This document shows positions 1 through 64,000 of a stretch of 64,000 nucleotides of DNA, in pieces. Source of the stretch: Ruficoccus sp. ZRK36. Lineage in GTDB: Bacteria; Verrucomicrobiota; Verrucomicrobiia; Opitutales; Cerasicoccaceae. The notes below the pieces were generated by a model. The model ran no database searches and was not told where the DNA came from. It worked only from the letters and a program-made list of their open reading frames with translations. The DNA lies in NCBI RefSeq assembly GCF_019603315.1, contig NZ_CP080649.1, positions 1,627,501 to 1,691,500 of the forward strand. Direction: 5' to 3'. The translations under genes were made by a program, and so were the position numbers. Within the stretch, counting starts at the first letter, position 1. Every line of letters starts with the position of its first letter.

Positions 1-510
1 GCGATCGAGCATCTGGTGGGGTTGGGCCACCGGAAAATAGCTTATTTGGGGGGCGATCCTCAGGTGGCTTCTGAAAGGGCTCGTCGCGATGCCTTCCTGC
101 ATGCGGTTAAGATTCATAAGTTAGCGCTCCCTTCGCGATTTCTTGTGGAAAAGAGCTTTATTGCTGACGAAGCAAAGGTGGCCTTTCGGACTATGCTTGA
201 ATCCGGCCCGCCTCCTAGCGCGGTACTGTGCGGGAATGACCAAATTGCCATGGTGGCCATACGTACGGCACGTAGCATGGGGGTTAATGTCCCCACAGAC
301 ATTTCGGTGGTAGGCTTTTCAAACACGGAAATGGCGAAGTGGTGTGATCCGCCTTTGGCATCTATTAATCAAGGCTTCGAAGAAGTTGGCAAAATGGCGA
401 CACAGGCGGTGCTGCGGGCATTAGCTAAAAATCGCATCAGCACATCAGTCCGAAAGAGTGTTCCCAGCCATTTTATTGCCCGTGCCTCCACGGCTCCGGC
501 GCATAAATGA
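1..510 (+). CDS. LacI-family regulator, C-terminal part (5' end outside window)
   Basis: The reading frame is open from the first base, so the gene begins upstream of the window. About 169 residues remain. They match the ligand-binding half of a LacI/GalR repressor: HLVGLGHRKIAYLGG near the start, then a region like 'PPSAVLCGNDQIAMVAIRTARSMGVNVPTDISVVGFSN', and the usual 'PPLASINQ' stretch. The DNA-binding domain is not visible. Such proteins sense a sugar and control nearby catabolic genes. The next gene runs the other way after a long non-coding stretch, so its targets cannot be read from this window. Confidence 0.9.
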   Translation, partial: AIEHLVGLGHRKIAYLGGDPQVASERARRDAFLHAVKIHKLALPSRFLVEKSFIADEAKVAFRTMLESGPPPSAVLCGNDQIAMVAIRTARSMGVNVPTDISVVGFSNTEMAKWCDPPLASINQGFEEVGKMATQAVLRALAKNRISTSVRKSVPSHFIARASTAPAHK

Positions 511-1089
511 GCGTTTTATGTTGTGAGTCGATATGACTTTTCGTGGGTATCTGAGCCCTCTGCTGCGACCCCATTGCTAGTGATATGGTTTTTCTGTATA
601 GGACAGATAATCTATATGAAGCGAGGTACGACGCCGATCACCGAGTTCCTTCAAGGAATTATCCACTCTAACTCCATACGAGTATATGGCCTGACTAAAC
701 ACTCTATAAACATACGGAATTTAGAGAAACAAGTAACTACACAGGGCCCTATGTCTGGCTCCAAATGATCATAAAAACCCCTCTCTTGTTCCTGTTTTAT
801 CCGCTCCTGACACTGAATCACTCTACCTGAACTGGCCCCGCTGGCTCACGCTGCTGGTGCTGTGCATGAGCTCGATCGTGAGTGGTGTGCTCATCCCCAA
901 GGCGGCCCTTACTCGTCTGGATCCGGGATAAAAGACATATGCCAGTCGAGGTATAGACACGAGCGTTCGTCCCCAAACAGGGGCTCCGGTAGCAGCTTCG
1001 AAACCCAGCCAGCATTCGGGCTCAAGTTACCGGGTAGGTCGGCAGTGAGCAGGGCCCAGGTGTTGTCAGGATCGTTCAGCCACCTACGT
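511..1089. other. Intergenic stretch with no convincing gene
   Basis: These 579 bases separate the LacI fragment from the MFS carrier. Short open frames exist (for example 523-768 from a GTG), but none has a ribosome binding site, a recognisable motif or sensible composition. No tRNA, terminator with a T-run or repeat was identified. Confidence 0.5.
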
Positions 1090-2469
1090 TCATGGAGCTT
1101 CGTAGCTTTTCGTGCCTCCGAGTTGAATAAAACGCTTCAGCACGTAAGCACTGCAGATCAGGGCAGCGATGGTTAAAAGGGCAGCGCATAGAAACGCATA
1201 GCGATAAGCGTTTCCAGAAAGGTCGATGACGAAACCGAGCATTGGCCCGATCAGAATATTCGCTGGTGAGTTAAGCGTACTTTGAGCGGATGAAAACTGT
1301 GCATATTTATCATGCGGGTAGAGGCGTTGCCCCAGTGAGGCCGCGGAAGTATAAAAGCATCCGGATAAGACCCCGTGAAGCACCCAGGCGATCAGGAAAC
1401 TTTTTTGGTCATTCGCAAAGATGAATCCCCAGCCGGTAACGAGCATATAGCCTGTTAGCGAGATGATCACCATGCGTAAGGGGTGAAACAAGTCGACAAG
1501 CCACCCAAGGAAAAAAGAAAGGCAAAGTGAGATAAGGAAGGCGAGCGAGAGATAGTCCCCGTAAGTGTCCATGTCGATGTCGAGACTTTTGGCGTAGGGA
1601 AGCGCGAAGATGTTTACCGAACTGATGGCAACCAGGGAGAACATGATCATTGCGAAGATCGCAAGATAGTAGGGGTTGGTATAGCAGTCTCGGACATATT
1701 CTTTCACTCCGGCCCAAAACCTGCCGCAAATGCCCGGTTGGTTAGATGTGACAGGGGACGGTGGCGGATAGTCCCCCTCCTTAACTTTTAGGCAGACCCA
1801 CAGGAATGAGGTCCCATAAAAGACTGCGATAATCAGCATTATCAAAGTAAAGTGCGATGGGACCTCTCCCATGATCCAGTAGTTGAAAAACATGCCGTCG
1901 ATGAGGCTGATGGCTCTGAAGAAACCATAAAATCGACCAAGCAGTTCTTTCGGAACCACATCATTAATGAGTCCGCCGAAGACGGACTGGCCTATAATCG
2001 TCGCAAATTCAAAAGCCGCCCAGAATACGCTAAAGCATGCTACTGAAACCACCCATTCGCTCTGTCCGGAGAAGTGGTGGGTATGCAGCCAATCCGCGAT
2101 CAACGGGGTGACCGCGATGCCGATCATTCCAAAGGCCGCGATGGGCGTCGTCACGAGTAAGAAGGGTATTCGCCGCCCCCATTTACTTCGATAGCGATCC
2201 GACTTGTAGCTGATAATGGGGCCGAGGAAAAAGCCGATCAGGGCGGGGAAGGAACTGAGAATTAAAGCGAAAACCAGGTTTGGGACATTGAGGCTGTTTA
2301 AATACCATTGAGCCATCGGGCCGACAGAGCGTTCGCGCATGGACCAAGAGAAGTCACCGAATAGCAGGATCATGAAAAGGACCAATATCCCGCTGGAGGT
2401 ATAGGTCAGGGTTCCGCAGCGCCATTGTTTCCGGGGGGCGCTTGGGGAGTTGGAAAGAGGGGAGGGCAT
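1090..2469 (-). CDS. MFS sugar carrier (GPH-like)
   Basis: A 459-residue integral membrane protein with about 12 hydrophobic segments. After the second or third helix it has the MFS motif A-like stretch SDRYRSKWGRRIPFLL, followed by 'VSVACFSVFWAAFEFATII' and 'GLINDVVPKELLGRFYG'. It should move a sugar or oligosaccharide, probably a breakdown product of the polymer cut by the lyase at 4928-7789. It closely resembles the carrier at 19629-21101; both share GDFSWSMR, QWYLN and RAISLIDGM. A CTCAT-N4-ATGAG operator lies about 107 bp upstream of its start. Substrate is not readable from sequence. Confidence 0.9.
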   Translation of the reverse strand: MPSPLSNSPSAPRKQWRCGTLTYTSSGILVLFMILLFGDFSWSMRERSVGPMAQWYLNSLNVPNLVFALILSSFPALIGFFLGPIISYKSDRYRSKWGRRIPFLLVTTPIAAFGMIGIAVTPLIADWLHTHHFSGQSEWVVSVACFSVFWAAFEFATIIGQSVFGGLINDVVPKELLGRFYGFFRAISLIDGMFFNYWIMGEVPSHFTLIMLIIAVFYGTSFLWVCLKVKEGDYPPPSPVTSNQPGICGRFWAGVKEYVRDCYTNPYYLAIFAMIMFSLVAISSVNIFALPYAKSLDIDMDTYGDYLSLAFLISLCLSFFLGWLVDLFHPLRMVIISLTGYMLVTGWGFIFANDQKSFLIAWVLHGVLSGCFYTSAASLGQRLYPHDKYAQFSSAQSTLNSPANILIGPMLGFVIDLSGNAYRYAFLCAALLTIAALICSAYVLKRFIQLGGTKSYEAP

Positions 2470-2575
2470 AGAATGTCGGCAAAAGGTTCCAAGAAGACAG
2501 GTTTTCCCACTCTGCTAAAGAATGGCTCTCTGGCTTTTATTGCGCAAATATAGCGATAGGAGAATGCCAGGCCGA

Positions 2576-2589
2576 CTCATACTGATGAG
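2576..2589. promoter_or_regulatory. Type I LacI-like operator (CTCAT-N4-ATGAG)
   Basis: Palindrome CTCATACTGATGAG with 5-bp arms. It lies between the divergent MFS gene and the PEP-CTERM gene at 2799. The same pattern occurs at 2706, 8784 and 9908. Confidence 0.6.
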
Positions 2590-2705
2590 CGAGCCCCAGC
2601 TCTGAGGCTGTTGATGTCCGTTAAGATGGGAGAGAAACGGGCATGGTAAGCGGTATTCCCGGGGCGATATTTTTTGGGATAAATCGGCAATCACCGCACC
2701 CCATG

Positions 2706-2721
2706 GCTCATATGTATGAGC
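2706..2721. promoter_or_regulatory. Type I LacI-like operator, best copy
   Basis: GCTCATATGTATGAGC has perfect 7-bp arms around a TG centre. It is about 78 bp upstream of the chosen start of the PEP-CTERM gene at 2799 and 130 bp from the site at 2576, so the two could act together. Confidence 0.65.
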
Positions 2722-2798
2722 GTGAAGTGTGTGGTGTTCGCATGTACGCCATACATACTGGTCCTTACATATTCACCCTCACCCCGAAAAACTTGATC

Positions 2799-3623
2799 AT
2801 GAAATCTGGCATTAAGACATTCTACATATCCACTCTTGTTGTATTCGCTTCGCTTTCCGTTGCGTCGGCTCAACTCCTGCTGGAGGACACCTTTGGTGGT
2901 TCAGCCACCTCCAACTTGAACGGAGAATCCGCAACCTATTTTAATACCCTGCTGACCGACTCCGGTGGTAGCGCAACTTGGCTGGCAAAGACCGGCACCG
3001 AGGGCAACTTTTGGGCAGACGGATCACTGACTTCCACGACGCAAGGCAATTTTGACGGCTCCGCTTTCCTTAACATTGGAAGTTATATCAACGACAGCAA
3101 GGGCAACAGCGATGCCCTCTTTAAACTCAGTGCTACTGTTGAAATCACAGGGGGGAGCCAATCGGGGCGATTCGTCTCTCTGGGATTTTTCGATGGTACG
3201 ATGTTAGTCGGGGAGGCATTCTTTACTAAGTCCCGGGGGCTGGGGACGGCGATACAAAGAGCCGTAGACGTTGATGCTACAAACTATTTCGCAGGACCGG
3301 GAAGTACGAATTCTGATGACCCTGGCGATCTCTCCAGTGGTTCGGTCACCTTTTCCATCCTTCTGGATCTGCGCACGTATAACGGCATAGACGACTTCGG
3401 GACGGTTTCCTTCTCTAGCGATGGCGGGGATTCATACGGTTTTTCTTATACTTACAAGTCAGACTATAGTTTTTCCCAGATTGGGTTCTCCTTTAACGAT
3501 ACTCCTAGCAGTGCACAATTCAGCGACCTAAGCCTCACCCAAATACCAGAACTGGGAACGTTTTCCCTGCTGAGTGGCTGCAGTGCTCTGGCATTCATCC
3601 TGGTTCGCCGCCGCAGACGGTAA
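2799..3623 (+). CDS. Secreted protein with PEP-CTERM-like anchor
   Basis: 274 residues. The frame stays open upstream to 2643, but the ATG at 2799 starts a clear signal peptide (MKSGIKTFYISTLVVFASLS..SA-Q) and leaves the operator at 2706 in the promoter, so it is preferred. The C-terminus reads 'IPELGTFSLLSG', a hydrophobic stretch and RRRRR. This is the layout of an exosortase sorting tag, with PEL in place of PEP. The middle is Ser/Gly/Asp-rich and resembles secreted beta-sandwich proteins. Likely an envelope or exported protein made together with the locus I degradation genes. No enzymatic motif seen. Confidence 0.85.
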   Translation: MKSGIKTFYISTLVVFASLSVASAQLLLEDTFGGSATSNLNGESATYFNTLLTDSGGSATWLAKTGTEGNFWADGSLTSTTQGNFDGSAFLNIGSYINDSKGNSDALFKLSATVEITGGSQSGRFVSLGFFDGTMLVGEAFFTKSRGLGTAIQRAVDVDATNYFAGPGSTNSDDPGDLSSGSVTFSILLDLRTYNGIDDFGTVSFSSDGGDSYGFSYTYKSDYSFSQIGFSFNDTPSSAQFSDLSLTQIPELGTFSLLSGCSALAFILVRRRRR

Positions 3624-3885
3624 TACCCGCCAGCCCCCGAGGCATACGCCTATCATCGGCTGCGTCTTGGGGGTGCGCACGCGCAGCTCCCCGGGTCCCA
3701 CGGTGCGTGGCCGCACATGACATGGAGGGCCTTCCCCGGGGCCTCTTCCCCCTGCTAAAAGCCGGGGGCTACACTTTCGATACTGCGTATCGGATTTGGC
3801 ATCTGCGCAAACCGCCTGAGGGCGGTACTATGCCTCAAAAACGTAGATGGAGTTGAGTTCCGGCCCTCTGGGCGCGCAATGGAAC

Positions 3886-4890
3886 TCAGGCCATCAAGGC
3901 AACGCCCGCCTCTGTGATCGGACACTGGGGCGGCTTCCCGCTCAGGAATCGACGACATTCTTCCACGGCCAAACTACCCATCCGGTGGCACTCATATCCA
4001 TTGGAGCCAGCGATATGCGGGGTTAGAAAGACGTTGGGCATTGTTGCCAGTTCGCTCAGGTGGTACGTGCTCTCGTTTCTAATCACATCGATGACGGCAA
4101 AAATATCCGCTCGTTTGCGCAGCACTTCGATCATCTCCGATTCGCGAACGATAGCTCCCCGTGAAGTATTGATAAAGCACGCTCCTGTCGGCATCAACTG
4201 AAGCAGGGACCCCGTTATCATATTCTCTGTCTCTCGTAGCCAAGGCGTGTGTAGCGTGACCACGTCACACTCCGAAAAGATGGTCTCCAAATGATCAACG
4301 CGTTTCGCGCAGCACGATTCAAATAACGATGCGTCGGCATATGGATCGTAAGCGTAGACATCCAAATCCATATGCTGAAGCTTCTGGCAAACCAGTTGGC
4401 CAATAGCCCCCAATGAGATTACCCCAACTTTTGACCCAAAATAAACGCCTTTGATCTTTTCTGTTTCGTCAACTGCCTGGCCGTTTGCCAGGTTTCTATT
4501 CAGCCGCCATGCCTGCTTGAGCGCAAAAATGGCAGATGCCACCGTATATTCCGCAACGGGAATGGCGTTCGCCTGGTAGGCGCTGGTCAGCAGTATGTCC
4601 CGCTGCCAGAAGGCGGGGGTTGCCAGTTTGCGCACACTGCCAGCTCCGTAAAAGAAAGCCTTCAAGTTCGGGAAAGCATTCAACAAATCTTCCGACAGAA
4701 CGGGAGCACCCCATCCGGAGAATATGATTTCCACATCTCCAAAAGCAGACGGAGAGCTCAAAACAAGTTCTTCAGAATATGTTTTTCTATCGTTTTGTGT
4801 TAGCTCATGAATGCGAAGGCAGTCATCATCACTATAAATTCGCGATTTGGCTCTTGTATCCAATAAGAATATGGATCGCGGTTTTTTCAT
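3886..4890 (-). CDS. D-isomer 2-hydroxyacid dehydrogenase
   Basis: 334 residues with the NAD-binding fold of the phosphoglycerate/glyoxylate reductase family. It shows a GVISLGAIGQ nucleotide loop (Ser replacing the usual first Gly), the 'CDVVTLHTPW' strand, NTSRGAIVRE with the conserved Arg, and 'LTPHIAG' with the catalytic His. It begins 37 bp downstream of the lyase-SGNH gene and is probably the last gene of the leftward operon that starts near 8764. It likely reduces or oxidises a 2-keto or 2-hydroxy acid formed during uronic acid breakdown. That substrate class is an inference from context. A second family member is at 21180-22232. Confidence 0.88.
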   Translation of the reverse strand: MKKPRSIFLLDTRAKSRIYSDDDCLRIHELTQNDRKTYSEELVLSSPSAFGDVEIIFSGWGAPVLSEDLLNAFPNLKAFFYGAGSVRKLATPAFWQRDILLTSAYQANAIPVAEYTVASAIFALKQAWRLNRNLANGQAVDETEKIKGVYFGSKVGVISLGAIGQLVCQKLQHMDLDVYAYDPYADASLFESCCAKRVDHLETIFSECDVVTLHTPWLRETENMITGSLLQLMPTGACFINTSRGAIVRESEMIEVLRKRADIFAVIDVIRNESTYHLSELATMPNVFLTPHIAGSNGYECHRMGSLAVEECRRFLSGKPPQCPITEAGVALMA

Positions 4891-4927
4891 TTATGGAAAA
4901 ATCGTATTCATCAGTCAGCGCGGCATG

Positions 4928-7789
4928 TTAATGTGATTTTTCTTCCAGCCAGGACTTCATAAGGGGCCAGGTATAAAGGAGACTCCCTTCTTTGTTCGGA
5001 TGGCTGCCATCGGGAACATATTCTTGATACTTTTGCGGCTCATAAAGCTTTAGCGCATGCCACACAATGAAGTGATCCAGAAGGTCGTAGCCGTTCTTGT
5101 CGGCGTAGATTCGATAATTCTGATTGTATGCTTCAAGCTGCGGCCGCACAGAGCGGCTGCGGTTCCCGTTCGGCGCATCCCAGCCATCATTCATCGTCTG
5201 GAGAACAATGGTCACGTCCGGGTTGTTCGCCCGGATACGGCTGACGATGGCATCAAGATTGGATAAACCTCTCTCGATGGGCATCTGGAATTTTTCATGC
5301 GCATCGTTATAGGCGAATTCGATAACGACCAGGTCGGGATCGTGCTCGATGACGCGCTTCTGGACGTGCCCCAGGCCCCAGTCCGAGTTCTGGCCTGAAC
5401 CGCCTGCATTGATCGTCGTCACTTGCCCTGGATACCGTTTCTCAAACCACTGTGCCATTGCGCGTGTCCATTCGCCGGTCACCGTCAGACTGGTTCCATA
5501 AAACACGACCGTCTGCTTCTTCCCTTCGGCGAGAGACTTGAAGAAATCTGGACGCGCATCGCCGTTCAGGCGTATCAACGGCGACTCTGCGAAATACAGA
5601 CTATGCTTACCGGCTGGCACAAGCAGACGCATGCCTCCATCATCGGGTTCTCCGACTGGCACCACCTTCCCATCCAAAAGAATGCTTTTTGTCTTGGGCC
5701 GGTAGAATGTCATTACACTGGGCTCGCCAAGTTCAACACGCCCGGAATCTGCCTTTATGTAAACGAGAGCACTTTTTTCACTCGAAAACCCAAACGTCCC
5801 GCTATTGTCCAACAGTTTAACTCCTTTTGCAAAAAACCATTTTAGCTTCCCATGGTCCTTCCGAAATAATGCCTGATCTGCCTGCAAGGTGATGTCGTCG
5901 ATGTTGCAGGGTTCAGCCGTTTCATCAGCATTGATGACATAGTCCACCACGCCCGGATGATGCCCTATGGTCAGGCCTGAATAATGGTCGCCCTCAATTC
6001 TCGCGATCGGAGGTTCGGGATAGGCATCATCCGAAGGATATAAAACACTTAAAATGGATGCATGTGCATCCGTGTCCGATGTTAAGAAGTTTGCCTTGAG
6101 ATACTTCCCTACAAGCCCCTCCTTCCATGAAAATGATGCAGTAGCGCCATCGTGAAACTCAACCGAATCCGCTTCCGTCCCAAAATGGATTGATAGTTTC
6201 GGGTGATTTTCCCCGGCCATATCCCATTGGTAGGCACACCCGTCATCAAGTACTGTGTAATTGGCGGAGTATGGATGGAAAATGACATTCGCGTACGCTC
6301 CCGCCTCTTTGGCGACCACAGTGTCCCAAAGCACAAAATAGCCGCCCATTCCGTCCTGGGAATGCACGAATGCTAAAGCGCGATTCTGTGTGCCGTTTGG
6401 GATCGCATTTCCTGAGCTGGCGGATGCGTAGTCAAAATCCGCCGCGGTGAATCCCGAGGTGATCCCGCTCCCGTGACGCTGAACATGATTGTTCAACGTC
6501 GAAGGCTGCCGGTCTTCGCCGACTGAGTAATCAATAAGCACGGTGTTGGATGACACCGCGCGCTTTTTGATGTAATCCCAGCTGAACCCTTTGTAGGGGC
6601 GGCCCCATCCATTGTAGCCGGAATTAGCCATCAGCAAGCTTCCATATCCGGCCAATGTGATTGAATTCACGTCGAAATGGGCGTGATCACCCGCTGTTTT
6701 TGTATTCCAAAGTGCCGCCGCAAGGGCATGGTCCTCTCCGTTCCTCTCGCGGAAGAAGGCGCCGCCATCCGTATATATCCGACTTGAAGCCTCCGATCCA
6801 TTGCTGTGCGGATTGTACGTGAGGTATGTGGAGAGTCGTCCGGGTGCACTCTCAGGCGCTTGGAGCGCTCTGGCATAAGCACCGGCGGTGGCTGAAAAGG
6901 AACCTGCTCTCAAAAGCCCCGATTTGTTTGAGCTAATGAATCGTTCCGGGGCTGTGTCTCCAAAAGTCCAATTCTGTTTCGTTGGGCTTAAGGCAGAGCC
7001 TGTCATCCACTCATAACAGGCGACCATCTGCGGATCATCATACCAATGATCAGCGCCCTGATATTCCAAAATATCCATAAAGAGGTGCTTTTGCTCTCTA
7101 TCAACATTGGTCAGACGGGCTAAGGCATACCCCGGCCCATCCAAAAACACTCCGTCCTCTGAGAGGTACGATGACATATGCGTACGGTAAGCTGTTTTGG
7201 CCGCGTCGAACGCATCAGGGTTGTTGTCATACAATGCCCAAACGCCACGGACGGCATCATTACTGATTTTCCAGGCGGGATTAGTGTTATTAAAATAATC
7301 AGCAACGTCACTCAGCAGGCTCTCCGCCCTTTTTATCTGGTCCTCAGTCAGGTCGTTATAAACGATATCCAACGCGAGAACTGAGTTCATAAAGGCTGCT
7401 CCCGGGGGCACGGTGGTATCCCATTTTGCGCCGTTGAGTTCGTCCCTCAGGTTGCCCGGTGTGCTTTTGTCCCAAATTTCAATCCCCTGAATGATATGCT
7501 CAAGATAGGTCTGTCGATTCGGCTCGTCCAAAATATAGGCCAATGCATTCACACTCATAATAGTCGAGAGCGTCCTTGCGCGGTGCTTGTAGGACTCCGC
7601 GCTGTTGAACTTTAGGGAAGACGCATCCTCCAGCGCCTTGTGCTTCAGGCTTTTCCATGGCTCATACTCAGCCCGCTCCTGTAAGTCGGTATAATCCTGC
7701 TCTCGGACAAGTATAAAGGGATGCTCCGCGTAAAGCGGCAATTGCATCAAAAATACAGCCGCAATGATAATTGATTTAAACATGCTCAT
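4928..7789 (-). CDS. Secreted heparinase II/III-type polysaccharide lyase fused to SGNH hydrolase
   Basis: 953 residues. A signal peptide (MFKSIIIAAVFLMQLPLYA) is followed by an alpha/alpha-toroid lyase domain to about residue 330, then the heparinase II/III beta-domain with GDHAHFDVNSI and SSNTVLID. The last about 200 residues are a separate SGNH/GDSL esterase domain: GTSLT (Ser about 767), 'INAGGSGQNS', 'EFAYNDAH', and DGSHP (Asp about 927, His about 930). The lyase should cleave a uronic-acid polymer by beta-elimination, and the esterase may remove acyl groups from the same chain. A start six bases later (MFKS) is equally possible. The substrate cannot be named. Confidence 0.88.
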   Translation of the reverse strand: MSMFKSIIIAAVFLMQLPLYAEHPFILVREQDYTDLQERAEYEPWKSLKHKALEDASSLKFNSAESYKHRARTLSTIMSVNALAYILDEPNRQTYLEHIIQGIEIWDKSTPGNLRDELNGAKWDTTVPPGAAFMNSVLALDIVYNDLTEDQIKRAESLLSDVADYFNNTNPAWKISNDAVRGVWALYDNNPDAFDAAKTAYRTHMSSYLSEDGVFLDGPGYALARLTNVDREQKHLFMDILEYQGADHWYDDPQMVACYEWMTGSALSPTKQNWTFGDTAPERFISSNKSGLLRAGSFSATAGAYARALQAPESAPGRLSTYLTYNPHSNGSEASSRIYTDGGAFFRERNGEDHALAAALWNTKTAGDHAHFDVNSITLAGYGSLLMANSGYNGWGRPYKGFSWDYIKKRAVSSNTVLIDYSVGEDRQPSTLNNHVQRHGSGITSGFTAADFDYASASSGNAIPNGTQNRALAFVHSQDGMGGYFVLWDTVVAKEAGAYANVIFHPYSANYTVLDDGCAYQWDMAGENHPKLSIHFGTEADSVEFHDGATASFSWKEGLVGKYLKANFLTSDTDAHASILSVLYPSDDAYPEPPIARIEGDHYSGLTIGHHPGVVDYVINADETAEPCNIDDITLQADQALFRKDHGKLKWFFAKGVKLLDNSGTFGFSSEKSALVYIKADSGRVELGEPSVMTFYRPKTKSILLDGKVVPVGEPDDGGMRLLVPAGKHSLYFAESPLIRLNGDARPDFFKSLAEGKKQTVVFYGTSLTVTGEWTRAMAQWFEKRYPGQVTTINAGGSGQNSDWGLGHVQKRVIEHDPDLVVIEFAYNDAHEKFQMPIERGLSNLDAIVSRIRANNPDVTIVLQTMNDGWDAPNGNRSRSVRPQLEAYNQNYRIYADKNGYDLLDHFIVWHALKLYEPQKYQEYVPDGSHPNKEGSLLYTWPLMKSWLEEKSH

Positions 7790-7817
7790 AATGAAAAATA
7801 TAGTTCCGAAGAAGCAC

Positions 7818-8027
7818 TCAGTCGGGAGATCCCGACGGGCCTGGATGGATGTTCTGAGACGTAAGCAAGGCAGCCTCGGACCAGATCGCTTCGTCCAGAT
7901 GGCCGTCTATATTTGGCGTTGCCAATGTCAGCGACACTTGGACTTCCGATACAGCTTGCAGGAGATTAAACATCGTCACGAGTAGCCACGGACATACGAA
8001 AGCACAGCATTTCAAGGCTGAATACAT
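7818..8027 (-). pseudogene. Truncated secreted protein with start of CBM9-like domain
   Basis: 69 codons: a signal-peptide-like start (MYSALKCCAFVCPWLLV..), then 'ATPNIDGHLDEAIWSEAALL', the typical opening of CBM9/DOMON-like carbohydrate-binding domains (IDGxLDxxxW). A TGA stop follows after only about 35 residues of the domain, which normally needs over 150. The next gene starts 28 bp later, so the rest was probably lost by deletion. It sits inside the leftward operon between the prepilin and lyase genes. Confidence 0.6.
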
Positions 8028-8065
8028 ACTTAGTTATTTCCCTAAACGAACGCTCATTAATAACC

Positions 8066-8737
8066 CTATATGTGCTCCTTTAAGCATTCGACATGGCCAT
8101 CAAAGAACAGGTAATTTCGCTTCCCCCCATGGACTGGGTGCTGTGCCGCAAGAGAATTTCCTCGGTAGGATGAGACTACATCTGCATCCAAATCAAAAAG
8201 CATGACTTGCTGCCCCGGATTATCTAATTCATGCAAAGTGGCGGGGGGAGTGGTAGAGCTTCCACCGGCATAACCGAAAGGGCGGATGGATTCACCATTC
8301 ATTAATGTAACTCTGTATTGGACCGCATAGACCCGTGCGCTTGGGTTTTCGGCAACAGTCTCCCCCTCTTGATCGGCCCACGCGGGACAAAGAAAGATAT
8401 CAGCTCGCTGAGGTGTCGAGGTCCCTCCCGGCAGATCCAGATAGGGGGCAATGTAATTCAGCAACACGCCGTCCCTGATATATTCGGGGGCGCGGTACCA
8501 CGCTTGCTGGGCAGACCATAACGGGCCCGGCAGCTTATTTGTATGCTCTCCGGCGTAGAGCATGGTGGCAGTGTGGATCTGACGCATACTTGAACTGCAC
8601 GTGGCAATGTTCGCCATTTGGCGAACGTGGCTCAAGCTGACGACCAGTATCGAAGACAGGATCGCAACCACGGCAATCGTCACAAGCAACTCCAGTAAGC
8701 TAAATGCATAACGTAGATTTGTGCTTGGAGGGGGCAT
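8066..8737 (-). CDS. Prepilin-like protein (type II secretion/H-X9-DG type)
   Basis: 223 residues from the ATG at 8737; an ATG at 8764 is also possible. The N-terminus has the prepilin methylation site and helix (YAFSLLELLVTIAVVAIL). The body has the Trp/Tyr-poor fold typical of these proteins, and the end carries 'NYLFFDGHVECL', the C-terminal DG-H signature. Such single pseudopilins are common in Planctomycetes-Verrucomicrobia-type genomes, and their role is not established. It is the first gene of the leftward operon, with an operator (8784) about 20-45 bp upstream. Two more copies are in loci II and III. Confidence 0.85.
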   Translation of the reverse strand: MPPPSTNLRYAFSLLELLVTIAVVAILSSILVVSLSHVRQMANIATCSSSMRQIHTATMLYAGEHTNKLPGPLWSAQQAWYRAPEYIRDGVLLNYIAPYLDLPGGTSTPQRADIFLCPAWADQEGETVAENPSARVYAVQYRVTLMNGESIRPFGYAGGSSTTPPATLHELDNPGQQVMLFDLDADVVSSYRGNSLAAQHPVHGGKRNYLFFDGHVECLKEHI

Positions 8738-8783
8738 TGTGCTAGCCTGAACTTTTTGATTCATTGACACTACCCAGACGTCA

Positions 8784-8797
8784 CTCATACTTATGAG
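8784..8797. promoter_or_regulatory. Type I LacI-like operator in divergent promoter
   Basis: CTCATACTTATGAG, 6-bp perfect arms. It ends two bases before the ATG of the LacI gene at 8800 and lies just upstream of the leftward prepilin-lyase operon. This position would let one repressor shut both directions and itself. Confidence 0.7.
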
Positions 8798-8799
8798 CG

Positions 8800-9900
8800 A
8801 TGGCTGAGAAATTACGGATAACCCAACGAGACGTTGCCCGCGAAGCCGGGGTGGACCAGTCAAGCGTGTCATTGGCACTCAAAAACCATAGCAGCATCCC
8901 TCAAGCGACCAAACAAAAGATTCGGGATGCAGCCCTAAGACTCGGCTACACCCCGGACCCAATGCTGTCCGCACTGGCCAATTATCGAACGCGCCTGCGT
9001 CCGGCTACACTGCATGGAACCGTTGCCTGGCTTTACAGCTCTCATAACGGAAAGAATAAATGGTGGACCGATGTGCCGCAGTTCAATGAATACTACAAGG
9101 GGGCTAAAAAGGCGGGGAGCGAACTCGGTTTCCATGTCGAACCCTTTCAATTAGATGAGGCCGGCATGACACGTACCCGTCTTGCCGGAATACTGAAAGC
9201 GCGGAATATTAGCAGCCTGTTGCTCTGCCCACAGCCAAGACCCAACTCGAGCTTGGATTTTCCATGGCAGGATTTCAGCGTCATTACCTTTGGCTATACC
9301 CTCGCGAGCCCGCATTTCAGTCTGGTAACAAGCTCACACTACAAAGCCACAGTGCTTACCATCCGTAAGTTGATTGATCTGGGCTACAAGCGGATCGGCT
9401 TCTCGCTCTCTCCGACGCACAATGAAAAAGTCGATAATGCCTTCCTCGCCGCCTATTATACGGAACTTGCGTTACACGGCCTTCAGCATTTTCCCCTGGA
9501 ATCGGAATGGAGTGACAGCGATGTGTTGACGGACTGGATTCGAAAGAACCGCCTGGAGGCAATTATCACTGGCCGCTACACGGGCATGAAGAAGCTCAGT
9601 GAGCTAAATATCAAGATTCCTGAAGAATTGGGTGTTGCCTGTCCGTCGCTAGGCGACAGGAGATTGCCCGTAAGCGGTGCCGTCGAGGACAGTTTTTACA
9701 TTGGCGAAGTTGCGCTCCGTATGCTCAGTGAGCAAATCAACCGCGGCGAGAAAGGGATCCCTCTGAAGCCGATTAGCATCCTGGTTGATGCGATCTGGCA
9801 GGAAGGCGAAACATTGCGCAAAATCAGGGACGACAAAGCCTCCTATCTGCTCGATCCCAAGACGGTTTGGAAAACGATCAACGATGCGAAGAGCGAATAA
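8800..9900 (+). CDS. LacI-family transcriptional regulator
   Basis: 366 residues. HTH at residues 5-50 (ITQRDVAREAGVDQSSVSLAL), hinge helix 'LGYTPDPMLSALANYR', then a periplasmic-binding-protein-like sensor domain with 'GYKRIGFS'. The start at 8800 is the only ATG that keeps the HTH intact, and it lies directly next to the operator at 8784, so autoregulation is likely. It is first in a rightward set with the LamG-like protein, SGNH hydrolase and GH130 enzyme. It resembles the regulator at 13034-14104. Best candidate to bind CTCAT-N4-ATGAG, by inference. Confidence 0.93.
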   Translation: MAEKLRITQRDVAREAGVDQSSVSLALKNHSSIPQATKQKIRDAALRLGYTPDPMLSALANYRTRLRPATLHGTVAWLYSSHNGKNKWWTDVPQFNEYYKGAKKAGSELGFHVEPFQLDEAGMTRTRLAGILKARNISSLLLCPQPRPNSSLDFPWQDFSVITFGYTLASPHFSLVTSSHYKATVLTIRKLIDLGYKRIGFSLSPTHNEKVDNAFLAAYYTELALHGLQHFPLESEWSDSDVLTDWIRKNRLEAIITGRYTGMKKLSELNIKIPEELGVACPSLGDRRLPVSGAVEDSFYIGEVALRMLSEQINRGEKGIPLKPISILVDAIWQEGETLRKIRDDKASYLLDPKTVWKTINDAKSE

Positions 9901-9907
9901 ACGTCGA

Positions 9908-9921
9908 CTCATCAGTATGAG
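9908..9921. promoter_or_regulatory. Type I LacI-like operator
   Basis: CTCATCAGTATGAG, 5-bp arms, eight bases after the LacI stop codon and 48 bp before the next start at 9969. It suggests a separate regulated promoter for the downstream secreted protein. Confidence 0.6.
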
Positions 9922-9968
9922 CTGAAGGATGGTTGTCGCTACCTCCAGCAAGGCGCATAGATGGGCGC

Positions 9969-10748
9969 ATGATTAAAAGCTTTGTTTTGCCCATCCTCGT
10001 GGGGACCCTGGTTTCTATCCAGTCAGGATATTCCCAAGACGTTTACCAAGAAAATTTCAGCCCGGCGGAAGGGCATGGCCAGTATGCTCCTGATGCCGTT
10101 ATTCCAGAAGGGAAATCAACAAAATGGGCGCAAGCCATAAACAATCCGAATAACGGAATAACTGCATTCGTCCGCCAAGACGACACGAATCAGATATTCG
10201 GCCAGGGCCCCGACAATCTCTATGGTGCGTTTAGCGATACGATTGCAGATGCAACCGTGCCAGTTGAGCGTACCAGTGGAGTACGTATGATGGCCGGTAA
10301 GCTGAGTCTTGATTTTTATGATCCGGGGCAGGGGAGTTCGAGCAACTGGGTCTTTCGCCTCTGCGTAGGGGGCGCCAGCAACTCCAGAACGGTCTTTGGC
10401 TTTATTCTGCTGAACAAAGGAGATGGAACCGGTTTCTTGTGCCCGGCTGAAGGCCCCCACGTCAACCCCCCTCGAGATCTGCCGATGTTGGGAAGCTATC
10501 CGACGAATGCGCGCAACGCGCTCGTCTTGGTTTTCAACAACCGTTCGGATAGCACTGTTCTCAACTACGACGGCGGTACCGTCGCGGCCGGACGCATGGA
10601 CATATGGCTCAACGGCCAATTAATCGCTGATGATGCTGGGGCGGCCAACTCCCTGCAAGGTTCTCCAATTACAAATCTGAATTTCACCCTGAAATCGGGA
10701 GGCCACGGGACTATTTACCTGGATAATATCACATTGACCGAACTCTAG
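9969..10748 (+). CDS. Secreted LamG/concanavalin-like protein
   Basis: 259 residues from the ATG at 9969; an upstream TTG at 9933 is less likely. The signal peptide is MIKSFVLPILVGTLVSIQSGYS. The body aligns with the PEP-CTERM protein at 15400-16248: both have 'LSLDFYDP/ISFDFYDP', 'MDIWLNG.L.A' and a closing 'IYLDNITL/LYVDDIAI'. It has no C-terminal anchor, so it is probably released or bound otherwise. A carbohydrate-binding role is plausible but not shown. It has its own operator at 9908. Confidence 0.82.
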   Translation: MIKSFVLPILVGTLVSIQSGYSQDVYQENFSPAEGHGQYAPDAVIPEGKSTKWAQAINNPNNGITAFVRQDDTNQIFGQGPDNLYGAFSDTIADATVPVERTSGVRMMAGKLSLDFYDPGQGSSSNWVFRLCVGGASNSRTVFGFILLNKGDGTGFLCPAEGPHVNPPRDLPMLGSYPTNARNALVLVFNNRSDSTVLNYDGGTVAAGRMDIWLNGQLIADDAGAANSLQGSPITNLNFTLKSGGHGTIYLDNITLTEL

Positions 10749-10782
10749 GCTCCGCACGCCAACGAGCTCATGTCTTTGCATT

Positions 10783-11559
10783 ATGTCAAAAACACTCATC
10801 ATACTGGTACTTCTCGGGTCAATGATTTTGCATTTATCCTCTGCCACCGCACGCGCAGAGGATAATACGACTTCGGGACCGCCGCCTCCGGGCAGCGCCG
10901 ATGATCCTGCCTGGGGATATTGGTCTAAGCTTTCCAACCCGAATGCATGGCTCAGCGCTCACCAGCGCTTAACAAGAGCAGCGCAGGCCCAGGACGCGGA
11001 GATTGTCTTTCTGGGGGATTCCATAACCAAGGGCTGGCTGGAGCAAGGACGATCCCAGTGGGATAGTCACTACAAGGCGATGAACGCGATCGACCTGGGG
11101 ATCGGTGGTGACAGCACGCGCCAGATTCTTTGGCGCCTCGACCACGGAGCTCTGGGGAATCATGCCCCCAGAATCATTGTGCTCATGATTGGCACAAATA
11201 ATATCCTGAATTCGAAGGCAGATTCCGTCGAAATCATCGAAGGCATCAAGGCCATCATAACGCGCATCCAGCAACTGGCGCCGGGAGCAACGACGTTATT
11301 GCTGTCACCTCCGCCACTGGGGGCAGCCGCCAAGAACGATAGAGTCATCGATTTAACCCAGCACCTGGCAGAGCTTGAACTGCCCAACGTCGTTTTTCTC
11401 GATATCACAGGCGCATTTACCGATGACCTTGGCGTGGTCGATTTGGAGCTTTACCGCCCCGATCGCATTCACCCAAACGCCGAAGGTTATGCCCGTCTTG
11501 ATGAACAGCTTTATCCGAGCCTGACGCGCTTATTGTCGAAGTGCGCTTCGGATAAATGA
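10783..11559 (+). CDS. Secreted SGNH/GDSL hydrolase
   Basis: 258 residues with signal peptide MSKTLIILVLLGSMILHLSSATA. SGNH blocks: GDSIT (Ser80), 'GIGGDST', GTNN, and DRIHPNAEGY (Asp227, His230). The arrangement is that of PAF-acetylhydrolase-like esterases, which often remove acetyl groups from carbohydrates. It lies between the LamG-like protein and GH130, in the same direction. Together with the SGNH domain at 4928-7789, it suggests the target polymer is acylated; that is inference. Confidence 0.9.
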   Translation: MSKTLIILVLLGSMILHLSSATARAEDNTTSGPPPPGSADDPAWGYWSKLSNPNAWLSAHQRLTRAAQAQDAEIVFLGDSITKGWLEQGRSQWDSHYKAMNAIDLGIGGDSTRQILWRLDHGALGNHAPRIIVLMIGTNNILNSKADSVEIIEGIKAIITRIQQLAPGATTLLLSPPPLGAAAKNDRVIDLTQHLAELELPNVVFLDITGAFTDDLGVVDLELYRPDRIHPNAEGYARLDEQLYPSLTRLLSKCASDK

Positions 11560-11599
11560 ATGATCACAACACCCGGCCCTCATTGATTGAGTTTCCAAT

Positions 11600-12604
11600 A
11601 TGAGCTTACTTAAGCGCTATCCGAACAATCCCGTCCTGCACGAGGATAATATTCCATGGGACTGCATGTCCGTTTTTAATGCGGGCATCTGCAAGCAGGG
11701 CGACCGCTATTTGATGCTGTTCCGAACGGATTCAGGCCCCAGGGAGCGTCCTGTTGATCAGCGAACGAAGATTGGGGTCGCACAGAGCGACGACGGATTT
11801 AATTGGAAGGTGGCTCCAGATCCAATTTTTGACAGTGAGAGCATGCATGAGCTCCTCGTTGGGCAATATACCAATCACTTCCCCAGAGAAGAAATCGTCC
11901 GTATCTACGACCCCCGTATTACGATTATTGATGGGGAGATTTATCTTTGTGCCGCCCTCGATACCAAACACGGGATACGTGGCCTCATTGCAAAAACGTC
12001 CGACCTGGGTAGATGGGATTTGCTCCACATCACGTTACCGGAAAACCGAAATATGGTTCTCTTCCCGGAAAGGGTGAATGGAAACTTCCTGCGGTTGGAT
12101 CGCCCTTTCCCCCTTTATTACACCGGGGGTAAAGAATCTTTTGACATCTGGTATAGCTCATCTCCAGACGGCAGGCATTGGGGCGAGCATCGGTTACTCC
12201 TCGCCGCAGAACAAGTTCCTTTTTCCAATTGTAAAATCGGTCCCGGTGCGCCTCCCATCCGAACGGAAAAAGGCTGGTTAGCCGCGTTTCATGCGGTGAT
12301 CAAAAATGAAAACAAGCCCCTGTGTGGCTGGAGCCCGGAACCATGGACGAAGGAATATGTAGCCGGTTTAATGTTATTGGATTTGGAAAAACCGTACAAG
12401 GTAATCGGAATGTCTCAAACGCCACTCCTGACGTCGGAGGAATCGTATGAAACCGAAGGGTTTCGAGGGTCTGTCATATTCCCCGGTGGGATGATCGCCG
12501 AAGAGGAAGGCTCCGTGAAGATGTATTATGGCGCGGCTGACACTGTTGTCGCGCTGGCAACTGGAACGGTTGACGAGTTGCTCTCAGCCATCACCCCATT
12601 CTGA
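11600..12604 (+). CDS. GH130-type glycoside phosphorylase/hydrolase
   Basis: 334 residues, no signal peptide, so cytoplasmic. It shows the five-bladed propeller pattern of GH130: 'NNPVLHEDNIPW' at the start, 'VFNAGICKQGDRYLMLFR', 'IGVAQSDDGFNW', IYDPRIT (Asp104, the likely catalytic Asp), and 'GPGAPPIRTEKGWL'. Known members phosphorolyse or hydrolyse beta-mannosides such as mannosyl-glucose or mannobiose. This suggests a mannose-containing repeat in the polymer handled by locus I. Specificity within the family cannot be fixed from sequence alone. Confidence 0.88.
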   Translation: MSLLKRYPNNPVLHEDNIPWDCMSVFNAGICKQGDRYLMLFRTDSGPRERPVDQRTKIGVAQSDDGFNWKVAPDPIFDSESMHELLVGQYTNHFPREEIVRIYDPRITIIDGEIYLCAALDTKHGIRGLIAKTSDLGRWDLLHITLPENRNMVLFPERVNGNFLRLDRPFPLYYTGGKESFDIWYSSSPDGRHWGEHRLLLAAEQVPFSNCKIGPGAPPIRTEKGWLAAFHAVIKNENKPLCGWSPEPWTKEYVAGLMLLDLEKPYKVIGMSQTPLLTSEESYETEGFRGSVIFPGGMIAEEEGSVKMYYGAADTVVALATGTVDELLSAITPF

Positions 12605-13033
12605 GCCAGCCATTGTAAATCTGTATTTAGATGCGGTTTAATATCATGCATCGCCCCCGGAGCCTACCGGGAACAGCACCAGAACGAAGCCGCCCGTCGG
12701 AGCTGAACGGGGTCCTGTCACGCATTCACCCGGGCTATGCCCTTCTTCCGCGCAAGCCTTCACTCCCTCTAAACCCAACTTTTGATCACATCATTAATCC
12801 GCTCATGCTAACTATCAACGCGGTACAGTTTGCGTAGGTGGTTCAAGGGGAATGCCTTCCTCGGGAACAGGAAAGACCATCGGCGCGATCTATGGTCCGC
12901 CCCGAAGCCGTCCCGTCCAGCGACTAAGCTTGTTGCACCTCCAGACTGTCTGGCGGAGGATGTCGTACTCGAAGTGAGTGCCAACACTCCATGTCGATAA
13001 GCCGGGGACTCCAGAAGCTCTACCGGACTGTCG
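12605..13033. other. Intergenic stretch between loci I and II
   Basis: No gene, repeat or terminator with a T-run was recognised. The genes on both sides end here (convergent: GH130 rightward, LacI leftward), so no promoter is expected. Confidence 0.5.
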
Positions 13034-14104
13034 TCACGCGGCTGAACCCGCTTTCTGCGACTTTTGCCGGGTGAGGGGGCGCAGGGTAGAGCCCGGGCAC
13101 CAGATACCGTCGATGTGCAGGCGGTGGGGGATTTTCGGGATGCCGCGCTCGCCGCGCTGAATCATGGCAATCAGGAAGTCGGCGGCGGCCTCGCCGGTGT
13201 GGATCGAGTGCTCATAATAGCCCGACAGCTTGCCGTCCGGTTTATACAGCGGGGTGCAGGCGATTCCGATATCTTCAGGACAGGACAGCCCGCAGCGTTC
13301 GGCCACTTCGAGGATTTGGGAATCCGGGGTGACGATCGCATCGACTTTGTAGCGGCGGCACCATTTGAGCAGTTCCTCGGGCCTTTCGCGGATTGGCGAC
13401 ACCAGCGGCGGGACAACCAGGCGTTTGTAGTCCTCCTCGATGGTTTCGACCAGGTAGCCGGCCATGTAGTTGTGGTCGGTGCGCCGGTTGAACTCGCCGT
13501 TGTAGGTAAAGCCGATGCGTTTGTAGCCCCGCTTTTTGAGCTCCATCATGGTCACGCGGTTGGCGCGGTACTGCGAGGCGGCGACGACGTGCAACTGCGG
13601 CTCGACCAGCGTGTAGCCAAAAGTGACACTGGAGAAATGCTCCCAGGGAAAATCGAGGTGGACATTGGGCGTCGGCTGCGGGCAGAGCAAAATGCCGGGA
13701 ATGTTGCGCGAGCGGAAGATGGATGCGACCCGGCGGGGCGAAATTTCCTTCGTGTTCAGCTCGAATATCTCTAGCTTGTAGCCGTACTGAGCCAGCCGCG
13801 CGTAGGCGCCCTCGTAGTACTCCACAAACATCGGGGTGTCTCGCCAGTCGTAGATCTTCTGGTCTTTGACGAGCCAGACCACGGTGGCCTTATAGTCGGA
13901 GGGGTGCTGCCGTTTGCGGTAGGCAGCGAGCGCGGCCAGCATCGGGTCAGGGGTGTAGCCGAGCTTGTTCGCAATGGCCAGGATGCGCTCGCGGGTCCCG
14001 TCCGGGATACTCGGATGGTTTCGGAATACCAGCGACACGGTCGAGCGGTGGACGCCGGCCATTTGCGCAATTTGCTTCTGAGTGGGACGCTCCGTGCGGG
14101 TCAT
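13034..14104 (-). CDS. LacI-family transcriptional regulator
   Basis: 356 residues. HTH near the start (PTQKQIAQMAGVHRSTVSLVF), hinge 'LGYTPDPMLAALAAYRKRQ', then the sugar-sensing domain with 'GYKRIGFTYNGE' and 'RRYKVDAIVTPDS'. It is divergent from the oxidoreductase at about 14288 and probably regulates locus II. It is a paralogue of the regulator at 8800-9900. Its recognition helix differs (HRSTVSLVF against DQSSVSLAL), and no CTCAT-N4-ATGAG site occurs in locus II, so it likely reads another operator. I could not identify that operator. Confidence 0.93.
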   Translation of the reverse strand: MTRTERPTQKQIAQMAGVHRSTVSLVFRNHPSIPDGTRERILAIANKLGYTPDPMLAALAAYRKRQHPSDYKATVVWLVKDQKIYDWRDTPMFVEYYEGAYARLAQYGYKLEIFELNTKEISPRRVASIFRSRNIPGILLCPQPTPNVHLDFPWEHFSSVTFGYTLVEPQLHVVAASQYRANRVTMMELKKRGYKRIGFTYNGEFNRRTDHNYMAGYLVETIEEDYKRLVVPPLVSPIRERPEELLKWCRRYKVDAIVTPDSQILEVAERCGLSCPEDIGIACTPLYKPDGKLSGYYEHSIHTGEAAADFLIAMIQRGERGIPKIPHRLHIDGIWCPGSTLRPLTRQKSQKAGSAA

Positions 14105-14287
14105 TCTAAGGTGAGTTTAAATGCGCTCTACTGGGCGAGTAAATCATAAATTGAGGCACAGAGTGGGGGAGCGTAGCTTCACTCCATCGTGAACCCCATG
14201 TCCTCCCATTGCCTCCCGTCTGGAACTGCTCAGCACAGCCCGGTCGGGCTTGACGAACTGGAAAAGCGCCTGCCCCTGACAGGGCAG

Positions 14288-15313
14288 ATGTGCGGCCCGC
14301 TTCGGGTCGGGATCGTCGGCCTGGGCTGGGTCGCGCGGACCTCGCATCTGCTTGCGCTTGATCTATTGCAGAAAAGAGGGTGGCCGGTCTCGGTGGCTGC
14401 TCTGTGCGATATTGATCCCGAGCGCCTCTCGGAAGCTCATGGTAAATTCGCCTCTGCTCACGTGTACCGGGATGCCCGGCAGATGATGGATGAGCAGGCG
14501 CTGGACGCCGTCTATATCCTTACACACCCGCCGGCGACCGTTCCTTTGGTGCAATACGCCTTGGAGCGTTCGCTGGCCGTGTTCGTGGAGAAGCCGGTGT
14601 CATCCCGGCCGGAGGAGATCGAGGAAGTGGATGCGCTGGCGAACCGTCTGGGCAGACCGGTACAGGTGGGATTTAACCGCCGCTTTCAGCCGCTGGCCGA
14701 TCGGTTCCGCGCCCAGTTAGCGGGTATCCCGGACGTCTACAGCGTGCGTGCGCGGCTGTGGCGACGCAGCCGCAAGGAAGCCATCTTTTACGAAGACACG
14801 TTCGTTCACATGCTGGATTTTATGCACCAGTGCCTGGGTGATCTCCAACTGGATCGGGCCTGCCGTCTGCCTGTGCGGGATGAACGCTCGCAGTTGTCCT
14901 CCGCCCTGCAGGCGCGTTTCCGCGCGGGAAAGAACACGGTGGTCGAGCTGGATGGCCGCCCCAGAAGTGGCTTTAGTCTGGAGGCCTATGAAGCCTTTGG
15001 GCAGGATCAAGCGGTGCGTCTAGAGTACCCCGGTACGGCCGATACCCAACTGAGCCTCAGCACTTGCCAGGCGGGGCAGCGTGAAGCCTTGCGCCTCGAT
15101 ATCGCCGTGGATGACGCCGCCGGCATGGCGTACGCGCGCGGTTTTGTGCAGCAGGCGGCAGCCTTTTGTCGGCTGGCCGGCGGCGGCGACACACAGCCGC
15201 TCTGTGGCCTGAGCGATGCGATCTGGACGGCGCGTATGATGAGCCGGGTCTTCGATCTGGCGAGCAGGCATGACGCCGAGTCGAACCCCATCCTGGGAGC
15301 CATCGAATCATGA
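14288..15313 (+). CDS. Gfo/Idh/MocA-family oxidoreductase
   Basis: About 341 residues from the ATG at 14288, which has an AGGG upstream and immediately precedes the Rossmann strand 'LRVGIVGLGWVA'. Starts at 14189 (GTG) or 14198 (ATG) would add a 30-residue tail without visible function. FVEKPVSS carries the family's conserved Lys. The C-terminal part is the alpha/beta substrate domain. Such enzymes use NAD(P) to oxidise or reduce sugars and sugar acids. Divergent from LacI at 13034 and followed by the PEP-CTERM gene; part of locus II. Confidence 0.88.
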   Translation: MCGPLRVGIVGLGWVARTSHLLALDLLQKRGWPVSVAALCDIDPERLSEAHGKFASAHVYRDARQMMDEQALDAVYILTHPPATVPLVQYALERSLAVFVEKPVSSRPEEIEEVDALANRLGRPVQVGFNRRFQPLADRFRAQLAGIPDVYSVRARLWRRSRKEAIFYEDTFVHMLDFMHQCLGDLQLDRACRLPVRDERSQLSSALQARFRAGKNTVVELDGRPRSGFSLEAYEAFGQDQAVRLEYPGTADTQLSLSTCQAGQREALRLDIAVDDAAGMAYARGFVQQAAAFCRLAGGGDTQPLCGLSDAIWTARMMSRVFDLASRHDAESNPILGAIES

Positions 15314-15399
15314 CCTCGCTACTTCCCGGCATTCCCCCCCCATTTCTCAATACACCCTGAAAGATAACGAACCCCCAACTGTATAGATAAGGACCCAAC

Positions 15400-16248
15400 A
15401 TGAAGAAAGTAGTTACCTTAGCCCTGATTGGAATGCTCGCGATAAATGCCTCGTTGCTGTCGGCAGCGACGATCTTCTCCGACAACTTTAATGAATACAC
15501 CTCCGGCGCCGTGTTGCCGTCAGGAGACGGCTATGACTGGGACAGCGTCACCGCTGACAACCAGGCCTACGCCTACGTCAACGTGGAGACGGACTCCGCC
15601 AATGTGTTCGGAAAGGGCGTCACGAACCAGTACCTCTATCTGGCCAACCTGACCGGCGCCACCACCGCGATCAAGCCGAACGCCTCGAGCCAGACCTTTA
15701 CCAGCAGCACGACCGGGCAGATATCTTTCGACTTCTACGACCCGGATTACGAGGACTTCACCCAGCGCGGTTTCCTGCTGCGTCTCGGTACCGCCAACTA
15801 CAACGGCGGCACGATCTTCGCCATCTATTTCCATAATGGCACTCTGTACTATGGGACCGGCAGCTCGGTGAACATGTCGGCCGAATCCTTTGCCTCGTAC
15901 ACTCTCGATATGCTGTACCAGCTCGACATCGTCTTCAATAACAGCACGACGTCGCTGGACTACGGTAACGGCCAAAGCGTGAACTCCGGCACGATGGATA
16001 TTTGGCTCAACGGTGTCCTGGTGGCCGAGAACGTTGCCTCGACTGGAAACCAGGCGACCGGCGTCAGCGTTAAGAACATCAACTTCACCGTCGGTGGCTC
16101 TGCGCTTCAGCTGGACGAACTTTATGTCGATGACATCGCGATCACCAATACGGTCCAGGTCCCGGAACCGGCTGAATCCGCGTTTCTGCTGGCTGGGCTG
16201 CTGGCGCTCTCCGCGTCGCTTATCAAGCGCTACCAGCGCCGCAAGTAA
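15400..16248 (+). CDS. PEP-CTERM secreted protein, LamG-like
   Basis: 282 residues. Signal peptide MKKVVTLALIGMLAINASLLSA; AAGGA-like ribosome site (aagga) about 10 bases before the ATG. The C-terminus is a clean sorting tag: VPEPAESAFLLAGLLALSAS then KRYQRRK. The middle shares 'SFDFYDP' and 'MDIWLNGVLVAEN' with the anchorless paralogue at 9969-10748. Expected to be processed by an exosortase and held at or released from the envelope. Located between the oxidoreductase and the lyase. No exosortase gene is in this window. Confidence 0.9.
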   Translation: MKKVVTLALIGMLAINASLLSAATIFSDNFNEYTSGAVLPSGDGYDWDSVTADNQAYAYVNVETDSANVFGKGVTNQYLYLANLTGATTAIKPNASSQTFTSSTTGQISFDFYDPDYEDFTQRGFLLRLGTANYNGGTIFAIYFHNGTLYYGTGSSVNMSAESFASYTLDMLYQLDIVFNNSTTSLDYGNGQSVNSGTMDIWLNGVLVAENVASTGNQATGVSVKNINFTVGGSALQLDELYVDDIAITNTVQVPEPAESAFLLAGLLALSASLIKRYQRRK

Positions 16249-16408
16249 GTCCGAACACGCGGCGTGCGGCTTACTGCGCGCCGGGGTCATAGATTATCTT
16301 TCAGGCGACGTCCGCAGCTACGCGGGCGCCGCACAGGGTGCCCTTATCTTCTCGAACATAACCAGCGGCCTTCCCCTCGGGGCTGTGCCGGATTGATAAA
16401 CGCATACA

Positions 16409-18787
16409 ATGTTACCCGTCCCCCATTTTACCCGCCCTCTTTCAACGATCGCCGCGCTGACGTCCTGCGGCATGGCATTGCTGTTGTGCCCGGCCTGCGG
16501 TGGCCCGGTGTCACCGTCCTCTGCTGCCAGCTCGCCCGCTCCTTCGGCGGACGCGGCCACGCCCGCAGAGGGCCAGGAAAACGCCGGGTTCGCCGTACGC
16601 CCTGAACTGGCAGGTGGGCATCCCCGGCTGTTTGTTGACGAGGTCGGCCTCCAGTCCGCTCAGGAGAGGTTCCGGCAGGACCGGGGTTGGGCGGGTGCTT
16701 ACTTCCCGGCTGACGGGCCCGAGCTCAGCGCCGTCCCGAAGCCGGTGACGGGGAAGTCCTCGTCCGTGCCCTGCAAAGTTATCGGCAAGCTCGCCGTCGG
16801 CTACGCGGTGACAGGACAGGAGCGCTACCTCGAGCGGCTTAAGCTCTGGCTACCCGTGCTCGAAAAAGAGCCTCCTCTTGAGATCAAGGGCATTGGCGCG
16901 CGGGACAATAACGATTTGGCCTGCGGCTATATCCTGGCGGGGCTCGCCATCTCCTACGATGTGCTGGAGGGGCGGGTGGATGCCCAGGTTTCGGACGCGC
17001 TCCGGGACCTGCTGATCAAGCAGGCCAGCCAGACGTACCATGATTTGCGCGCCATCAAGCACTACCCCTACGAGCAGAACCATTTTTCAATCCCCGTCGG
17101 CGGGCTGCTGGTCGCCTCGATGGCCCTGCTAGGCGAGTATCCCGAGGCGACGGAGTGGGCGCAGTGGTCGAGCGAGATGATGGCTCGCTGCCTGCATGCG
17201 CTGGCTCCGGACGGATGGTTCTTCGAGGGGATGAACTACTGGGGCTACACTTTGCAGTTCCCCGTGACGGGGGCCCTGGCCCTGCGACACGTCACCGGGG
17301 AAGACCTCTTCGAGATTCCCTTTATGGAGAACACGGGCCTGTACTTCGCGCACAGCTATCTGCCGGGCCGCGATTTTGTCTTCGACTTCGGGGACTGGGG
17401 GCCGCGTGTCAATCAGGACGGAAAGACGGCCCAGCGCGGCTATGAAAAGCCCTGGCATACGCACCCCACGCGCGTGCCCAAGTTTATCCCTTATGTGCTC
17501 GATCATGAGCGTCCCGATCCACGGGTGGAGCAGCTGGTTACGCGTTGGAACAGCGGAGGACGTTCTCTCGACGGCATGGTTGGCGCATTACTACAGATAC
17601 CTGCAGAGGCTGGCAAGTCGGTGGTGGTTGATGACAAGGCGTATCCACCGTACCACTACTTCGATGACGAGGAGGTTATCCACTGGCGAGGTAGCTGGAA
17701 TGATCCGCAGACGACGGCCATCGCCTTCAAGTCCGGTCCTCCTGGAGGCCACGCGATGGCGGAGTTACTCAAGCAGTACCCGGACTGGAAGCCCTCACTC
17801 GGGCACGCGCATCCCGATGCCGGTTCGTTCATCCTGTTCTCGAAGGGCGCTTTCCTGGCCAACGATACGGGCTACGCCGTCAAAGAAACAGCCTGGCATA
17901 ACTCGATCCTCGTGGATGGCGTCGGACAGGAGCAAGGGGGCACGGCCTTTACGTGCTTCAAATATCTGCCCTATGACAAGCTGAACAAGATCCGGATGGA
18001 CCATGTGCTGCTCGGGCCTCAGGTGGCCGCGGGGCAGGCGGATTTCAAGGCCGCCTACAGCGACAGCTTCGGGCTGGAGCAGATGCAGCGCGACCTGATG
18101 CTCGTCGGCGGACACTACCTGGTCGTGCGTGACCTCATGGCGGCGGCGGAGCCGCACCAGTACGAGTGGCTCCTGCATGGTGACCGCGAGGCGCAGCCGC
18201 TGGGTGAGGGCCGTTATACGATGACCAACGGTGACGGGCGGCTGGTTATCCAAAACCTGGGTCCGATCGTCGATGCCCAGATCGCGCCGACCATCGTCGA
18301 GACGGAGCTTTATGAACTTAAGACGCGTTCGCGCCCGCAGCAGCGTGGTTACCACCTGGCGATGACGTCTGAGACCTCCGAGCAGGCGGGCTTCCTGACC
18401 GCGATGCTCATCCAGGCGACTACCGATGATCCCGCCGCTTTTGAGGTCGAACAGGTGACGGAGAACAAGCTCGTTATGAGCGATGGAAGCAGCCGCTGCA
18501 TCGTCTGGCTGGGGGGTAGCGAAGAGCTGGAAGGCGCCTACGCCTATGTGCTCTACGATGCCGAGGGGCAGGCGGTTTCCGCCGGGCTTCAGGGGGAGTG
18601 GGTCGAGAGCGCGGAGCTGTCGCTGGAGCTGGATACCGCCGGCTCGTTGACACTTGAGCGCGACTCGGAGTCTGGCACGTGGAGCACTTCTTCCTGTTCC
18701 GAGCATACAAAACCCGTCATGTTTTCCCTGAATGGCAAGCCGAGGCAGGTGCCGCCTGTGGCTGCTGTTCCCAACCCCGCTCCGTGA
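16409..18787 (+). CDS. Heparinase II/III-type polysaccharide lyase, exported
   Basis: 792 residues. A hydrophobic N-terminus ends in LLLCPACGG, which may be a non-canonical lipobox or a plain signal peptide. A Ser/Ala/Pro-rich linker follows, then a toroid domain ('NHFSIPVGGLLVASMALLG', 'GWFFEGMNYWGY') and the heparinase II/III C-terminal region with GHAHPDAGSFILFSKG and 'WHNSILVDG'. It should cleave a uronate polysaccharide by beta-elimination outside the cytoplasmic membrane. The stop overlaps the start of the following prepilin gene by one base (TGATG), showing translational coupling. It is the locus II counterpart of 4928-7789 but lacks the SGNH domain. Confidence 0.88.
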   Translation: MLPVPHFTRPLSTIAALTSCGMALLLCPACGGPVSPSSAASSPAPSADAATPAEGQENAGFAVRPELAGGHPRLFVDEVGLQSAQERFRQDRGWAGAYFPADGPELSAVPKPVTGKSSSVPCKVIGKLAVGYAVTGQERYLERLKLWLPVLEKEPPLEIKGIGARDNNDLACGYILAGLAISYDVLEGRVDAQVSDALRDLLIKQASQTYHDLRAIKHYPYEQNHFSIPVGGLLVASMALLGEYPEATEWAQWSSEMMARCLHALAPDGWFFEGMNYWGYTLQFPVTGALALRHVTGEDLFEIPFMENTGLYFAHSYLPGRDFVFDFGDWGPRVNQDGKTAQRGYEKPWHTHPTRVPKFIPYVLDHERPDPRVEQLVTRWNSGGRSLDGMVGALLQIPAEAGKSVVVDDKAYPPYHYFDDEEVIHWRGSWNDPQTTAIAFKSGPPGGHAMAELLKQYPDWKPSLGHAHPDAGSFILFSKGAFLANDTGYAVKETAWHNSILVDGVGQEQGGTAFTCFKYLPYDKLNKIRMDHVLLGPQVAAGQADFKAAYSDSFGLEQMQRDLMLVGGHYLVVRDLMAAAEPHQYEWLLHGDREAQPLGEGRYTMTNGDGRLVIQNLGPIVDAQIAPTIVETELYELKTRSRPQQRGYHLAMTSETSEQAGFLTAMLIQATTDDPAAFEVEQVTENKLVMSDGSSRCIVWLGGSEELEGAYAYVLYDAEGQAVSAGLQGEWVESAELSLELDTAGSLTLERDSESGTWSTSSCSEHTKPVMFSLNGKPRQVPPVAAVPNPAP

Positions 18788-19500
18788 TGAAACTGGAATC
18801 TACCCCTCCTGCGTTCACCAGCACTTCTCAAGCCCGGGGCGCGACGCCCTCCGGCCGCCCCTGTTCGTCCACGGCCTGGCGACGGACGATGGGCTTTAGC
18901 TTAATCGAGCTACTGGCCTGTATTGCGACCATCGCCATCCTCGCCGCGATTCTCGTGCCGGTCCTTGCGCAGATGCGCAACCGCGCCGATACGACCGGCT
19001 GCGCGGCCAACCTGCGGCAGATCGGGATGGGGGCCGCCATGTACGCCAACGACCATCAGGGCACGCTGCCGGGGCCGTTGCGCATTTTGCAGAAGGCCAC
19101 TTACAACGCTTCCGACGCCGGGCACCTCGGGCACTACCTCTATCTCTACTGGGCGCTGCCCACTCCTCGTGGCGGGAGGCAATGGGCTCCGGCCCTCTAC
19201 TGCCCAGGGTACCGACGTCTGGATTCTGACCCGGACAATGTTGATGTGACTCCGTACCGTCTGGCCACGACCGGCACACTGCCGAACAACCGCAACGGAA
19301 CGCCCTTCGGCTACACCGGGAATGCCGGCACGGCTACGACCTATCCCTACCGGCTCAGCGCCATGAACTGGGAAGAGCACTCCAAGATCCCGGCGGTCAT
19401 GGATTACGATCACACGGTAGATGGTGTCAAGACGCTCTCCCACGGGACTTTCCGAAACGTGCTGTACTTCGACTGGCACGTCGAACAGGTCGAGCCCTGA
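18787..19500 (+). CDS. Prepilin-like protein (type II secretion/H-X9-DG type)
   Basis: 237 residues from the ATG at 18787, whose first base is the last base of the lyase stop. The methylation site GFSLIELLACIATIAILAAI lies at about residue 38, after a longer leader than usual. 'GCAANLRQIGMGAAMYANDH' and a terminal 'NVLYFDWHVEQV' match the DG-H family, with Trp replacing Gly. Its coupling to the lyase suggests that the two products are needed in fixed proportion. Function of these single pseudopilins is not known. Confidence 0.87.
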   Translation: MKLESTPPAFTSTSQARGATPSGRPCSSTAWRRTMGFSLIELLACIATIAILAAILVPVLAQMRNRADTTGCAANLRQIGMGAAMYANDHQGTLPGPLRILQKATYNASDAGHLGHYLYLYWALPTPRGGRQWAPALYCPGYRRLDSDPDNVDVTPYRLATTGTLPNNRNGTPFGYTGNAGTATTYPYRLSAMNWEEHSKIPAVMDYDHTVDGVKTLSHGTFRNVLYFDWHVEQVEP

Positions 19501-19628
19501 GCGCGAAGCGTTCGCCGTCGCACGACTACACCCCTTCACGGGGATCATCGACTTTTCGTCAGATGGGGCGAGAGGGGCAACCCTACTGGCCACAATCCTA
19601 TTTGCTTCAAACGAAACCTAGCATACCC

Positions 19629-21101
19629 ATGAGTTCATCCCCGTCGCCCGACGACACAACCGAAATCTACGCGCCCAAGAAATGGAAGGCAGGGACGCTG
19701 ACCTATACGACGGGCGGCATTGTTGTCCTGTTTTGCTGGCTGCTTCTGGGCGATTTTTCGTGGTCCATGCGGGACCGCTCCGTGGCCCCGATGTCGCAAT
19801 GGTACCTGAACCATCTGATGGTTCCGAGTTTGGTCTTCGCGCTGCTGGTAAGCTCCCTGCCGGGGATCATCCAGCTGGTGGTAAGTCCGCTCATCAGCAC
19901 GATGTCGGATCGTCATCGCGGCAGGCTTGGGCGGCGCATCCCGTTTCTGCTGATCGTTACGCCTGTCGCAGCCTTGGGGATGGTCGGGCTGGGGTGCACG
20001 CCTTTTATCGCTAGGTGGGTGCATCGCCTCTGCAATTCCGAGGCGACGGGGGCCTGGCTCCACCGGACGCTCGACGGCTTCCCTTTCGGCGCATGGCTGT
20101 TGTCGATGCTTGCCAACGAGGTCGTGGTGTCCGTCGCCTGCTTCGCGGTGTTCTGGACGGCCTTCGAGGTCGCCGCCATCGCGAGCAAGCCTATCTTCGA
20201 CGGCCTGATCAACGATGTCGTTCCTCGGCCGTTGCTGGGGCGTTTTTACGGCCTGTTCCGAGCCATCAGCCTGATCGACGGCATGGTTTTCAATTTCTGG
20301 ATCATCGGCTACGTGCCGACGCATTTCACGGTCATCATCATTGCGGTCGGTCTGTTTTATGGAATCGCGTTCATGTGCGTCTGCTTCCGGGTCAAGGAGG
20401 GGCAGTATCCGCCGCCGGAGAAAATCGTGAGCAGGACCGGTACCCTGGGCTTTGTCAGTGAGGTGCGGCACTACTGCCGGGAGTGCTTTTCCCACCCGTA
20501 CTACCTCGCCGTTTTTTTGCTCATTACCACCTCGGTCATCTGCTTCAACCCGATGAACGTCTTTGCCATCCCCTATGCGAACCATGTGGGCGTGAGCATG
20601 GATACATACGGTAAAGCGGTCTCTCTCACCTTTCTTATCTCCCTGCTCATGGCCTATCCGCTGGGGTGGCTGGCGGACCGCTTTCACCCCATGCGACTGG
20701 TGATCGTGGTATTGAGCGGCTATGCGCTCGTGACGATCTGGGGCAGTCTGTTCGCGGTTAGTGCCCATACTTATCTGATCGGCTGGGTGCTGCATGGCGT
20801 TTTCTCCGGTGCCTATTATACGAGTGCGGCTTCGTTGGCCTTGAGACTGTTCCCTCATGAGAAGTTCGCACAGTACGCCTCGGCAGCAGCGATTTTCGTG
20901 GCCGTGGGTAACATGGCCATGGCTCCTGTGGTGGGCATGGTGATCGACGCCACAGGCCATAATTATCGCTATGCCTTTATCGTCGGTTTTTCCCTGACGC
21001 TCGTAGCGCTCGTGAATGCCATCATTGTGTACGCGGCGTTCAAGCGCTACGGCGGGCCGAACAACTACGCGGCCCCCGACTTCGAAGCGTCGAAAAAGTA
21101 A
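19629..21101 (+). CDS. MFS sugar carrier (GPH-like), locus II
   Basis: 490 residues from the ATG at 19629 (MSSSPSPDD). About 12 membrane segments; motif 'MSDRHRGRLGRRIPFLLIVTP'. It is clearly homologous along its length to the carrier at 1090-2469 (GTLTYT, GDFSWSMR, RSV.PM.QWYLN, LGRFYG.FRAISLIDGM). It carries an insert of about 30 residues before 'VVVSVACFAVFW'. It likely imports the oligosaccharides made by the lyase at 16409. The reverse strand also has a long open frame here, which is a composition artefact. Confidence 0.92.
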   Translation: MSSSPSPDDTTEIYAPKKWKAGTLTYTTGGIVVLFCWLLLGDFSWSMRDRSVAPMSQWYLNHLMVPSLVFALLVSSLPGIIQLVVSPLISTMSDRHRGRLGRRIPFLLIVTPVAALGMVGLGCTPFIARWVHRLCNSEATGAWLHRTLDGFPFGAWLLSMLANEVVVSVACFAVFWTAFEVAAIASKPIFDGLINDVVPRPLLGRFYGLFRAISLIDGMVFNFWIIGYVPTHFTVIIIAVGLFYGIAFMCVCFRVKEGQYPPPEKIVSRTGTLGFVSEVRHYCRECFSHPYYLAVFLLITTSVICFNPMNVFAIPYANHVGVSMDTYGKAVSLTFLISLLMAYPLGWLADRFHPMRLVIVVLSGYALVTIWGSLFAVSAHTYLIGWVLHGVFSGAYYTSAASLALRLFPHEKFAQYASAAAIFVAVGNMAMAPVVGMVIDATGHNYRYAFIVGFSLTLVALVNAIIVYAAFKRYGGPNNYAAPDFEASKK

Positions 21102-21179
21102 ACGATTGGAACGGGGATCTGCACCGACCGCAGGAGTTGTGAATGTCAGCGGCTTCCGGTGATGCGGGATCGGCCGCGC

Positions 21180-22232
21180 TCAGGTCATGCGGTCATACTC
21201 CGCCAGGTCGATCAGGCCGGCCGGCGTTTCTCCGCGCAGGAAGCGTTCGATATTGGCGAGGGCAAAGCGGCCCATCGGCTCGAACTGGTCTACGGTCGGC
21301 CCGGCAATATGCGGGGAAAGGAGCGCGCCGGGTGTCTGGTAAAGTGGGTTTCCCGCCTCGAGCGGGTCCTGATGGCAGACATCCAGGGCCACGCGGAGGC
21401 GTCCGTTGGAAGCTTCGCGCCGGAGGGCGGCTTCGTCCACCAGTGCGCCCCGGGCAATGTTAACGAAGACGGCACCGTCCGGCAAGAGAGCCAGGTCCTT
21501 GGCGTCCATACTGCCCCTGGTCGTCTCCGTCAGGGCTTCGCATTCGAAGAGCACATCGCTGCCCGCGCAGAGTTCGTGCAGCGAGTGACAGGGCGTTACG
21601 CCATGTGCAGCTATATACGCGTCGGGCACGCCCGCGGAGAATGCCCGGATGCTCACGCCGAAGGGCTTGAGCAGCTCCGCCAGTATCCGGGCCACACGCC
21701 CGAAACCGTGAATGCCCACCTGCCGGTTGTGCAGAGAGAGGGTGTTGAGGTCCTGCCAGCGGCGTTCATCGGGCTGACTTTCAATGTAGGCGGCCCAGCG
21801 CGGCAGGCTGCGGAGCGCGGCCAGCGCGAGCAGGAGCGCATGCTCGGCGACGGCGCTGGCGCACTGCGCCCCCCAGTTGGTAACCCATCCCCCGCGCTCG
21901 ATGAAACTGCGGGGCACCACCCTGCGGATGGAGCCGGCGACGTGGCAAACATAGTGCAGGGGACAGTCAGCCTCGCTCAGCCAGCTTTCGGGCAGTGGAG
22001 GTGTGCTCCAGAAGGCAAGAATCACACAGGGGCGCAGATGTCGTAGCCCGGCCTCCCATGCGTCCAACTCCAGGCGCTCTGTCGGAACTTCCGACACTGT
22101 GGTGGGTACCCCTTGCGGGAAGAAGTACCCCTGACAGCGTTCATTCATCGCATACACGATGGGCAACCGCCGGGAAGCATTTGCCGGGAAGGTCCGTGAG
22201 GCAGGGGAGGTTTGGGTGGAATCGACAGGCAT
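21180..22232 (-). CDS. D-isomer 2-hydroxyacid dehydrogenase
   Basis: 350 residues. NAD loop VGIHGFGRVARILAELLKP, 'VFVNIARGALVDEAAL' with the conserved Arg, and 'LLSPHIAGPTVD' with the catalytic His. It converges with the MFS gene at 19629. The related enzyme at 3886-4890 in locus I also sits with a lyase and carrier, which suggests a shared step in breakdown of a sugar acid. The 5' end abuts an integrase remnant. A later ATG (22148) is possible, but the earlier one keeps the N-terminal domain complete. Confidence 0.87.
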   Translation of the reverse strand: MPVDSTQTSPASRTFPANASRRLPIVYAMNERCQGYFFPQGVPTTVSEVPTERLELDAWEAGLRHLRPCVILAFWSTPPLPESWLSEADCPLHYVCHVAGSIRRVVPRSFIERGGWVTNWGAQCASAVAEHALLLALAALRSLPRWAAYIESQPDERRWQDLNTLSLHNRQVGIHGFGRVARILAELLKPFGVSIRAFSAGVPDAYIAAHGVTPCHSLHELCAGSDVLFECEALTETTRGSMDAKDLALLPDGAVFVNIARGALVDEAALRREASNGRLRVALDVCHQDPLEAGNPLYQTPGALLSPHIAGPTVDQFEPMGRFALANIERFLRGETPAGLIDLAEYDRMT

Positions 22233-22249
22233 AACTTGATGATGCCTGT

Positions 22250-22995
22250 GTATCCGGGCAGAACGGCTTTTGCGACGCAGGCATGACTCGCCCAGTAGAG
22301 CCAGGTGGGTAAAAAAGAAGATCGTGCGGTCTTCGTGTGAAATGGCCTATGCAGGAGGGAAAAAGTGAGGGCGAAATAGGGGACAAGGCTACCCGGCTCA
22401 GCCCACCATGATCCGCCTTTGTTCTGTTTCCCACGGTAAGTTTCCAGCCAATGCATTAATTTCTGAGTCTGCTTCGCTGAAAAAGTCTCTGCGGTACCTC
22501 GACGGTTTTTGATCTTAAATTTCGGAACGGAAATGACTGGGTCTTCTGCGACATACTTACGGGAGAGGCAGAATTTGAAAAAAGTGCTGAGATAGCCTCT
22601 GCGATTATTCCAGGTCTTTAGAGAGTGAGCACGCCTGGTTCCCTTTTGTTTGCCCTCCAGATACTCTTTCAGCTCTTCGGGTTGGATTTCGCGAATGATT
22701 TGTCCCTCAAACACGATTTTGAAGGTCGCGAGTTCATCGAAAATCGAGCCAAACTGCCGAGAAGAGAGGATGCCTCTATCCACTTCCCGTTCTTTTTCCT
22801 CACGATAGTCTAGGATGGCGTCCTCCACCGATTTTGCCTCAGCAGCCTCCTGATAATGTTCGAGCAGGTAGTTGACTGCGAAAATCAGAGATTTTTCTGT
22901 GCCCGATTTTTGGAGGAGGCTGATCGCTGCTACCGCGTCCTTGTTCTGGTCGTAAGTCAGCATTGTAAGGATCGTCTTCCCTGCAGAGGTTTCGT
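22250..22995 (-). pseudogene. Decayed tyrosine recombinase (integrase) of an integrative element
   Basis: An open frame of about 270 codons runs leftward through this region. It contains 'TILTMLTYDQNKDAVAAISLLQ', a helical core-binding-like domain ('SRQFGSIFDELATFKIVFEG', 'KTWNNRRGYLSTFFKFCLSRKYVAEDP') and 'SLVPYFALTF'. There the catalytic domain should begin with its Arg box. Instead the frame breaks into unrelated sequence, and a piece like 'HLALLGES' (compare LLGHS of box II) appears in another frame close by. Most of the catalytic domain is therefore deleted. The 5' part is duplicated near 39.2 kb. It would have excised or inserted the island at the adjacent tRNA end. Confidence 0.65.
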
Positions 22996-23215
22996 TTGAG
23001 TGCCGTACATTCGGTTTCTGCCTTTCGGCGGTCAGACTCGTTGCGACCTCTGAGGTTTCGACGGACGCGTTGGCTGTTTTGGGGGAGAGGATCGGCGACG
23101 GACTGCTTCAGCACTCGAATTGAGGGCTGCGAGAGCTTGGGGCGAACTGTGGGCCATTGGTTTTGGTGGCAACAGCTTGGATGATTGGCCGATCCAGTGG
23201 TTACAGATTTCGACG

Positions 23216-23245
23216 AAAAAACCCGCAGTGATTGCTGCGGGCTTT
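23216..23245 (-). terminator. Intrinsic terminator after tRNA 3' end (left copy)
   Basis: On the minus strand CCCGCA..TGCGGG is followed by six T, directly downstream of the tRNA 3' end at 23252-23279. An identical element is in the right repeat. Confidence 0.75.
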
Positions 23246-23251
23246 AAAAAG

Positions 23252-23279
23252 TGGCGGGATGGACGGGACTCGAACCCGC
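23252..23279 (-). repeat. tRNA 3'-end fragment (att core), left copy
   Basis: On the minus strand the sequence gives a T-stem and loop with TTCGA, the 3' acceptor strand CCATCCC, then G-CCA. This is the last about 28 bases of a tRNA gene with encoded CCA. No matching 5' half (GGGATGG..) follows on the minus-strand upstream side, so this is a duplicated attachment core and not a whole tRNA. An identical 28-mer is at 39485-39512. Confidence 0.75.
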
Positions 23280-23822
23280 TGGTGGACTTCACCTGTTTTC
23301 ACTCGGTTGCACTTCCTGTTACTCCGCAGCAATTTGAAGAAATGTCCGATGGCAGGGAAATGCAGATAAATGCACCAAAGTGCTGCGTTTTTGGCAAATA
23401 ATTGACAAATCCTTCTCGGCCTATCGCTCAGGGAAAGCCGTTAGGTATTGTTGTCTAATTCAGGAGTCCCACCTTATTTGCTAGGGCATGGGCGATTTGG
23501 GGTCGGGTTTTTGTGTCGTTGGCTGTAGATGTCCTCGCGCAGAGAGGCCGTCGGCCGAACAGAACCGTAGAGCTGGTGTGCCGTTATATGTAAAACTGGA
23601 AGTGTCTTTTTAAATCACCGTTCAGCAGCCATCTTAATCATGCATACGCAATCGATGATGAGACTGAATGTTGATGCTAAAAAGAAAGGCCATGTTTCTC
23701 CGGCACGGGGGAATACGTTCGTTCGTACAGGAAGCGAGATGGAGCCTGCTTTTGCATTGGTCCGATTTGCGTGCTGCTGAGCTCAATGTTTCACCCTGAA
23801 GAGTTTTTCAATATCGCTTTAT
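23280..23822. other. Intergenic region upstream of PL22-like gene
   Basis: No gene recognised. It holds a type II operator at 23583 and must contain the promoter for the PL22-like gene. The stretch next to the tRNA fragment does not fold into a tRNA 5' half. Confidence 0.5.
23583..23596. promoter_or_regulatory. Type II operator (TTTTA-N2-TAAAA), imperfect
   Basis: GTTATATGTAAAAC differs by one base from the best copy GTTTTATGTAAAAC at 29411. About 227 bp upstream of the PL22-like gene. Confidence 0.45.
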
Positions 23823-24929
23823 ATGCACATCGAATGGACAACAGAACCAGATCGCCTCACGGGTATACCGGTAACAAAGCTGACTAACTACCGGGGGCAC
23901 AGTCATCACCTCTACTTTACCAATCCCGGGTGGTATGATAACGGTCGTCGCTTGCTGTTTGCCTCCGAGCGTTGCAACCGTAACAACCTCTACGGTATCG
24001 ATCTGGAGACAGGAGGAATCGAGCAAATTACCGATCTGGACGAAGCCAACCGCAGCTTCCTTCCCACTTGTGTGAACCCTGTGCGCGATGAGGCCTATTA
24101 CCGTGATGGGAACGGATTCTACGCTGTCGATCTGCATACTCGATCGACTCGCCATTTGCTTGATATAGGACCGGATTGGAACCTTCAAATGAGCAATTGC
24201 GATGCCGCCGGAGAATTTGTTTATGTCGCAATCTTTCAGGACCCCGAGCAACTGATTCCCCGCCTGGGGGCGGCGGCGGCACCTTTGATCTGGGAGTCGC
24301 GCCCGACCAGCCGTATTATACGCGTATCCACAATTGATGGTAGGATAGAGCTCGTCCATGAGGAGCAGCGCTGGATGGGACACGTCAACACATCCCCCGT
24401 CCGGCCCGAGTTGATATCCTTCTGCTACGAGGGGCCTTGGCAAAAGGTTGGGCAGCGCATTTGGGTGATGGACGTTAACACCCGAGATATCCGCCCCGTA
24501 CGGCCCGTCTCAGGGCGTGAAGTTGTCGGGCATGAGTATTGGTACGCCGACGGCGTTCGCATGGGCTATCATGGCTGTAGCGATTCAGACGAGCCTTTGC
24601 TCGGGCATATCTGCTATGACAATACAGGTAAGTCCGACATGATCTTTACCACCGGGGGTAATACAGGGCACATCTTTTCCCTGGATGAGGAACTCATCGT
24701 TGGCGATGGCGACGGTGTCATCAAATGCTGGCGCAAGGAAGGCGACACTTACTCGGAGGCACGGGTGTTCTGCCGCCATGATTCCGGGATGAGGATTCAG
24801 AAGACGCATCCGCACCCGCGTATTTCCCCGGACCGTACTCACATCATTTTCACCTCTGACCATGGGGGTTACGGTAATCTATACCGTGTCCCTCTGGTGC
24901 CTTTTGAAGAGCTGAAGCCGCTTAAGTGA
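23823..24929 (+). CDS. Oligogalacturonate lyase-like protein (PL22 type)
   Basis: 368 residues, no signal peptide, so cytoplasmic. It looks like a seven-bladed propeller with 'GHSHHLYFTNPGWYDNGRRLLFASER', HVNTSPVRPELISFCYEGPW, 'VVGHEYWYADG' and a late 'KTHPHPRISPDRTHIIFTSD'. These His-rich motifs are those of PL22 oligogalacturonate lyases, which split unsaturated digalacturonate with a metal ion. It is the first gene of locus III and precedes the large hydrolase by 42 bp. A related but different uronate dimer is possible as substrate. Confidence 0.85.
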   Translation: MHIEWTTEPDRLTGIPVTKLTNYRGHSHHLYFTNPGWYDNGRRLLFASERCNRNNLYGIDLETGGIEQITDLDEANRSFLPTCVNPVRDEAYYRDGNGFYAVDLHTRSTRHLLDIGPDWNLQMSNCDAAGEFVYVAIFQDPEQLIPRLGAAAAPLIWESRPTSRIIRVSTIDGRIELVHEEQRWMGHVNTSPVRPELISFCYEGPWQKVGQRIWVMDVNTRDIRPVRPVSGREVVGHEYWYADGVRMGYHGCSDSDEPLLGHICYDNTGKSDMIFTTGGNTGHIFSLDEELIVGDGDGVIKCWRKEGDTYSEARVFCRHDSGMRIQKTHPHPRISPDRTHIIFTSDHGGYGNLYRVPLVPFEELKPLK

Positions 24930-24971
24930 TCGCAAACAAACCATCTCTGAGACAACATACCCATATACCCG

Positions 24972-27900
24972 ATGACATTCATAAATAAACGCATACTGGC
25001 AATACTCCTCCTGATACTGGGCCTCGCTGGTACATGCCAAGCTGTCCCAGTAAAGACATGGAGCTATCCCGATTTTAATGAACTGGGCCAAAACGGGATC
25101 CAGCTCTATCTCGCGTCGGGCCAGACCTGGACACCATCTGTCTCGGCGGAGGACGTTACCCCGGACGGCTACCCTTCGCTTTCGGTACATATCGACGGCA
25201 CCCCTGAGGAATCGTCTATATGGGGTAAGCAGATCAATTATCAATGGGCACAGTCGGCCCAGCCAGGTCAAAAATTCAGCATCAGTTTCTATGTGAAGGG
25301 GAGTGCTGAGATGGATATCCCCTGTTACGCTGCCTTGGCCAGGTCACCCTACTCCCGCCTGGGAAGGATGTGTAGCTGGACGGTGGAGGTCTCGCCCCAG
25401 TGGCGCAAGGTCGTTCGTGAGTTCACGGTAGAGATAGACGCTCCGTCCCCCCTGGCGATGCTGCGTCTGGCCCTCGGAAACATTCCTGCCGGAGAGACGC
25501 TTTGGTTAGGCCCGGTGACATTGGAGCGTGTGGACCTATTCTCGTCTCTGCTGGGCGACGATTGGCTCTATGCGCCAGAGGCAGCAGGCGAGGCCTTGCC
25601 TCTGGACAGCATTCCGGCTCAGGCCACACCGGTGACTCAGGGCGAAGACGGCATTGATCTTGGCGCTTTGGCCGGGGAGTTCGGAGAAGGCCTTACGGCG
25701 GTGCTCTACCAGGAGTTCGTGGCACCAGCTGACGGCGTAATGACGGTGGGTATGGGTGCTGACTGGTACTTTGAGGCTTTTTGTAACGGCCAGAGCGTCT
25801 ACAGTACGATGGAGCGCGGCAACCTCGCCAGCGACATTGCGCCCACGAACCATGTCTTCAATGTTCCGGTGCAAGCTGGGATAAATCTTTTGGCAGTAAG
25901 GGTGAGCTCGGGGTCTGAGGGCTGGAGCTTCGTCTCCGGCACGGTGCCGGTCGTCTTTGGTGACGTCGCTCTTGAACGGCTCTTTAGGCCCGTCGCGGGT
26001 AAGGACTATCGACCGGTGGACGACACGCGCTTTCTGGAGGTCCAGCCCGGTACCGCGCTGGACTTGTCCGGTCTGGATGGTCTACCGCGTCCAGCCGGCT
26101 CTTTGGGGCGTGTGATTATCGGAGCCACGGGTAAGCCCGTTTTTGAGCAACGCCCAGATATGCCTGTACGTTTCTATGCCTTTAGCATGCCACTCAACGG
26201 CAAGGGAATGTGGCGCCAGTACTATCATGAATGGGACAAGGCTACCATCGACCGCTATGCGGACGCAGTCGAACGCCGCGGGTACAACCTGGTTCGCCTG
26301 CACCTGCCGGAGACATTTCTCACTGGCTGGCAGACTATGCTCGACTCCCGCAATCGCCCGCTCGATGAGGTCATGATTCCGCAAAACGTGGCCGAGTTGG
26401 AGCAGAATCTTGATGCCGGGAACTATGATCGGATGGACTACCTCATCGCCGCCTTTAAGGCGCGCGGTATCTACGTGACGATCGACCTGGCCGCACGTAA
26501 CATGATTACCCGCTCGGCTGACAACCCGCATGAGAAAAGCTTCAAGACCCGCCTCTTCACCGATCCTGCATATCGCAACCATTGGAAAGTGTTCGTCGAC
26601 TACTTCATGGGCAGGGTCAATCCCTACACCGGGACCGCCTATAAGGATGAGACGTCCATTGCCTTCGTGAGCTTCATCAATGAGCAGGACTTCCGTATCG
26701 CCACCGGCATGGAGTTCCTGACTCCATCCTTCCGCGAGTACCTGCGCACTAAATACGGCAGCGACGCGGCCCTGGCTACGGCCTGGGGGCAGGACATCAC
26801 CTTTGACACGGTCCCCGACATCACAGAGTCCGATATGCGTACGGGTGATCAACGGGCCGAGGATACGGGTGAGTTTCTCATCGCTACCATGGCGGAAATG
26901 ACAACCTGGTTTTATAATCATCTGCGCGCCACTGGTTATCGGGGGCTGGTGACACACTGGGATATGATTATGCGCATGCTGGAAATCCCTGGCAGAGCGA
27001 TGATGCCTGCTATCGCACAGCACACCTACTTCGCTCATCCCGGTTCGCTGCCTCCCGGACAGGTCATCCCCAAGAGTGTGCGTCCGAACTCCTTTGCGGG
27101 GAACTATCCCAACGACACGGTGATAGAGCAAACCAGCTCACTTGACTCCAGCTACGTTCGCGCGGCTGCTGCGGCTCGTTTTTTCGACCGTCCCTATTTC
27201 AATACTGAGTATTCGCACAGCGGCCCGAACCGCTACCGCAATGAGCGTGGGCTGTATTTCTCCAGCTATGCCGCCTTACAGGACTGGGATGCCATTACCG
27301 TGCACAACACCACGGTCCAGCTGCACCCGGACCCCTTCCTGACCTTTGATAGCGGCATGGATCCTATCTCGCGTATCAACGAGTTTTTGGCCGCAGTTAT
27401 CTTCCTGCGTGGCGATGTGAGTACGGCTCCAAGCTCAGTTGGCCTGCAACTGGAAGACTACGAAATGTTCCCCGACCATTATCTCGCCGCCATCGGGGAC
27501 GAATACGCCAAGCTCGCGCTGGTGACGCGCATCGGTGTGCTTTACTCCGAAGTCGCGCCGCTCGAGCCGGTCGGTTCGTTTACCCCCACGATGTCTTTCC
27601 TGATTCAGGACTTTACCGATCTGAACGTTTCGCAATGGTATGTAAAAGCTGACACCGACGATAGCGGTCGAAGCGAGCCCCTGTTCCAGGCCTTGCGCCA
27701 GAATGGTATCCTCGATCCCGCCAATCAGACCGACCCCTCCAGTAGCTTTTACGAGAGTGAAACGGGTGAGCTGAGACTGGACGGAGCCGCTGAGACTATG
27801 CAAGTCATCACGCCACGATTGGAAGGTGCCCTTGTTAAGGATGATACTCCCGTCACGCTGGATCGACTCACCATCCAACGTGCAACCCGCCCAGCCGCCA

Positions 27901-28241
27901 TCGCGGTAGTAGCTATCGACGGCCAGAAGGATCTTGGGCAGGCCAACCGGCTATTGCTCATCCTCAGTACCAATGCCTTCAATACCGGCGATATCTTCGA
28001 GACTGACGAGCTGCATATCTGCTACGAAGTGGGCAATACTCCGGCTCTGATTGAAACCATGCATGCGACCCTTTCTTTGGACGACGAGCGCGATGATTTG
28101 CCTGAGGTGTATGCCCTTAATTTCGATGGAACCAGAGCTGAGCCTATCGCTGTCACGAGAGTAGAAGGGGAGCTGAAGCTCGACCTGGATACCTCTCAGT
28201 TGACGTACGGAGCCGGGTTTTTCGAGATCGTCTATCCCTGA
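24972..28241 (+). CDS. Large secreted glycoside hydrolase, clan GH-A-like
   Basis: 1089 residues with signal peptide (MTFINKRILAILLLILGLAGTCQA). Residues about 30-190 look like a CBM4/9-type jelly roll ('FSISFYVKGSAEMDIPCYAAL'). A second beta module follows to about 370, then a TIM barrel with 'RGYNLVRLHLPE', FINEQDF (Glu571, likely acid/base) and FNTEYSHSG (Glu746, likely nucleophile). The last 150 residues form another beta domain. This fits endo- or exo-acting enzymes of clan GH-A, such as GH5/GH42-like families; I cannot assign the family. It is probably co-transcribed with the PL22-like gene. Confidence 0.8.
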   Translation: MTFINKRILAILLLILGLAGTCQAVPVKTWSYPDFNELGQNGIQLYLASGQTWTPSVSAEDVTPDGYPSLSVHIDGTPEESSIWGKQINYQWAQSAQPGQKFSISFYVKGSAEMDIPCYAALARSPYSRLGRMCSWTVEVSPQWRKVVREFTVEIDAPSPLAMLRLALGNIPAGETLWLGPVTLERVDLFSSLLGDDWLYAPEAAGEALPLDSIPAQATPVTQGEDGIDLGALAGEFGEGLTAVLYQEFVAPADGVMTVGMGADWYFEAFCNGQSVYSTMERGNLASDIAPTNHVFNVPVQAGINLLAVRVSSGSEGWSFVSGTVPVVFGDVALERLFRPVAGKDYRPVDDTRFLEVQPGTALDLSGLDGLPRPAGSLGRVIIGATGKPVFEQRPDMPVRFYAFSMPLNGKGMWRQYYHEWDKATIDRYADAVERRGYNLVRLHLPETFLTGWQTMLDSRNRPLDEVMIPQNVAELEQNLDAGNYDRMDYLIAAFKARGIYVTIDLAARNMITRSADNPHEKSFKTRLFTDPAYRNHWKVFVDYFMGRVNPYTGTAYKDETSIAFVSFINEQDFRIATGMEFLTPSFREYLRTKYGSDAALATAWGQDITFDTVPDITESDMRTGDQRAEDTGEFLIATMAEMTTWFYNHLRATGYRGLVTHWDMIMRMLEIPGRAMMPAIAQHTYFAHPGSLPPGQVIPKSVRPNSFAGNYPNDTVIEQTSSLDSSYVRAAAAARFFDRPYFNTEYSHSGPNRYRNERGLYFSSYAALQDWDAITVHNTTVQLHPDPFLTFDSGMDPISRINEFLAAVIFLRGDVSTAPSSVGLQLEDYEMFPDHYLAAIGDEYAKLALVTRIGVLYSEVAPLEPVGSFTPTMSFLIQDFTDLNVSQWYVKADTDDSGRSEPLFQALRQNGILDPANQTDPSSSFYESETGELRLDGAAETMQVITPRLEGALVKDDTPVTLDRLTIQRATRPAAIAVVAIDGQKDLGQANRLLLILSTNAFNTGDIFETDELHICYEVGNTPALIETMHATLSLDDERDDLPEVYALNFDGTRAEPIAVTRVEGELKLDLDTSQLTYGAGFFEIVYP

Positions 28242-28563
28242 CCTGTGTTATTGCATGCCCCGGGCTGATGAGTCCGGGGCGGCCCGTTACAAACAAGCTC
28301 ATCGCATTCATGCGACGGGTGCTAGCTGAGGACCTATCCGTCTGTGGTGTTTCCTTGGGGAAGCACGTTCTGTTGATCGCTCAATTCGACCCCCTCCTGT
28401 ATGGGGGGGCTTTTCGCCGGACTTGCTGATGCCGGATTGCGGGGGCTATGCGTGCTTGCCCTTTAAGCTAGCAGACGGGCACCGAAACGGGATGCATTCC
28501 CATTTCCTTTTGGACTAAATGAAGAGGCCCATTCTAGCTGCCTGATCGTTTGCCTGGAGAGGT
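28242..28563. other. Intergenic region, convergent genes
   Basis: The hydrolase (rightward) and prepilin (leftward) genes end here. It contains an intrinsic terminator at 28390 and a GC-rich inverted repeat near 28255. No gene seen. Confidence 0.5.
28390..28414 (+). terminator. Intrinsic terminator after the large hydrolase gene
   Basis: CCCCC and GGGGG arms around a short loop, followed by CTTTT, about 150 bp after the stop at 28241. Confidence 0.6.
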
Positions 28564-29286
28564 CTAAAAGTGCTCCAAGTAAGTGCCCTGAGGGTTCCAG
28601 AATATGTTGTTATTAGCCCCAATGGTATCGATCTTTTCAATGTCTTCCCGTGTGATGATACCTGTGTGGCCGTCAAAGTAAACGAGTAAGGCCATGTCCG
28701 TCGGGTAGCGATACGATATAGCACCGTTGCTGCTGGTATTAGGGTCATCGAAAAACCGAAAACGTCCCCCATATCCCACGATCCAGTCACTGGCAGTCGC
28801 GAACGCCATCGTACGGGCAGGATGATCGATGTCGAATACACGCCAGCCATATCCATCGGGCGAAAAATCGTTCCAGTTAATGCTTAGGCCATTGGTGTTA
28901 TAACCATAGCTCCGGTATATGTAGTCGGGGCGATTTATCTCCGATGAGCTGGCGAGCGGGTCCAGCATGTTTTTGAAAACATCATAGTAACCAATGTTTT
29001 CACTGTCCATGCCCAGGGCAGCGAAGAATTCGCGATTGTTGTACCATGGCCGGTACCCTGTCTCAGTGCGGGAGACATTAGGCACATACTTGCCGCCGTG
29101 CTCATTCGCGTAGGTCATATTGGCCAGCTGCAAGGAGCGTAGGTTAGACAATGATACGGTCTTATGCGAGTGGGTTCGGATCGCTCGTGTGCTGGCTATA
29201 AGAATCGCAGCTAGGATGGTAATGACCGCAATCGATACGAGCAACTCAACGAGGGAAAAACCTTTCAGGGGGCGGGTAATCAACAT
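28564..29286 (-). CDS. Prepilin-like protein (type II secretion/H-X9-DG type)
   Basis: 240 residues from the ATG at 29286. Prepilin site and helix LKGFSLVELLVSIAVITIL lie at residues 7-25. 'SLRSLQLANMTYANEHGGKYVPN' and a final 'ALLVYFDGHTGII' match the DG-H pseudopilin family. Divergent from the PEP-CTERM gene at 29579, with type II operators on each side of the intergenic region. The third such protein in the window; each locus has exactly one. Confidence 0.86.
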   Translation of the reverse strand: MLITRPLKGFSLVELLVSIAVITILAAILIASTRAIRTHSHKTVSLSNLRSLQLANMTYANEHGGKYVPNVSRTETGYRPWYNNREFFAALGMDSENIGYYDVFKNMLDPLASSSEINRPDYIYRSYGYNTNGLSINWNDFSPDGYGWRVFDIDHPARTMAFATASDWIVGYGGRFRFFDDPNTSSNGAISYRYPTDMALLVYFDGHTGIITREDIEKIDTIGANNNIFWNPQGTYLEHF

Positions 29287-29351
29287 GTGGCTATCAAATG
29301 GTGGATAAGCGTAGTTTATTGTTAGCGCCGGCGCCGACAATAGGAAGGGTA

Positions 29352-29362
29352 TTTTACATAAA
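29352..29362. promoter_or_regulatory. Type II operator upstream of prepilin gene
   Basis: TTTTACATAAA, about 66 bp upstream of the leftward prepilin start. Same pattern as 29411, 32999 and 33062. Confidence 0.55.
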
Positions 29363-29410
29363 TCATTTCGCGCCCGCTCATATAGGCATGAGCCGTGTTG
29401 CCTGGCTTAC

Positions 29411-29424
29411 GTTTTATGTAAAAC
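29411..29424. promoter_or_regulatory. Type II operator, best copy
   Basis: GTTTTATGTAAAAC: 6-bp arms around TG. It lies about 155 bp before the PEP-CTERM start at 29579 and 60 bp from the copy at 29352. Confidence 0.65.
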
Positions 29425-29578
29425 CTGCGAAATCTTGTTCTGCATCCATGGGGGCATAAAATGCTTTTTATATCGCAGACTATTGTAATACCAAACAATT
29501 CTATGATCAGGCGGTATCGGGTATGAGTCCCGGTCCGCTGGCATCACAATATTAATCTAATTCTACTATATTAAGAAT

Positions 29579-30295
29579 ATGTTCCCTATCACAAAAAAAA
29601 GCATCGCGCTTCTTATTGCTACTATCGCTGCCCCATTACTCCCGGCCCAAACTGTACTCCTCGATGTCGGGTATTGGTGGAATGCCACGTCCGGCCAGCC
29701 GCAAACCTGGAACAACGTCCCAAACATTACCTTTGCGGATGATACAGAACTCGTTGCGAATATGGTGGATACTTCCGGTACGCCCACGGGTATCAAGCTG
29801 ACAATGACAAATGCCGCCATCGCCGCAACTTCCAGTGGTTCGGAATCGTCCACGCTTTACCCGAGTACAGCTACGGCCGATACCTACTACGACTCCACCA
29901 GCGGCGATGCCAAAATAGAATTTGAGTTCAGTAACCTCGATACCGACAAGACGTATAGCTTTACCATTTATGCTTCACGCACTGGGCTGTCGACGAACCG
30001 TAGCGCCCTGTATACCATCACAGGCTCTAACACCGGCTCTGGCTCTCTAAATCCGACAGAGAACGTCAATAACACCATTACTATATCCGGCATCACGCCC
30101 ACCGAAGGCGGCATCATTACACTCACTGCGGTGCCCGATGCCAGTAACGCAGATCCCCAGAAGGTCTTCTATATCGGTGTGATGGAAATTACTGCTAGCG
30201 TTCCTGAATCCTCGTCCACCGGACTCGTGCTGGCCCTGGGGGCGCTTAGCTTCATTCTGTTCAAGCGTCGGAAGGCTCTTCAGGCACGACGCTAG
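29579..30295 (+). CDS. PEP-CTERM-like secreted protein
   Basis: 238 residues. Signal peptide MFPITKKSIALLIATIAAPLLPAQ. The middle has a fibronectin-like or beta-sandwich pattern ('IEFEFSNLDTDKTYSFTIYASR'). The end is VPESSSTGLVLALGALSFILFKRRK, a sorting tag with PES instead of PEP. Divergent from the prepilin gene and upstream of the symporter. Likely exported with the locus III enzymes; function unknown. Confidence 0.83.
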   Translation: MFPITKKSIALLIATIAAPLLPAQTVLLDVGYWWNATSGQPQTWNNVPNITFADDTELVANMVDTSGTPTGIKLTMTNAAIAATSSGSESSTLYPSTATADTYYDSTSGDAKIEFEFSNLDTDKTYSFTIYASRTGLSTNRSALYTITGSNTGSGSLNPTENVNNTITISGITPTEGGIITLTAVPDASNADPQKVFYIGVMEITASVPESSSTGLVLALGALSFILFKRRKALQARR

Positions 30296-30557
30296 CGGGT
30301 TATCCGCCAGATAGATTAGACGTCCTATACCGGCTTTTGGCCCCGGACATCGCTTTGATGAGAACGACGTGCGGGGCTGTGCCATGCCGCGTACAAGCGT
30401 TGTTCGTGGGCCCATCTCGAAAAGGGCTGAGTGCTGCGGGCTGAACAGATCGGCCTGCAGCACTTAAGCCCCGAGTCGGTAGGGTCGGTCAGCCGGGAGC
30501 GGCAGGGAAGGGGTAAGTTTTTGCTACGCATTTAATGGTTACTTTGTTTTTTGCTAT

Positions 30558-32858
30558 ATGTCTTTAATCGATTGGATGATTGTGATTGTGCCGGTCTCCG
30601 TGGTCTTGTTCATGGCGGTGTACAGTCGAAAGTATGTGCGTGGCGTCGTTGATTTTCTGGCCGCAGGGCGAGTTGCTGGCCGCTATGTGATTTCGGCGGG
30701 GGATCTGACCGCTGGGTTGAGCGTGATCACACTTGTTGCGCTGGTGGAGTCTAAATACCAGGTCGGCTATGCACTGACCTTTTGGGAGTACCTGACCATT
30801 CCAGTGGTCATCATCATGGGACTGACAGGGTTCTGTATTTATCGGTTTCGTGAAACCCGTTCGCTTTCCCTTGGCCAGTTTCTGGAGATGCGCTACTGCC
30901 GCTCGTTTCGCATCGTTGCGGCGACGATACGTACGCTTTCAGAGATTATGACTAACGCCATCGGCCCGGCGGTGGCTGCCAACTTCTTCATCTACTTTCT
31001 GGGGTTGCCGCACCGCGTGGAGATACTCGGGATAAACTTACCGACCTTCGGGGTGGTCGTGGCGCTGTCATTGTGTCTGTGTATCCTCGTGATCTGGCCG
31101 GGTGGTCGTATATCGCTGTTGATTTCCGATGCCTTTCAGGGACTGATGAGCTACCCGATTTTCGTTATCATCGCCGGTTATGTTTTTCTACACTTTGGCT
31201 GGAGCGATACCATCGGGCCAGTGATGATGGACCGGGTAAGCGGCGAAAGCTTTATCAATCCCTTTGACATCGAAAAGCTGAGAGATTTCAACATCTTCGC
31301 CCTGCTCGTGACGACCATGGGCAACGTCCTCAACTATGGGAGTTGGATCGGTAATGATACCAATGGCAGTGGACGTACCCCTCACGAGCAGAAGATGGCG
31401 GGCGTCCTGGCCAAGTGGCGTTCGCTTTATGCATCACTCATGATGATATTGGTCGCGGTGATGATCATTGCGTTGATGGCTCATCAAAAATTTTCTGAGC
31501 AATCACATAGCATTCGCCAGGATCTGAGTGAAAAAGTCGCACAGGAAGCCGTCGTCGACCCCTGGATGCGTGAGCAACTGACCACCAGCCTGGCCGATAT
31601 CCCGATGCAGACACATGTGATCGGTGTAGATGAGCCGCTTTCACGCGATAACAACATAGACACGGCCTACCTGCAAACCGCTCGCGATACATTGGACAAT
31701 ACGCCAGAAGGTAATCTGGCGTTTCAGAAGTTTCGTACCCTTTACCATCAGATGATGCTTCCTGTAGCCCTGAAGAATATTCTGCCGGTGGGTATGATGG
31801 GCTTGTTCTGTCTATTGATGATCATGCTACTGATCTCGACCGACGACTCGCGTGTGTTCAATTCCGCCGTGACCATTGTGCAGGATATGATTCTTCCCTT
31901 TCGCAAGACCCCTTTTTCTCCCAGGCAACATCTGTGGGTAGTGCGGCTGGTCAGCCTCGGCGTGAGCCTGATTTTCTTTACCATATCGATTTTCTTCGTC
32001 CAGCTCGATTACATCATGATGTTCACGGTCATCATGACAGGGCTATGGATGGGGGGGGCGGGTCCCGTTATGATTTTCGGGTTGTACAGCCGCTTTGGTA
32101 ACTCTGTGGGCGCGTACGGATCAATTATCTTTGGGTCGGGACTCTCACTGGCAGGGCTGATCCTGCAGCGCAACTGGGCTGAGACGGTTTACCCCTGGCT
32201 CGATGCCCACGGCTGGGTGGTGCCCATTGGACATTTCCTGGAAAAGGTTTCGCATCCGCTGAACCCGTATATCGTCTGGCAGATGAACCCCGTTAAGTTT
32301 CCGATCAACTCCTATGAGCTGTACTTTATGGCTATGGTCAGCGGTATCGCTGCCTATGTCATTGGCTCGGCTCTGACCCAGAGGAAGCCCTTTAATCTCG
32401 ATCGTCTGCTACACCGAGGCGTATATGATGTAGCAGGCGAGTATAAGGCGCCCTTCAAATGGAGTCTGCGCAGTGCCTTTCAGAAGATAATTGGCATAAC
32501 TCCGGAATACACGCTCGGGGACAAGATCATTGCTTGGTCTGTCTTCAGCTACGCCATTATTTACAAATTCGGATTGTGCTTTTGCGCTGTGTTAATCTGG
32601 AACCTGATCTCTCCCTGGCCCCTGCAGTGGTGGAGTACTTACTTCTTCATCACAAGTCTCTGGGTGACGGCCATCCTTGGGGTTATCTCCACCGTCTGGT
32701 TCTTGATCGGTGGTGTCGTCGATATTCGCCGCCTCTTCCGTGACCTGGCTGCACGTGTCGATGATCCACTCGACAACGGTATGGTTGAGGGCCACGTTTC
32801 ACTGGCCGACAAGGCAGCTTTCAAGGGGCGGGGAGTGGACATCGAGGATGATGATTGA
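30558..32858 (+). CDS. Sodium:solute symporter family (SSS) transporter
   Basis: 766 residues with 13 or more hydrophobic segments. The first is 'MSLIDWMIVIVPVSVVLFM', followed by 'DFLAAGRVAGRYVISAGDLTAGLSVITLV', the SSS motif near helix 1-2, and 'SDAFQGLMSYPIFVIIAGY'. A hydrophilic loop of about 100 residues (about 315-410) and a long C-terminal tail make it larger than typical 500-600-residue members. It should carry a sugar or uronate inward with sodium. Followed by the LacI gene at 33083 after a 224-bp gap holding two operators. Confidence 0.9.
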   Translation: MSLIDWMIVIVPVSVVLFMAVYSRKYVRGVVDFLAAGRVAGRYVISAGDLTAGLSVITLVALVESKYQVGYALTFWEYLTIPVVIIMGLTGFCIYRFRETRSLSLGQFLEMRYCRSFRIVAATIRTLSEIMTNAIGPAVAANFFIYFLGLPHRVEILGINLPTFGVVVALSLCLCILVIWPGGRISLLISDAFQGLMSYPIFVIIAGYVFLHFGWSDTIGPVMMDRVSGESFINPFDIEKLRDFNIFALLVTTMGNVLNYGSWIGNDTNGSGRTPHEQKMAGVLAKWRSLYASLMMILVAVMIIALMAHQKFSEQSHSIRQDLSEKVAQEAVVDPWMREQLTTSLADIPMQTHVIGVDEPLSRDNNIDTAYLQTARDTLDNTPEGNLAFQKFRTLYHQMMLPVALKNILPVGMMGLFCLLMIMLLISTDDSRVFNSAVTIVQDMILPFRKTPFSPRQHLWVVRLVSLGVSLIFFTISIFFVQLDYIMMFTVIMTGLWMGGAGPVMIFGLYSRFGNSVGAYGSIIFGSGLSLAGLILQRNWAETVYPWLDAHGWVVPIGHFLEKVSHPLNPYIVWQMNPVKFPINSYELYFMAMVSGIAAYVIGSALTQRKPFNLDRLLHRGVYDVAGEYKAPFKWSLRSAFQKIIGITPEYTLGDKIIAWSVFSYAIIYKFGLCFCAVLIWNLISPWPLQWWSTYFFITSLWVTAILGVISTVWFLIGGVVDIRRLFRDLAARVDDPLDNGMVEGHVSLADKAAFKGRGVDIEDDD

Positions 32859-32998
32859 TCTGCTGCCTGTGCCGCCCCGCAGTGCTGGATGAAAATCTGT
32901 GGGCCTCGACGCTCATAGGAAGTCGCATGGGGACAGGTTTTTATCGAAGCTTCCAGCACTGGCTGGGGGGGAGCCTAGGCCTTTACTCAGTTGGGATG

Positions 32999-33010
32999 GT
33001 TTATGTAAAC
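32999..33010. promoter_or_regulatory. Type II operator, upstream of LacI (distal)
   Basis: GTTTATGTAAAC, perfect 5-bp arms around TG, 73 bp before the LacI start at 33083. Confidence 0.6.
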
Positions 33011-33061
33011 TGTGATGTCGATCTATTGGCCGACCTTCGCCTTGACGCAGTGAGTTGGCAA

Positions 33062-33073
33062 TTTTACATAAAC
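33062..33073. promoter_or_regulatory. Type II operator, upstream of LacI (proximal)
   Basis: TTTTACATAAAC, ending ten bases before the LacI ATG. Centre-to-centre distance to the distal copy is about 63 bp, close to six helical turns. Confidence 0.6.
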
Positions 33074-33082
33074 AACCAGCTT

Positions 33083-34090
33083 ATGCCTAAGGACCCTGAT
33101 GTTGTGAGTTTAGCTAAGATTGCTGAGGCGGCCGGTGTCTCGCGTATGACGGTTTCGCTTGCGCTCAGAAACAGCACACGAATCAGTACAGAGACAAAAG
33201 ACAGAGTCCACAAAATCGCCAAGGCGCTAAAATATAAGCCAGATGCCCGCATCACCGAACATATGGTAAAGGTTCGGGCTAGTAAGCATCGCTCACTTAT
33301 GCCCATTGCCTGGCTGGATATGAATGAGGATTACGGTAAATGGAACACCCTGGACGCTATTAACCCTTACCTCGATGGTGCCAGTGAGTTATGCGAAAAG
33401 ATGGGCTATCAGCTCCAGAACTTCTGGCTGCGTGAGCCTGGTATGAGCGTGCGGCGCATGTCGCAGATACTTTATAGCAGAGGAATTCAGGGCGTGATCG
33501 CGGCTCCCTCAAGTCAACACTGCCTGACTTATCTGCGCTTTCAATGGGATCGATTCGCCTGCGTATCTTTTGAACGCGGGCTGGAGGTTCCCCTCTTGAA
33601 TCGGGCTGTATCGGATTTATACTACAATCTCATGCTTGCACTAAAGGTGATTTCGCGAGCCGGATACAAGCGAATTGGCATCGTCTATCCGAATCAGCTA
33701 GCGGTGAGATCCTACCACACCATCGAGGCGGGGGCCTTGCTTTATCAATCCCAGCTGAAGCGCTCAGAGCGCGTCCCACCTCTGCTACACAGGAATAGGG
33801 GAGTGGCTGAGGAGGGCTTCATCAAGTGGATGAAAAAATACCGGCCAGAGGTCGTCGGTCTGGCTCACCAACTGGTTGACTGGGTGCAGGAAGCGGGCTT
33901 CAGTGTGCCTGACGAAGTCGGTGTCGTTCATCTGGCTGTTGACAATGACTGTCTGGACTGGGCAGGTATCTATTCCCGCAAGAGACAAATAGGGGCGATG
34001 GCGGCCAATATCCTCATCCACCAAATCCAAACTCACTCTTTTGGGATTCCAGAGGTTCCGATGGAGACTTTTGTCCGTGGTTGCTGGTAG
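33083..34090 (+). CDS. LacI-family transcriptional regulator
   Basis: 335 residues from the ATG at 33083; longer in-frame starts would run through the operators and lack any domain. HTH 'VSLAKIAEAAGVSRMTVSLAL', hinge 'LKYKPDARITEHMVKVRASK', then a sensor domain with 'GYKRIGIVYP'. Very similar to the regulator at 36244 ('PIAWLDMNE/PIAWIDQNE', RRMSQIL/RRLSQIL, 'DNDCLDWAGIYSRKRQIGA'). Two type II operators precede it, so it is probably autoregulated. Confidence 0.92.
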   Translation: MPKDPDVVSLAKIAEAAGVSRMTVSLALRNSTRISTETKDRVHKIAKALKYKPDARITEHMVKVRASKHRSLMPIAWLDMNEDYGKWNTLDAINPYLDGASELCEKMGYQLQNFWLREPGMSVRRMSQILYSRGIQGVIAAPSSQHCLTYLRFQWDRFACVSFERGLEVPLLNRAVSDLYYNLMLALKVISRAGYKRIGIVYPNQLAVRSYHTIEAGALLYQSQLKRSERVPPLLHRNRGVAEEGFIKWMKKYRPEVVGLAHQLVDWVQEAGFSVPDEVGVVHLAVDNDCLDWAGIYSRKRQIGAMAANILIHQIQTHSFGIPEVPMETFVRGCW

Positions 34091-34200
34091 GACGGAAAAA
34101 CTCTGCTGCCTTCACCTGGCAATAGCCTGCATGCATGAGTTTTAGGTATCTTTGCTGTCTAGCTAGGTCTCATTCTTGTAGATCAAAATCAAGCCTTGCA

Positions 34201-36138
34201 TCACTGAAACCGGACCAACGCAAACGCATAAGGCTCAGACAAGGTTACGGTAATCTTGTTGTCGATGAATGTGGTTTCGACCGGGCTATAGACCGGTTCA
34301 ACCGTCGTTCCAAAAGGAAGAGAAAAGTCGTAGCTCGCATCGTCGGCGCCATTGCGATAGACGGCCAGGTACCCTTCTGATTCATCGGGAGCGATCGAGA
34401 TAATGCCGCTCCAGGAACCTTCCTCAGGCAAGTCACCCACTGCGTTGGTCAAGTAATCTGCGAGTTTTTCTCGGATGGGGGCCATCTTTTGAAAGAAAGC
34501 TTTCATCCGACTACGTTTCTCGTGGGAGGTATTCTCAATCAATCCCCAGTAAAGCGGCGTGGCAAAGAGGGTGGTGCCAAGAATGTAATTGAGGGGATAG
34601 TCGTCGATTTGCGGCATCATCTCCAGCTCGCACTGGCGCACTGGCGCATACTTGAGCGCCTGCCAGAGGTTCCCCAGAGCCATATGGGGATGGTAATAGC
34701 GATGATCTGGGATATCGCGTCCACGGTTTTCCAAAAAGAGACGCCCGTAGTCCAGTGCGAAGTCCAGGTTGGGCCTGTTGCGGCGGGTGACATCCATCGA
34801 TACCACCAGCCCAGGGATTGCTGCCTTGAGCTCTTCCATCAATTGGCGGTACATCTCGTAATGCAGGTTTGCATCACCGAGCATCGTGTTGAACGCGGTT
34901 AATTGGTAGAGGTCGAATTTGAAGTGCCGGATACCAAATTCTGTGTAAAAAGAAATCAGCTTGTCCTTCATAAACGCGAAGCAATCCGGCTTCATCAATT
35001 CAATTGGACTATAGCCGCGCCCATCGCCGATCTCTCCGTTTAACTCTGTGCACTTGAAGTCGTCCGTGCGCGCGAGCCAATTCCAGGGATTATTTTCAAG
35101 CATCGTGTCGTGGCATTCTGCGCCGTCCCACTGCACCATCTTGGGGTGGCGAATATCGAGGCCCAGCGGATTGCACCAGAGCCCGAGTTCGATCCCCAAC
35201 CGCTTCGCTTTCTGAGCCAATACGGTGAAGCGATTAGGGAACTTAACCTCATCAATCTCGCCCATGAAGAGGGAAAACCAACCATCGTCGATGAAGACGA
35301 CGTTCACGCCAGACTCTGCGGCACAGGTGAGCTCACGGTCGATCGCCGCTTCGTCGACGCCAAGAGTCAGGTCCGGCCACGAATTGGATAACACCTCGGT
35401 ATACGCACTTGCGGGAAAGTCGGCGTAGCGTTCCCGTTGATAGCGCTTTAGTCCCCAATCAGACGACAGCCCGACGACTACACCATTCGCTCGGCGAACC
35501 TCGTCGGGGCGCAAATTGTCAAAGCCCAACCCCACCATGCGTATGGCAGAGGTGTCTTCGTTGACGATGAAGTCATACTCGCCCTTGATCGGCTGGCAAT
35601 CAGGCATCGGACCTTCCTTGTAGACGAATATGTCATCACTTACAAAGAACGCCCCCTGATGTTTGCCTATGGTCGCCTCAGACTCAATCAGGCGACGGTT
35701 GCTCTGATCGGTACAATTGAAGTAGTTGACGATCTTAGCATTCCTAGCTGGGTCAGCAAACGCTAGCGCTGCCAGGTCAGAGTAATACATCGCCGCCTTC
35801 GGGGACTCAGTAGTTAGCGTATCATACCAGCGCAGCGCCGGGGCCTCGCGGTAGAAAAACAGGTGCCGCATCAGTGTAATATCCCCGATCTGGTAGCGGA
35901 TCCGATACTCGGTCTGCGAAACAGATTCGTAGCCTTGGTAGACCGGATCGGGTAGATTGACATCGTCGGCCACCAGCGTCCCCCCTGTGGAATACAGGAC
36001 ATTTTTACCGCTACGTTTGTCCACCAGCTCAGTGATCGCAAATACAGGCTCCAGCTCAATTCCGATACGGACGAACTTGTTCTCCCAAGCTATGGAAACT
36101 TGGATTTGCTCTTCTAGTTCAACACTCTGTTTCATCAT
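34201..36138 (-). CDS. GH36-like alpha-galactosidase family enzyme
   Basis: 645 residues from the tandem ATG at 36138 (a GTG at 36168 is possible). An N-terminal beta-sandwich is followed by a TIM barrel: 'NVVFIDDGWFSLFMGEIDEVKFPN', 'KRLGIELGLWCNPLGLDI', FKFDLYQLTAF (Asp about 409, the expected nucleophile, KxD type) and 'SMDVTRRNRPNLDFALDYGR', where the acid/base Asp would lie. No signal peptide, so likely cytoplasmic. GH36 enzymes release alpha-linked galactose or related sugars. Divergent from LacI at 36244 across two weak type II operators. Confidence 0.85.
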   Translation of the reverse strand: MMKQSVELEEQIQVSIAWENKFVRIGIELEPVFAITELVDKRSGKNVLYSTGGTLVADDVNLPDPVYQGYESVSQTEYRIRYQIGDITLMRHLFFYREAPALRWYDTLTTESPKAAMYYSDLAALAFADPARNAKIVNYFNCTDQSNRRLIESEATIGKHQGAFFVSDDIFVYKEGPMPDCQPIKGEYDFIVNEDTSAIRMVGLGFDNLRPDEVRRANGVVVGLSSDWGLKRYQRERYADFPASAYTEVLSNSWPDLTLGVDEAAIDRELTCAAESGVNVVFIDDGWFSLFMGEIDEVKFPNRFTVLAQKAKRLGIELGLWCNPLGLDIRHPKMVQWDGAECHDTMLENNPWNWLARTDDFKCTELNGEIGDGRGYSPIELMKPDCFAFMKDKLISFYTEFGIRHFKFDLYQLTAFNTMLGDANLHYEMYRQLMEELKAAIPGLVVSMDVTRRNRPNLDFALDYGRLFLENRGRDIPDHRYYHPHMALGNLWQALKYAPVRQCELEMMPQIDDYPLNYILGTTLFATPLYWGLIENTSHEKRSRMKAFFQKMAPIREKLADYLTNAVGDLPEEGSWSGIISIAPDESEGYLAVYRNGADDASYDFSLPFGTTVEPVYSPVETTFIDNKITVTLSEPYAFALVRFQ

Positions 36139-36143
36139 CGGTT

Positions 36144-36155
36144 GTTTATGTATTC
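36144..36155. promoter_or_regulatory. Type II operator, imperfect, at GH36-like start
   Basis: GTTTATGTATTC: one good half and one degenerate half, six bases upstream of the GH36-like start codon at 36138. Confidence 0.4.
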
Positions 36156-36197
36156 TAAAAATGGCCACTAATCTTTGATTTAAAAAGGCACATCCTA

Positions 36198-36209
36198 TTT
36201 TACATACAA
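36198..36209. promoter_or_regulatory. Type II operator, imperfect, upstream of second LacI
   Basis: TTTTACATACAA, 35 bp before the LacI start at 36244 and 54 bp from the copy at 36144. Confidence 0.4.
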
Positions 36210-36243
36210 TTTTGAGGCCTGTTTAGTTGCTATTCTACCCCTG

Positions 36244-37344
36244 ATGCCTCAAAAAAAAGACGTCATGAAAGAAAAATCCGGCAAACCGGTTAGCCTCGGA
36301 GACATCGCCAAGGCGGCAAACGTCTCCCGCATGACCGTATCCATGGCATTGCGAAATCACCCTGCAATCCGCCTGGAAGTTCGCAGAAAGATTGCCAAGA
36401 TTGCAAATGAGCTTGGCTACATCCCTGACGCAAGAATGGCGCACCGCATGGAGAAAGTCAGGGAGTCCAAGAAGCGCGAATATGTTCCGATTGCCTGGAT
36501 CGATCAAAACGAGGAGGAAGGCCTCTGGCGCAGCCGACCTTGTCTTAGCCCTTACCTGAATGGTGCCAAAGAACAGTGCGAACAACTTGGGTATCAGCTA
36601 CAAGAGTTTCGACTCAAGGACGTAGGCATGTCCACGAGACGCCTTTCTCAGATACTTTTCAACCGCGGCATTCAGGGGATCATCGTGGCCCCTCCCAATT
36701 CCGTCTTCATGACGAGCCTGGATTTGAACTGGGATCGTTATGCCGCCGTAACCTTTGGGAAGTCACTCGCTACACCTCGTCTACATTGCGTAGTGCAGGA
36801 TATTTATTATAACATGATGCTGAGCCTGAGACTCCTGCACCGGGTCGGCTATAGGCGTATCGGTGTCCTACTACAGGCTCAGGCAAATAGGCGCTCCCGT
36901 CATCTCCAGCAGGCAGCCGTCGGTTACTTTCATTCTACGCTGCCCAAGGAAGAAATCGTTCCACCCTTGGAGCATGATTACGAGCACATCATTGGGGGAG
37001 AACATGACTATACTCGCGTTGTCGGTGAGAAATTCCCCGATTGGCTAAAAAAGTATCGCCCCGATGTAATTGTGGGAGAGGATAGCCGACTCATTGAGTG
37101 GCTCGGTAAAGAAGGCTATCGGGTCCCTGAAGATATCGGCGTTGTTCATTTATCGCTGGATGACGATTGCCTGGATTGGGCAGGTATCTTTTCCAAGAAG
37201 CACAAGATCGGCGCGGCTGCGGCCAATACAGTGATCTCACTGGTGCAGAACCATCAATTTGGTCCGCCCGAAGATCCGATGGAAATTACGATCCAAGGCC
37301 TATCCCAGTCTGGAAAAACTCTTTTGGTCCCGAAACCCCAATAA
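36244..37344 (+). CDS. LacI-family transcriptional regulator (paralogue of 33083)
   Basis: 366 residues. HTH 'VSLGDIAKAANVSRMTVSMAL' at residues 16-36, hinge 'LGYIPDARMAHRMEKVRESK', then the ligand domain ('GYRRIGVLLQAQANRRSR', 'DDDCLDWAGIFSKKHKIGA'). The recognition helix (SRMTVSMAL) is nearly the same as in the paralogue at 33083 (SRMTVSLAL), so both may bind the same TTTTA-N2-TAAAA sites while sensing different ligands. Divergent from the GH36-like gene. Confidence 0.93.
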   Translation: MPQKKDVMKEKSGKPVSLGDIAKAANVSRMTVSMALRNHPAIRLEVRRKIAKIANELGYIPDARMAHRMEKVRESKKREYVPIAWIDQNEEEGLWRSRPCLSPYLNGAKEQCEQLGYQLQEFRLKDVGMSTRRLSQILFNRGIQGIIVAPPNSVFMTSLDLNWDRYAAVTFGKSLATPRLHCVVQDIYYNMMLSLRLLHRVGYRRIGVLLQAQANRRSRHLQQAAVGYFHSTLPKEEIVPPLEHDYEHIIGGEHDYTRVVGEKFPDWLKKYRPDVIVGEDSRLIEWLGKEGYRVPEDIGVVHLSLDDDCLDWAGIFSKKHKIGAAAANTVISLVQNHQFGPPEDPMEITIQGLSQSGKTLLVPKPQ

Positions 37345-37487
37345 CACCAGAGCCATCTAACGATTTAAAAACGTTTACCGGCACTGGGGCTCCTGGCTGC
37401 TTGGACTTCAGCTCACCGAGCATTTCCTAGTGCCTTTGCTATAATATGGCTCCAACTCAGGGAACCACAGGCATCAACGGTTATCTC

Positions 37488-38870
37488 TTAACTCTCGGGT
37501 GAAAGTCTCTTAATCGTGTAAGTATGCGCAACAGGCTTGTTGAGGGAATAAATGCGATCAAAAAGAGGCTGTATCTCTTTTAGCATGTCACCCTGCTTGG
37601 GCTTTATTTTGATATAATCTTTATAAAGATTAATGTAATAGTTACGGTATGCGCTGTCGGTATCTTCAAGTCTGGATATTTCATTTTCTAAGCACTTGAT
37701 TCGGTCATCTATCGTAGGATCAGTAAGATTGTCAAAGAGCGATCCGTGCTCAACTTTAGCGATGTTACGCAGTTGCTTAGTAAGGTCAGCATAAGCGTAA
37801 ACGGCATTTTTAACTGCAACTGCCTGCCTGTATTGAGGAGTCTTTTCATTTACAGCTAAATTGACACCGGCAGCAAATATGTCCGCACTGCCGTAAAGCA
37901 CAGGCTCCCCATCAATGGACAGCTCGTAATCACCTTTCTTAAGTCCTGAGACCGTCAGCACCTCCTGATTCAGGTCTTCTGTGAACGGAACCAGTTCCAA
38001 AGCATATTGTGCGTCGCGACTAACTGGAAAGGGGAGCGCTTTAGCCAAACAGGTAAACGAAATGCCATCATCAGTCTTCGAGCACTGCGTGACATCACAG
38101 TTCTCTTCTTTCATTATACTTGGCTGGGTGGCATCAATATTGACTGTCGACACAATCGGGCTGACGCCCTGTGCCTTGAGAATGAGATAGGCCATGACAA
38201 GGTGCCCCACAGCCCTTGGGTGTACGCGATCCGGCCCGATCAACGTAAAGTCAGGATGGTCCTTTTGCTCCTCAATATTGATTCGCTCCATCTCGCCTGT
38301 TATGTCGATAAACTCAGCATCGTACTTGTCCGCAATGGCCTTGATCTTTGGCGAGAAGCTCTTGATTGCCTCGTTTACGCCAACCATTCGCGCTCGTGCC
38401 TGTGTGCCAGTTTCATCGACGGGCGTAAGTGTGATCAGCGTTGGACGTACTCCATTCTCTGTTAGCATTTTAACTAAACCATCCATACTCTCCAAATGTG
38501 AGTCGATGCGCCTTTCTTTTTCATTTTCTTCGACGCTACCATTGTCTTCGTATAGCCAATAACCAATGTCATTCAGGCCTATGTTGACCGTGGCTCGGTT
38601 GGGGTTGAATGGCTTAATGTCCCAATCAAAACGCTTAAGGACTCCAGATGCTGAATCACCTGCAACGCCAAAATTGCGCGAGACGATGTCCTTATAGGGG
38701 TAGCGAGTGGCATAAAAGGTTTGCAGCTGCCAATGGTACGTACCGGCATGAGTGATACTCGCTCCAATAAATGCGATACGATCGCCATCCTCAAATGGGG
38801 TAGCACTGCTGCCAAACGTAGCCAAGGACAACCCTAGGCAAGCTAGTATAATACTAGATATTTTTTTCAT
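37488..38870 (-). CDS. Secreted SGNH hydrolase with C-terminal extension
   Basis: 460 residues from the ATG at 38870 (GGAAG nearby). Signal peptide MKKISSIILACLGLSLATFGSSA. SGNH motifs: FIGASITHAG (Ser38), 'NFGVAGDSASG', 'NIGLNDIG' and DRVHPRAVGHL. The last about 230 residues form a beta domain plus helices and have no recognised motif. Expected to act as a carbohydrate esterase in locus III. A weak type II operator lies 114 bp upstream. Confidence 0.85.
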   Translation of the reverse strand: MKKISSIILACLGLSLATFGSSATPFEDGDRIAFIGASITHAGTYHWQLQTFYATRYPYKDIVSRNFGVAGDSASGVLKRFDWDIKPFNPNRATVNIGLNDIGYWLYEDNGSVEENEKERRIDSHLESMDGLVKMLTENGVRPTLITLTPVDETGTQARARMVGVNEAIKSFSPKIKAIADKYDAEFIDITGEMERINIEEQKDHPDFTLIGPDRVHPRAVGHLVMAYLILKAQGVSPIVSTVNIDATQPSIMKEENCDVTQCSKTDDGISFTCLAKALPFPVSRDAQYALELVPFTEDLNQEVLTVSGLKKGDYELSIDGEPVLYGSADIFAAGVNLAVNEKTPQYRQAVAVKNAVYAYADLTKQLRNIAKVEHGSLFDNLTDPTIDDRIKCLENEISRLEDTDSAYRNYYINLYKDYIKIKPKQGDMLKEIQPLFDRIYSLNKPVAHTYTIKRLSPES

Positions 38871-38983
38871 ACTTCCATGTTTTATTCTTAAATATCTAAT
38901 GGACATGGCCTTGCGGCATATTAATCCGTCCATGGCGGCACTAATACAGCGATTAGACCCGAACGGATCAACAAGCATTCTAC

Positions 38984-38994
38984 TTTATATAAAA
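38984..38994. promoter_or_regulatory. Type II operator-like site upstream of SGNH gene
   Basis: TTTATATAAAA with centre TA instead of TG/CA; 114 bp upstream of the start at 38870. Confidence 0.35.
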
Positions 38995-39446
38995 CTCACC
39001 TCGACCATACGCCTGCAACACACCCAGGCTTTTCGCGTAGAAAGAAATCCCAACCGTACAACCATCAACCCAAGGCTCGGCCCGGCGTTGACTCCCTCAA
39101 GCACCTATATCAACCCTACTGGCTAACGAATCACCGTGGCTCACATCGGGTAACTCGACCAAGACCGCTGCTGCCGCGTCCTTGTTCTGGTCGTGAGTCA
39201 GTGTTGTAAGGATCGTCTGCCCTTCAGAGGTTTCGTTCAAGTACCGCACCTCTAATTTCTGCCTTTCGGCGGTCAGCCTTGCTGTGATTCCTGAGGTTTC
39301 GACGGACGCGTTTGCTGTTTTGGTGGAGAAGATCGGCGACGGACTGCTTCAGCGCTCGAATTGAGGGCTGCGAGAGCTTGAGTCGACCTGTGGGCCATTG
39401 GTTTTGGTTGGATGATTGGCCGATCCAGAGATTACAGATTTCCACG

Positions 39447-39477
39447 AAAAAACCCGCAGTGATTGCTGCGGGTTTTT
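39447..39477 (-). terminator. Intrinsic terminator after tRNA 3' end (right copy)
   Basis: Minus-strand CCCGCA..TGCGGG stem with T-run, identical in stem and loop to 23216-23245. Confidence 0.75.
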
Positions 39478-39484
39478 CAAAAAG

Positions 39485-39512
39485 TGGCGGGATGGACGGG
39501 ACTCGAACCCGC
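39485..39512 (-). repeat. tRNA 3'-end fragment (att core), right copy
   Basis: The same 28 bases as 23252-23279. The DNA beyond 39512 does not provide the 5' half of a tRNA, so the intact gene should lie outside this window, to the right if elements are stacked. Confidence 0.75.
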
Positions 39513-39617
39513 GATTCGATTTTTCCTTTATTGAGATTATTTTGAGAATTTTATTTGTTGTAAATCAACATCTTACGTTTTTATTAGACGGATATGTGCA
39601 TGCTGACAGCTATTTAG

Positions 39618-39640
39618 TGTGGTAACTTTGTGGTAACCTT
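39618..39640. repeat. Tandem TGTGGTAAC boxes before integrase
   Basis: TGTGGTAACTT is followed directly by TGTGGTAACCTT, an 11-base tandem repeat 35 bp upstream of the recombinase ATG. Possible recombinase or excisionase arm sites. Confidence 0.4.
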
Positions 39641-39674
39641 GACTATCAAATCTAATTGGATAGATGGTATGTGT

Positions 39675-40883
39675 ATGGCTTCAATACGTCGCATGAAAAA
39701 GTCCAAATATTGGATAGCGACCTTCCGCGATAAGAATGGAAGGAGCCTGACTCGTTCGACAAAGATTGTCCACGGAGGAAGCGTTACGGATCGCGGGCAA
39801 AATCGTAAGCGTGCTTTAGAGATAGCTAATGAATTCGAGGATTTGGCACGGGGATTGGCCCGGAATGAGGCCGCGATCAGAAAAACAGCCTTTGAGTTAG
39901 CATCTATTGCTTCCAAGGACCGTGTTTCCGAGGTCTCTGTTCGGGAATTTTTTGAGGAGTATATAGAATTCAAGGCCAATCAAGGTAAAAAACAGAGCAC
40001 AATGGCTCGCTATTCGGGGGTTGTTGAGCGCCTTTTTGAGGCGATAGGGGATAAGGCCCTGGCACCGATCGAGTCGCTCTCTCCGCAGGATATTGAATCG
40101 TTTATCGCCTATAGGTCTAAGCAGGGGAGAGCCCCCAAGACGATATTGAATGACCTAAAGAACCTAAAACCAGCATTCACCCGTTCAATGCGTTATGGTT
40201 CACTTTCCTTTGATCCGATTGCTGCTGTCAATTTTGAGAACTCGGACAGTATGCCTCACTTGCCCTTCCAGCCGAAAGAAATATATGCAATGTTGGATAC
40301 TTTGGAGAGAGTCGACTTGAGTTTGGGAACGGATCCACAAGATTGGATGGTTGTTATTGCGTTAGGCTATTACACTGGGATGCGTCTTGGGGACTGCTCA
40401 AACCGGTTTTGGCATGAATTTGATCTGAATAATAACGTACTTAAATATGTGCCAGAAAAGACAAAAGGCCGGGGTCAGCTTAAAGAAGTTATCGTTCCGG
40501 TTCATCCTGATATGCAGGATATCTTGGCTGGCATGAACAGAGGAATGAAAGGTTTTCTGACGCCCTCAATGCGTGATACTGATAAGCATCGGGACCGCTC
40601 GTGGCTTTCAAAGCAGTTTATCAAGATTATGGAGGCAGCCAATGTTAATTCCATGCCGATTCGAAATCCTGTTAGTGGTAGGTTGTACAACCAGCGGTCA
40701 TTTCATAGCCTAAGGGCAACATGTAATTCAGTGATGGCTAATGCTGGGGTCAGTCAGGAGATCCGTATGCGTGTGGTTGGGCATGCCTCTAAATATATAA
40801 ACTCTGGCTATACTCATTTTGAGCCTAAGGTTGTTGCTGATGCTGTTTTCCGCATCCCACGACTTAAGGGGCATAAAAGCTAA
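39675..40883 (+). CDS. Tyrosine recombinase (phage-type integrase), intact
   Basis: 402 residues from the ATG at 39675 (MASIRRMKKSKYWIATF). An N-terminal arm-binding region is followed by a SAM-like core domain ('VREFFEEYIEFKANQGKKQ') and a catalytic domain with all expected residues: Arg237 in YTGMRLGD, His344 and Arg347 in HSLR, His370 in VVGHAS and Tyr379 in SGYTHF. It should insert and excise a mobile element at a tRNA 3' end, given its position 160 bp from the att core. It is unlike the decayed integrase at 22.9 kb. It reads toward the gene cluster at 41-46 kb. Confidence 0.92.
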   Translation: MASIRRMKKSKYWIATFRDKNGRSLTRSTKIVHGGSVTDRGQNRKRALEIANEFEDLARGLARNEAAIRKTAFELASIASKDRVSEVSVREFFEEYIEFKANQGKKQSTMARYSGVVERLFEAIGDKALAPIESLSPQDIESFIAYRSKQGRAPKTILNDLKNLKPAFTRSMRYGSLSFDPIAAVNFENSDSMPHLPFQPKEIYAMLDTLERVDLSLGTDPQDWMVVIALGYYTGMRLGDCSNRFWHEFDLNNNVLKYVPEKTKGRGQLKEVIVPVHPDMQDILAGMNRGMKGFLTPSMRDTDKHRDRSWLSKQFIKIMEAANVNSMPIRNPVSGRLYNQRSFHSLRATCNSVMANAGVSQEIRMRVVGHASKYINSGYTHFEPKVVADAVFRIPRLKGHKS

Positions 40884-40998
40884 AATAACATCATACTAAC
40901 GTAGGTGTGTGTAGTGTGTGTGAAAGGTGAATTAAAAAATAAAGCACCTATATATTTCTATGGGTATGAGCTATAGCCCCAGAATATGTAGAGCATGA

Positions 40999-41034
40999 CG
41001 TTGCCCCCCTTTCCGCTTTCGCGGAGGGGCAACG
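40999..41034. terminator. GC-rich hairpin between convergent genes
   Basis: CGTTGCCCC and GGGGCAACG arms with an inner CCGC..GCGG stem. It lies between the convergent recombinase and radical SAM genes. No T-run follows on either strand, so termination is only suggested. Confidence 0.4.
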
Positions 41035-41045
41035 CCGCTTGGGGC

Positions 41046-42020
41046 TTATTCCAAAATGACCCCTTTGTTTTCATAGGGCCTCCACCACTGGTAGCTATTG
41101 CCCTGGCAGTGGTGGAGGAAGCGCAGCTTGTGGGGTGCGATCTTTTTCACTAATGCGAGGTAGGCTTGCCGGGCATGGCCTTCGCGGCGGTAGCCATCCA
41201 TGGCGTCCGGTAGTTGGTAGGCCAAAGTGGTGTAGCCTGCTTGCAGCAAGGCCTTGGCGGTCGTGCGGACGGAACTTTGGTGCCGGCTGATGAATTCTGT
41301 CCAGACGTGCTCACAACGCATGGGGCGGATGGCCTGGAAGATGTCGCGGGCAAATTTCCGATACTCCTTCTGTGGCAAGATCGGCCCGACCACGACGCAG
41401 GTGCGGTAGCCCTCGTTTTGGAGTTGATGAAGCGAGGCAATGCGTTGGGCGGGAGTCGGTGTGCCCGCTTCGAGCGCGGCAGCGAGCGACTCATCGAGCG
41501 TGCTCAGTGAGACGCCGTAGATCATCCGCTCTTTATGCTCTTTTAATGCCTCGGCGATCATGGGAAGCAGATTTCCCCGGCTGAGCAAACGGATCTGCCA
41601 GTGAGTGGCTTTTAGAATACTGCGGCAGATTTCAATGGTCTCATGGGAGAGTTCTTCGTTGGCGCCGACATCGACTTGGGGCGAGCCCAGCACGACCCGC
41701 CGATCGTTCGGGTCGCTGTACTTGGCGGCATAGGTGCGCCCGTCGTAAAGCTGTCGATGCAGGATGTCGGCCGCGTGTCTGCGGCGGATAACGGAACCGC
41801 CCAGTGTAAACGGGCTGAGAGGAGAAAGCGGCGAGCACTTTTTTAACAGTTCGGGCGTGAGGCAGTATGCGCAGGAAAAGGCGCAGGTGCTGCCCGCACT
41901 GAAGGAAAAACCGTCGCACAATTGCTTCGCCTGGTAGTGCGGGTTTTTGCGCAGTATCTTGGGGGAGGATGTGTAGAGAACTGGCTTTCCGTTCATGGTT
42001 TTGGGTGTGATTGACATCAT
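41046..42020 (-). CDS. Radical SAM protein, spore photoproduct lyase-like
   Basis: 324 residues. The iron-sulfur motif is C46-x3-C50-x2-C53 (CAFSCAYC). 'VVLGSPQVDVGANEELSHETIEICRSIL' and 'IRLLSRGNLLPMI' are like those in SPL-type radical SAM enzymes. A C-terminal 'MRCEHVWTEFISRHQSS' and a His-rich 'LRFLHHCQGNSYQWWRPY' follow. It is the last gene of the leftward cluster and starts 36 bp after a terminator. Chemistry would begin with SAM cleavage; the substrate is unknown. True SPL repairs thymine dimers of spores, but this relative sits in a mobile-looking cluster, so a DNA- or protein-modifying role is open. Confidence 0.82.
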   Translation of the reverse strand: MMSITPKTMNGKPVLYTSSPKILRKNPHYQAKQLCDGFSFSAGSTCAFSCAYCLTPELLKKCSPLSPLSPFTLGGSVIRRRHAADILHRQLYDGRTYAAKYSDPNDRRVVLGSPQVDVGANEELSHETIEICRSILKATHWQIRLLSRGNLLPMIAEALKEHKERMIYGVSLSTLDESLAAALEAGTPTPAQRIASLHQLQNEGYRTCVVVGPILPQKEYRKFARDIFQAIRPMRCEHVWTEFISRHQSSVRTTAKALLQAGYTTLAYQLPDAMDGYRREGHARQAYLALVKKIAPHKLRFLHHCQGNSYQWWRPYENKGVILE

Positions 42021-42055
42021 TGAAGTGTGGGTTGGTGATTGATGGGTTGAGGTGA

Positions 42056-42085
42056 ATAAAAAAGGCCGACCTGGCGGGTCGGCCC
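42056..42085 (-). terminator. Terminator T1 (between family A gene and radical SAM)
   Basis: Minus-strand GGGCCGACC..GGTCGGCC stem followed by six T, 36 nt before the radical SAM start codon. Confidence 0.8.
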
Positions 42086-42094
42086 TTGCGGAGT

Positions 42095-42592
42095 TCAGTC
42101 ATCGGAATCGGTCCGGCTGTTGAAGTAATGCATGGCTCGGTCTCGCCTGGCATGCATCCATGTATTGATCTCGTGGATACACATGTCGTTTGCCTCGAGG
42201 AGGACGCGCTCCATCTCGTAGAGTTGAAGCAGGCTAAGCATGTGCTGGGCTGGCAGGATGAACATAGGTTCGCAGCTCGGATGAATGCTGTGCTCAATCA
42301 GGATGGAAGTGGCCTCAATGGCCGAGACCGTGCCTTGGCGGTAGCAGTCCCGCAGGCAGTCCATTTCTGGCCGCTGGGATCCGGTAAACGGAGACGCCGA
42401 TGGCAGCAGCCCGCCGGGGATGTCTCCAAGTCGGTAGTGCTGATCCGGGCTGGATGTGTAGAGCTGGATCGCTTCCAGAAGCGTGAATTCGGCGCCGATA
42501 AGGTTGTTTTCGGCGATCAGTTTAAAGGCGTCCCAGAAGGCTTTTTCGGCCTTGGGCGATACGTAGTTAGGTTTTGGGGATGATGGTGTCAT
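42095..42592 (-). CDS. Unrecognised protein, family A paralogue 1
   Basis: 165 residues from the ATG at 42592 (MTPSSPKPNYVSPKAEKAFWD). Predicted mostly helical. Shares with 42671-43306 and 45256-45813 an opening 'FWDAF/FWAAY/FWDAY', a central 'sAIEAtsiliEhSIHP' matching 'AIHAIHAEIEMSP', and an ending 'LLQLYEMERVLLEANDM..INTWMHARRDRAMHYF'. No catalytic motif, signal peptide or membrane segment. Flanked by terminators on both sides. The function is not known to me. Confidence 0.75.
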   Translation of the reverse strand: MTPSSPKPNYVSPKAEKAFWDAFKLIAENNLIGAEFTLLEAIQLYTSSPDQHYRLGDIPGGLLPSASPFTGSQRPEMDCLRDCYRQGTVSAIEATSILIEHSIHPSCEPMFILPAQHMLSLLQLYEMERVLLEANDMCIHEINTWMHARRDRAMHYFNSRTDSDD

Positions 42593-42622
42593 GATGGTGC
42601 TTGAGTTGTGGGTTGAGGGCAT

Positions 42623-42654
42623 AAAAAAGCGCAGGCAGCCGGAGCCACCTGCGC
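42623..42654 (-). terminator. Terminator T2
   Basis: Minus-strand AGCGCAGG..CCTGCGCT stem with T-run. It is 17 nt after the stop at 42671 and about 31 nt before the start at 42592. Confidence 0.8.
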
Positions 42655-42670
42655 TGGTTTCGTTATAGGT

Positions 42671-43306
42671 TTAGTCTGTCGTCTGGTCGGTTTCTTCGGC
42701 TTCTTCGGCCTGATCTGTGGGCGTTGATTCTGATTCCAGCCCATCTGCATAGCTGTGACAGAAATCCAATACCTCATCATAGTACCGGGCGCGGGCGTTG
42801 CGGCGTGTGAGCCAGCGCATCAGGTTTTCGGTGTTGTGTATGGAGTATTCCAATACACCGGCTTCGATCTCGTATAACTCGATCAGGGCCTGCATGTCCT
42901 CTCGGCTTGCTTTTAGCAGCGGGTTGGGGACCAGCGGTGGTGACATTTCGATCTCAGCGTGGATTGCGTGAATCGCTGCGATGCGGCCCGCGTGAAAGAG
43001 GTCCTTCAAGGCGTCGGTCAGGCGTGCGGATGCCAGCATGTCAGCGAGGTCGAGTTCGTCAGCTCCGCAGTGGCGACCTTCGCTGTGAGCGCTGATGCGG
43101 CGGATGCGCGACGAGTCAATCGGGTAGCCCTCTTCGGTGATGTATAAGCCCGATAAAATGTCCTGGGCTTGGCGTACCTTGCCTTGCTGCACGCAGGCGT
43201 ACGCGGCCCAGAACTCCTGGCTTACCGGCGTGAGGGCCGGACCTTTTTCCATGTGCGAAATCAGGTGGTAGGGTGTGGTTATGAGGTTGGTTTTTATCTT
43301 AGTCAT
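42671..43306 (-). CDS. Unrecognised protein, family A paralogue 2
   Basis: 211 residues from the ATG at 43306 (MTKIKTNLITT). The frame is open further upstream, but that part overlaps the next gene and is unlike a protein. Family A motifs: 'SQEFWAAYACVQQGKVRQAQDIL', 'LKDLFHAGRIAAIHAIHAEIEMSP', 'ALIELYEIEAGVLEYSIHNTENLMRWLTRRNARARYY'. It ends in an acidic tail rich in Glu and Thr. It begins ten bases after the stop of 43317-44000, so the two are translated from one message. Confidence 0.75.
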   Translation of the reverse strand: MTKIKTNLITTPYHLISHMEKGPALTPVSQEFWAAYACVQQGKVRQAQDILSGLYITEEGYPIDSSRIRRISAHSEGRHCGADELDLADMLASARLTDALKDLFHAGRIAAIHAIHAEIEMSPPLVPNPLLKASREDMQALIELYEIEAGVLEYSIHNTENLMRWLTRRNARARYYDEVLDFCHSYADGLESESTPTDQAEEAEETDQTTD

Positions 43307-43316
43307 TTGTTTGGGA

Positions 43317-44000
43317 TTAGTTGTTGGGTTTGAGGTTGATGGCCTGGCCGTGGACAAGTCCTCGGCAAGCCTCGGCGGAGGCGTGGATGTCACCTTCTCT
43401 CGGTGTGCGCGGTGCGAAGGCGTACCCGTGTGAAGTGACGTAAAAGACGAGGCGGATGTCCGCTCGCTGGATGACGATGCAGGCCTCTCCCATCGTCGTG
43501 GTGTCGGCCTTGACTCGCGTGATCCCTTTTTCTGGGAGATGCTGGAAGGCCAATCGGAAAGGCACGGCGTCGAAGACCAGGATGTACCCTTCGTGCTGCA
43601 CGTAAGGAATACCCTGATCGTTGAGGTGGAGCGTGGTCTTGGCGCTGGATGCCAGCTTGCGGTCCTGACCCGGGCACAGAATAAGAATGCCCGCGTCGAT
43701 GTCGGGCGCGTCAGTGTCTGCGGTCTCCTCGGTGTTGCCTGTCTCGCCGAAAATTTCATCGAATGTATCGACGATGTTGGTGGTGTCGTTGGCCGACTGG
43801 GAGAGCGTCAGCAGTTGGCTCACGCGGTCGTCGTCGAGCGGAAGGATGTACTGCTCTTCGCCGGGGGTCGCGCAGCCGAAGTAATACCAGTCGCCGGGGC
43901 AACGGTAGAGGGCCCAGGCGCTTTCGGGGCTGCCGAAGCGCTTGTCTTTGCCGATGTTCAGAATCGGAATGGTGGTTGTATTGGGAGGTGATTGTTTCAT
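43317..44000 (-). CDS. Unrecognised protein, family B paralogue 1
   Basis: 227 residues from the ATG at 44000 (MKQSPPNTTTIPI). Aligned with 44098-44742 over most of its length: 'KRFGSPESAWALYRCP' / 'TRVGRPEGGWGLYLTP', 'QYILPL' / 'RYLIPV', 'NDTTNIVDTFDEIFGE', an acidic stretch, 'ILILCPGQDR' / 'ILSLVPSRDR', 'GIPYVQHEGYILVFD' / 'GIPYLVFGDICLVFD'. Looks soluble with alpha/beta character. No known catalytic residues. A terminator (T3) lies 37 nt upstream of its start. Confidence 0.75.
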   Translation of the reverse strand: MKQSPPNTTTIPILNIGKDKRFGSPESAWALYRCPGDWYYFGCATPGEEQYILPLDDDRVSQLLTLSQSANDTTNIVDTFDEIFGETGNTEETADTDAPDIDAGILILCPGQDRKLASSAKTTLHLNDQGIPYVQHEGYILVFDAVPFRLAFQHLPEKGITRVKADTTTMGEACIVIQRADIRLVFYVTSHGYAFAPRTPREGDIHASAEACRGLVHGQAINLKPNN

Positions 44001-44036
44001 GGTTTTATGGATGGTTGAGGGTTGGCTCTTGGGTGC

Positions 44037-44068
44037 AAAAAAGGAGCAACCGGTTGGGGTTGCTCCTT
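44037..44068 (-). terminator. Terminator T3
   Basis: Minus-strand AAGGAGCAACC..GGTTGCTCCTTTTTT. It lies between the two family B genes, 37 nt before the start at 44000. Confidence 0.8.
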
Positions 44069-44097
44069 GCGAAAAGAATGGTTTCTTTCGTGATGGA

Positions 44098-44742
44098 TCA
44101 GGCATTCGGGTCGCTCTCGATGATTCGCGATGGCGTGACATGAATCGCCTTGTCATGGGTTTTAACTACGGTCTCGTCGCAGTAATGAAAGACGATGGTC
44201 GTCTCTGCTTGCCGCAGGTTGAACGTGGGGTTGTTGTCAGTGTCAGCTAGGCTGCCTTCAATGCTTGTGCAGCTGTGTGGGCTGAGTTTTTTGATGGCCG
44301 AGCGGTAGCTCGGGGTGTCAAAGACCAGGCAAATATCGCCGAAGACGAGGTACGGGATTCCGGCATGGTTGCAGAGCCCGACGGCCTCCGGCCCGACTCC
44401 CCAGATGCGGTCACGGCTGGGAACCAGAGAGAGGATATCCTCTTCGAGTGGGGCGTCCTGCTCCGCGTTGGCGGATTCATCGGCGGACTCGCCAATGATG
44501 GCATTTTCGAGTTGGCGAAGGATGGACGTTGTCGCATTCGCCGTGTCAGCGACGGCTAAAAATGCCTCCTGCATGGACGTGCGGACCGGGATCAGGTAGC
44601 GCGGTCCTGTGGGCAGATCGCTGGCCATGTAGGGCAAACGATCCGGCGTAAGATACAGTCCCCATCCGCCTTCGGGGCGACCCACACGGGTGTCATGAGT
44701 CATGGATACGATGAGGGGTGAGTGGTTGTTGGCTGGTGTCAT
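44098..44742 (-). CDS. Unrecognised protein, family B paralogue 2
   Basis: 214 residues from the ATG at 44742 (MTPANNHSPLIVSMTHD). Shares the family B pattern with 43317-44000, including the Gly-x-Pro-Glu start motif, the acidic middle ('GESADESANAEQDAPLEED') and GIPYLVF..CLVFDTPSYRSAIKKL. It is the last gene of a three-gene run (185, 152, 214 residues) that has no terminator inside. Function not recognised; soluble. Confidence 0.75.
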   Translation of the reverse strand: MTPANNHSPLIVSMTHDTRVGRPEGGWGLYLTPDRLPYMASDLPTGPRYLIPVRTSMQEAFLAVADTANATTSILRQLENAIIGESADESANAEQDAPLEEDILSLVPSRDRIWGVGPEAVGLCNHAGIPYLVFGDICLVFDTPSYRSAIKKLSPHSCTSIEGSLADTDNNPTFNLRQAETTIVFHYCDETVVKTHDKAIHVTPSRIIESDPNA

Positions 44743-44780
44743 AATAGGTAATGAATGGGTTTGTGGTGAGTGCGTGTGAA

Positions 44781-45239
44781 CTAGATGTACCAAATGATTC
44801 TTTTCCAGGGCGCGTGCTTGTGCTCGCGGGCATTGAGTGTCGAGGGGCGAGCCAGAATTACGGCCTTGTCCAGCCGTTGCGGATCGACGTCCGTCTCGTC
44901 GTCGAACATCGCGATCAGCATGAGGTCCTGGCCGAGCCAGAAGCCAAGCGACACCCCGTTCTCGCCTCGGATGATGCCGATGGGGGTGGCGGAAAGTTCG
45001 ATCAGTTGCAGAGCGGTGATGAAGGTGGGCGGTGTCAGCTCGACGGTCTGTGAGTTGACCAGGTCAAGCAGGCGGTATTGGCCGAGCGCTTCCCGGATGA
45101 GCATGGCCTCTTCCGAGAGAGTGAGCATGGCGCAATCGGGAGGAAGCAGCACTGGAGCGTTCTTATCCGCGTTGCTGGATGCATTTGTATTGGCGTTTGG
45201 ATACGTGTGTTTACGTTTCTTTGAGAATGGATTTTTCAT
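44781..45239 (-). CDS. Unrecognised small protein in the cluster
   Basis: 152 residues. A basic, Lys/Asn/Ala-rich N-terminus (MKNPFSKKRKHTYPN..) is followed by a compact domain: 'LTLSEEAMLIREALGQYRLLDLVNS', 'PPTFITALQLIELSATPIGI', 'FWLGQDLMLIAMFDDETDVDPQRL'. The last part may be a divergent relative of family B, but the match is too weak to call. It starts 17 bases after the family A gene at 45256 ends, and its message runs on into 44098-44742. Confidence 0.7.
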   Translation of the reverse strand: MKNPFSKKRKHTYPNANTNASSNADKNAPVLLPPDCAMLTLSEEAMLIREALGQYRLLDLVNSQTVELTPPTFITALQLIELSATPIGIIRGENGVSLGFWLGQDLMLIAMFDDETDVDPQRLDKAVILARPSTLNAREHKHAPWKRIIWYI

Positions 45240-45255
45240 AGTAATGGGGTTGAGG

Positions 45256-45813
45256 TTAGCATGTGAGGGTGGCGATTCGGCGTGCGGTTTGAATGGTCGA
45301 GAAGTAGTACTGGGCGCGGTCCTGTCGCTCGCTTAGCCAGGTGCCCAAATGGCAGCCGCCGATGTTGGCCGAGTTGAGGGTTTCGGCTTCCATTTCATAG
45401 AGGGCGGTCAGCGCTTGGGCCTGAATAATGCGCAGGTCCGTGTCGATCATGGGGAATATGCGTGGACTCAGCTCGATCTCCAGGTGTGCGGCGTGGATCG
45501 GGCGCAGGCGTCCCTGCATGACCAGGTCGTGGAGGACATCGCTGGTGCCGGATGCGGCCAGTAGTTCCTCCCACGTTAGCTCGGTCGCGTAAAGCGGCAG
45601 GCCGTGTGCGAGGGCATCCAGCATGGCGACTCGCCGGGGGCTTTCGTCCTGGTTTTTATCGGAGGTGTATGCGGCGTTGAGGGCTTGTTGGGCCGCTTCG
45701 TCATCGCCGTTCACGATCGCTTGGTACGCGTCCCAGAATGGGCCGCTGGCCTCGATTTGAGGCCCACGTGCCATGCGTCGAAACAGGGTTTTGGGTGTGA
45801 TAATGTTTTTCAT
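45256..45813 (-). CDS. Unrecognised protein, family A paralogue 3
   Basis: 185 residues. Family A signature: 'SGPFWDAYQAIVNGDDEAAQQALNAAY', 'LHDLVMQGRLRPIHAAHLEIELSP', 'ALTALYEMEAETLNSANIGGCHLGTWLSERQDRAQYYF'. It is the clearest member of the family and a good query for searches. It starts 31 nt after terminator T4 and is the first of a three-gene run. No domain recognised. Confidence 0.75.
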   Translation of the reverse strand: MKNIITPKTLFRRMARGPQIEASGPFWDAYQAIVNGDDEAAQQALNAAYTSDKNQDESPRRVAMLDALAHGLPLYATELTWEELLAASGTSDVLHDLVMQGRLRPIHAAHLEIELSPRIFPMIDTDLRIIQAQALTALYEMEAETLNSANIGGCHLGTWLSERQDRAQYYFSTIQTARRIATLTC

Positions 45814-45843
45814 AGTTGGTTAATGTAGTTATGGGTGAATACG

Positions 45844-45872
45844 GAAAAGGCGGGGCCGTTCAGACCCCGCCT
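45844..45872 (-). terminator. Terminator T4
   Basis: Minus-strand GAGGCGGGGT..GGCCCCGCCTTTTCC, about 20 nt after the stop at 45892 and 31 nt before the start at 45813. Confidence 0.75.
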
Positions 45873-45891
45873 CGCTATGCGTGCTTGCCGC

Positions 45892-46395
45892 TTAGGCGAC
45901 AAAGGCTGGTTGTAGTTGGGCTTGGGGAGTGACAGGTTTGTCCACCCAGGGCGTGTCCAGCGCAGAGAGCCGGGTAAGGAGCGCGTCGGCTCCGTCGATA
46001 GAAGACAACTGTCGTTGTAGGGTTAGTGCGGCGGACTTTGCGCCTTTGATCCGTGCGCCTTCGAGTACTCCGCCTAGCAGCGAATCGAGGGTGTCGAGCG
46101 CCGCTTCCAGTGCGCTGATTGCCTGCTCTGGTGAGGCTTCGGGCGGTACGACGATCAGAAATCGTCGCCAGGCTGCCGTGTGTTTGCGGCTGCCGGATTT
46201 GTCCAGCGGAGCGGCTGCTCCGAGGGCTTCAGAGCGGTCTTTGACGAACTGGAACTGCTCTGCTTTGAGCCTATCGCGGAAGGGGTAACCTCCGGTCACG
46301 TCGATGATAAGTTCGACTTTTTGGTCGGACTCTCGACGTGCGATCAGGTGCGCTGTGGCGGATGTTTTTGTGTTAGTGTTGGCTTGGTCTTGCAT
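45892..46395 (-). CDS. Unrecognised protein, head of the cluster
   Basis: 167 residues. 'SATAHLIARRESDQKVELIIDVTGGYPF' is followed by a 'DRLKAEQFQFVKDRSEALGA' helix, a central 'RFLIVVPPEASPEQAISALEAALDTLDSLLGGV' and a C-terminal helical part. It belongs to neither family A nor B. Soluble, no signal peptide. Bracketed by terminators T5 (upstream) and T4 (downstream), like its neighbours. Function not recognised. Confidence 0.7.
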   Translation of the reverse strand: MQDQANTNTKTSATAHLIARRESDQKVELIIDVTGGYPFRDRLKAEQFQFVKDRSEALGAAAPLDKSGSRKHTAAWRRFLIVVPPEASPEQAISALEAALDTLDSLLGGVLEGARIKGAKSAALTLQRQLSSIDGADALLTRLSALDTPWVDKPVTPQAQLQPAFVA

Positions 46396-46426
46396 ATGTT
46401 TTTACGTGTTGGTTGATGGTTGTATG

Positions 46427-46457
46427 AAAAGAGCGCGGCTTGTTTGACCGCGCTCTG
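46427..46457 (-). terminator. Terminator T5
   Basis: Minus-strand AGAGCGCGG..CCGCGCTCTTTTC stem, 32 nt before the start codon at 46395. Confidence 0.75.
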
Positions 46458-46564
46458 AAAGGTTTTATGGATTTTATATCTGAGGTGGCTTATTGACTTT
46501 TAGTTTCTTCGATCGTAGCTCCACGGGTTGTGGTGCCGGTTTTTGCTTTCCCTAAAAATAGCTA

Positions 46565-46741
46565 CTACAAGAAAAGAATTACTTCGGGCAGCAGTGCTCC
46601 CCGAAGGGGGGCGGGGATGCCCAGTGACATGAATACCTCCCTGAAGAAATAGCGAAGCGGTCTGCTTTTGTGGCCAATGAAACACGTGTTGTGTGAGGTG
46701 GATCGGTTTGGTTTTTGCCTATGAGCTTTTTGCCATGTCAT
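46565..46741 (-). CDS. Possible small protein in the cluster leader
   Basis: 58 codons from an ATG that follows terminator T6 by about 14 nt, the same spacing habit as the other genes of the cluster. The product would be basic at first (MTWQKAHRQKPNRS) with a hydrophobic end (..GALLPEVILFL). No homologue recognised. It may instead be a non-coding leader, so confidence is low. Confidence 0.3.
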   Translation of the reverse strand: MTWQKAHRQKPNRSTSHNTCFIGHKSRPLRYFFREVFMSLGIPAPLRGALLPEVILFL

Positions 46742-46754
46742 GGGTTTATAAATA

Positions 46755-46782
46755 CAAAAAAAGCGCACTGTGTTGGTGCGCT
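46755..46782 (-). terminator. Terminator T6 (leader of the cluster)
   Basis: Minus-strand AAGCGCAC..GTGCGCTTTTTTT. No leftward gene lies upstream of it, so it probably acts as an attenuator in the leader of the cluster message. Confidence 0.7.
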
Positions 46783-47051
46783 TGATTGGTGGGTTTGCCA
46801 CTTTTGTCCTTGGTTGTTGCCACTCTTGAGTTTTTCCTTGGTTAGCATTTAAAAGAAGTACATTTTTTCAGTGACTCGGCCTGGGGCGACGCCCGTCAGG
46901 TTGACTCGCTATTGGTGTTACACCAGGGCCAAAGGCCCGTCCTACCATACGCTGCAACGCAGCATGCTCCCCTCCGAAGTTCCCTTTTATGCATTCGTGT
47001 CGGTTGGGAAGTTTTTAGTCAATACCGACAAAGAGCGGTTTTTGTTGACGC

Positions 47052-47067
47052 ACCGACAATCGTCGGT
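47052..47067. promoter_or_regulatory. XRE-type operator (CCGAC-N4-GTCGG), lipoprotein promoter
   Basis: ACCGACAATCGTCGGT, 6-bp arms, 17 bp before the start at 47084. It is preceded by CCGACA, then AGAGCGGTTT and TTGAC at the same spacing as at 48633. Confidence 0.65.
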
Positions 47068-47083
47068 ATTTCTGGGTTGTATC

Positions 47084-48085
47084 ATGAAAAGGTTGTTTCA
47101 GATTTTTGGGTGTTTGGTTGCAAGCCATGCCCTGCTTTTGCTCACTGGCTGTGGCCAAAGTGATAACGAACCCCCGTCGGAAGAAGTCCGTGCGGCTGTT
47201 GCCAAGGCGATTCCCGCCTCGCTCTCGGTTGTGTCCGTTGAGTACGAGGCGATTCATGTGTCCGAGGGTGCCAGTCTGCTGAAGTTGAAGGCGACGCTGA
47301 AGCCTCGGGAAGATTTATGCCGGTCGATCGGGAAAGTGCTGCGAGGGGCTTCGCTGTTGGAGGTTGTTTACCGCAAAGGAGAAAAGATCGTTGTTTACGG
47401 TGAGGTCGGGGCTCGTCGTCAGGTTGACCGTTGGACGTTGGGACGTGTTTCGATGGAGAAGGACTGGAGGAATTTTCCCCGACCTGTGTCCGGTTTTCCG
47501 GCCGGCAGTGTTATTGCCGGTACGGCCGAGGGTGATGAGGCCGTGAAAGCCTATGAGGCCTGGAAAGCAGAGCAGGAGCAGGCGCGAATCGAGGCTAAGC
47601 GTCAGCAGCAACTGCGTTTGCAGGAAGAGGCTGCGCGTCAGAAAGCTGCGCAGGAAGCCGAGTTGGCGCGTGCGGCTCAGGAAAGGCAAGCGCGGTTGGC
47701 ACGCTTGCAGACAGCGTTGACGCCGGGCAGGCAATACCTCGGGGAGCTGCACTATCGTAAGGATATCCAGCCGGTTCGGTTAAAGATTATTTCGCGGGAA
47801 GGGATTGCCGTTGTGGCCGAGTTGAGTAACCCGGTCATGCCCAGTGCTCGCGGAAAGTTGACCGGGACGATAAATCCCGATGCACAGTCAGAGGAGTACG
47901 CCGTCGTGTTAGCGATGGTGCCTGATGACAGTGAAAACCCGCTTGGTTGGCACCTGTATGGTGATCACAAGGGGATCCTTTCTTTGAACCTGACCGATGC
48001 CGGTGGGTTTGAGGGCGAAGCGGTTTGTGAGTCAGCCGGGCGTGAGTACAGATACAAAATTCGTCTGCAAGCGCTTGGTAATTGA
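47084..48085 (+). CDS. Lipoprotein with charged coiled-coil segment
   Basis: 333 residues from the ATG at 47084, which gives a clean lipoprotein signal (MKRLFQIFGCLVASHALLLLTGC; lipobox LTGC). Residues about 25-140 are a small alpha/beta domain. Residues about 155-215 are a long Glu/Gln/Ala/Arg-rich helix ('EQEQARIEAKRQQQLRLQEE'). The rest is beta-rich ('RQYLGELHYRKDIQPVRLKIISREG'). It should be anchored in a membrane and face the periplasm. It shares its promoter operator with the gene at 48664. Function not known. Confidence 0.82.
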   Translation: MKRLFQIFGCLVASHALLLLTGCGQSDNEPPSEEVRAAVAKAIPASLSVVSVEYEAIHVSEGASLLKLKATLKPREDLCRSIGKVLRGASLLEVVYRKGEKIVVYGEVGARRQVDRWTLGRVSMEKDWRNFPRPVSGFPAGSVIAGTAEGDEAVKAYEAWKAEQEQARIEAKRQQQLRLQEEAARQKAAQEAELARAAQERQARLARLQTALTPGRQYLGELHYRKDIQPVRLKIISREGIAVVAELSNPVMPSARGKLTGTINPDAQSEEYAVVLAMVPDDSENPLGWHLYGDHKGILSLNLTDAGGFEGEAVCESAGREYRYKIRLQALGN

Positions 48086-48282
48086 GGCCGTTGTCAGGTC
48101 GGTTTCGCTGGGGGATGAGTCGGCTACGCGGTTTAGCCTGCGGCCGACCACCCCGATCTTGTTATATGAAAAATCTCGATGTGAAGTTGCCCTGTCTCAT
48201 TTTTTTAAAGCGCAAGCAGGCTTTTTACTACCCCTTGCCAGCCACCGCAGGTGGGTGGATTTTTTGACTGCGCTGGGCTTGT

Positions 48283-48570
48283 TCAGCGCCGGGGAATACC
48301 ACGGTGCTTCATGAGCTTTATCACGCGTTTTTCGCAGGAGTTATTGAGCTTGGGTAGGTTGGGATGGAACAGCTGCCAGAGATCGATTTCGTACCCTTCG
48401 GCAATCTTTTCCAAGGTGTCCAGCCGGATGGCGGTTCGCCGTCCGCCCTCGATGGCCTGGTAGGTTTTGTATGGCAGGTCGAGTAACTCGGCGGTTTCTT
48501 CCTGATAGAGGGCGGTGGTTTGCCTCAGCTCTAAAAGGCGCTCGCGAATGGAAAATGGCTGCTTTTTCAC
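48283..48570 (-). CDS. XRE-type HTH regulator
   Basis: About 95 residues from a GTG at 48570 (VKKQPFSIRERLLELR); a TTG at 48639 would extend it through the operator. HTH_3/XRE domain: 'TTALYQEETAELLDLPYKTYQAIEGGRRTAIRLDTLEKIAEGYEIDLWQLF'. Divergent from the PEP-CTERM gene, with the palindrome CCGACAACTGTCGG between them. Best candidate for binding this operator and the one at 47052, and so for controlling itself and both neighbours. Binding is inferred. Confidence 0.85.
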   Translation of the reverse strand: MKKQPFSIRERLLELRQTTALYQEETAELLDLPYKTYQAIEGGRRTAIRLDTLEKIAEGYEIDLWQLFHPNLPKLNNSCEKRVIKLMKHRGIPRR

Positions 48571-48632
48571 GCGCCTATTTTGCCGACTTTTAGCGTTTTT
48601 ATACACCGACACAGAGCGGTTTCTTATTGACC

Positions 48633-48646
48633 CCGACAACTGTCGG
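48633..48646. promoter_or_regulatory. XRE-type operator, PEP-CTERM promoter
   Basis: CCGACAACTGTCGG, 6-bp perfect arms, 17 bp before the ATG at 48664. The 45 bp around it align with the lipoprotein promoter at about 47025-47070. Confidence 0.65.
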
Positions 48647-48663
48647 TACAGAGTTGCCCTGTC

Positions 48664-49968
48664 ATGTCCTACGTATCATTTACTATTGCACGTAAAATTG
48701 GAAATTTAGCTGCCGTGCTCGTCCTGGCGGTTGTATGTGCCGAAGCAATTGCTTCTGCTGCCACTACGGACGGAGACATCACCAATGTAATGGATGCGGG
48801 TGGAACTGAAGCTTCCCCGGCCCAGTACATACTGGGCGCGTCAGGCCCCTACGATTTGAGCTTGTATGGGACGACAGTTGGGGACTCCACAAGCTGGAAT
48901 CAATTGACCATACAGAACGAATCGAGCCTCACCATTAATACCGGGAATGGATTGACCGTAGGCAGAGAGGAAGGAAGCCATAACAATCGTGTCGATCTCA
49001 ACGCCTCCAGTTTGCGTGCAGATTGGGTTGTCCTGGGGTTCTCGGGGCATGACAATCAAATGAATATCTACAACGGTAGCACCGTCAGTGCGGCCGAGGA
49101 TTTTCGCATTGGCTACAACGCCTCTGCGACCGGTAATAGTGCCACTGTCAGCGGGACAGGATCAAGTCTGACGACTGGGACCTATCTGACGGTGGGTTTC
49201 TACTCGAGCGAGAATAAGCTGAGCATCACAAATGGAGGTCAGGTTACGACAGGAGGAGGTGTGACGATTGGCAATGGTGATTCTTGGTCCGGTTCTGGGA
49301 ACAAAAATCAGGTGGTGGTCGCTGGCTCTCAATCCAGCTTGAGCGTTACCTCCGGGACGCTATGGGTGGGCCGTCTGGGAGATGAAAACAGCGTCCTGGT
49401 CGAGGATGGTGCATTTGTAAATGCGGCCGATGATGTGATTATTGGGGCTCAGGGTGGCAACAACAATGACATTACGCTCAGCGGATTTAACTCCATCTTA
49501 TACGTTGAGAATTCGCTATCATTAGGAGGTGTTGATCCCATGACCAGTTCCTACTCTGGCGGAAATACCTTAACGGTCGAAGATGGCTCCCTGGTTAATG
49601 TTGGCTTCATAGAGATCAATGAGGGAAATGAGACTGCTGGGGATAATGTCATCCGCCTGAACGGAGGTTACATTGCCTTGTGGGGTGACGTGAGCCCAGA
49701 AGTCGATGGATGGCTGAACGATGGACTCATCCTGGTGTGGAACCCTGAAACCTTGTCCTGGGAAGATGCGCTCGGCAGCGAATACTTTGATGTGAGGTAC
49801 CTTGAATCCCCGGAGGATGCTCTCGCTTTTACCGGCTATGACGACCTTGGTGGATACACCATTTTGACATCCGTGGTTCCCGAGCCCTCGACCTATGCGG
49901 CAGCTTTCGCGGTCCTGGCCCTTCTTGCCGTGTGCATGGTTCGTCGTCGTCGCGAGCGGCGGAGGTAG
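48664..49968 (+). CDS. PEP-CTERM beta-helix-like surface protein
   Basis: 434 residues. Hydrophobic signal (IGNLAAVLVLAVVCAEAIASA). The body is made of imperfect repeats of about 35-45 residues of the type 'N.LTI.NGS.V....L.IG....GN.VTVSG..S.L.....L.VG', as in autotransporter-associated or parallel beta-helix proteins. The sorting tag VVPEPSTYAAAFAVLALLAVCMV then RRRRERRR ends it. Likely exported and displayed. Regulated together with the lipoprotein at 47084 by the shared operator. Confidence 0.88.
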   Translation: MSYVSFTIARKIGNLAAVLVLAVVCAEAIASAATTDGDITNVMDAGGTEASPAQYILGASGPYDLSLYGTTVGDSTSWNQLTIQNESSLTINTGNGLTVGREEGSHNNRVDLNASSLRADWVVLGFSGHDNQMNIYNGSTVSAAEDFRIGYNASATGNSATVSGTGSSLTTGTYLTVGFYSSENKLSITNGGQVTTGGGVTIGNGDSWSGSGNKNQVVVAGSQSSLSVTSGTLWVGRLGDENSVLVEDGAFVNAADDVIIGAQGGNNNDITLSGFNSILYVENSLSLGGVDPMTSSYSGGNTLTVEDGSLVNVGFIEINEGNETAGDNVIRLNGGYIALWGDVSPEVDGWLNDGLILVWNPETLSWEDALGSEYFDVRYLESPEDALAFTGYDDLGGYTILTSVVPEPSTYAAAFAVLALLAVCMVRRRRERRR

Positions 49969-49978
49969 ACATTCCGAT

Positions 49979-50002
49979 AGAGGGAAACAGTGTCTTCCCT
50001 CT
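49979..50002. terminator. Hairpin after PEP-CTERM gene
   Basis: AGAGGGAA and TTCCCTCT arms, 11 bp after the stop at 49968. No T-run, so a weak call. A second inverted repeat, GGCCCGCA..TGCGGGCC, follows near 50036-50071. Confidence 0.4.
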
Positions 50003-50163
50003 GCCCGCAGGGGGTGCCTGCGAGGTAGCTAAGTAAGGCCCGCATTGCCCGTCTCCCTGGGAGTGCGGGCCTGCGGCGTGGGTGGTGGATGGGGTGCGAG
50101 GATGGCCCCGAAAAAAGCCAGATCAAGGATGCTAGGATGCTCAACGACGAGAGGCCTGCTGCG

Positions 50164-50433
50164 TTACAGCAGATGGACCGAAAGCTCGGACTCTGGGGCG
50201 ACCTCTTCCAAGTGCATTTGCAAGTAGCTGCATAAGATATCGCGGCGGTTTTGTTCCGATAGTCCCGGCAGCGAAAGCACGCGCCGGATAAAAAGATGAC
50301 CGGGGAGTCGGCCTTTTAGAACGTCGTACATTCGTGCTCGGTCACAGTCGAGTGCCCGGGAAAATTCGACCCTATTGAGGTTCATATTCTCGCGGATGCT
50401 TTCCAGTACGTCAGAGAATTTTTTCGCTTCCAT
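50164..50433 (-). CDS. Small HTH (XRE/Cro-like) regulator
   Basis: 89 residues. 'KFSDVLESIRENMNLNRVEFSRALDCDRARMYDVLKGRLPGHLFIRRVLSLPGLSEQ' reads as a Cro/XRE-like helix-turn-helix with a short dimerisation tail. It is divergent from the nuclease-like gene at 50517. A double palindrome sits between them (50459-50479). Likely a repressor of the nuclease operon and of itself, as in many defence and toxin modules; that is inference. Confidence 0.75.
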   Translation of the reverse strand: MEAKKFSDVLESIRENMNLNRVEFSRALDCDRARMYDVLKGRLPGHLFIRRVLSLPGLSEQNRRDILCSYLQMHLEEVAPESELSVHLL

Positions 50434-50458
50434 GGAGGATTCTTGTTGTCTTTTAGAG

Positions 50459-50479
50459 TGTAGCCATGTAAGCTACATG
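50459..50479. promoter_or_regulatory. Overlapping palindromes in divergent promoter
   Basis: TGTAGC..GCTACA (spacer 7) overlaps CATGTA-AGC-TACATG. It lies 26 bp upstream of the HTH gene and 38 bp upstream of the nuclease-like gene, a good site for the HTH protein. Confidence 0.55.
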
Positions 50480-50516
50480 CACAAGCATTGTTTGTTAATC
50501 AATTAACAGAAAAACC

Positions 50517-51065
50517 ATGAAATCAGCAAAGAAAATCGCTCAAGAATCAACCCTCCCCATCACCTACGTCGATTGGTCTCGCCGGGACATTCACGTCCCT
50601 GGAGAGAAGACCATCCGCCCCCGAAGTGGAATCTGGGCTGGGAATGCCCTCCATGAGGCTCTGCAATTTGACCGTGATGATCGAGGGTTATCACCGATGG
50701 TTAAGGCCTTTAAGAGCCACGTTGGTCGTATTGCGCATGAGCACCGATCTGACTGGGAAGTCTATGTGTCGGGAGTCTTCACCGGACGGCTTGACTGGGA
50801 CCTTTTCGGTTCGAAATCGATACAGGTGATGGAGTTTAAATGGATGACGGATTTCCTCCCGTCAAAACCTCGCGATGTCGATGTGCGGCAGATTTCATTG
50901 TATGGGTATGCCCTGAGCCAGGCCTTCCCTCAGCATGATCTGTGGCTAAAAATCGTCTATTTTTTCGGCGGAGATAGAAGCTCACGACCACGCATACGCA
51001 TCTTCAATTTCAAGTATCAAAACCAACTCACTGGCATCGCTCGCCGCCTACTGGAACGGAACTAA
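50517..51065 (+). CDS. PD-(D/E)XK nuclease-like protein (Cas4/RecB type)
   Basis: 182 residues. Residues lining the RecB-type active site are present in order: His46 (AGNALHEAL), Asp93 (TGRLDWDLFG), Glu106 and Lys108 (VMEFKW), and Gln125 (RQISLYGYAL). This is the Cas4/RecB arrangement. There is no Cys cluster for an iron-sulfur site, unlike Cas4, and no other CRISPR genes are near. It would be a DNA-cutting or end-processing enzyme. Its stop is one base before the next start, so the two proteins are made together. Confidence 0.75.
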   Translation: MKSAKKIAQESTLPITYVDWSRRDIHVPGEKTIRPRSGIWAGNALHEALQFDRDDRGLSPMVKAFKSHVGRIAHEHRSDWEVYVSGVFTGRLDWDLFGSKSIQVMEFKWMTDFLPSKPRDVDVRQISLYGYALSQAFPQHDLWLKIVYFFGGDRSSRPRIRIFNFKYQNQLTGIARRLLERN

Positions 51066-51066
51066 C

Positions 51067-51912
51067 ATGGACTCAGAGAAGGTAAAAAACTGGAAATTTG
51101 TTCGTGGTTTTGAGTCAGCTCGACAGGAGGGGTTTTCTGACTATGAACTCCTAATGCTTAGGCTGCGTCTGGGGCGAGAATGCGACAACGAGATTCGCCG
51201 TCGGGTTAGTTGTGTCGAACACGACATCCGACAGTACATACACTGGGAGGGAGCTATCGAGTGCATGATTGCTCCCAAGCGCCCCGACATCCGGCCTTCG
51301 GAAGCCTATTTTGTATTGCCGGTAAGAGATGGTGAAGATGAACAATTTTCGGTACTCATCCTTCCGCCTGCCCCTAAGCGCTGGGCGCTGACCACGTGGT
51401 CATACGACAGTGAGTTTGTCCAAAAGCTCACTCATGCCGACCACCGAGTGAGCGCGGATTGGCTCGACATGATGGTCGAAGAGTTCGGCGTGTGCGATGA
51501 GCAAATTCCTGCCTGGGCAAGCCCTCATATTGGAACGAGTGTGCTCGACATAAGGGCGCATGCGCGATTCCGGCGAGAGCTAGCGGTTGCTCGTGAGCAA
51601 GAAGCACGTTTCAGACTGCATGGACTTTTACCCTGGCTTCAGCCTCGTGGTCTGGACGGCAACGTATCAACTCAGAAGCATATCGTTATCCCAGCTTCCA
51701 ATTTGGACTATGACCCCGAGGAGTCTATCTACATTTTCGAGGTTCGCCTTGGGACTCTAGGTGTCAGCTATTGCCTGATTTCTTGCCCGCATTTTGACCA
51801 TCCATTACTCCTACTGGAACCCTATGTGGGTGCGAAGGAATGGCACCTCTCCGAACCGATCGAAAACCAGTTTTACGAGTTGGTCTCAATGATTCTGCTC
51901 CGGATCGATTGA
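51067..51912 (+). CDS. Unrecognised partner of the nuclease-like protein
   Basis: 281 residues, coupled to the nuclease-like gene. Charged, soluble, no signal peptide. An N-terminal helical part ('GFSDYELLMLRLRLGRECDNEIRRRV') precedes two similar halves: 'IAPKRPDIRPSEAYFVLPVRDGEDEQFSVLILPP' and 'VIPASNLDYDPEESIYIFEVRLGTLGVSYCLISCP'. Each is followed by a Trp-containing stretch, which suggests an internal duplication. No known motif. Probably the specificity or partner subunit of the module. Confidence 0.7.
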   Translation: MDSEKVKNWKFVRGFESARQEGFSDYELLMLRLRLGRECDNEIRRRVSCVEHDIRQYIHWEGAIECMIAPKRPDIRPSEAYFVLPVRDGEDEQFSVLILPPAPKRWALTTWSYDSEFVQKLTHADHRVSADWLDMMVEEFGVCDEQIPAWASPHIGTSVLDIRAHARFRRELAVAREQEARFRLHGLLPWLQPRGLDGNVSTQKHIVIPASNLDYDPEESIYIFEVRLGTLGVSYCLISCPHFDHPLLLLEPYVGAKEWHLSEPIENQFYELVSMILLRID

Positions 51913-51984
51913 GTGCAGAGTATGAACTCAACGTTGTTGTCTGTGCCCGTTTGACTTAGCAAATGGTCGAGGCAATATGAGCGT

Positions 51985-52269
51985 GTGCCTTTCACCGGGC
52001 TTAAGTATGCCAGCGGCGGCGTTTACCTGCCGCGTCTGGGATTATGGATGGACCCGTCGCGTCCCAAGCCGGGTGCAGTTTTTGTTAGTCATGCCCACAG
52101 TGATCACACAGCGGCTCATCGGGAGGTTATCGTCAGTGCACCGACGGCTAGTCTCATGAGCCTGCGACTTGGTGGTGATCGCCGGGAACATGCGCTGGCG
52201 TTTGGACAGTCAAAGGTTTTTCATCAGGGTGAGATCCCTTTCGCTGGACGCATGCAGGCTTACGGTTGA
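51985..52269 (+). pseudogene. Truncated metallo-beta-lactamase-fold hydrolase
   Basis: 94 codons from a GTG. They match the N-terminus of RNA-processing/exonuclease-type MBL proteins: 'GLWMDPSRPKPGAVFVSHAHSDHTAAHREVIVSAPT' with the HxHSDH metal motif. The family runs over 300 residues and needs further His/Asp ligands, which are absent. The frame ends where the TIR-kinase gene begins on the other strand. It looks like the remnant of a gene cut by a past rearrangement. Confidence 0.6.
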
Positions 52270-54116
52270 ATGAAAATGACCTCGCCAGCAATAGGGCTAT
52301 AGGAGCGGTTTTGAAGTCCAAGAGTGAGGCTGACCGTTTTTCTCCCGTCTACGTAGGCTTCCATGACATCCCCGGGAGCAAGTGTGCGGGAGCTTTCTCG
52401 GTCAGTCTGGCGGATATTGACCGTGAGTTTATCTTCGTACGTCTCGGGGAGATAAATCATTACTGCCGCCTGATTCCTGCGCGCGAAGTTATCACGTAGC
52501 TGCTCCTTCAATATCGCGTAATCGTCCCATAGGATTTGTGGTACGGCTTGAATGGCAGGTGATGAATCGTTGCCGCCAGGGGGAGTGGTTTGCGAGCGGG
52601 TTGGCTGCCTCACATGGGTTTCCAATTCTTGCGTGGTGCTGACCGGCACGGCCTCAGTCGTGACCGCTGCCTGGGTCGAGGGGCGATTCTCCCCGGGGAT
52701 CAGCCACAGCAGACAGGCTATCGTTGCGAGCCCGAGGGTTACCAGCGCTGCAAACGCGTAAAGGGGCTTCCTTTTGTGGGGTGGAGGCGTGTCATTGGCT
52801 GCAAGTAGCTCTGTAAGCCCTTGTCCGAGCGCAATAGCGTCTACCGGGCGGTCTTCGGGCCGCTTGCTTAGGCAACGTAGGATGACCGACTCCAGGCTGG
52901 CTGGAATATTGGGATTGACTGCGCGGGGAGGCGGCGGAGGGGCCTCCAGTATTCGCTTGAGCATGTCGGATATTTGCTCGGAGGCCTGAATTGGTCTTTT
53001 ACCAGTCAAGGCAATGTACATAAGAACTCCGATGGCGTAAACGTCTGCCTGGGTTCCGATTGCGGCAGTCTTGGCCCCGGCCTGCTCGGGAGCCATGTAT
53101 TCGAGGGAGCCCATGACTGAAGGAGCCATTGAAAGGTCTGAAACCGTACGCCCGACCTTGGCCAATCCGAAGTCCAGCAGGCGTACATGGTGGTGTTCGT
53201 CGACAAGGATGTTAGCCGGCTTGAGGTCCCGGTGGACGAGATTGTTTTTATGCAGGACACCAACGACTTCGCATAACGATATAAACAGTCGTATTATTTG
53301 AGCGACATTGAGATGCTCTTGCTCAATATACTGGTCGAGCCGGACACCGTTGATCAAAGGCATGGTGTAAAAGGGGGTGCCTTCAACCTCGCCGGCCTCA
53401 AGGACCGGGACGATGCCGCCATGGTCGATGCCCGCCGTGAGGGCGACCTCACGCAGAAAGCGTTGGCGCGACTCCTGTGTCAGAAGAATACCCCCGCGTG
53501 GGATCTTAAGAGCGACTTTCCGCTTGGGCTCCTGCTGCTCGGCCTCATAAACCAGTGCCATACTTTCCGCGATCAGGCGTGTCAGTCGATATTTACCGAA
53601 GGTTCTGGGCACTTCGTCACTGCGGCCGCCTTTGAGTGTTGGCAAATCTCTTGGTGTTACGGATGGGGGGGATGTGGTACTTCCGGAAGGGGCTTGCGTG
53701 GGGAACATGACGCTCTGAAGTTCCCGGGCCAGTTTGTCAGCGATTGCATCAAGTGAGTCGGGTGAAAGGTCTACCCAGTGTGTTGATGAAATGAAAAGCT
53801 CGAGTGACTGGGCGGGGGAAACGCTCTGCAATCTGACGGGGAAAATCGGTTTGCGGTGGTGCACGGCCCGCTCGACCTCGCGTCTGACGAAGGGTGACTC
53901 ATTGGCGGCTTCTGAGAGCATCAGGATTAGGGTATGGCTCTGTCGCAGGCCGTGAATGATCTCCTCAGCATACTCTTTACCGGGGCGGATGTTGCGTGGG
54001 GCCACCCAGCAGGATAGTCCGCGTTTCTCCAGAGCTTCGACCAGCTTGAGCGCATCTTTGGCATCGCTGGAAGCGTGGGAGATGAAGGCCGAGAAATCCG
54101 ATGAAGAGTTTGTCAT
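52260..54116 (-). CDS. TIR domain-Ser/Thr kinase membrane fusion
   Basis: 618 residues. Residues 7-105 form a TIR domain ('DFSAFISHASSDAKDALKLVEALEKRG', then SPFVRREVERA with Glu80 at the position of the NADase glutamate). Residues 172-436 form a Hanks-type kinase: Lys204 in VALKIP, HRDLKPAN (Asp297, Asn302), DFG (Asp315), 'SLEYMAPEQ'. The glycine-rich loop is degenerate (LIAESMALVYEA). One membrane helix (about 451-473) is followed by an extracytoplasmic tail of about 140 residues. It may sense a signal outside and act through TIR or kinase inside. Divergent from the SLOG-type gene. Confidence 0.88.
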   Translation of the reverse strand: MTNSSSDFSAFISHASSDAKDALKLVEALEKRGLSCWVAPRNIRPGKEYAEEIIHGLRQSHTLILMLSEAANESPFVRREVERAVHHRKPIFPVRLQSVSPAQSLELFISSTHWVDLSPDSLDAIADKLARELQSVMFPTQAPSGSTTSPPSVTPRDLPTLKGGRSDEVPRTFGKYRLTRLIAESMALVYEAEQQEPKRKVALKIPRGGILLTQESRQRFLREVALTAGIDHGGIVPVLEAGEVEGTPFYTMPLINGVRLDQYIEQEHLNVAQIIRLFISLCEVVGVLHKNNLVHRDLKPANILVDEHHHVRLLDFGLAKVGRTVSDLSMAPSVMGSLEYMAPEQAGAKTAAIGTQADVYAIGVLMYIALTGKRPIQASEQISDMLKRILEAPPPPPRAVNPNIPASLESVILRCLSKRPEDRPVDAIALGQGLTELLAANDTPPPHKRKPLYAFAALVTLGLATIACLLWLIPGENRPSTQAAVTTEAVPVSTTQELETHVRQPTRSQTTPPGGNDSSPAIQAVPQILWDDYAILKEQLRDNFARRNQAAVMIYLPETYEDKLTVNIRQTDRESSRTLAPGDVMEAYVDGRKTVSLTLGLQNRSYSPIAGEVIFIQP

Positions 54117-54251
54117 GAGAGCGTGAGGATGAATTCTTTTTCAGCCGTTGTTAAGGTCGCGCGCCGGTGCCCGGGTGGGAAAAATGGTTGAGTGTATTTG
54201 AGAGTTGAGAGAAGCATCTGGTTGGTTTTCCTGTTTATTATTCTGAAAAAA

Positions 54252-54836
54252 ATGAATAACTTACGTTTCCCGGTTGGTTTTTCTGGCAATCGCCCGTCAC
54301 AAAAGTCCGGAAGGACATTTGTAGAAATTGAGGCCGCGCGACCGATGCTTGAGGTGGCTATGCGGGGAATGCAGACCGAATTGCTCACGGAGGGGCAGAT
54401 GTTGTCGTTGGTTTGCAGCGCAGCCGCCGGTGCCGATACGATGGCGTGCGAACTTGCCTTGGAGATGGGGGTGCCGGTGAATCTCATCTTGCCGAAGCGA
54501 CGGGAACGCTTCATGAAGGACTTCACCGCCTACGGTCCGCAGGTGTGGAAGCGGGTGGAATGGCTTCTCGAAGCGGTTGAAAACAATTTGCATGGTTCTT
54601 CGGTTGAGGTCGTGCCGGACTCAGTCAACGAGCCGGAATGCTATGAGTGGGTTAATCGCTTGATACTCGCCAGAAGCAGGGCTTTTCTGGTGGTATGGGA
54701 TGGCATGGATACCGGGTTGCCGGCTGGGACGGGAAGCCTGGTTCGGAAGGTGCGGGCGGGCGATTGTCCGTATGTTTTTTTGAATACGCAATGTCCTGAT
54801 CTAATTGAGTCTCGGGGCCTGAGCAGATATTCGTAA
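54252..54836 (+). CDS. SLOG-type nucleotide-binding protein
   Basis: 194 residues from the ATG at 54252 (MNNLRFPVGFSGNRPS). 'VGFSGNRP', then 'MLSLVCSAAAGADTMACELALEMGVPVNLILPKRRERFMKDF' and a late 'RSRAFLVVWDGMDTG' match the SLOG/YpsA-like Rossmannoid fold that binds nucleotide derivatives. SLOG proteins often partner TIR enzymes and phospholipases in immune systems by sensing NAD- or nucleotide-derived signals. It is convergent with the patatin gene (9 bp) and divergent from the TIR-kinase. Confidence 0.75.
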   Translation: MNNLRFPVGFSGNRPSQKSGRTFVEIEAARPMLEVAMRGMQTELLTEGQMLSLVCSAAAGADTMACELALEMGVPVNLILPKRRERFMKDFTAYGPQVWKRVEWLLEAVENNLHGSSVEVVPDSVNEPECYEWVNRLILARSRAFLVVWDGMDTGLPAGTGSLVRKVRAGDCPYVFLNTQCPDLIESRGLSRYS

Positions 54837-54845
54837 GTGTCTGTG

Positions 54846-55937
54846 TCAGTCTTCGAGCAATAAGTGGGTGGGATCGACAGTCTCCTTGGCATAGCTAAGA
54901 CCTGCTTCCTGGAGCAGTGGCATCAGTTCAAGGTTGTCGAGGCTGATGCGGAGGTCGGGCGAAGCGCCTGTCTTGCAGATGTGGTCGTCGAGCGGGCTGT
55001 CATAGCGGACGTAGCTGAACTTTTTCTCCTCCTCGGGGAGAATGCCGGCTCCTGAGAGCGTTCCGAGCTCCAGATCAAGTTCGGTTCCGTGAAGGCACTT
55101 GCCGAGCACACGGCAGAGCATGTCCTGCTCAAGTTTGACCGAATCGATCAGGGCGGGGATCATGAAGCTGAACTGGTCGCCGAGGTGAATGGATTTGGCG
55201 ATTTGCTTACGCATCTTTGATTTTACTCCCCCGACGCCGACTGAGGTGACGTGGAGCTGTTTTACGCCACAAGGCCAATTGATCCGGTACTCCGGAAGTG
55301 TCGCCATCAGTACGCTGATGAGCGACGGGTTGTTGTAGGGCGTGATGCCGCCGTCCACGAAAACATAGCGGGACGTGCCCAGCATGATTTCCTCCGGCGG
55401 GAAAAATGTAGGAGCCGCCGTGCTGGCGCGTAGGAGCTTCCAGATGGGGATGTTGAGGTTGCAGTCCGGGAGCGATGGATCGTTAAAGCGAGCTTGGGGG
55501 TTGTTGCACACCGGCCAGGGCGAGCCAGTGGTGGCGTTGCGCATGACGACCAGAAGTAGGGTCTTGAGTTTCTGGCTGCTCAGGAGGGCGGGTTGGCCGT
55601 CCTCATGGAAAATCTCCCGGAACATGCTGGCCAGGTGTTCGGCGCGGTATTTGGATTTCCATCGCAGGTGAAAGCGTTCCCGGGAGAACATTCTTTGCCC
55701 GTAGTCGAGGTACAGCTTCTTAAGCTCGGCCACGCTCAGGCCCCAAGACAGGCCCGCGGCAATAATGGCCCCGGTACTGGTGCCACCGATAAAATCATAA
55801 ACTTCTCCCAGAACGAGGTCGTTTTTCTGGCGGTGTTGTCGGAAGATGCGTTCAATCTCGCCGAGTATTTGCAGGGAGAAAAGGCCCAGGATACCTCCTC
55901 CGTCAAGTGTAAGTATCCGTTTTATCTGTCCACTCAT
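54846..55937 (-). CDS. Patatin-like phospholipase
   Basis: 363 residues. Oxyanion loop LDGGGILG (residues 11-18), nucleophile elbow GTSTG (Ser54) and the catalytic Asp in VDGGITPYNNP (Asp195). Cytoplasmic, no signal peptide. The layout is like the CapV-type effectors of CBASS, which break down membrane lipids when activated by a cyclic nucleotide, and like other bacterial patatins. There is no cGAS-like synthase nearby, so CBASS is not supported. With the TIR and SLOG neighbours, a defence or stress-effector role is a fair inference. Confidence 0.88.
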   Translation of the reverse strand: MSGQIKRILTLDGGGILGLFSLQILGEIERIFRQHRQKNDLVLGEVYDFIGGTSTGAIIAAGLSWGLSVAELKKLYLDYGQRMFSRERFHLRWKSKYRAEHLASMFREIFHEDGQPALLSSQKLKTLLLVVMRNATTGSPWPVCNNPQARFNDPSLPDCNLNIPIWKLLRASTAAPTFFPPEEIMLGTSRYVFVDGGITPYNNPSLISVLMATLPEYRINWPCGVKQLHVTSVGVGGVKSKMRKQIAKSIHLGDQFSFMIPALIDSVKLEQDMLCRVLGKCLHGTELDLELGTLSGAGILPEEEKKFSYVRYDSPLDDHICKTGASPDLRISLDNLELMPLLQEAGLSYAKETVDPTHLLLED

Positions 55938-56108
55938 CGGAGGATTTTCGGTGCTGGACAGGCATGCTGCGCCGAGCGGGCGAACGCAGGCCGAATGGAA
56001 GGAATTTTGGCTGGCCGGGTCAAATCAGGTATCAGGAAGGGGGTGGGGGATTCGTAGGCCTTGGATGCTGAGTACGGCGTGTCCGTTTGCCTGTTCGTGT
56101 GTAAAGCT

Positions 56109-57419
56109 TCAGGTGGATGATTTCTTGCGCGTGAGAAAAAACACCACACCGGCTACGACTGCGAGGCCAAGCCCGATGCCGCCTAAGCTCATACCTGAGA
56201 GGCCGGAGAGGGGCGAGGAATTTTCTTCGTCCAATTCCTCTTGTTCCGGTTCCGTGAAGTTGAACTGGTGGAAGTTGCCCGTGCCCGCGTAGCGTGTGCA
56301 AGTACCACCAGAGGCTCTGTTAATGCGGGAGGCCAGGTTTGTGCTGTCGAGACGGGTTTCCAGATCGAGAATGGTGAGTCCGTCTGCGTCGAATTGCCGA
56401 ACCCAGATACCGGTGATGGCATCCTCGGATTCAAGTTCATGCTGAAGGTTGGACAGGGCTGCATCATTAATGCCTGTGATTTCAATCCGTTGAATATGCC
56501 CGAGATCAGACTCGATGAGCCACTGAGTCAAAATACGGTCGAAAAGCGTTTGCCCGGAAATGTTTCCACTGCCGCCTGCGAGATATTTTCCTACAATATC
56601 CCGGGCGGCGCTTTCGGGATCGCTCATGCGGCTGGATATGTTTTCGCGGGGCGGAATGACAACTCGGGCCACCATCAACCCGGTATCCGGCTGCACGGCG
56701 GAGAGTTCTCCGCTGACGGAGTAGCGGTGAGTGGTATAAAGCCCATCCACGTCATCCTTGCCCAAGTAGCGGCTTGTGATCTTGCCCAGAATGACGATGT
56801 CGGCGTCCAGGCCCAAAAGTGCTTCTCTGAGTTGGCGTTCACTGTCGCGTCCGGCCTGGGCGTCAATCGCGGCCAAGCGGTCATTCTGCCGTTGGGCCAG
56901 TGCGGTTTGGACGAGGTTCATCTGCGATTGGCGCGCCTGCTCTTCAAGCCAGTTGGCCGCGTACTCGGGGTTTCCGGGCACGCCCTCATACAGTTCGATG
57001 ATGTCAACTGCCACGCGGGGAGAGCCACGTGTGCGCACAATGTTTTGCAGGGCCATGGTGTCATGGCGGTCAGGCGAGCCGCGCCCGACTTCGGCGGATA
57101 GCGTGACACGGTAGATGCCGTCCACGTTGAGTGAGGAGTCGGTGACGGTATAATCGCGCACGTAGCCGAAGGCAGAACTAAGGATTTTGTCTGACTCCAA
57201 CTGGAAGTCTTTGACCCGGGACTCGCTGACGATGTCCACACCCGCGCCTTGGCGAACGGCTTCGCGCATGGCGTCCGCGAAGGCGATAGCCCGCGCGTCG
57301 GCTGAGTCCCCAGGGGCCATCCCGGTCACACTGACCAGGCGGGTATCGGCTGCGATGGCCAGGGCGGAGAGGGACAACCAGGCCAGTACGGAGGTAAAGA
57401 TGTGTTTGCTGATATGCAT
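56109..57419 (-). CDS. FlgT/LPP20-like exported membrane-anchored protein
   Basis: 436 residues. Signal peptide (MHISKHIFTSVLAWLSLSALAIA), then 'TRLVSVTGMAPGDSADARAIAFADAMREAVRQGAGVDIVSESRV'. This pattern is known from flagellar assembly protein T and LPP20-type proteins, where a helix-strand domain follows a conserved 'A...A...A...G'. The C-terminus has one membrane helix (GIGLGLAVVAGVVFFLT) and a short basic tail. No flagellar genes are seen here. It is the last gene of the envelope operon, six bases after the protease. Confidence 0.75.
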   Translation of the reverse strand: MHISKHIFTSVLAWLSLSALAIAADTRLVSVTGMAPGDSADARAIAFADAMREAVRQGAGVDIVSESRVKDFQLESDKILSSAFGYVRDYTVTDSSLNVDGIYRVTLSAEVGRGSPDRHDTMALQNIVRTRGSPRVAVDIIELYEGVPGNPEYAANWLEEQARQSQMNLVQTALAQRQNDRLAAIDAQAGRDSERQLREALLGLDADIVILGKITSRYLGKDDVDGLYTTHRYSVSGELSAVQPDTGLMVARVVIPPRENISSRMSDPESAARDIVGKYLAGGSGNISGQTLFDRILTQWLIESDLGHIQRIEITGINDAALSNLQHELESEDAITGIWVRQFDADGLTILDLETRLDSTNLASRINRASGGTCTRYAGTGNFHQFNFTEPEQEELDEENSSPLSGLSGMSLGGIGLGLAVVAGVVFFLTRKKSST

Positions 57420-57425
57420 GAGGTG

Positions 57426-59390
57426 TTATTGGTCCTGGTTGTATTCGCCAATGAGCTGCTGCAGTATGTCGACACGTTGGCCATAGTTGATCCGCCCTTT
57501 GGAATCCTTCAGCCCAGCATTGTGGACACCAATGACGGCTCCATCTCCGGTGAAGATCGGGCTACCGCTGGCACCGCCGGCTGTAGCGATATTATGACGG
57601 ATGGATAGTCGATGTTGAGAGTCGGCTCTTCTGCCTTGCCAATCGCTCATGTTGATGATGATGCCGTCTTGCATGACGGGTTGCGGATGACGTAAATCCG
57701 TGATGCGTGATCCGTAGGGGAAGCCGAGCAGCGCAATCGGAGTTCCGAGTTCCAGGCTGAGCAGCTTGTCCTCGTCAGCGAGTTGGAAATACGTGTCGAA
57801 AGTGTGATCCACGACAAGGATGCCCACGTCATAGATGCTGTTATTGTCGCTGTAGTTCGGATGGTAGCTGGCAGCGATAATTTTTAAAACCGTATTCTGG
57901 TCGTCATTCATGATGACGCAACATTCCAAACCTTTCTTGAGCGATTCTATGACGGGTTTTGCCACATGGGCATTGGTGCCCAGCATGTGCGGTCCCACCG
58001 CCCAGGCGGTTCCGGTCGTTGCTCCTTTTTCGGATTCGGCGTAAACGAGGCCGACACACTGCTCGTAGCGGCGGGCAACCATCGCCAACGCAGTCGACGG
58101 GTCCGTGCTCACAGGCTGATCGGATACCTTTTGCTCGACCAGGACGGTGGGCAGGCTTGCCAGGTCGATGAGGTCCTGCGGACGGTTTTCAATGATGGCA
58201 TTCATGACATCCCGGTACTCGGGGGAGTCGGGCGCGATAATGGATTTGTTCAGCGTAGTCTCAGCCAGGAATTCAGGGGCGTGGTCGTGGTAAGAGTCCG
58301 ACTTTACCCATTGGTCGAAGGCGCGGCGAAGCTTGCGGTGGCGGATGTCGGTCAGTTCTTTGGTCCGGTAGCGGACGACAAGAAGATCTTCGCGGAGCGC
58401 CGTCTCATCGAGAATGCGGCCGTGGGCTTCGAGTGCGTCGAGCATGAAGTCCTGAAACTCCTGGGAATCATGGTACAGATGAATTGTCATCAACTGGCCT
58501 TTTTCATAGCTGGTGTTCCAGTCGCGGATCAGGTTGCCAATGGACTGTTTGGCCAAAATTTCCGCCACAGTACTGGCGGCGGCTCCCATCGTAGGGCGCA
58601 TTTGATCCCCGCGGACAGCGGCGTTCTCGGTTTTCAGGGCGGTGAGGCGGCCGGTGCTTTCGTAGGCTGAGATGACATCGCCGTTGATGCTTATCTGCAC
58701 ATTGATCTGGCCGCCCTTTTTAGATGTGTCGAGGGTGGCTGTGCCGACCACGAGATAATCAATTTCAGGGTCGAAACGGGCCAGTGCGCGTACATTTTCC
58801 TGAAAGGCGGTGAGGTGATCGGGGTCGCCGGAGAGGGCGCCCATTTCCTTAAACAGCCAATCGGGCGTGACGACGTTGATCCGGTGTTCGGCGAAGATCG
58901 CCTTCATGTCTGAGTTAAGGACCTCGGTAAAGTACTGCTTGTCCGCCTTGTCGAGCTTGGTGCCCTGGGGGGCACGGGGGACCATCGCAAACGCCACCTG
59001 TGGCTCACGCTGGGCGTCGAGGAGTTTTTCCAACTGTGCCTTTCCCAGGTAGCTCTCCATCTCATGGTCGTTAAAAGTGTAGTCAATGTAGAGCACGCGT
59101 ACGTCGTCTTTGTCCACTTCGCGCACGATGGTTCGTTTCTCGAAATATGGCCTGAATAGGCTGAGGATTCTCGCCTTCTGCTGCTTGCTTGCGTCGAGGT
59201 TCATCTCGTCGAGGTAGGAATCAAGCGCGGTGGCGGCACCCTCGCGTATGGCCTCGTCTTCGGAGCTTTCGACTGTGACAGCGATATCGCGTATCGTTTT
59301 TGCCTCAGCCATGTGGACGGAGCAGAGCAGTCCGGCCAGCAGAACGGGAGCGAGCAGATGTTTCAGATTGGGGAATGCAGGATTTTTCAT
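57426..59390 (-). CDS. Secreted trypsin-like serine protease with large N-terminal region
   Basis: 654 residues. Signal peptide (HLLAPVLLAGLLCSVHMAEA). Residues about 25-420 hold a region unknown to me, with a helix-rich first part. The C-terminal 220 residues are a trypsin-type fold: GTNAHVAKP (His475), YDVGILVVD (Asp521) and GGASGSPIF (Ser608), a complete triad. It should cut proteins outside the cytoplasm. It lies in an operon with other exported proteins and ends six bases before the FlgT-like gene. Confidence 0.85.
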   Translation of the reverse strand: MKNPAFPNLKHLLAPVLLAGLLCSVHMAEAKTIRDIAVTVESSEDEAIREGAATALDSYLDEMNLDASKQQKARILSLFRPYFEKRTIVREVDKDDVRVLYIDYTFNDHEMESYLGKAQLEKLLDAQREPQVAFAMVPRAPQGTKLDKADKQYFTEVLNSDMKAIFAEHRINVVTPDWLFKEMGALSGDPDHLTAFQENVRALARFDPEIDYLVVGTATLDTSKKGGQINVQISINGDVISAYESTGRLTALKTENAAVRGDQMRPTMGAAASTVAEILAKQSIGNLIRDWNTSYEKGQLMTIHLYHDSQEFQDFMLDALEAHGRILDETALREDLLVVRYRTKELTDIRHRKLRRAFDQWVKSDSYHDHAPEFLAETTLNKSIIAPDSPEYRDVMNAIIENRPQDLIDLASLPTVLVEQKVSDQPVSTDPSTALAMVARRYEQCVGLVYAESEKGATTGTAWAVGPHMLGTNAHVAKPVIESLKKGLECCVIMNDDQNTVLKIIAASYHPNYSDNNSIYDVGILVVDHTFDTYFQLADEDKLLSLELGTPIALLGFPYGSRITDLRHPQPVMQDGIIINMSDWQGRRADSQHRLSIRHNIATAGGASGSPIFTGDGAVIGVHNAGLKDSKGRINYGQRVDILQQLIGEYNQDQ

Positions 59391-59433
59391 GTCGGAAGCA
59401 ATTGCGGTGGTGTGTGTAGCGTATTGTTGGATT

Positions 59434-60621
59434 TCAGTTTTTCTTACCCGAAAGTTGCAGATGAATGAGGGCCAGAAGGTTTTTTATGGCCATGGGAGTG
59501 ACCTTGCCGTTGGCGGCGACTTTGAATTTCTGGGTGCCGGAATCCGTCAGCGCTGGGCGTGGGGTACCGCTGGATGTGTTGAGGGGAGTCAAGGTCGAGG
59601 CGTAGCGATAGTCACCCAGCTTGAAGAAGCGCGCGTTTTTGAGAACATTGACATCGAGCGAGAGCTGGAGCTTCAACTGGTAGTCGGGGACAGGAAGCCG
59701 CAGGGGCAGGTAGTAACGTCCGGACTTCTCCTCCGCGATGCCGGACTCATCGAGCATGTCCGTGAAGACCTGAAGTCTGTACACGTTAACGGCGATGTCT
59801 TTGATCTGCTCCTGGGTGGGGTTGACTGAGGGGCTGGCCACCACCAGGAAATCATCCGAGGCTTCCGCTTCCACATATTTCTGGAAAAAACGCTGCATCG
59901 AGGCAGGGTCCTGAACCTGATTCTCGCCCGAGGCTAATGCTCCGGTGAAATCCACTGCATCGGAGGTAATCCCATATGTGGTGCTATATGGGCTGCGAAA
60001 TGTGCCCCTTTGCAGGGCTTCCGCGATAGCGGCGATATGGAATCGTGCGCGTGGCTGCGTCGGGTCGAAACTTCGGATGATCGCATCGCGGAAACGGGCT
60101 TGGGCCTCGGGGTGCCCCGGAGGGATGCCAGTCTCGAACTGTGGGTTGATAATGAGTGTGCGTGCGTACAACACTGTTCCGTCACTGGCTCTGAGCAGGT
60201 ACAGAGACAGGAAGATGTAAGTATCGTATTGAACCGTTTTTCCCGTCAGCGGGTTGTCGATAACAACGATGTCCGCAGGGTGAAACGCCACGGTGGCATA
60301 GACCGCATCCTCCATCTCCCGCGTGCGGTACTCCCGGGAAGTTGGATCAATGACCGTGATGTCCAGTTCGGGGTATTCGCGTGCTATTGCTTCCAGGAAG
60401 CCGCTGACGGCTTTGTCGAGGGTTGCGCGACCTTCGTTGCCGAGCAACGAGTCCGTGACCTTGGGAATAATCGGATGGGAAGGGGCAGGGGCGTCCTCTT
60501 GCGATTCGTACTGGGAGGGCCCCAGGTAGTGTATGGTCGCCTGCGCATGGGAACTGACTGTGCACAGCCCCCAGAGTGTCAGTGTGCCAGAGACTCGCTT
60601 GATTCTGGAAAGCATACTCAT
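59434..60621 (-). CDS. Exported protein of unknown function
   Basis: 395 residues. Signal peptide (MSMLSRIKRVSGTLTLWGLCTVSSHAQA). An alpha/beta region ('LDKAVSGFLEAIAREYPELDITVIDP', 'YDTYIFLSLYLLRASDGTVLYARTLIINP') resembles outer-membrane-assembly or CsgG-like subunits in spacing but lacks their motifs. The tail is rich in strands. It precedes the protease by 43 bp on the same strand, so the two are likely made together. Not recognised. Confidence 0.72.
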   Translation of the reverse strand: MSMLSRIKRVSGTLTLWGLCTVSSHAQATIHYLGPSQYESQEDAPAPSHPIIPKVTDSLLGNEGRATLDKAVSGFLEAIAREYPELDITVIDPTSREYRTREMEDAVYATVAFHPADIVVIDNPLTGKTVQYDTYIFLSLYLLRASDGTVLYARTLIINPQFETGIPPGHPEAQARFRDAIIRSFDPTQPRARFHIAAIAEALQRGTFRSPYSTTYGITSDAVDFTGALASGENQVQDPASMQRFFQKYVEAEASDDFLVVASPSVNPTQEQIKDIAVNVYRLQVFTDMLDESGIAEEKSGRYYLPLRLPVPDYQLKLQLSLDVNVLKNARFFKLGDYRYASTLTPLNTSSGTPRPALTDSGTQKFKVAANGKVTPMAIKNLLALIHLQLSGKKN

Positions 60622-60651
60622 CTGTCTGCCACGTAGAGGTGGGGCCAGGCG

Positions 60652-60831
60652 TCAGTAACGCTGGCGGCCCATGGCCTCCTGGGCTGCGTGTTCGGCGTCG
60701 TTGGTTTCGATACCTGTGCCTTGGTAATGCGTTTGGCCGGACATGGGCGGCGGTGTTTTAGGGGCACTGGCACAGCCAGCCAGCAGTAGAACTGTAATTC
60801 CGGATATGATAGATATTTTGCTTAGATGCAT
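60652..60831 (-). CDS. Small lipoprotein
   Basis: 59 residues from the ATG at 60831 (MHLSKISIISGITVLLLAGCAS), with a canonical lipobox LAGC. The mature part of about 40 residues is Pro/Gln/Glu-rich with no motif. It lies between two exported proteins of the operon with short gaps. Likely anchored in the outer membrane. Confidence 0.75.
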   Translation of the reverse strand: MHLSKISIISGITVLLLAGCASAPKTPPPMSGQTHYQGTGIETNDAEHAAQEAMGRQRY

Positions 60832-60864
60832 GGCAGCTTGGAAGTGAGAATACACGCGCGGGTT

Positions 60865-62157
60865 TTATTTCTGGGAAACAATGATGACTGGAGTGCTGGC
60901 CGCATCGCTTGCCCGTTCCTGTTCGGCGGCATAGAGTTCTGCCAGGTCGGCGTCGGTCTTGATGCGTTCGGCGACTTCGACCTGTAGCGGTTCTTCGAGG
61001 CTGTCGACGAGTTCCTGAGTCGATTTGTTGCTCTGCTCCAATTTATCAAGACCTTGATTGAGTTCAGCAATTTTGACCCGCGCCTGCTTTTCGAACGCCT
61101 GAAACTTCTTCGCCTCCTGCTGTGCCTGTTGTGCCTGCTTGCGCATGGTCTCAGGGTCGATGCCCAGTTGTTCGAAAAGGACTTTCAGGGCCTTTTCACT
61201 CGCATAGCCCGCAGCGAGGCCACCCAGATAGTCACCAGCCCTGTTGCCGGTATCAACATTGTTCGCCACAACGGCCGTTACGGTGATTTTGGCGACCGTG
61301 ACACCGACAATGGTTCCCTTTTCCGCGATCTCAGCGGCTCTTTGCATTGTTTGAGCCCGCTCGTTCAGGTCGTTTAGCCGAAAGTTAATCTGGTAAGTCG
61401 CCACTTCGCAGGTGGCGGTGGACTCCACGTGATAGCGAGAAACGGCCTGGCTGGAAATTTTGGCATTGTTGAGGACGACGATGAAGTCGGACAGGTCGAG
61501 GTCCTTTTGCTTCATTTCGGTTTTATAGGCCGCGAGTTCTTTCTGGAGAGCCTGCTGACTGAGGATGGATTCATTGATGTCGCCCATGTAAAGGGTCTCC
61601 AAGTCTTCCAGAGTCAGGGCGGTATCCTGATCCTGATAGATGTGCTGGGCAGCAATGATTTCTCCGTATCCTTGTTCCTGATATTTGACGATCTCGACCC
61701 GCTGCTGGAGCTTGTTGAGATTCACCTTGAGATCAGCAAGCACTTGTTCCTGGATCTTGTGTCCACTGCGTACGTCGTCCAGCGCCTTGCCCAGAAGGCG
61801 ATTGATCTCCGCGATTAACTCGTTCAGTTCCTCGATTTCGTTGAGGGAGAGTTCCAGGAAGTTACGGTGTTGCAGGAGCGCGTTGATGGCATCGACATCC
61901 GTCTCGTATTTCTCCTGGATGGGGGGCAGATTATCAGCGAGTTGCTGGTAGGTGTCTGGCGAATAGGTGACAGGGGTATCTTCGATGACAACCGCCGGGG
62001 CGGAGGCTTCGGCTGGCGCGTCGGGTTCGTCGTTGGAAAACGGTAAATCAACCTCTTCGGCGAGATCCTCCAGCTTGTCCCAGAACGCGTGGGTGGGGAG
62101 GGCGCAGATGAACGGTGAGGCAATGATAAGTACGGCGAGGCGGATTAAGTGGGTCAT
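60865..62157 (-). CDS. Exported coiled-coil protein
   Basis: 430 residues. Signal peptide (MTHLIRLAVLIIASPFICALPTHA). Residues about 70-215 and 340-410 are long heptad-bearing helices ('NEIEELNELIAEINRLLGKALDDV', 'QAQQEAKKFQAFEKQARVKIAELNQGLDKLEQ'). Between them is a Val/Ala/Gly-rich stretch (VGVTVAKITVTAVVANNV) that could insert in a membrane. Probably a periplasmic structural or bridging component of the operon's complex. Not recognised as a known family. Confidence 0.72.
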   Translation of the reverse strand: MTHLIRLAVLIIASPFICALPTHAFWDKLEDLAEEVDLPFSNDEPDAPAEASAPAVVIEDTPVTYSPDTYQQLADNLPPIQEKYETDVDAINALLQHRNFLELSLNEIEELNELIAEINRLLGKALDDVRSGHKIQEQVLADLKVNLNKLQQRVEIVKYQEQGYGEIIAAQHIYQDQDTALTLEDLETLYMGDINESILSQQALQKELAAYKTEMKQKDLDLSDFIVVLNNAKISSQAVSRYHVESTATCEVATYQINFRLNDLNERAQTMQRAAEIAEKGTIVGVTVAKITVTAVVANNVDTGNRAGDYLGGLAAGYASEKALKVLFEQLGIDPETMRKQAQQAQQEAKKFQAFEKQARVKIAELNQGLDKLEQSNKSTQELVDSLEEPLQVEVAERIKTDADLAELYAAEQERASDAASTPVIIVSQK

Positions 62158-62292
62158 GGCAGATTAGGTTGCGTATTTGTGTGATGCGATTTTATTAGTA
62201 AATTTAATTATATGGTAATATTGGCTAATGTGCGTATTAAAAAAATATATATACAGTTTAAACAAGCATAATATTAGGGTGGAGTTCCCATG

Positions 62293-62772
62293 TTAAAGGA
62301 GGGAGAAATAGCGTATGATTCCGCGTTGCTTCATCCATTTTCTTACCTGTTGGGCCTCAAGATTATCTGGGCTTATCTGGAGTATGCGTGTGACTGCTCT
62401 GCGCATTTTCTCCCAATCGCAGTTGGCGTGGGATTGACGAGCTTCGTGCCAGAGTATCCTCAGGCACAGGGCTTGCATCGTGTCGATCTCCTCAAGAAGT
62501 TGTCGGGCTTCCCTGCGCCGGGTCTCATTTGCAGCCGTGTCATAGGCGTTGCGGGCGCAATATTTCGCCCCGTGAAAGTCTTCGTTGCTAAGCAGATAGC
62601 GGGCGAGAACCAGATCGGCTTCAAGCGACTGGGCGGAGACGGGCGAGGGCGACTCGGCACCAATGCTTGACGCGGTGGTATGCGCCGCGACGGATGTGCC
62701 GTAGACAAAGGGAATGACCAGGCAAGTGCATAGCAAGGGGCGGAGCCGTGAAAATAGTCTGTTCATGCTCAC
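62293..62772 (-). CDS. Exported small helical (TPR-like) protein
   Basis: 159 residues; a start two codons later (62766) is equally good. Signal peptide (LRPLLCTCLVIPFVYGTSVAA). The mature part has 'EADLVLARYLLSNEDFHGAKYCARNAYDTA' and 'RAVTRILQISPDNLEAQQVRKWMKQ', spaced like helical repeats. The 135-bp gap before the coiled-coil gene is AT-rich and could hold a promoter for it. Function unknown. Confidence 0.65.
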   Translation of the reverse strand: MSMNRLFSRLRPLLCTCLVIPFVYGTSVAAHTTASSIGAESPSPVSAQSLEADLVLARYLLSNEDFHGAKYCARNAYDTAANETRRREARQLLEEIDTMQALCLRILWHEARQSHANCDWEKMRRAVTRILQISPDNLEAQQVRKWMKQRGIIRYFSLL

Positions 62773-62816
62773 GTATTGTGGCCTGGGAGATTTTCTTAGG
62801 GTTATTAGAGGATATT

Positions 62817-63530
62817 TTAAAAAAAGACGGTAAAATCGACTGGGGCATTTTTTCCGCGTGACCCAAGAGCACGGTGGAGCTTCAGGGCTAGGCGAGGACC
62901 GACAAGCACATACTCTCCCTCAAGAACCTGCCAGTCTCCAGGAGGTAAATCACCTTGGACGAATCCGGCTTGCAATTGACGGGTCAGGGCTTCCTCGAAC
63001 TGGGAGGTGACGGCGACTACGAGTGTCAGGCGCGCGCCTGGAAACTGTGATCGTAAACCGGAGAGGGCTTTATCGACGGATGGATCATGGTCCAGTTCAC
63101 GCAGGCGTGGGCTGAGGCCAGAGAGGCTGTGTGGTGCAATCGGACTGCTCTTCCCGCTAAGTGGGTCCACGTTTGCGAGCAGTTTTTTACGTGTACTATC
63201 GTAGATAAAAAAACGGCAGCCGAGGCGGATCATCTGCCGGGCATAGCCTTCGAACCGGATGGTTCCCCGGTAATCGGCGGCGAGCGCCGGAAGTGTCTCG
63301 GGCGGAGTATTCTGAAGGGGCGCCTCCATGGGCAGAGGCGGCAGCGGGGCCTGCTGCTGGGCGATAGGGGGAGGGAGCGGCGGAGGCGTTGGTTCTTTCT
63401 CGAAAACCTGCGGCTGGATGCTGACCCGCATGGGGTGGGTTTCCCGTTGGGTTGGTGTGTCCAGTCTCAGGCAGGCGAGAACGATAAGCACGACTGCGGC
63501 CCCCGCCGCGAATGCCCAAACTCGTTGCAT
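62817..63530 (-). CDS. Membrane-anchored proline-rich protein
   Basis: 237 residues. One N-terminal membrane helix (MQRVWAFAAGAAVVLIVLACL), then a Pro-rich linker (residues about 45-85, PTPPPLPPPIAQQQAPLPPL) long enough to span part of the periplasm, then a globular domain ending 'LALKLHRALGSRGKNAPVDF'. This topology resembles TonB or linker proteins that reach across the periplasm. No TonB C-terminal motif seen. Part of the envelope operon. Confidence 0.68.
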   Translation of the reverse strand: MQRVWAFAAGAAVVLIVLACLRLDTPTQRETHPMRVSIQPQVFEKEPTPPPLPPPIAQQQAPLPPLPMEAPLQNTPPETLPALAADYRGTIRFEGYARQMIRLGCRFFIYDSTRKKLLANVDPLSGKSSPIAPHSLSGLSPRLRELDHDPSVDKALSGLRSQFPGARLTLVVAVTSQFEEALTRQLQAGFVQGDLPPGDWQVLEGEYVLVGPRLALKLHRALGSRGKNAPVDFTVFF

Positions 63531-63616
63531 ATGAATCCGTGGTCTTGGAGTGTACCTGCAAAGTATTTCAGACTGTCTGCGAGGCTTTGCTTTTCGGGGC
63601 CTCGGTTTGACAATCT

Positions 63617-63940
63617 CTAGCGTAAGTTCTTCAGCGCCTGCAGGCTGTTGCGCATGGCGAGGCCGAGCGGATCTTCGTCATCTGTAGGCTGCTGATTGTC
63701 CCCCGTTGGCTGATTTTCGGGTGTGTTTGTCATTTCTGGCAAGGGGGGTGTCTGCCTTGGGATATCGGCCTTTTCGTGGCTTGTGCCGGATGGCATTGAA
63801 ACCGCCGGAGAACCCTGCTGAGCCGTTTGAGCAGCTATGGGCGGCGGAGGAGTCTCTGAGCGATGGGAGGTACGATATCCGGCCCAGAAACACAGAGCGA
63901 AACCAAGCCCGAGGATAAATGTTTTAATGAGCGTTTTCAT
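63617..63940 (-). CDS. Small membrane-anchored Pro/Gln-rich protein
   Basis: 107 residues from the ATG at 63940. One membrane helix (MKTLIKTFILGLGFALCFWAG), then a disordered Pro/Thr/Gln/Asp-rich region ending in a short helix (GLAMRNSLQALKNL). Similar topology to its neighbour at 62817. The operon probably continues beyond the window. Confidence 0.6.
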   Translation of the reverse strand: MKTLIKTFILGLGFALCFWAGYRTSHRSETPPPPIAAQTAQQGSPAVSMPSGTSHEKADIPRQTPPLPEMTNTPENQPTGDNQQPTDDEDPLGLAMRNSLQALKNLR

Positions 63941-64000
63941 ATATGTTTTAATAAGGTGTTTAGGAGCGGGGCTGGTAGGAGAGAGAGACTTCACGGATGC

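Follow-up and report, generated by a model that had tools for sequence, protein, structure and literature searches.

The window, a stretch of 64,000 nucleotides of Ruficoccus sp. ZRK36, contains an operon of eight leftward open reading frames on the same strand (41046-46395, 5.4 kb). The operon is interrupted by hairpin-plus-U-tract terminators, four of them intergenic and two (T5 and T6) ahead of the first gene. A sequence-only reading had described eight leftward genes cut into blocks by terminators, and our analysis confirms both reading frames and hairpins at this place. The features of the operon and its surroundings are as follows.

39491-39510, minus strand: remnant of a tRNA-Asp 3' end (att site); the intact tRNA-Asp is at window coordinate 81847-81923, past the window end
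39630-40883, plus strand: tyrosine integrase of the tRNA-Asp island, outside the conserved unit
41046-42020, minus strand: radical SAM protein, 324 aa, CxxxCxxC motif (Pfam, PHROGs, relatives)
42061-42087, minus strand: T1, terminator preceding the radical SAM gene (simple and strict scans)
42095-42592, minus strand: family A protein, 165 aa, paralogue
42628-42655, minus strand: T2, terminator in the gap between the 211-aa and 165-aa family A genes, preceding the latter (simple and strict scans)
42671-43306, minus strand: family A protein, 211 aa, paralogue
43317-44000, minus strand: family B protein, 227 aa, paralogue
44043-44068, minus strand: T3, terminator preceding the 227-aa family B gene (strict scan, folds)
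44098-44742, minus strand: family B protein, 214 aa
44781-45239, minus strand: P6 protein, 152 aa
45256-45813, minus strand: family A protein, 185 aa
45849-45873, minus strand: T4, terminator preceding the 185-aa family A gene (strict scan, folds)
45892-46395, minus strand: P8 protein, 167 aa, the sole operon protein also present at a third-genus locus
46431-46456, minus strand: T5, terminator within the P8 leader (strict scan)
46761-46783, minus strand: T6, terminator-like hairpin (simple scan)
46871-48085, plus strand: lipoprotein-like gene (named by eye; no Pfam match), between the putative control element and the operon; L064 relative at 35%
48171-48259, minus strand: 89-nt conserved putative control element (DNA or RNA), model R1
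48283-48639, minus strand: XRE-type helix-turn-helix regulator (HTH_3, 24.5 bits, cut-off 23)
48664-49968, plus strand: repeat-rich protein with a PEP-CTERM-like end (PEP-CTERM, 19.3 bits, cut-off 20.7)
50517-51065, plus strand: PD-(D/E)XK-like nuclease of the module (weak Pfam match, E 0.005; relatives in L024, L025 and L064 at 33-49%)
51067-51912, plus strand: 281-aa protein, companion of the nuclease, no Pfam match (relatives in L027, L025 and L064)

Protein families of the operon

Comparison of nine proteins with Pfam, PHROGs, NCBIfam and PADLOC yielded nothing convincing except for the radical SAM protein and the integrase, in agreement with the earlier impression that the operon proteins are otherwise unrecognized. 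The eight operon proteins and the integrase matched no PADLOC family (2023 library) at E up to 1, and relatives of A (8), P8 (5) and C (5) matched nothing in Pfam up to E 0.1. The radical SAM protein scores 27.8 bits against Pfam Radical_SAM (E 3e-6), just below the cut-off of 29.5, and matches phrog_13321 (E 2e-14). Its CxxxCxxC motif reads CAFSCAYC, its three cysteines being invariant in a four-row alignment. This enzyme had been likened to spore photoproduct lyase: the radical SAM motif is indeed present, but lyase scores are below both curated cut-offs (SPL, 14.4 bits versus 27; photo_TT_lyase, 18.6 versus 400). Relatives of the radical SAM protein occur in another genus (G005) and at 17 viral-contig loci. 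We rejected the notion of a hairpin travelling with this gene: none of the 16 viral-contig copies tested bears one in the 160 nt upstream of the match, a stretch that is partly coding in several copies, where the first in-frame ATG lies further up.

Matches to PDB sequences were judged to be due to chance both for the radical SAM protein (E 1.6 only) and for the family A profile (weakly GINS PSF3, E 0.02). The predicted model of B (pLDDT 74) has a best fold match of Z 3.4, with an rmsd of 3.5 over 73 aligned positions. A small beta domain common to C, P6 and B was considered and is not claimed, profile comparisons giving E values of 0.4 (C/P6), 0.27 (C/B) and 0.023 at a probability of 2% (P6/B). 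Defence-like genes are found near the operon and, for this reason, our working guess is that the A, B, C and P6 proteins may play a role in conflict between mobile elements.

Copies and mobile context

A second operon copy, 7.2 kb without a difference, is present in the same genome (L022), and G005 contains three related operons (L023, L024 and L025). The earlier proposal of a mobile system is borne out by these copies, which show the gene set to be mobile and co-inherited. Gene order is largely retained between loci. At a third-genus locus (G007), the common features are restricted to P8, the only one of the families searched to occur there, and to the hairpin style. Family A was found in G000 and G005 only, both among 88 relatives and among 273 genomes of the order; family B was found in G000 and G005 among 10 genomes of the family, and has no relative in IMG/VR. 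For the seven proteins common to L023 and L024, dN/dS ranges from 0.13 to 0.27, showing purifying selection in this one pair of relatives.

Site-specific recombinases are observed at tRNA genes in three cases: the window's integrase with its tRNA-Asp remnant, a large serine recombinase beside tRNA-Ser at the same end of the second copy, and a serine recombinase beside tRNA-Asn in L024. This difference in recombinases between copies identifies the operon as cargo of mobile elements. The integrase noted next door by the sequence-only reading is thus present, although it does not belong to the conserved unit. Some 11 kb past its P8, the second copy is accompanied by genes resembling those for a relaxase (Relaxase, E 0.0012, below cut-off) and for MobC (NikA-like, 28.2 bits versus 27); the relaxase may belong to this element. 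A 38% identical relative of the relaxase occurs in L025, and none is found in the window island.

Just after the XRE gene, the 89-nt element flags the upstream flank of the operon in all five copies from two genera; in the window, the opposite-strand lipoprotein-like gene separates it from the operon. The message, previously placed as starting near 46.85 kb, may therefore start further up. The element also occurs ahead of a lone B gene (L024) and of an operon-less locus (L064), and was not found in G007. Its predicted RNA structure is weak, with 12 pairs in one alignment and 4 in another. Rfam searches at the gathering threshold over the window, L022, L024, L025 and L055 returned only two tRNAs (L022 and L024), weaker matches being left aside. 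A gene similar to the repeat-rich PEP-CTERM-like one was seen by eye upstream in L024.

Hairpins, leaders and promoters

Our strict scan, which demands a stem of at least 8 pairs with at least 5 G-C and a U tail, recovers T5 to T1 in the window, with stems of 10-12 pairs including 6-8 G-C and U tracts; of the six, a simpler hairpin scan recovers T6, T2 and T1. From stem end to the next ATG, T5 to T1 measure 35, 35, 42, 36 and 43 nt, that is, about 30-37 nt after the U run, the T2 distance shrinking to 6 nt when that gene is started at an in-frame ATG further upstream. The close spacing of hairpin and ATG pointed out earlier is thus real, whereas we could not reproduce its lower figure of 14 nt. 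Being about 365 nt ahead of the first ATG, T6 is not of the same type.

In the five operons sharing P8, hairpins occur in 21 of 22 gaps of at least 70 nt (19 by strict scan), a count that includes two imperfect hairpins judged from folds (L024, radical SAM to C2; L023, P8 to A) and two long G007 gaps (1060 and 268 nt), with hairpin flags assigned by hand from folds and the strict scan. Restricting the count to gaps of 70-160 nt gives 19 of 20 (17 by strict scan). Gaps shorter than 70 nt have no hairpin (0/10), and the host background, taken from 400 kb of the same genome, is 6 of 49 gaps of 60-160 nt. Across 400 kb of the same chromosome there are 172 close codirectional pairs and 8 hairpin-then-ATG cases with a gene upstream, never consecutive and one of them inside a long ORF; 2 more were seen outside the operons in 184 kb scanned. 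At the background rate of 8/172, at least four of seven junctions in one operon would arise with p ~1.5e-4. The punctuated run is not due to chance, while a lone hairpin followed by an ATG is ordinary in this host.

Terminator punctuation is also conserved: the window and the three G005 operons have hairpins at matching junctions, namely before P8, before the first A gene, and before the C gene or the second B gene. A hairpin precedes the radical SAM gene in 2/3 of the operons possessing it, the gap between C and this gene in L025 having none. The G007 operon contains six such hairpins, only two of them close to the following ATG, gene starts in G005 and G007 being of our own choosing. In the closest pair, L023 and L024, four hairpins comprise 46 stem pairs: 33 are unchanged, 6 still pair despite a change in one partner (4) or in both (2), 3 are lost or gained and 4 are unpaired in both operons. 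An extra strict hairpin lies inside a gene in two operons (L024, 9360; L025, 11639).

Promoterless cassettes with a hairpin between them and little space before the ATG would look similar, as in integron arrays where the hairpins are recombination sites. We rejected this explanation and consider it exceedingly improbable, since the two attC core motifs (GTTRRRY and RYYYAAC) do not occur together in the 85 nt around any of the 21 hairpins; moreover, the retained gene order argues against it.

More weight must be given to the hypothesis of separate transcription units, one per block. The hairpins would then be ordinary terminators of the preceding block, and each block would have a promoter, of a type missed by our scan, that either overlaps the hairpin or sits within the final part of the gene before. 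The 8 lone terminators within about 60 nt of an ATG elsewhere in 400 kb are consistent with this, as is the position of T4 to T1, whose stems begin 7-29 nt past the preceding stop codon; tandem hairpins, present in some G005 gaps, could represent a 3' end and a leader. Against it, a usual promoter would not fit between hairpin and ATG and would have to precede the terminator and be read through too, or overlap it. No sigma-70-like site of at least 9/12 is found within 100 nt upstream of any of the 21 hairpins, and the window operon's coding strand has none either. The upstream scan says little, however, because even random stretches of these operons attain 9/12 in just 2% of cases, and best scores average slightly more before hairpins (7.29 of 12) than at random positions (6.99). 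Altogether, we regard separate units as somewhat unlikely.

Alternatively, leaky terminators may set a fixed downward gradient of expression along the operon with no antitermination factor involved. The nearest stop codons, 7 nt from T1 and 15 nt from T2, would allow a terminating ribosome to hinder folding. However, the T5 to T1 stems are long and GC-rich, and in series would let few transcripts through to the radical SAM gene, making simple leakage unlikely.

The leaders themselves are poor in G: 8% in 35 leaders of five operons, 4 of these rows not being placed at an ATG, versus 18% and 21% in 38 and 127 host genes. A Shine-Dalgarno match of at least 4 nt is present in 3 of 31 ATG-placed leaders, compared with 42 of the 127 host genes (Fisher p 0.008). 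Only 6 of the 38 host genes sampled first have such a match, however, so the absence of this signal is largely normal in this host. Hence the A/C-rich leaders without a clear Shine-Dalgarno, as first described, are found again, but the second trait is largely that of the host. Such leaders are compatible with hairpins acting post-transcriptionally, as 3'-end protectors or processing sites, with one message cut into stable pieces whose unstructured A/C-rich leaders serve translation. We consider this quite improbable, as the hairpins counted carry terminator-typical U tracts (demanded by the strict scan) that processing does not need.

A possible antitermination system and its counterparts

Our preferred explanation, possible rather than probable, is that integrative elements in one family of Verrucomicrobiota carry this operon as cargo, transcribed as one long message whose terminators are bypassed. 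Our working models for this are conAn of pLS20 and canT of Tn916. Intrinsic terminators ahead of each gene block would end stray transcription early, and blocks would be expressed together only once RNA polymerase has been made terminator-resistant. Resistance would be supplied by the element itself, with P8 or the 89-nt element as the candidate factor.

P8 is the best protein candidate, being the sole operon protein kept when the others are replaced. It comes first in the window and G007 operons and second in G005, where family B precedes it; since a hairpin precedes P8 too, it would need read-through or its own promoter before acting. Searches of 384 genomes of the class and 387 of the phylum, overlapping samples of part of the phylum, found P8 in G000 and G007, the G005 P8 having come solely from a contig search. 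It has no relative in IMG/VR or INPHARED and one weak plasmid match (E 0.07); its best PHROGs match, phrog_1083 (unknown function, E 0.19), is not convincing, and a globin among PDB sequences (E 0.85) was judged to be due to chance. For the predicted model (pLDDT 78) the top-scoring fold is that of a type III secretion chaperone, at Z 5.1 (rmsd 2.9, 76 aligned), and Foldseek gave no match at E 0.001 for the P8 or B model; we draw no conclusion from these fold matches. No link between P8 and a known antiterminator was seen by sequence or by fold. The best nucleic-acid candidate is the 89-nt element. A bolder proposal, which we hold to be rather doubtful, is that the two make up a processive antitermination system of a new type, unlike the proteins and RNAs already known for this role, driving terminator-punctuated cargo operons of Verrucomicrobiota integrative elements in which P8 and the arrangement of hairpins persist as lineages swap the cargo proteins.

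Antitermination past internal terminators is known from lambdoid phages and Gram-positive conjugative elements. If our explanation is correct, a compact form of it, associated with new protein families, operates on integrative elements of another phylum, extending this type of control and offering a small, testable system. The analysis also defines several protein families (A, B, C, P6, P8 and the 281-aa protein) that were nameless in the libraries consulted and have a recurring neighborhood, and a radical SAM family common to these elements and to viral contigs. In the literature searched, we found no operon of this kind described.

Several known systems invite comparison. Integrative mobilizable elements combine a large serine recombinase, a tRNA target, a relaxase and MobC. 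The second copy resembles them in its recombinase at tRNA-Ser, and the nearby relaxase and MobC-like genes may be a further likeness; no relative of that relaxase was found in the window island. Lambda N and Q and HK022 put bypass terminators from a dedicated start region, and the likeness is one of general principle; P8 has no convincing PHROGs match. These systems are named in PMC8955417. In the integrative element Tn916, canT brings about read-through of internal terminators by way of RNA (PMC11658703); it was tested as a 452-bp region with experimental proof, whereas conservation and a weak structure are what the 89-nt element offers. A resemblance in layout is seen with conAn of the pLS20 conjugation operon and its relatives, likewise a mobile-element operon with several internal intrinsic terminators, thought to limit spurious transcription. 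According to PMC8955417, conAn operons exceed 30 kb, encode conjugation and begin with the ConAn1 protein and the conAn2 RNA. The operon described here is far shorter, has no recognized transfer gene and has a hairpin even before P8; it is by layout, and not by ConAn1 sequence, that we liken the two.

Terminators along the operon and in the chromosomal background

Eight leftward genes run from 46395 to 41046. Three of them encode family A paralogues, the 185-aa copy sharing 35% and 31% identity with its two partners; two encode family B paralogues (28% identical), and P6, P8 and a radical SAM enzyme are each encoded once. The genes are arranged in blocks (P8 / A-P6-B / B-A / A / radical SAM), and a GC-rich hairpin followed by a U tract (T5-T1) lies ahead of every block start; gaps within blocks are 10-38 nt long and hairpin-free. 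A strict scan recovers T5-T1, in agreement with the sequence-only reading of a leftward eight-gene operon divided into blocks by intrinsic terminators. The next ATG is indeed near each hairpin, but follows the U run by about 30-37 nt instead of the 14-37 nt claimed.

As background we took 400 kb of this chromosome, in 20 stretches each 20 kb long. The sample holds 172 close codirectional pairs and 8 hairpin-then-ATG cases with an upstream gene, one of them within a long ORF and none consecutive. A lone case is thus ordinary in this genome; a run of such cases is not. Across five operons (the window operon, L023, L024 and L025 of genome G005, and L055 of genome G007), a hairpin occurs in 21/22 gaps of at least 70 nt (19/22 by strict scan alone) versus 0/10 shorter gaps. 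Background gaps of 60-160 nt contain a hairpin in 6/49 cases (Fisher p ~1e-11 against the five operons, a value overstating independence since these operons are related to one another).

Relatives of the operon and its radical SAM gene

In G005, from another genus of the same family, the three clusters have a common gene order, B, P8, A, P6, C. L023 and L024 have an extra A gene, and L024 and L025 carry a radical SAM gene. Hairpins occupy matching junctions in the window and G005: before P8, before the first A, and before C or the second B. The hairpin before the radical SAM gene is present in the window and L024 and absent in L025. The seven proteins common to L023 and L024 show dN/dS of 0.13-0.27. 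In G007, a third genus, the operon contains P8 (39% identity) and six such hairpins, two of them near the next ATG; A, B and radical SAM genes were searched for in this genome and none was found. B, P8, A and P6 co-occur in the three G005 clusters; in G007, P8 alone is shared among the families searched. Scans of 384 genomes from the class and 387 from the phylum gave P8 matches in G007 and in the present genome, and a separate scan picked up P8 in G005. No P8 relative was found in IMG/VR or INPHARED, and PLSDB gave a weak row at most.

Viral contigs carry the radical SAM family at 17 loci. Eleven of the 17 were examined, and the ORF choice included the gene in 9; these 9 copies share 49-60% identity with the copy in L024 and 36-44% with that of the window. 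The gene is not required for the hairpin layout, because the L023 and L055 operons, as read, lack it, and viral copies have no hairpin just ahead of the gene (0/16 tested). By eye, three viral contigs (L038, L040 and L044) have a ParB-like gene close to the radical SAM gene, joined in L040 and L044 by a small methylase-like gene; these neighbours suggest a DNA-linked role for the protein.

Mobile context and neighbouring genes

A second operon copy lies 788 kb away in the same genome (L022). Over window 41023-48726 and L022 10298-18002 the two copies share 99.7% identity, all 25 differences being confined to 41025-41298 and 48511-48714. That 41299-48510 (7.2 kb) shows zero differences, while identity past 48.7 kb drops to 94% and then 86%, suggests that two different mobile elements recently exchanged sequence by gene conversion.

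The tyrosine integrase (39630-40883) adjoins a tRNA-Asp 3' remnant at 39491. With an intact tRNA-Asp at window coordinate 81847-81923, the operon appears to lie within an island some 42 kb long. Another remnant, at 23258, falls within a 360-bp direct repeat (22922-23279 and 39163-39512, 87%) bearing tRNA-Asp 3' ends, so that this tRNA apparently carries two islands in tandem. L024 terminates in a serine recombinase beside tRNA-Asn, and L023 in a serine recombinase recognised by eye. Recombinases at tRNA genes thus favour the proposed mobile system, but its adjacent integrase is not constant: at the second copy, a large serine recombinase beside tRNA-Ser takes its place. Relaxase-like and MobC/NikA-like genes lie about 11 kb past P8 of the second copy, and L025 contains a relative of the relaxase-like gene.

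Genes near operon copies are defence-like. In the window these are:

52260-54116, fusion of a TIR domain with a protein kinase domain (kinase PD-T4-6-like by PADLOC)
54846-55937, patatin-like phospholipase adjoining the TIR-kinase fusion

A PDC-S06-like ATPase lies near the second copy, and type I restriction genes were seen, by eye only, beside L025 and L055. Also near the second copy (L027, 12024-14262) are two genes that we take to be TcmP-like and, of the radical-SAM type, Gp37/Gp68-like.

An 89-nt element after the XRE gene (window 48171-48259, minus strand) is found again in the second copy, in L023 and L025, and at two places in L024. A model search of 19 genomes returned these places and a new one in G005 (L064), which carries the nuclease, 281-aa protein and lipoprotein-like gene seen in the window, with no operon in the stretch read. 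The element marks the module and may act as promoter, operator or RNA, RNA structure being weakly supported. By eye, the P8 leader contains a 21-codon ORF (46565-46630, minus strand) with a good Shine-Dalgarno (GGGAGG) and a hairpin that overlaps it; the ORF could encode a leader peptide.

Proposed passage beyond the terminators

Such a layout would demand a way past the terminators. No sigma-70-like site of at least 9/12 is found within 100 nt before the hairpins (0/21), but just 2% of random stretches taken from these operons attain 9/12, and they average slightly lower (mean promoter-like score 6.99 versus 7.29 before hairpins), so promoters may still be present. Separate promoters for the blocks are rather unlikely, leaky terminators are unlikely, and hairpins acting post-transcriptionally would be quite improbable. 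We tentatively favor read-through by an element-coded factor, for which P8 would be the natural candidate since it persists while cargo changes; against this, a hairpin also precedes P8, and P8 resembles nothing known. In the pLS20 conjugation operon, conAn allows polymerase to bypass more than 20 terminators (PMC8955417). Together with Tn916 and its canT (PMC11658703), pLS20 conAn is the nearest known situation to this operon.
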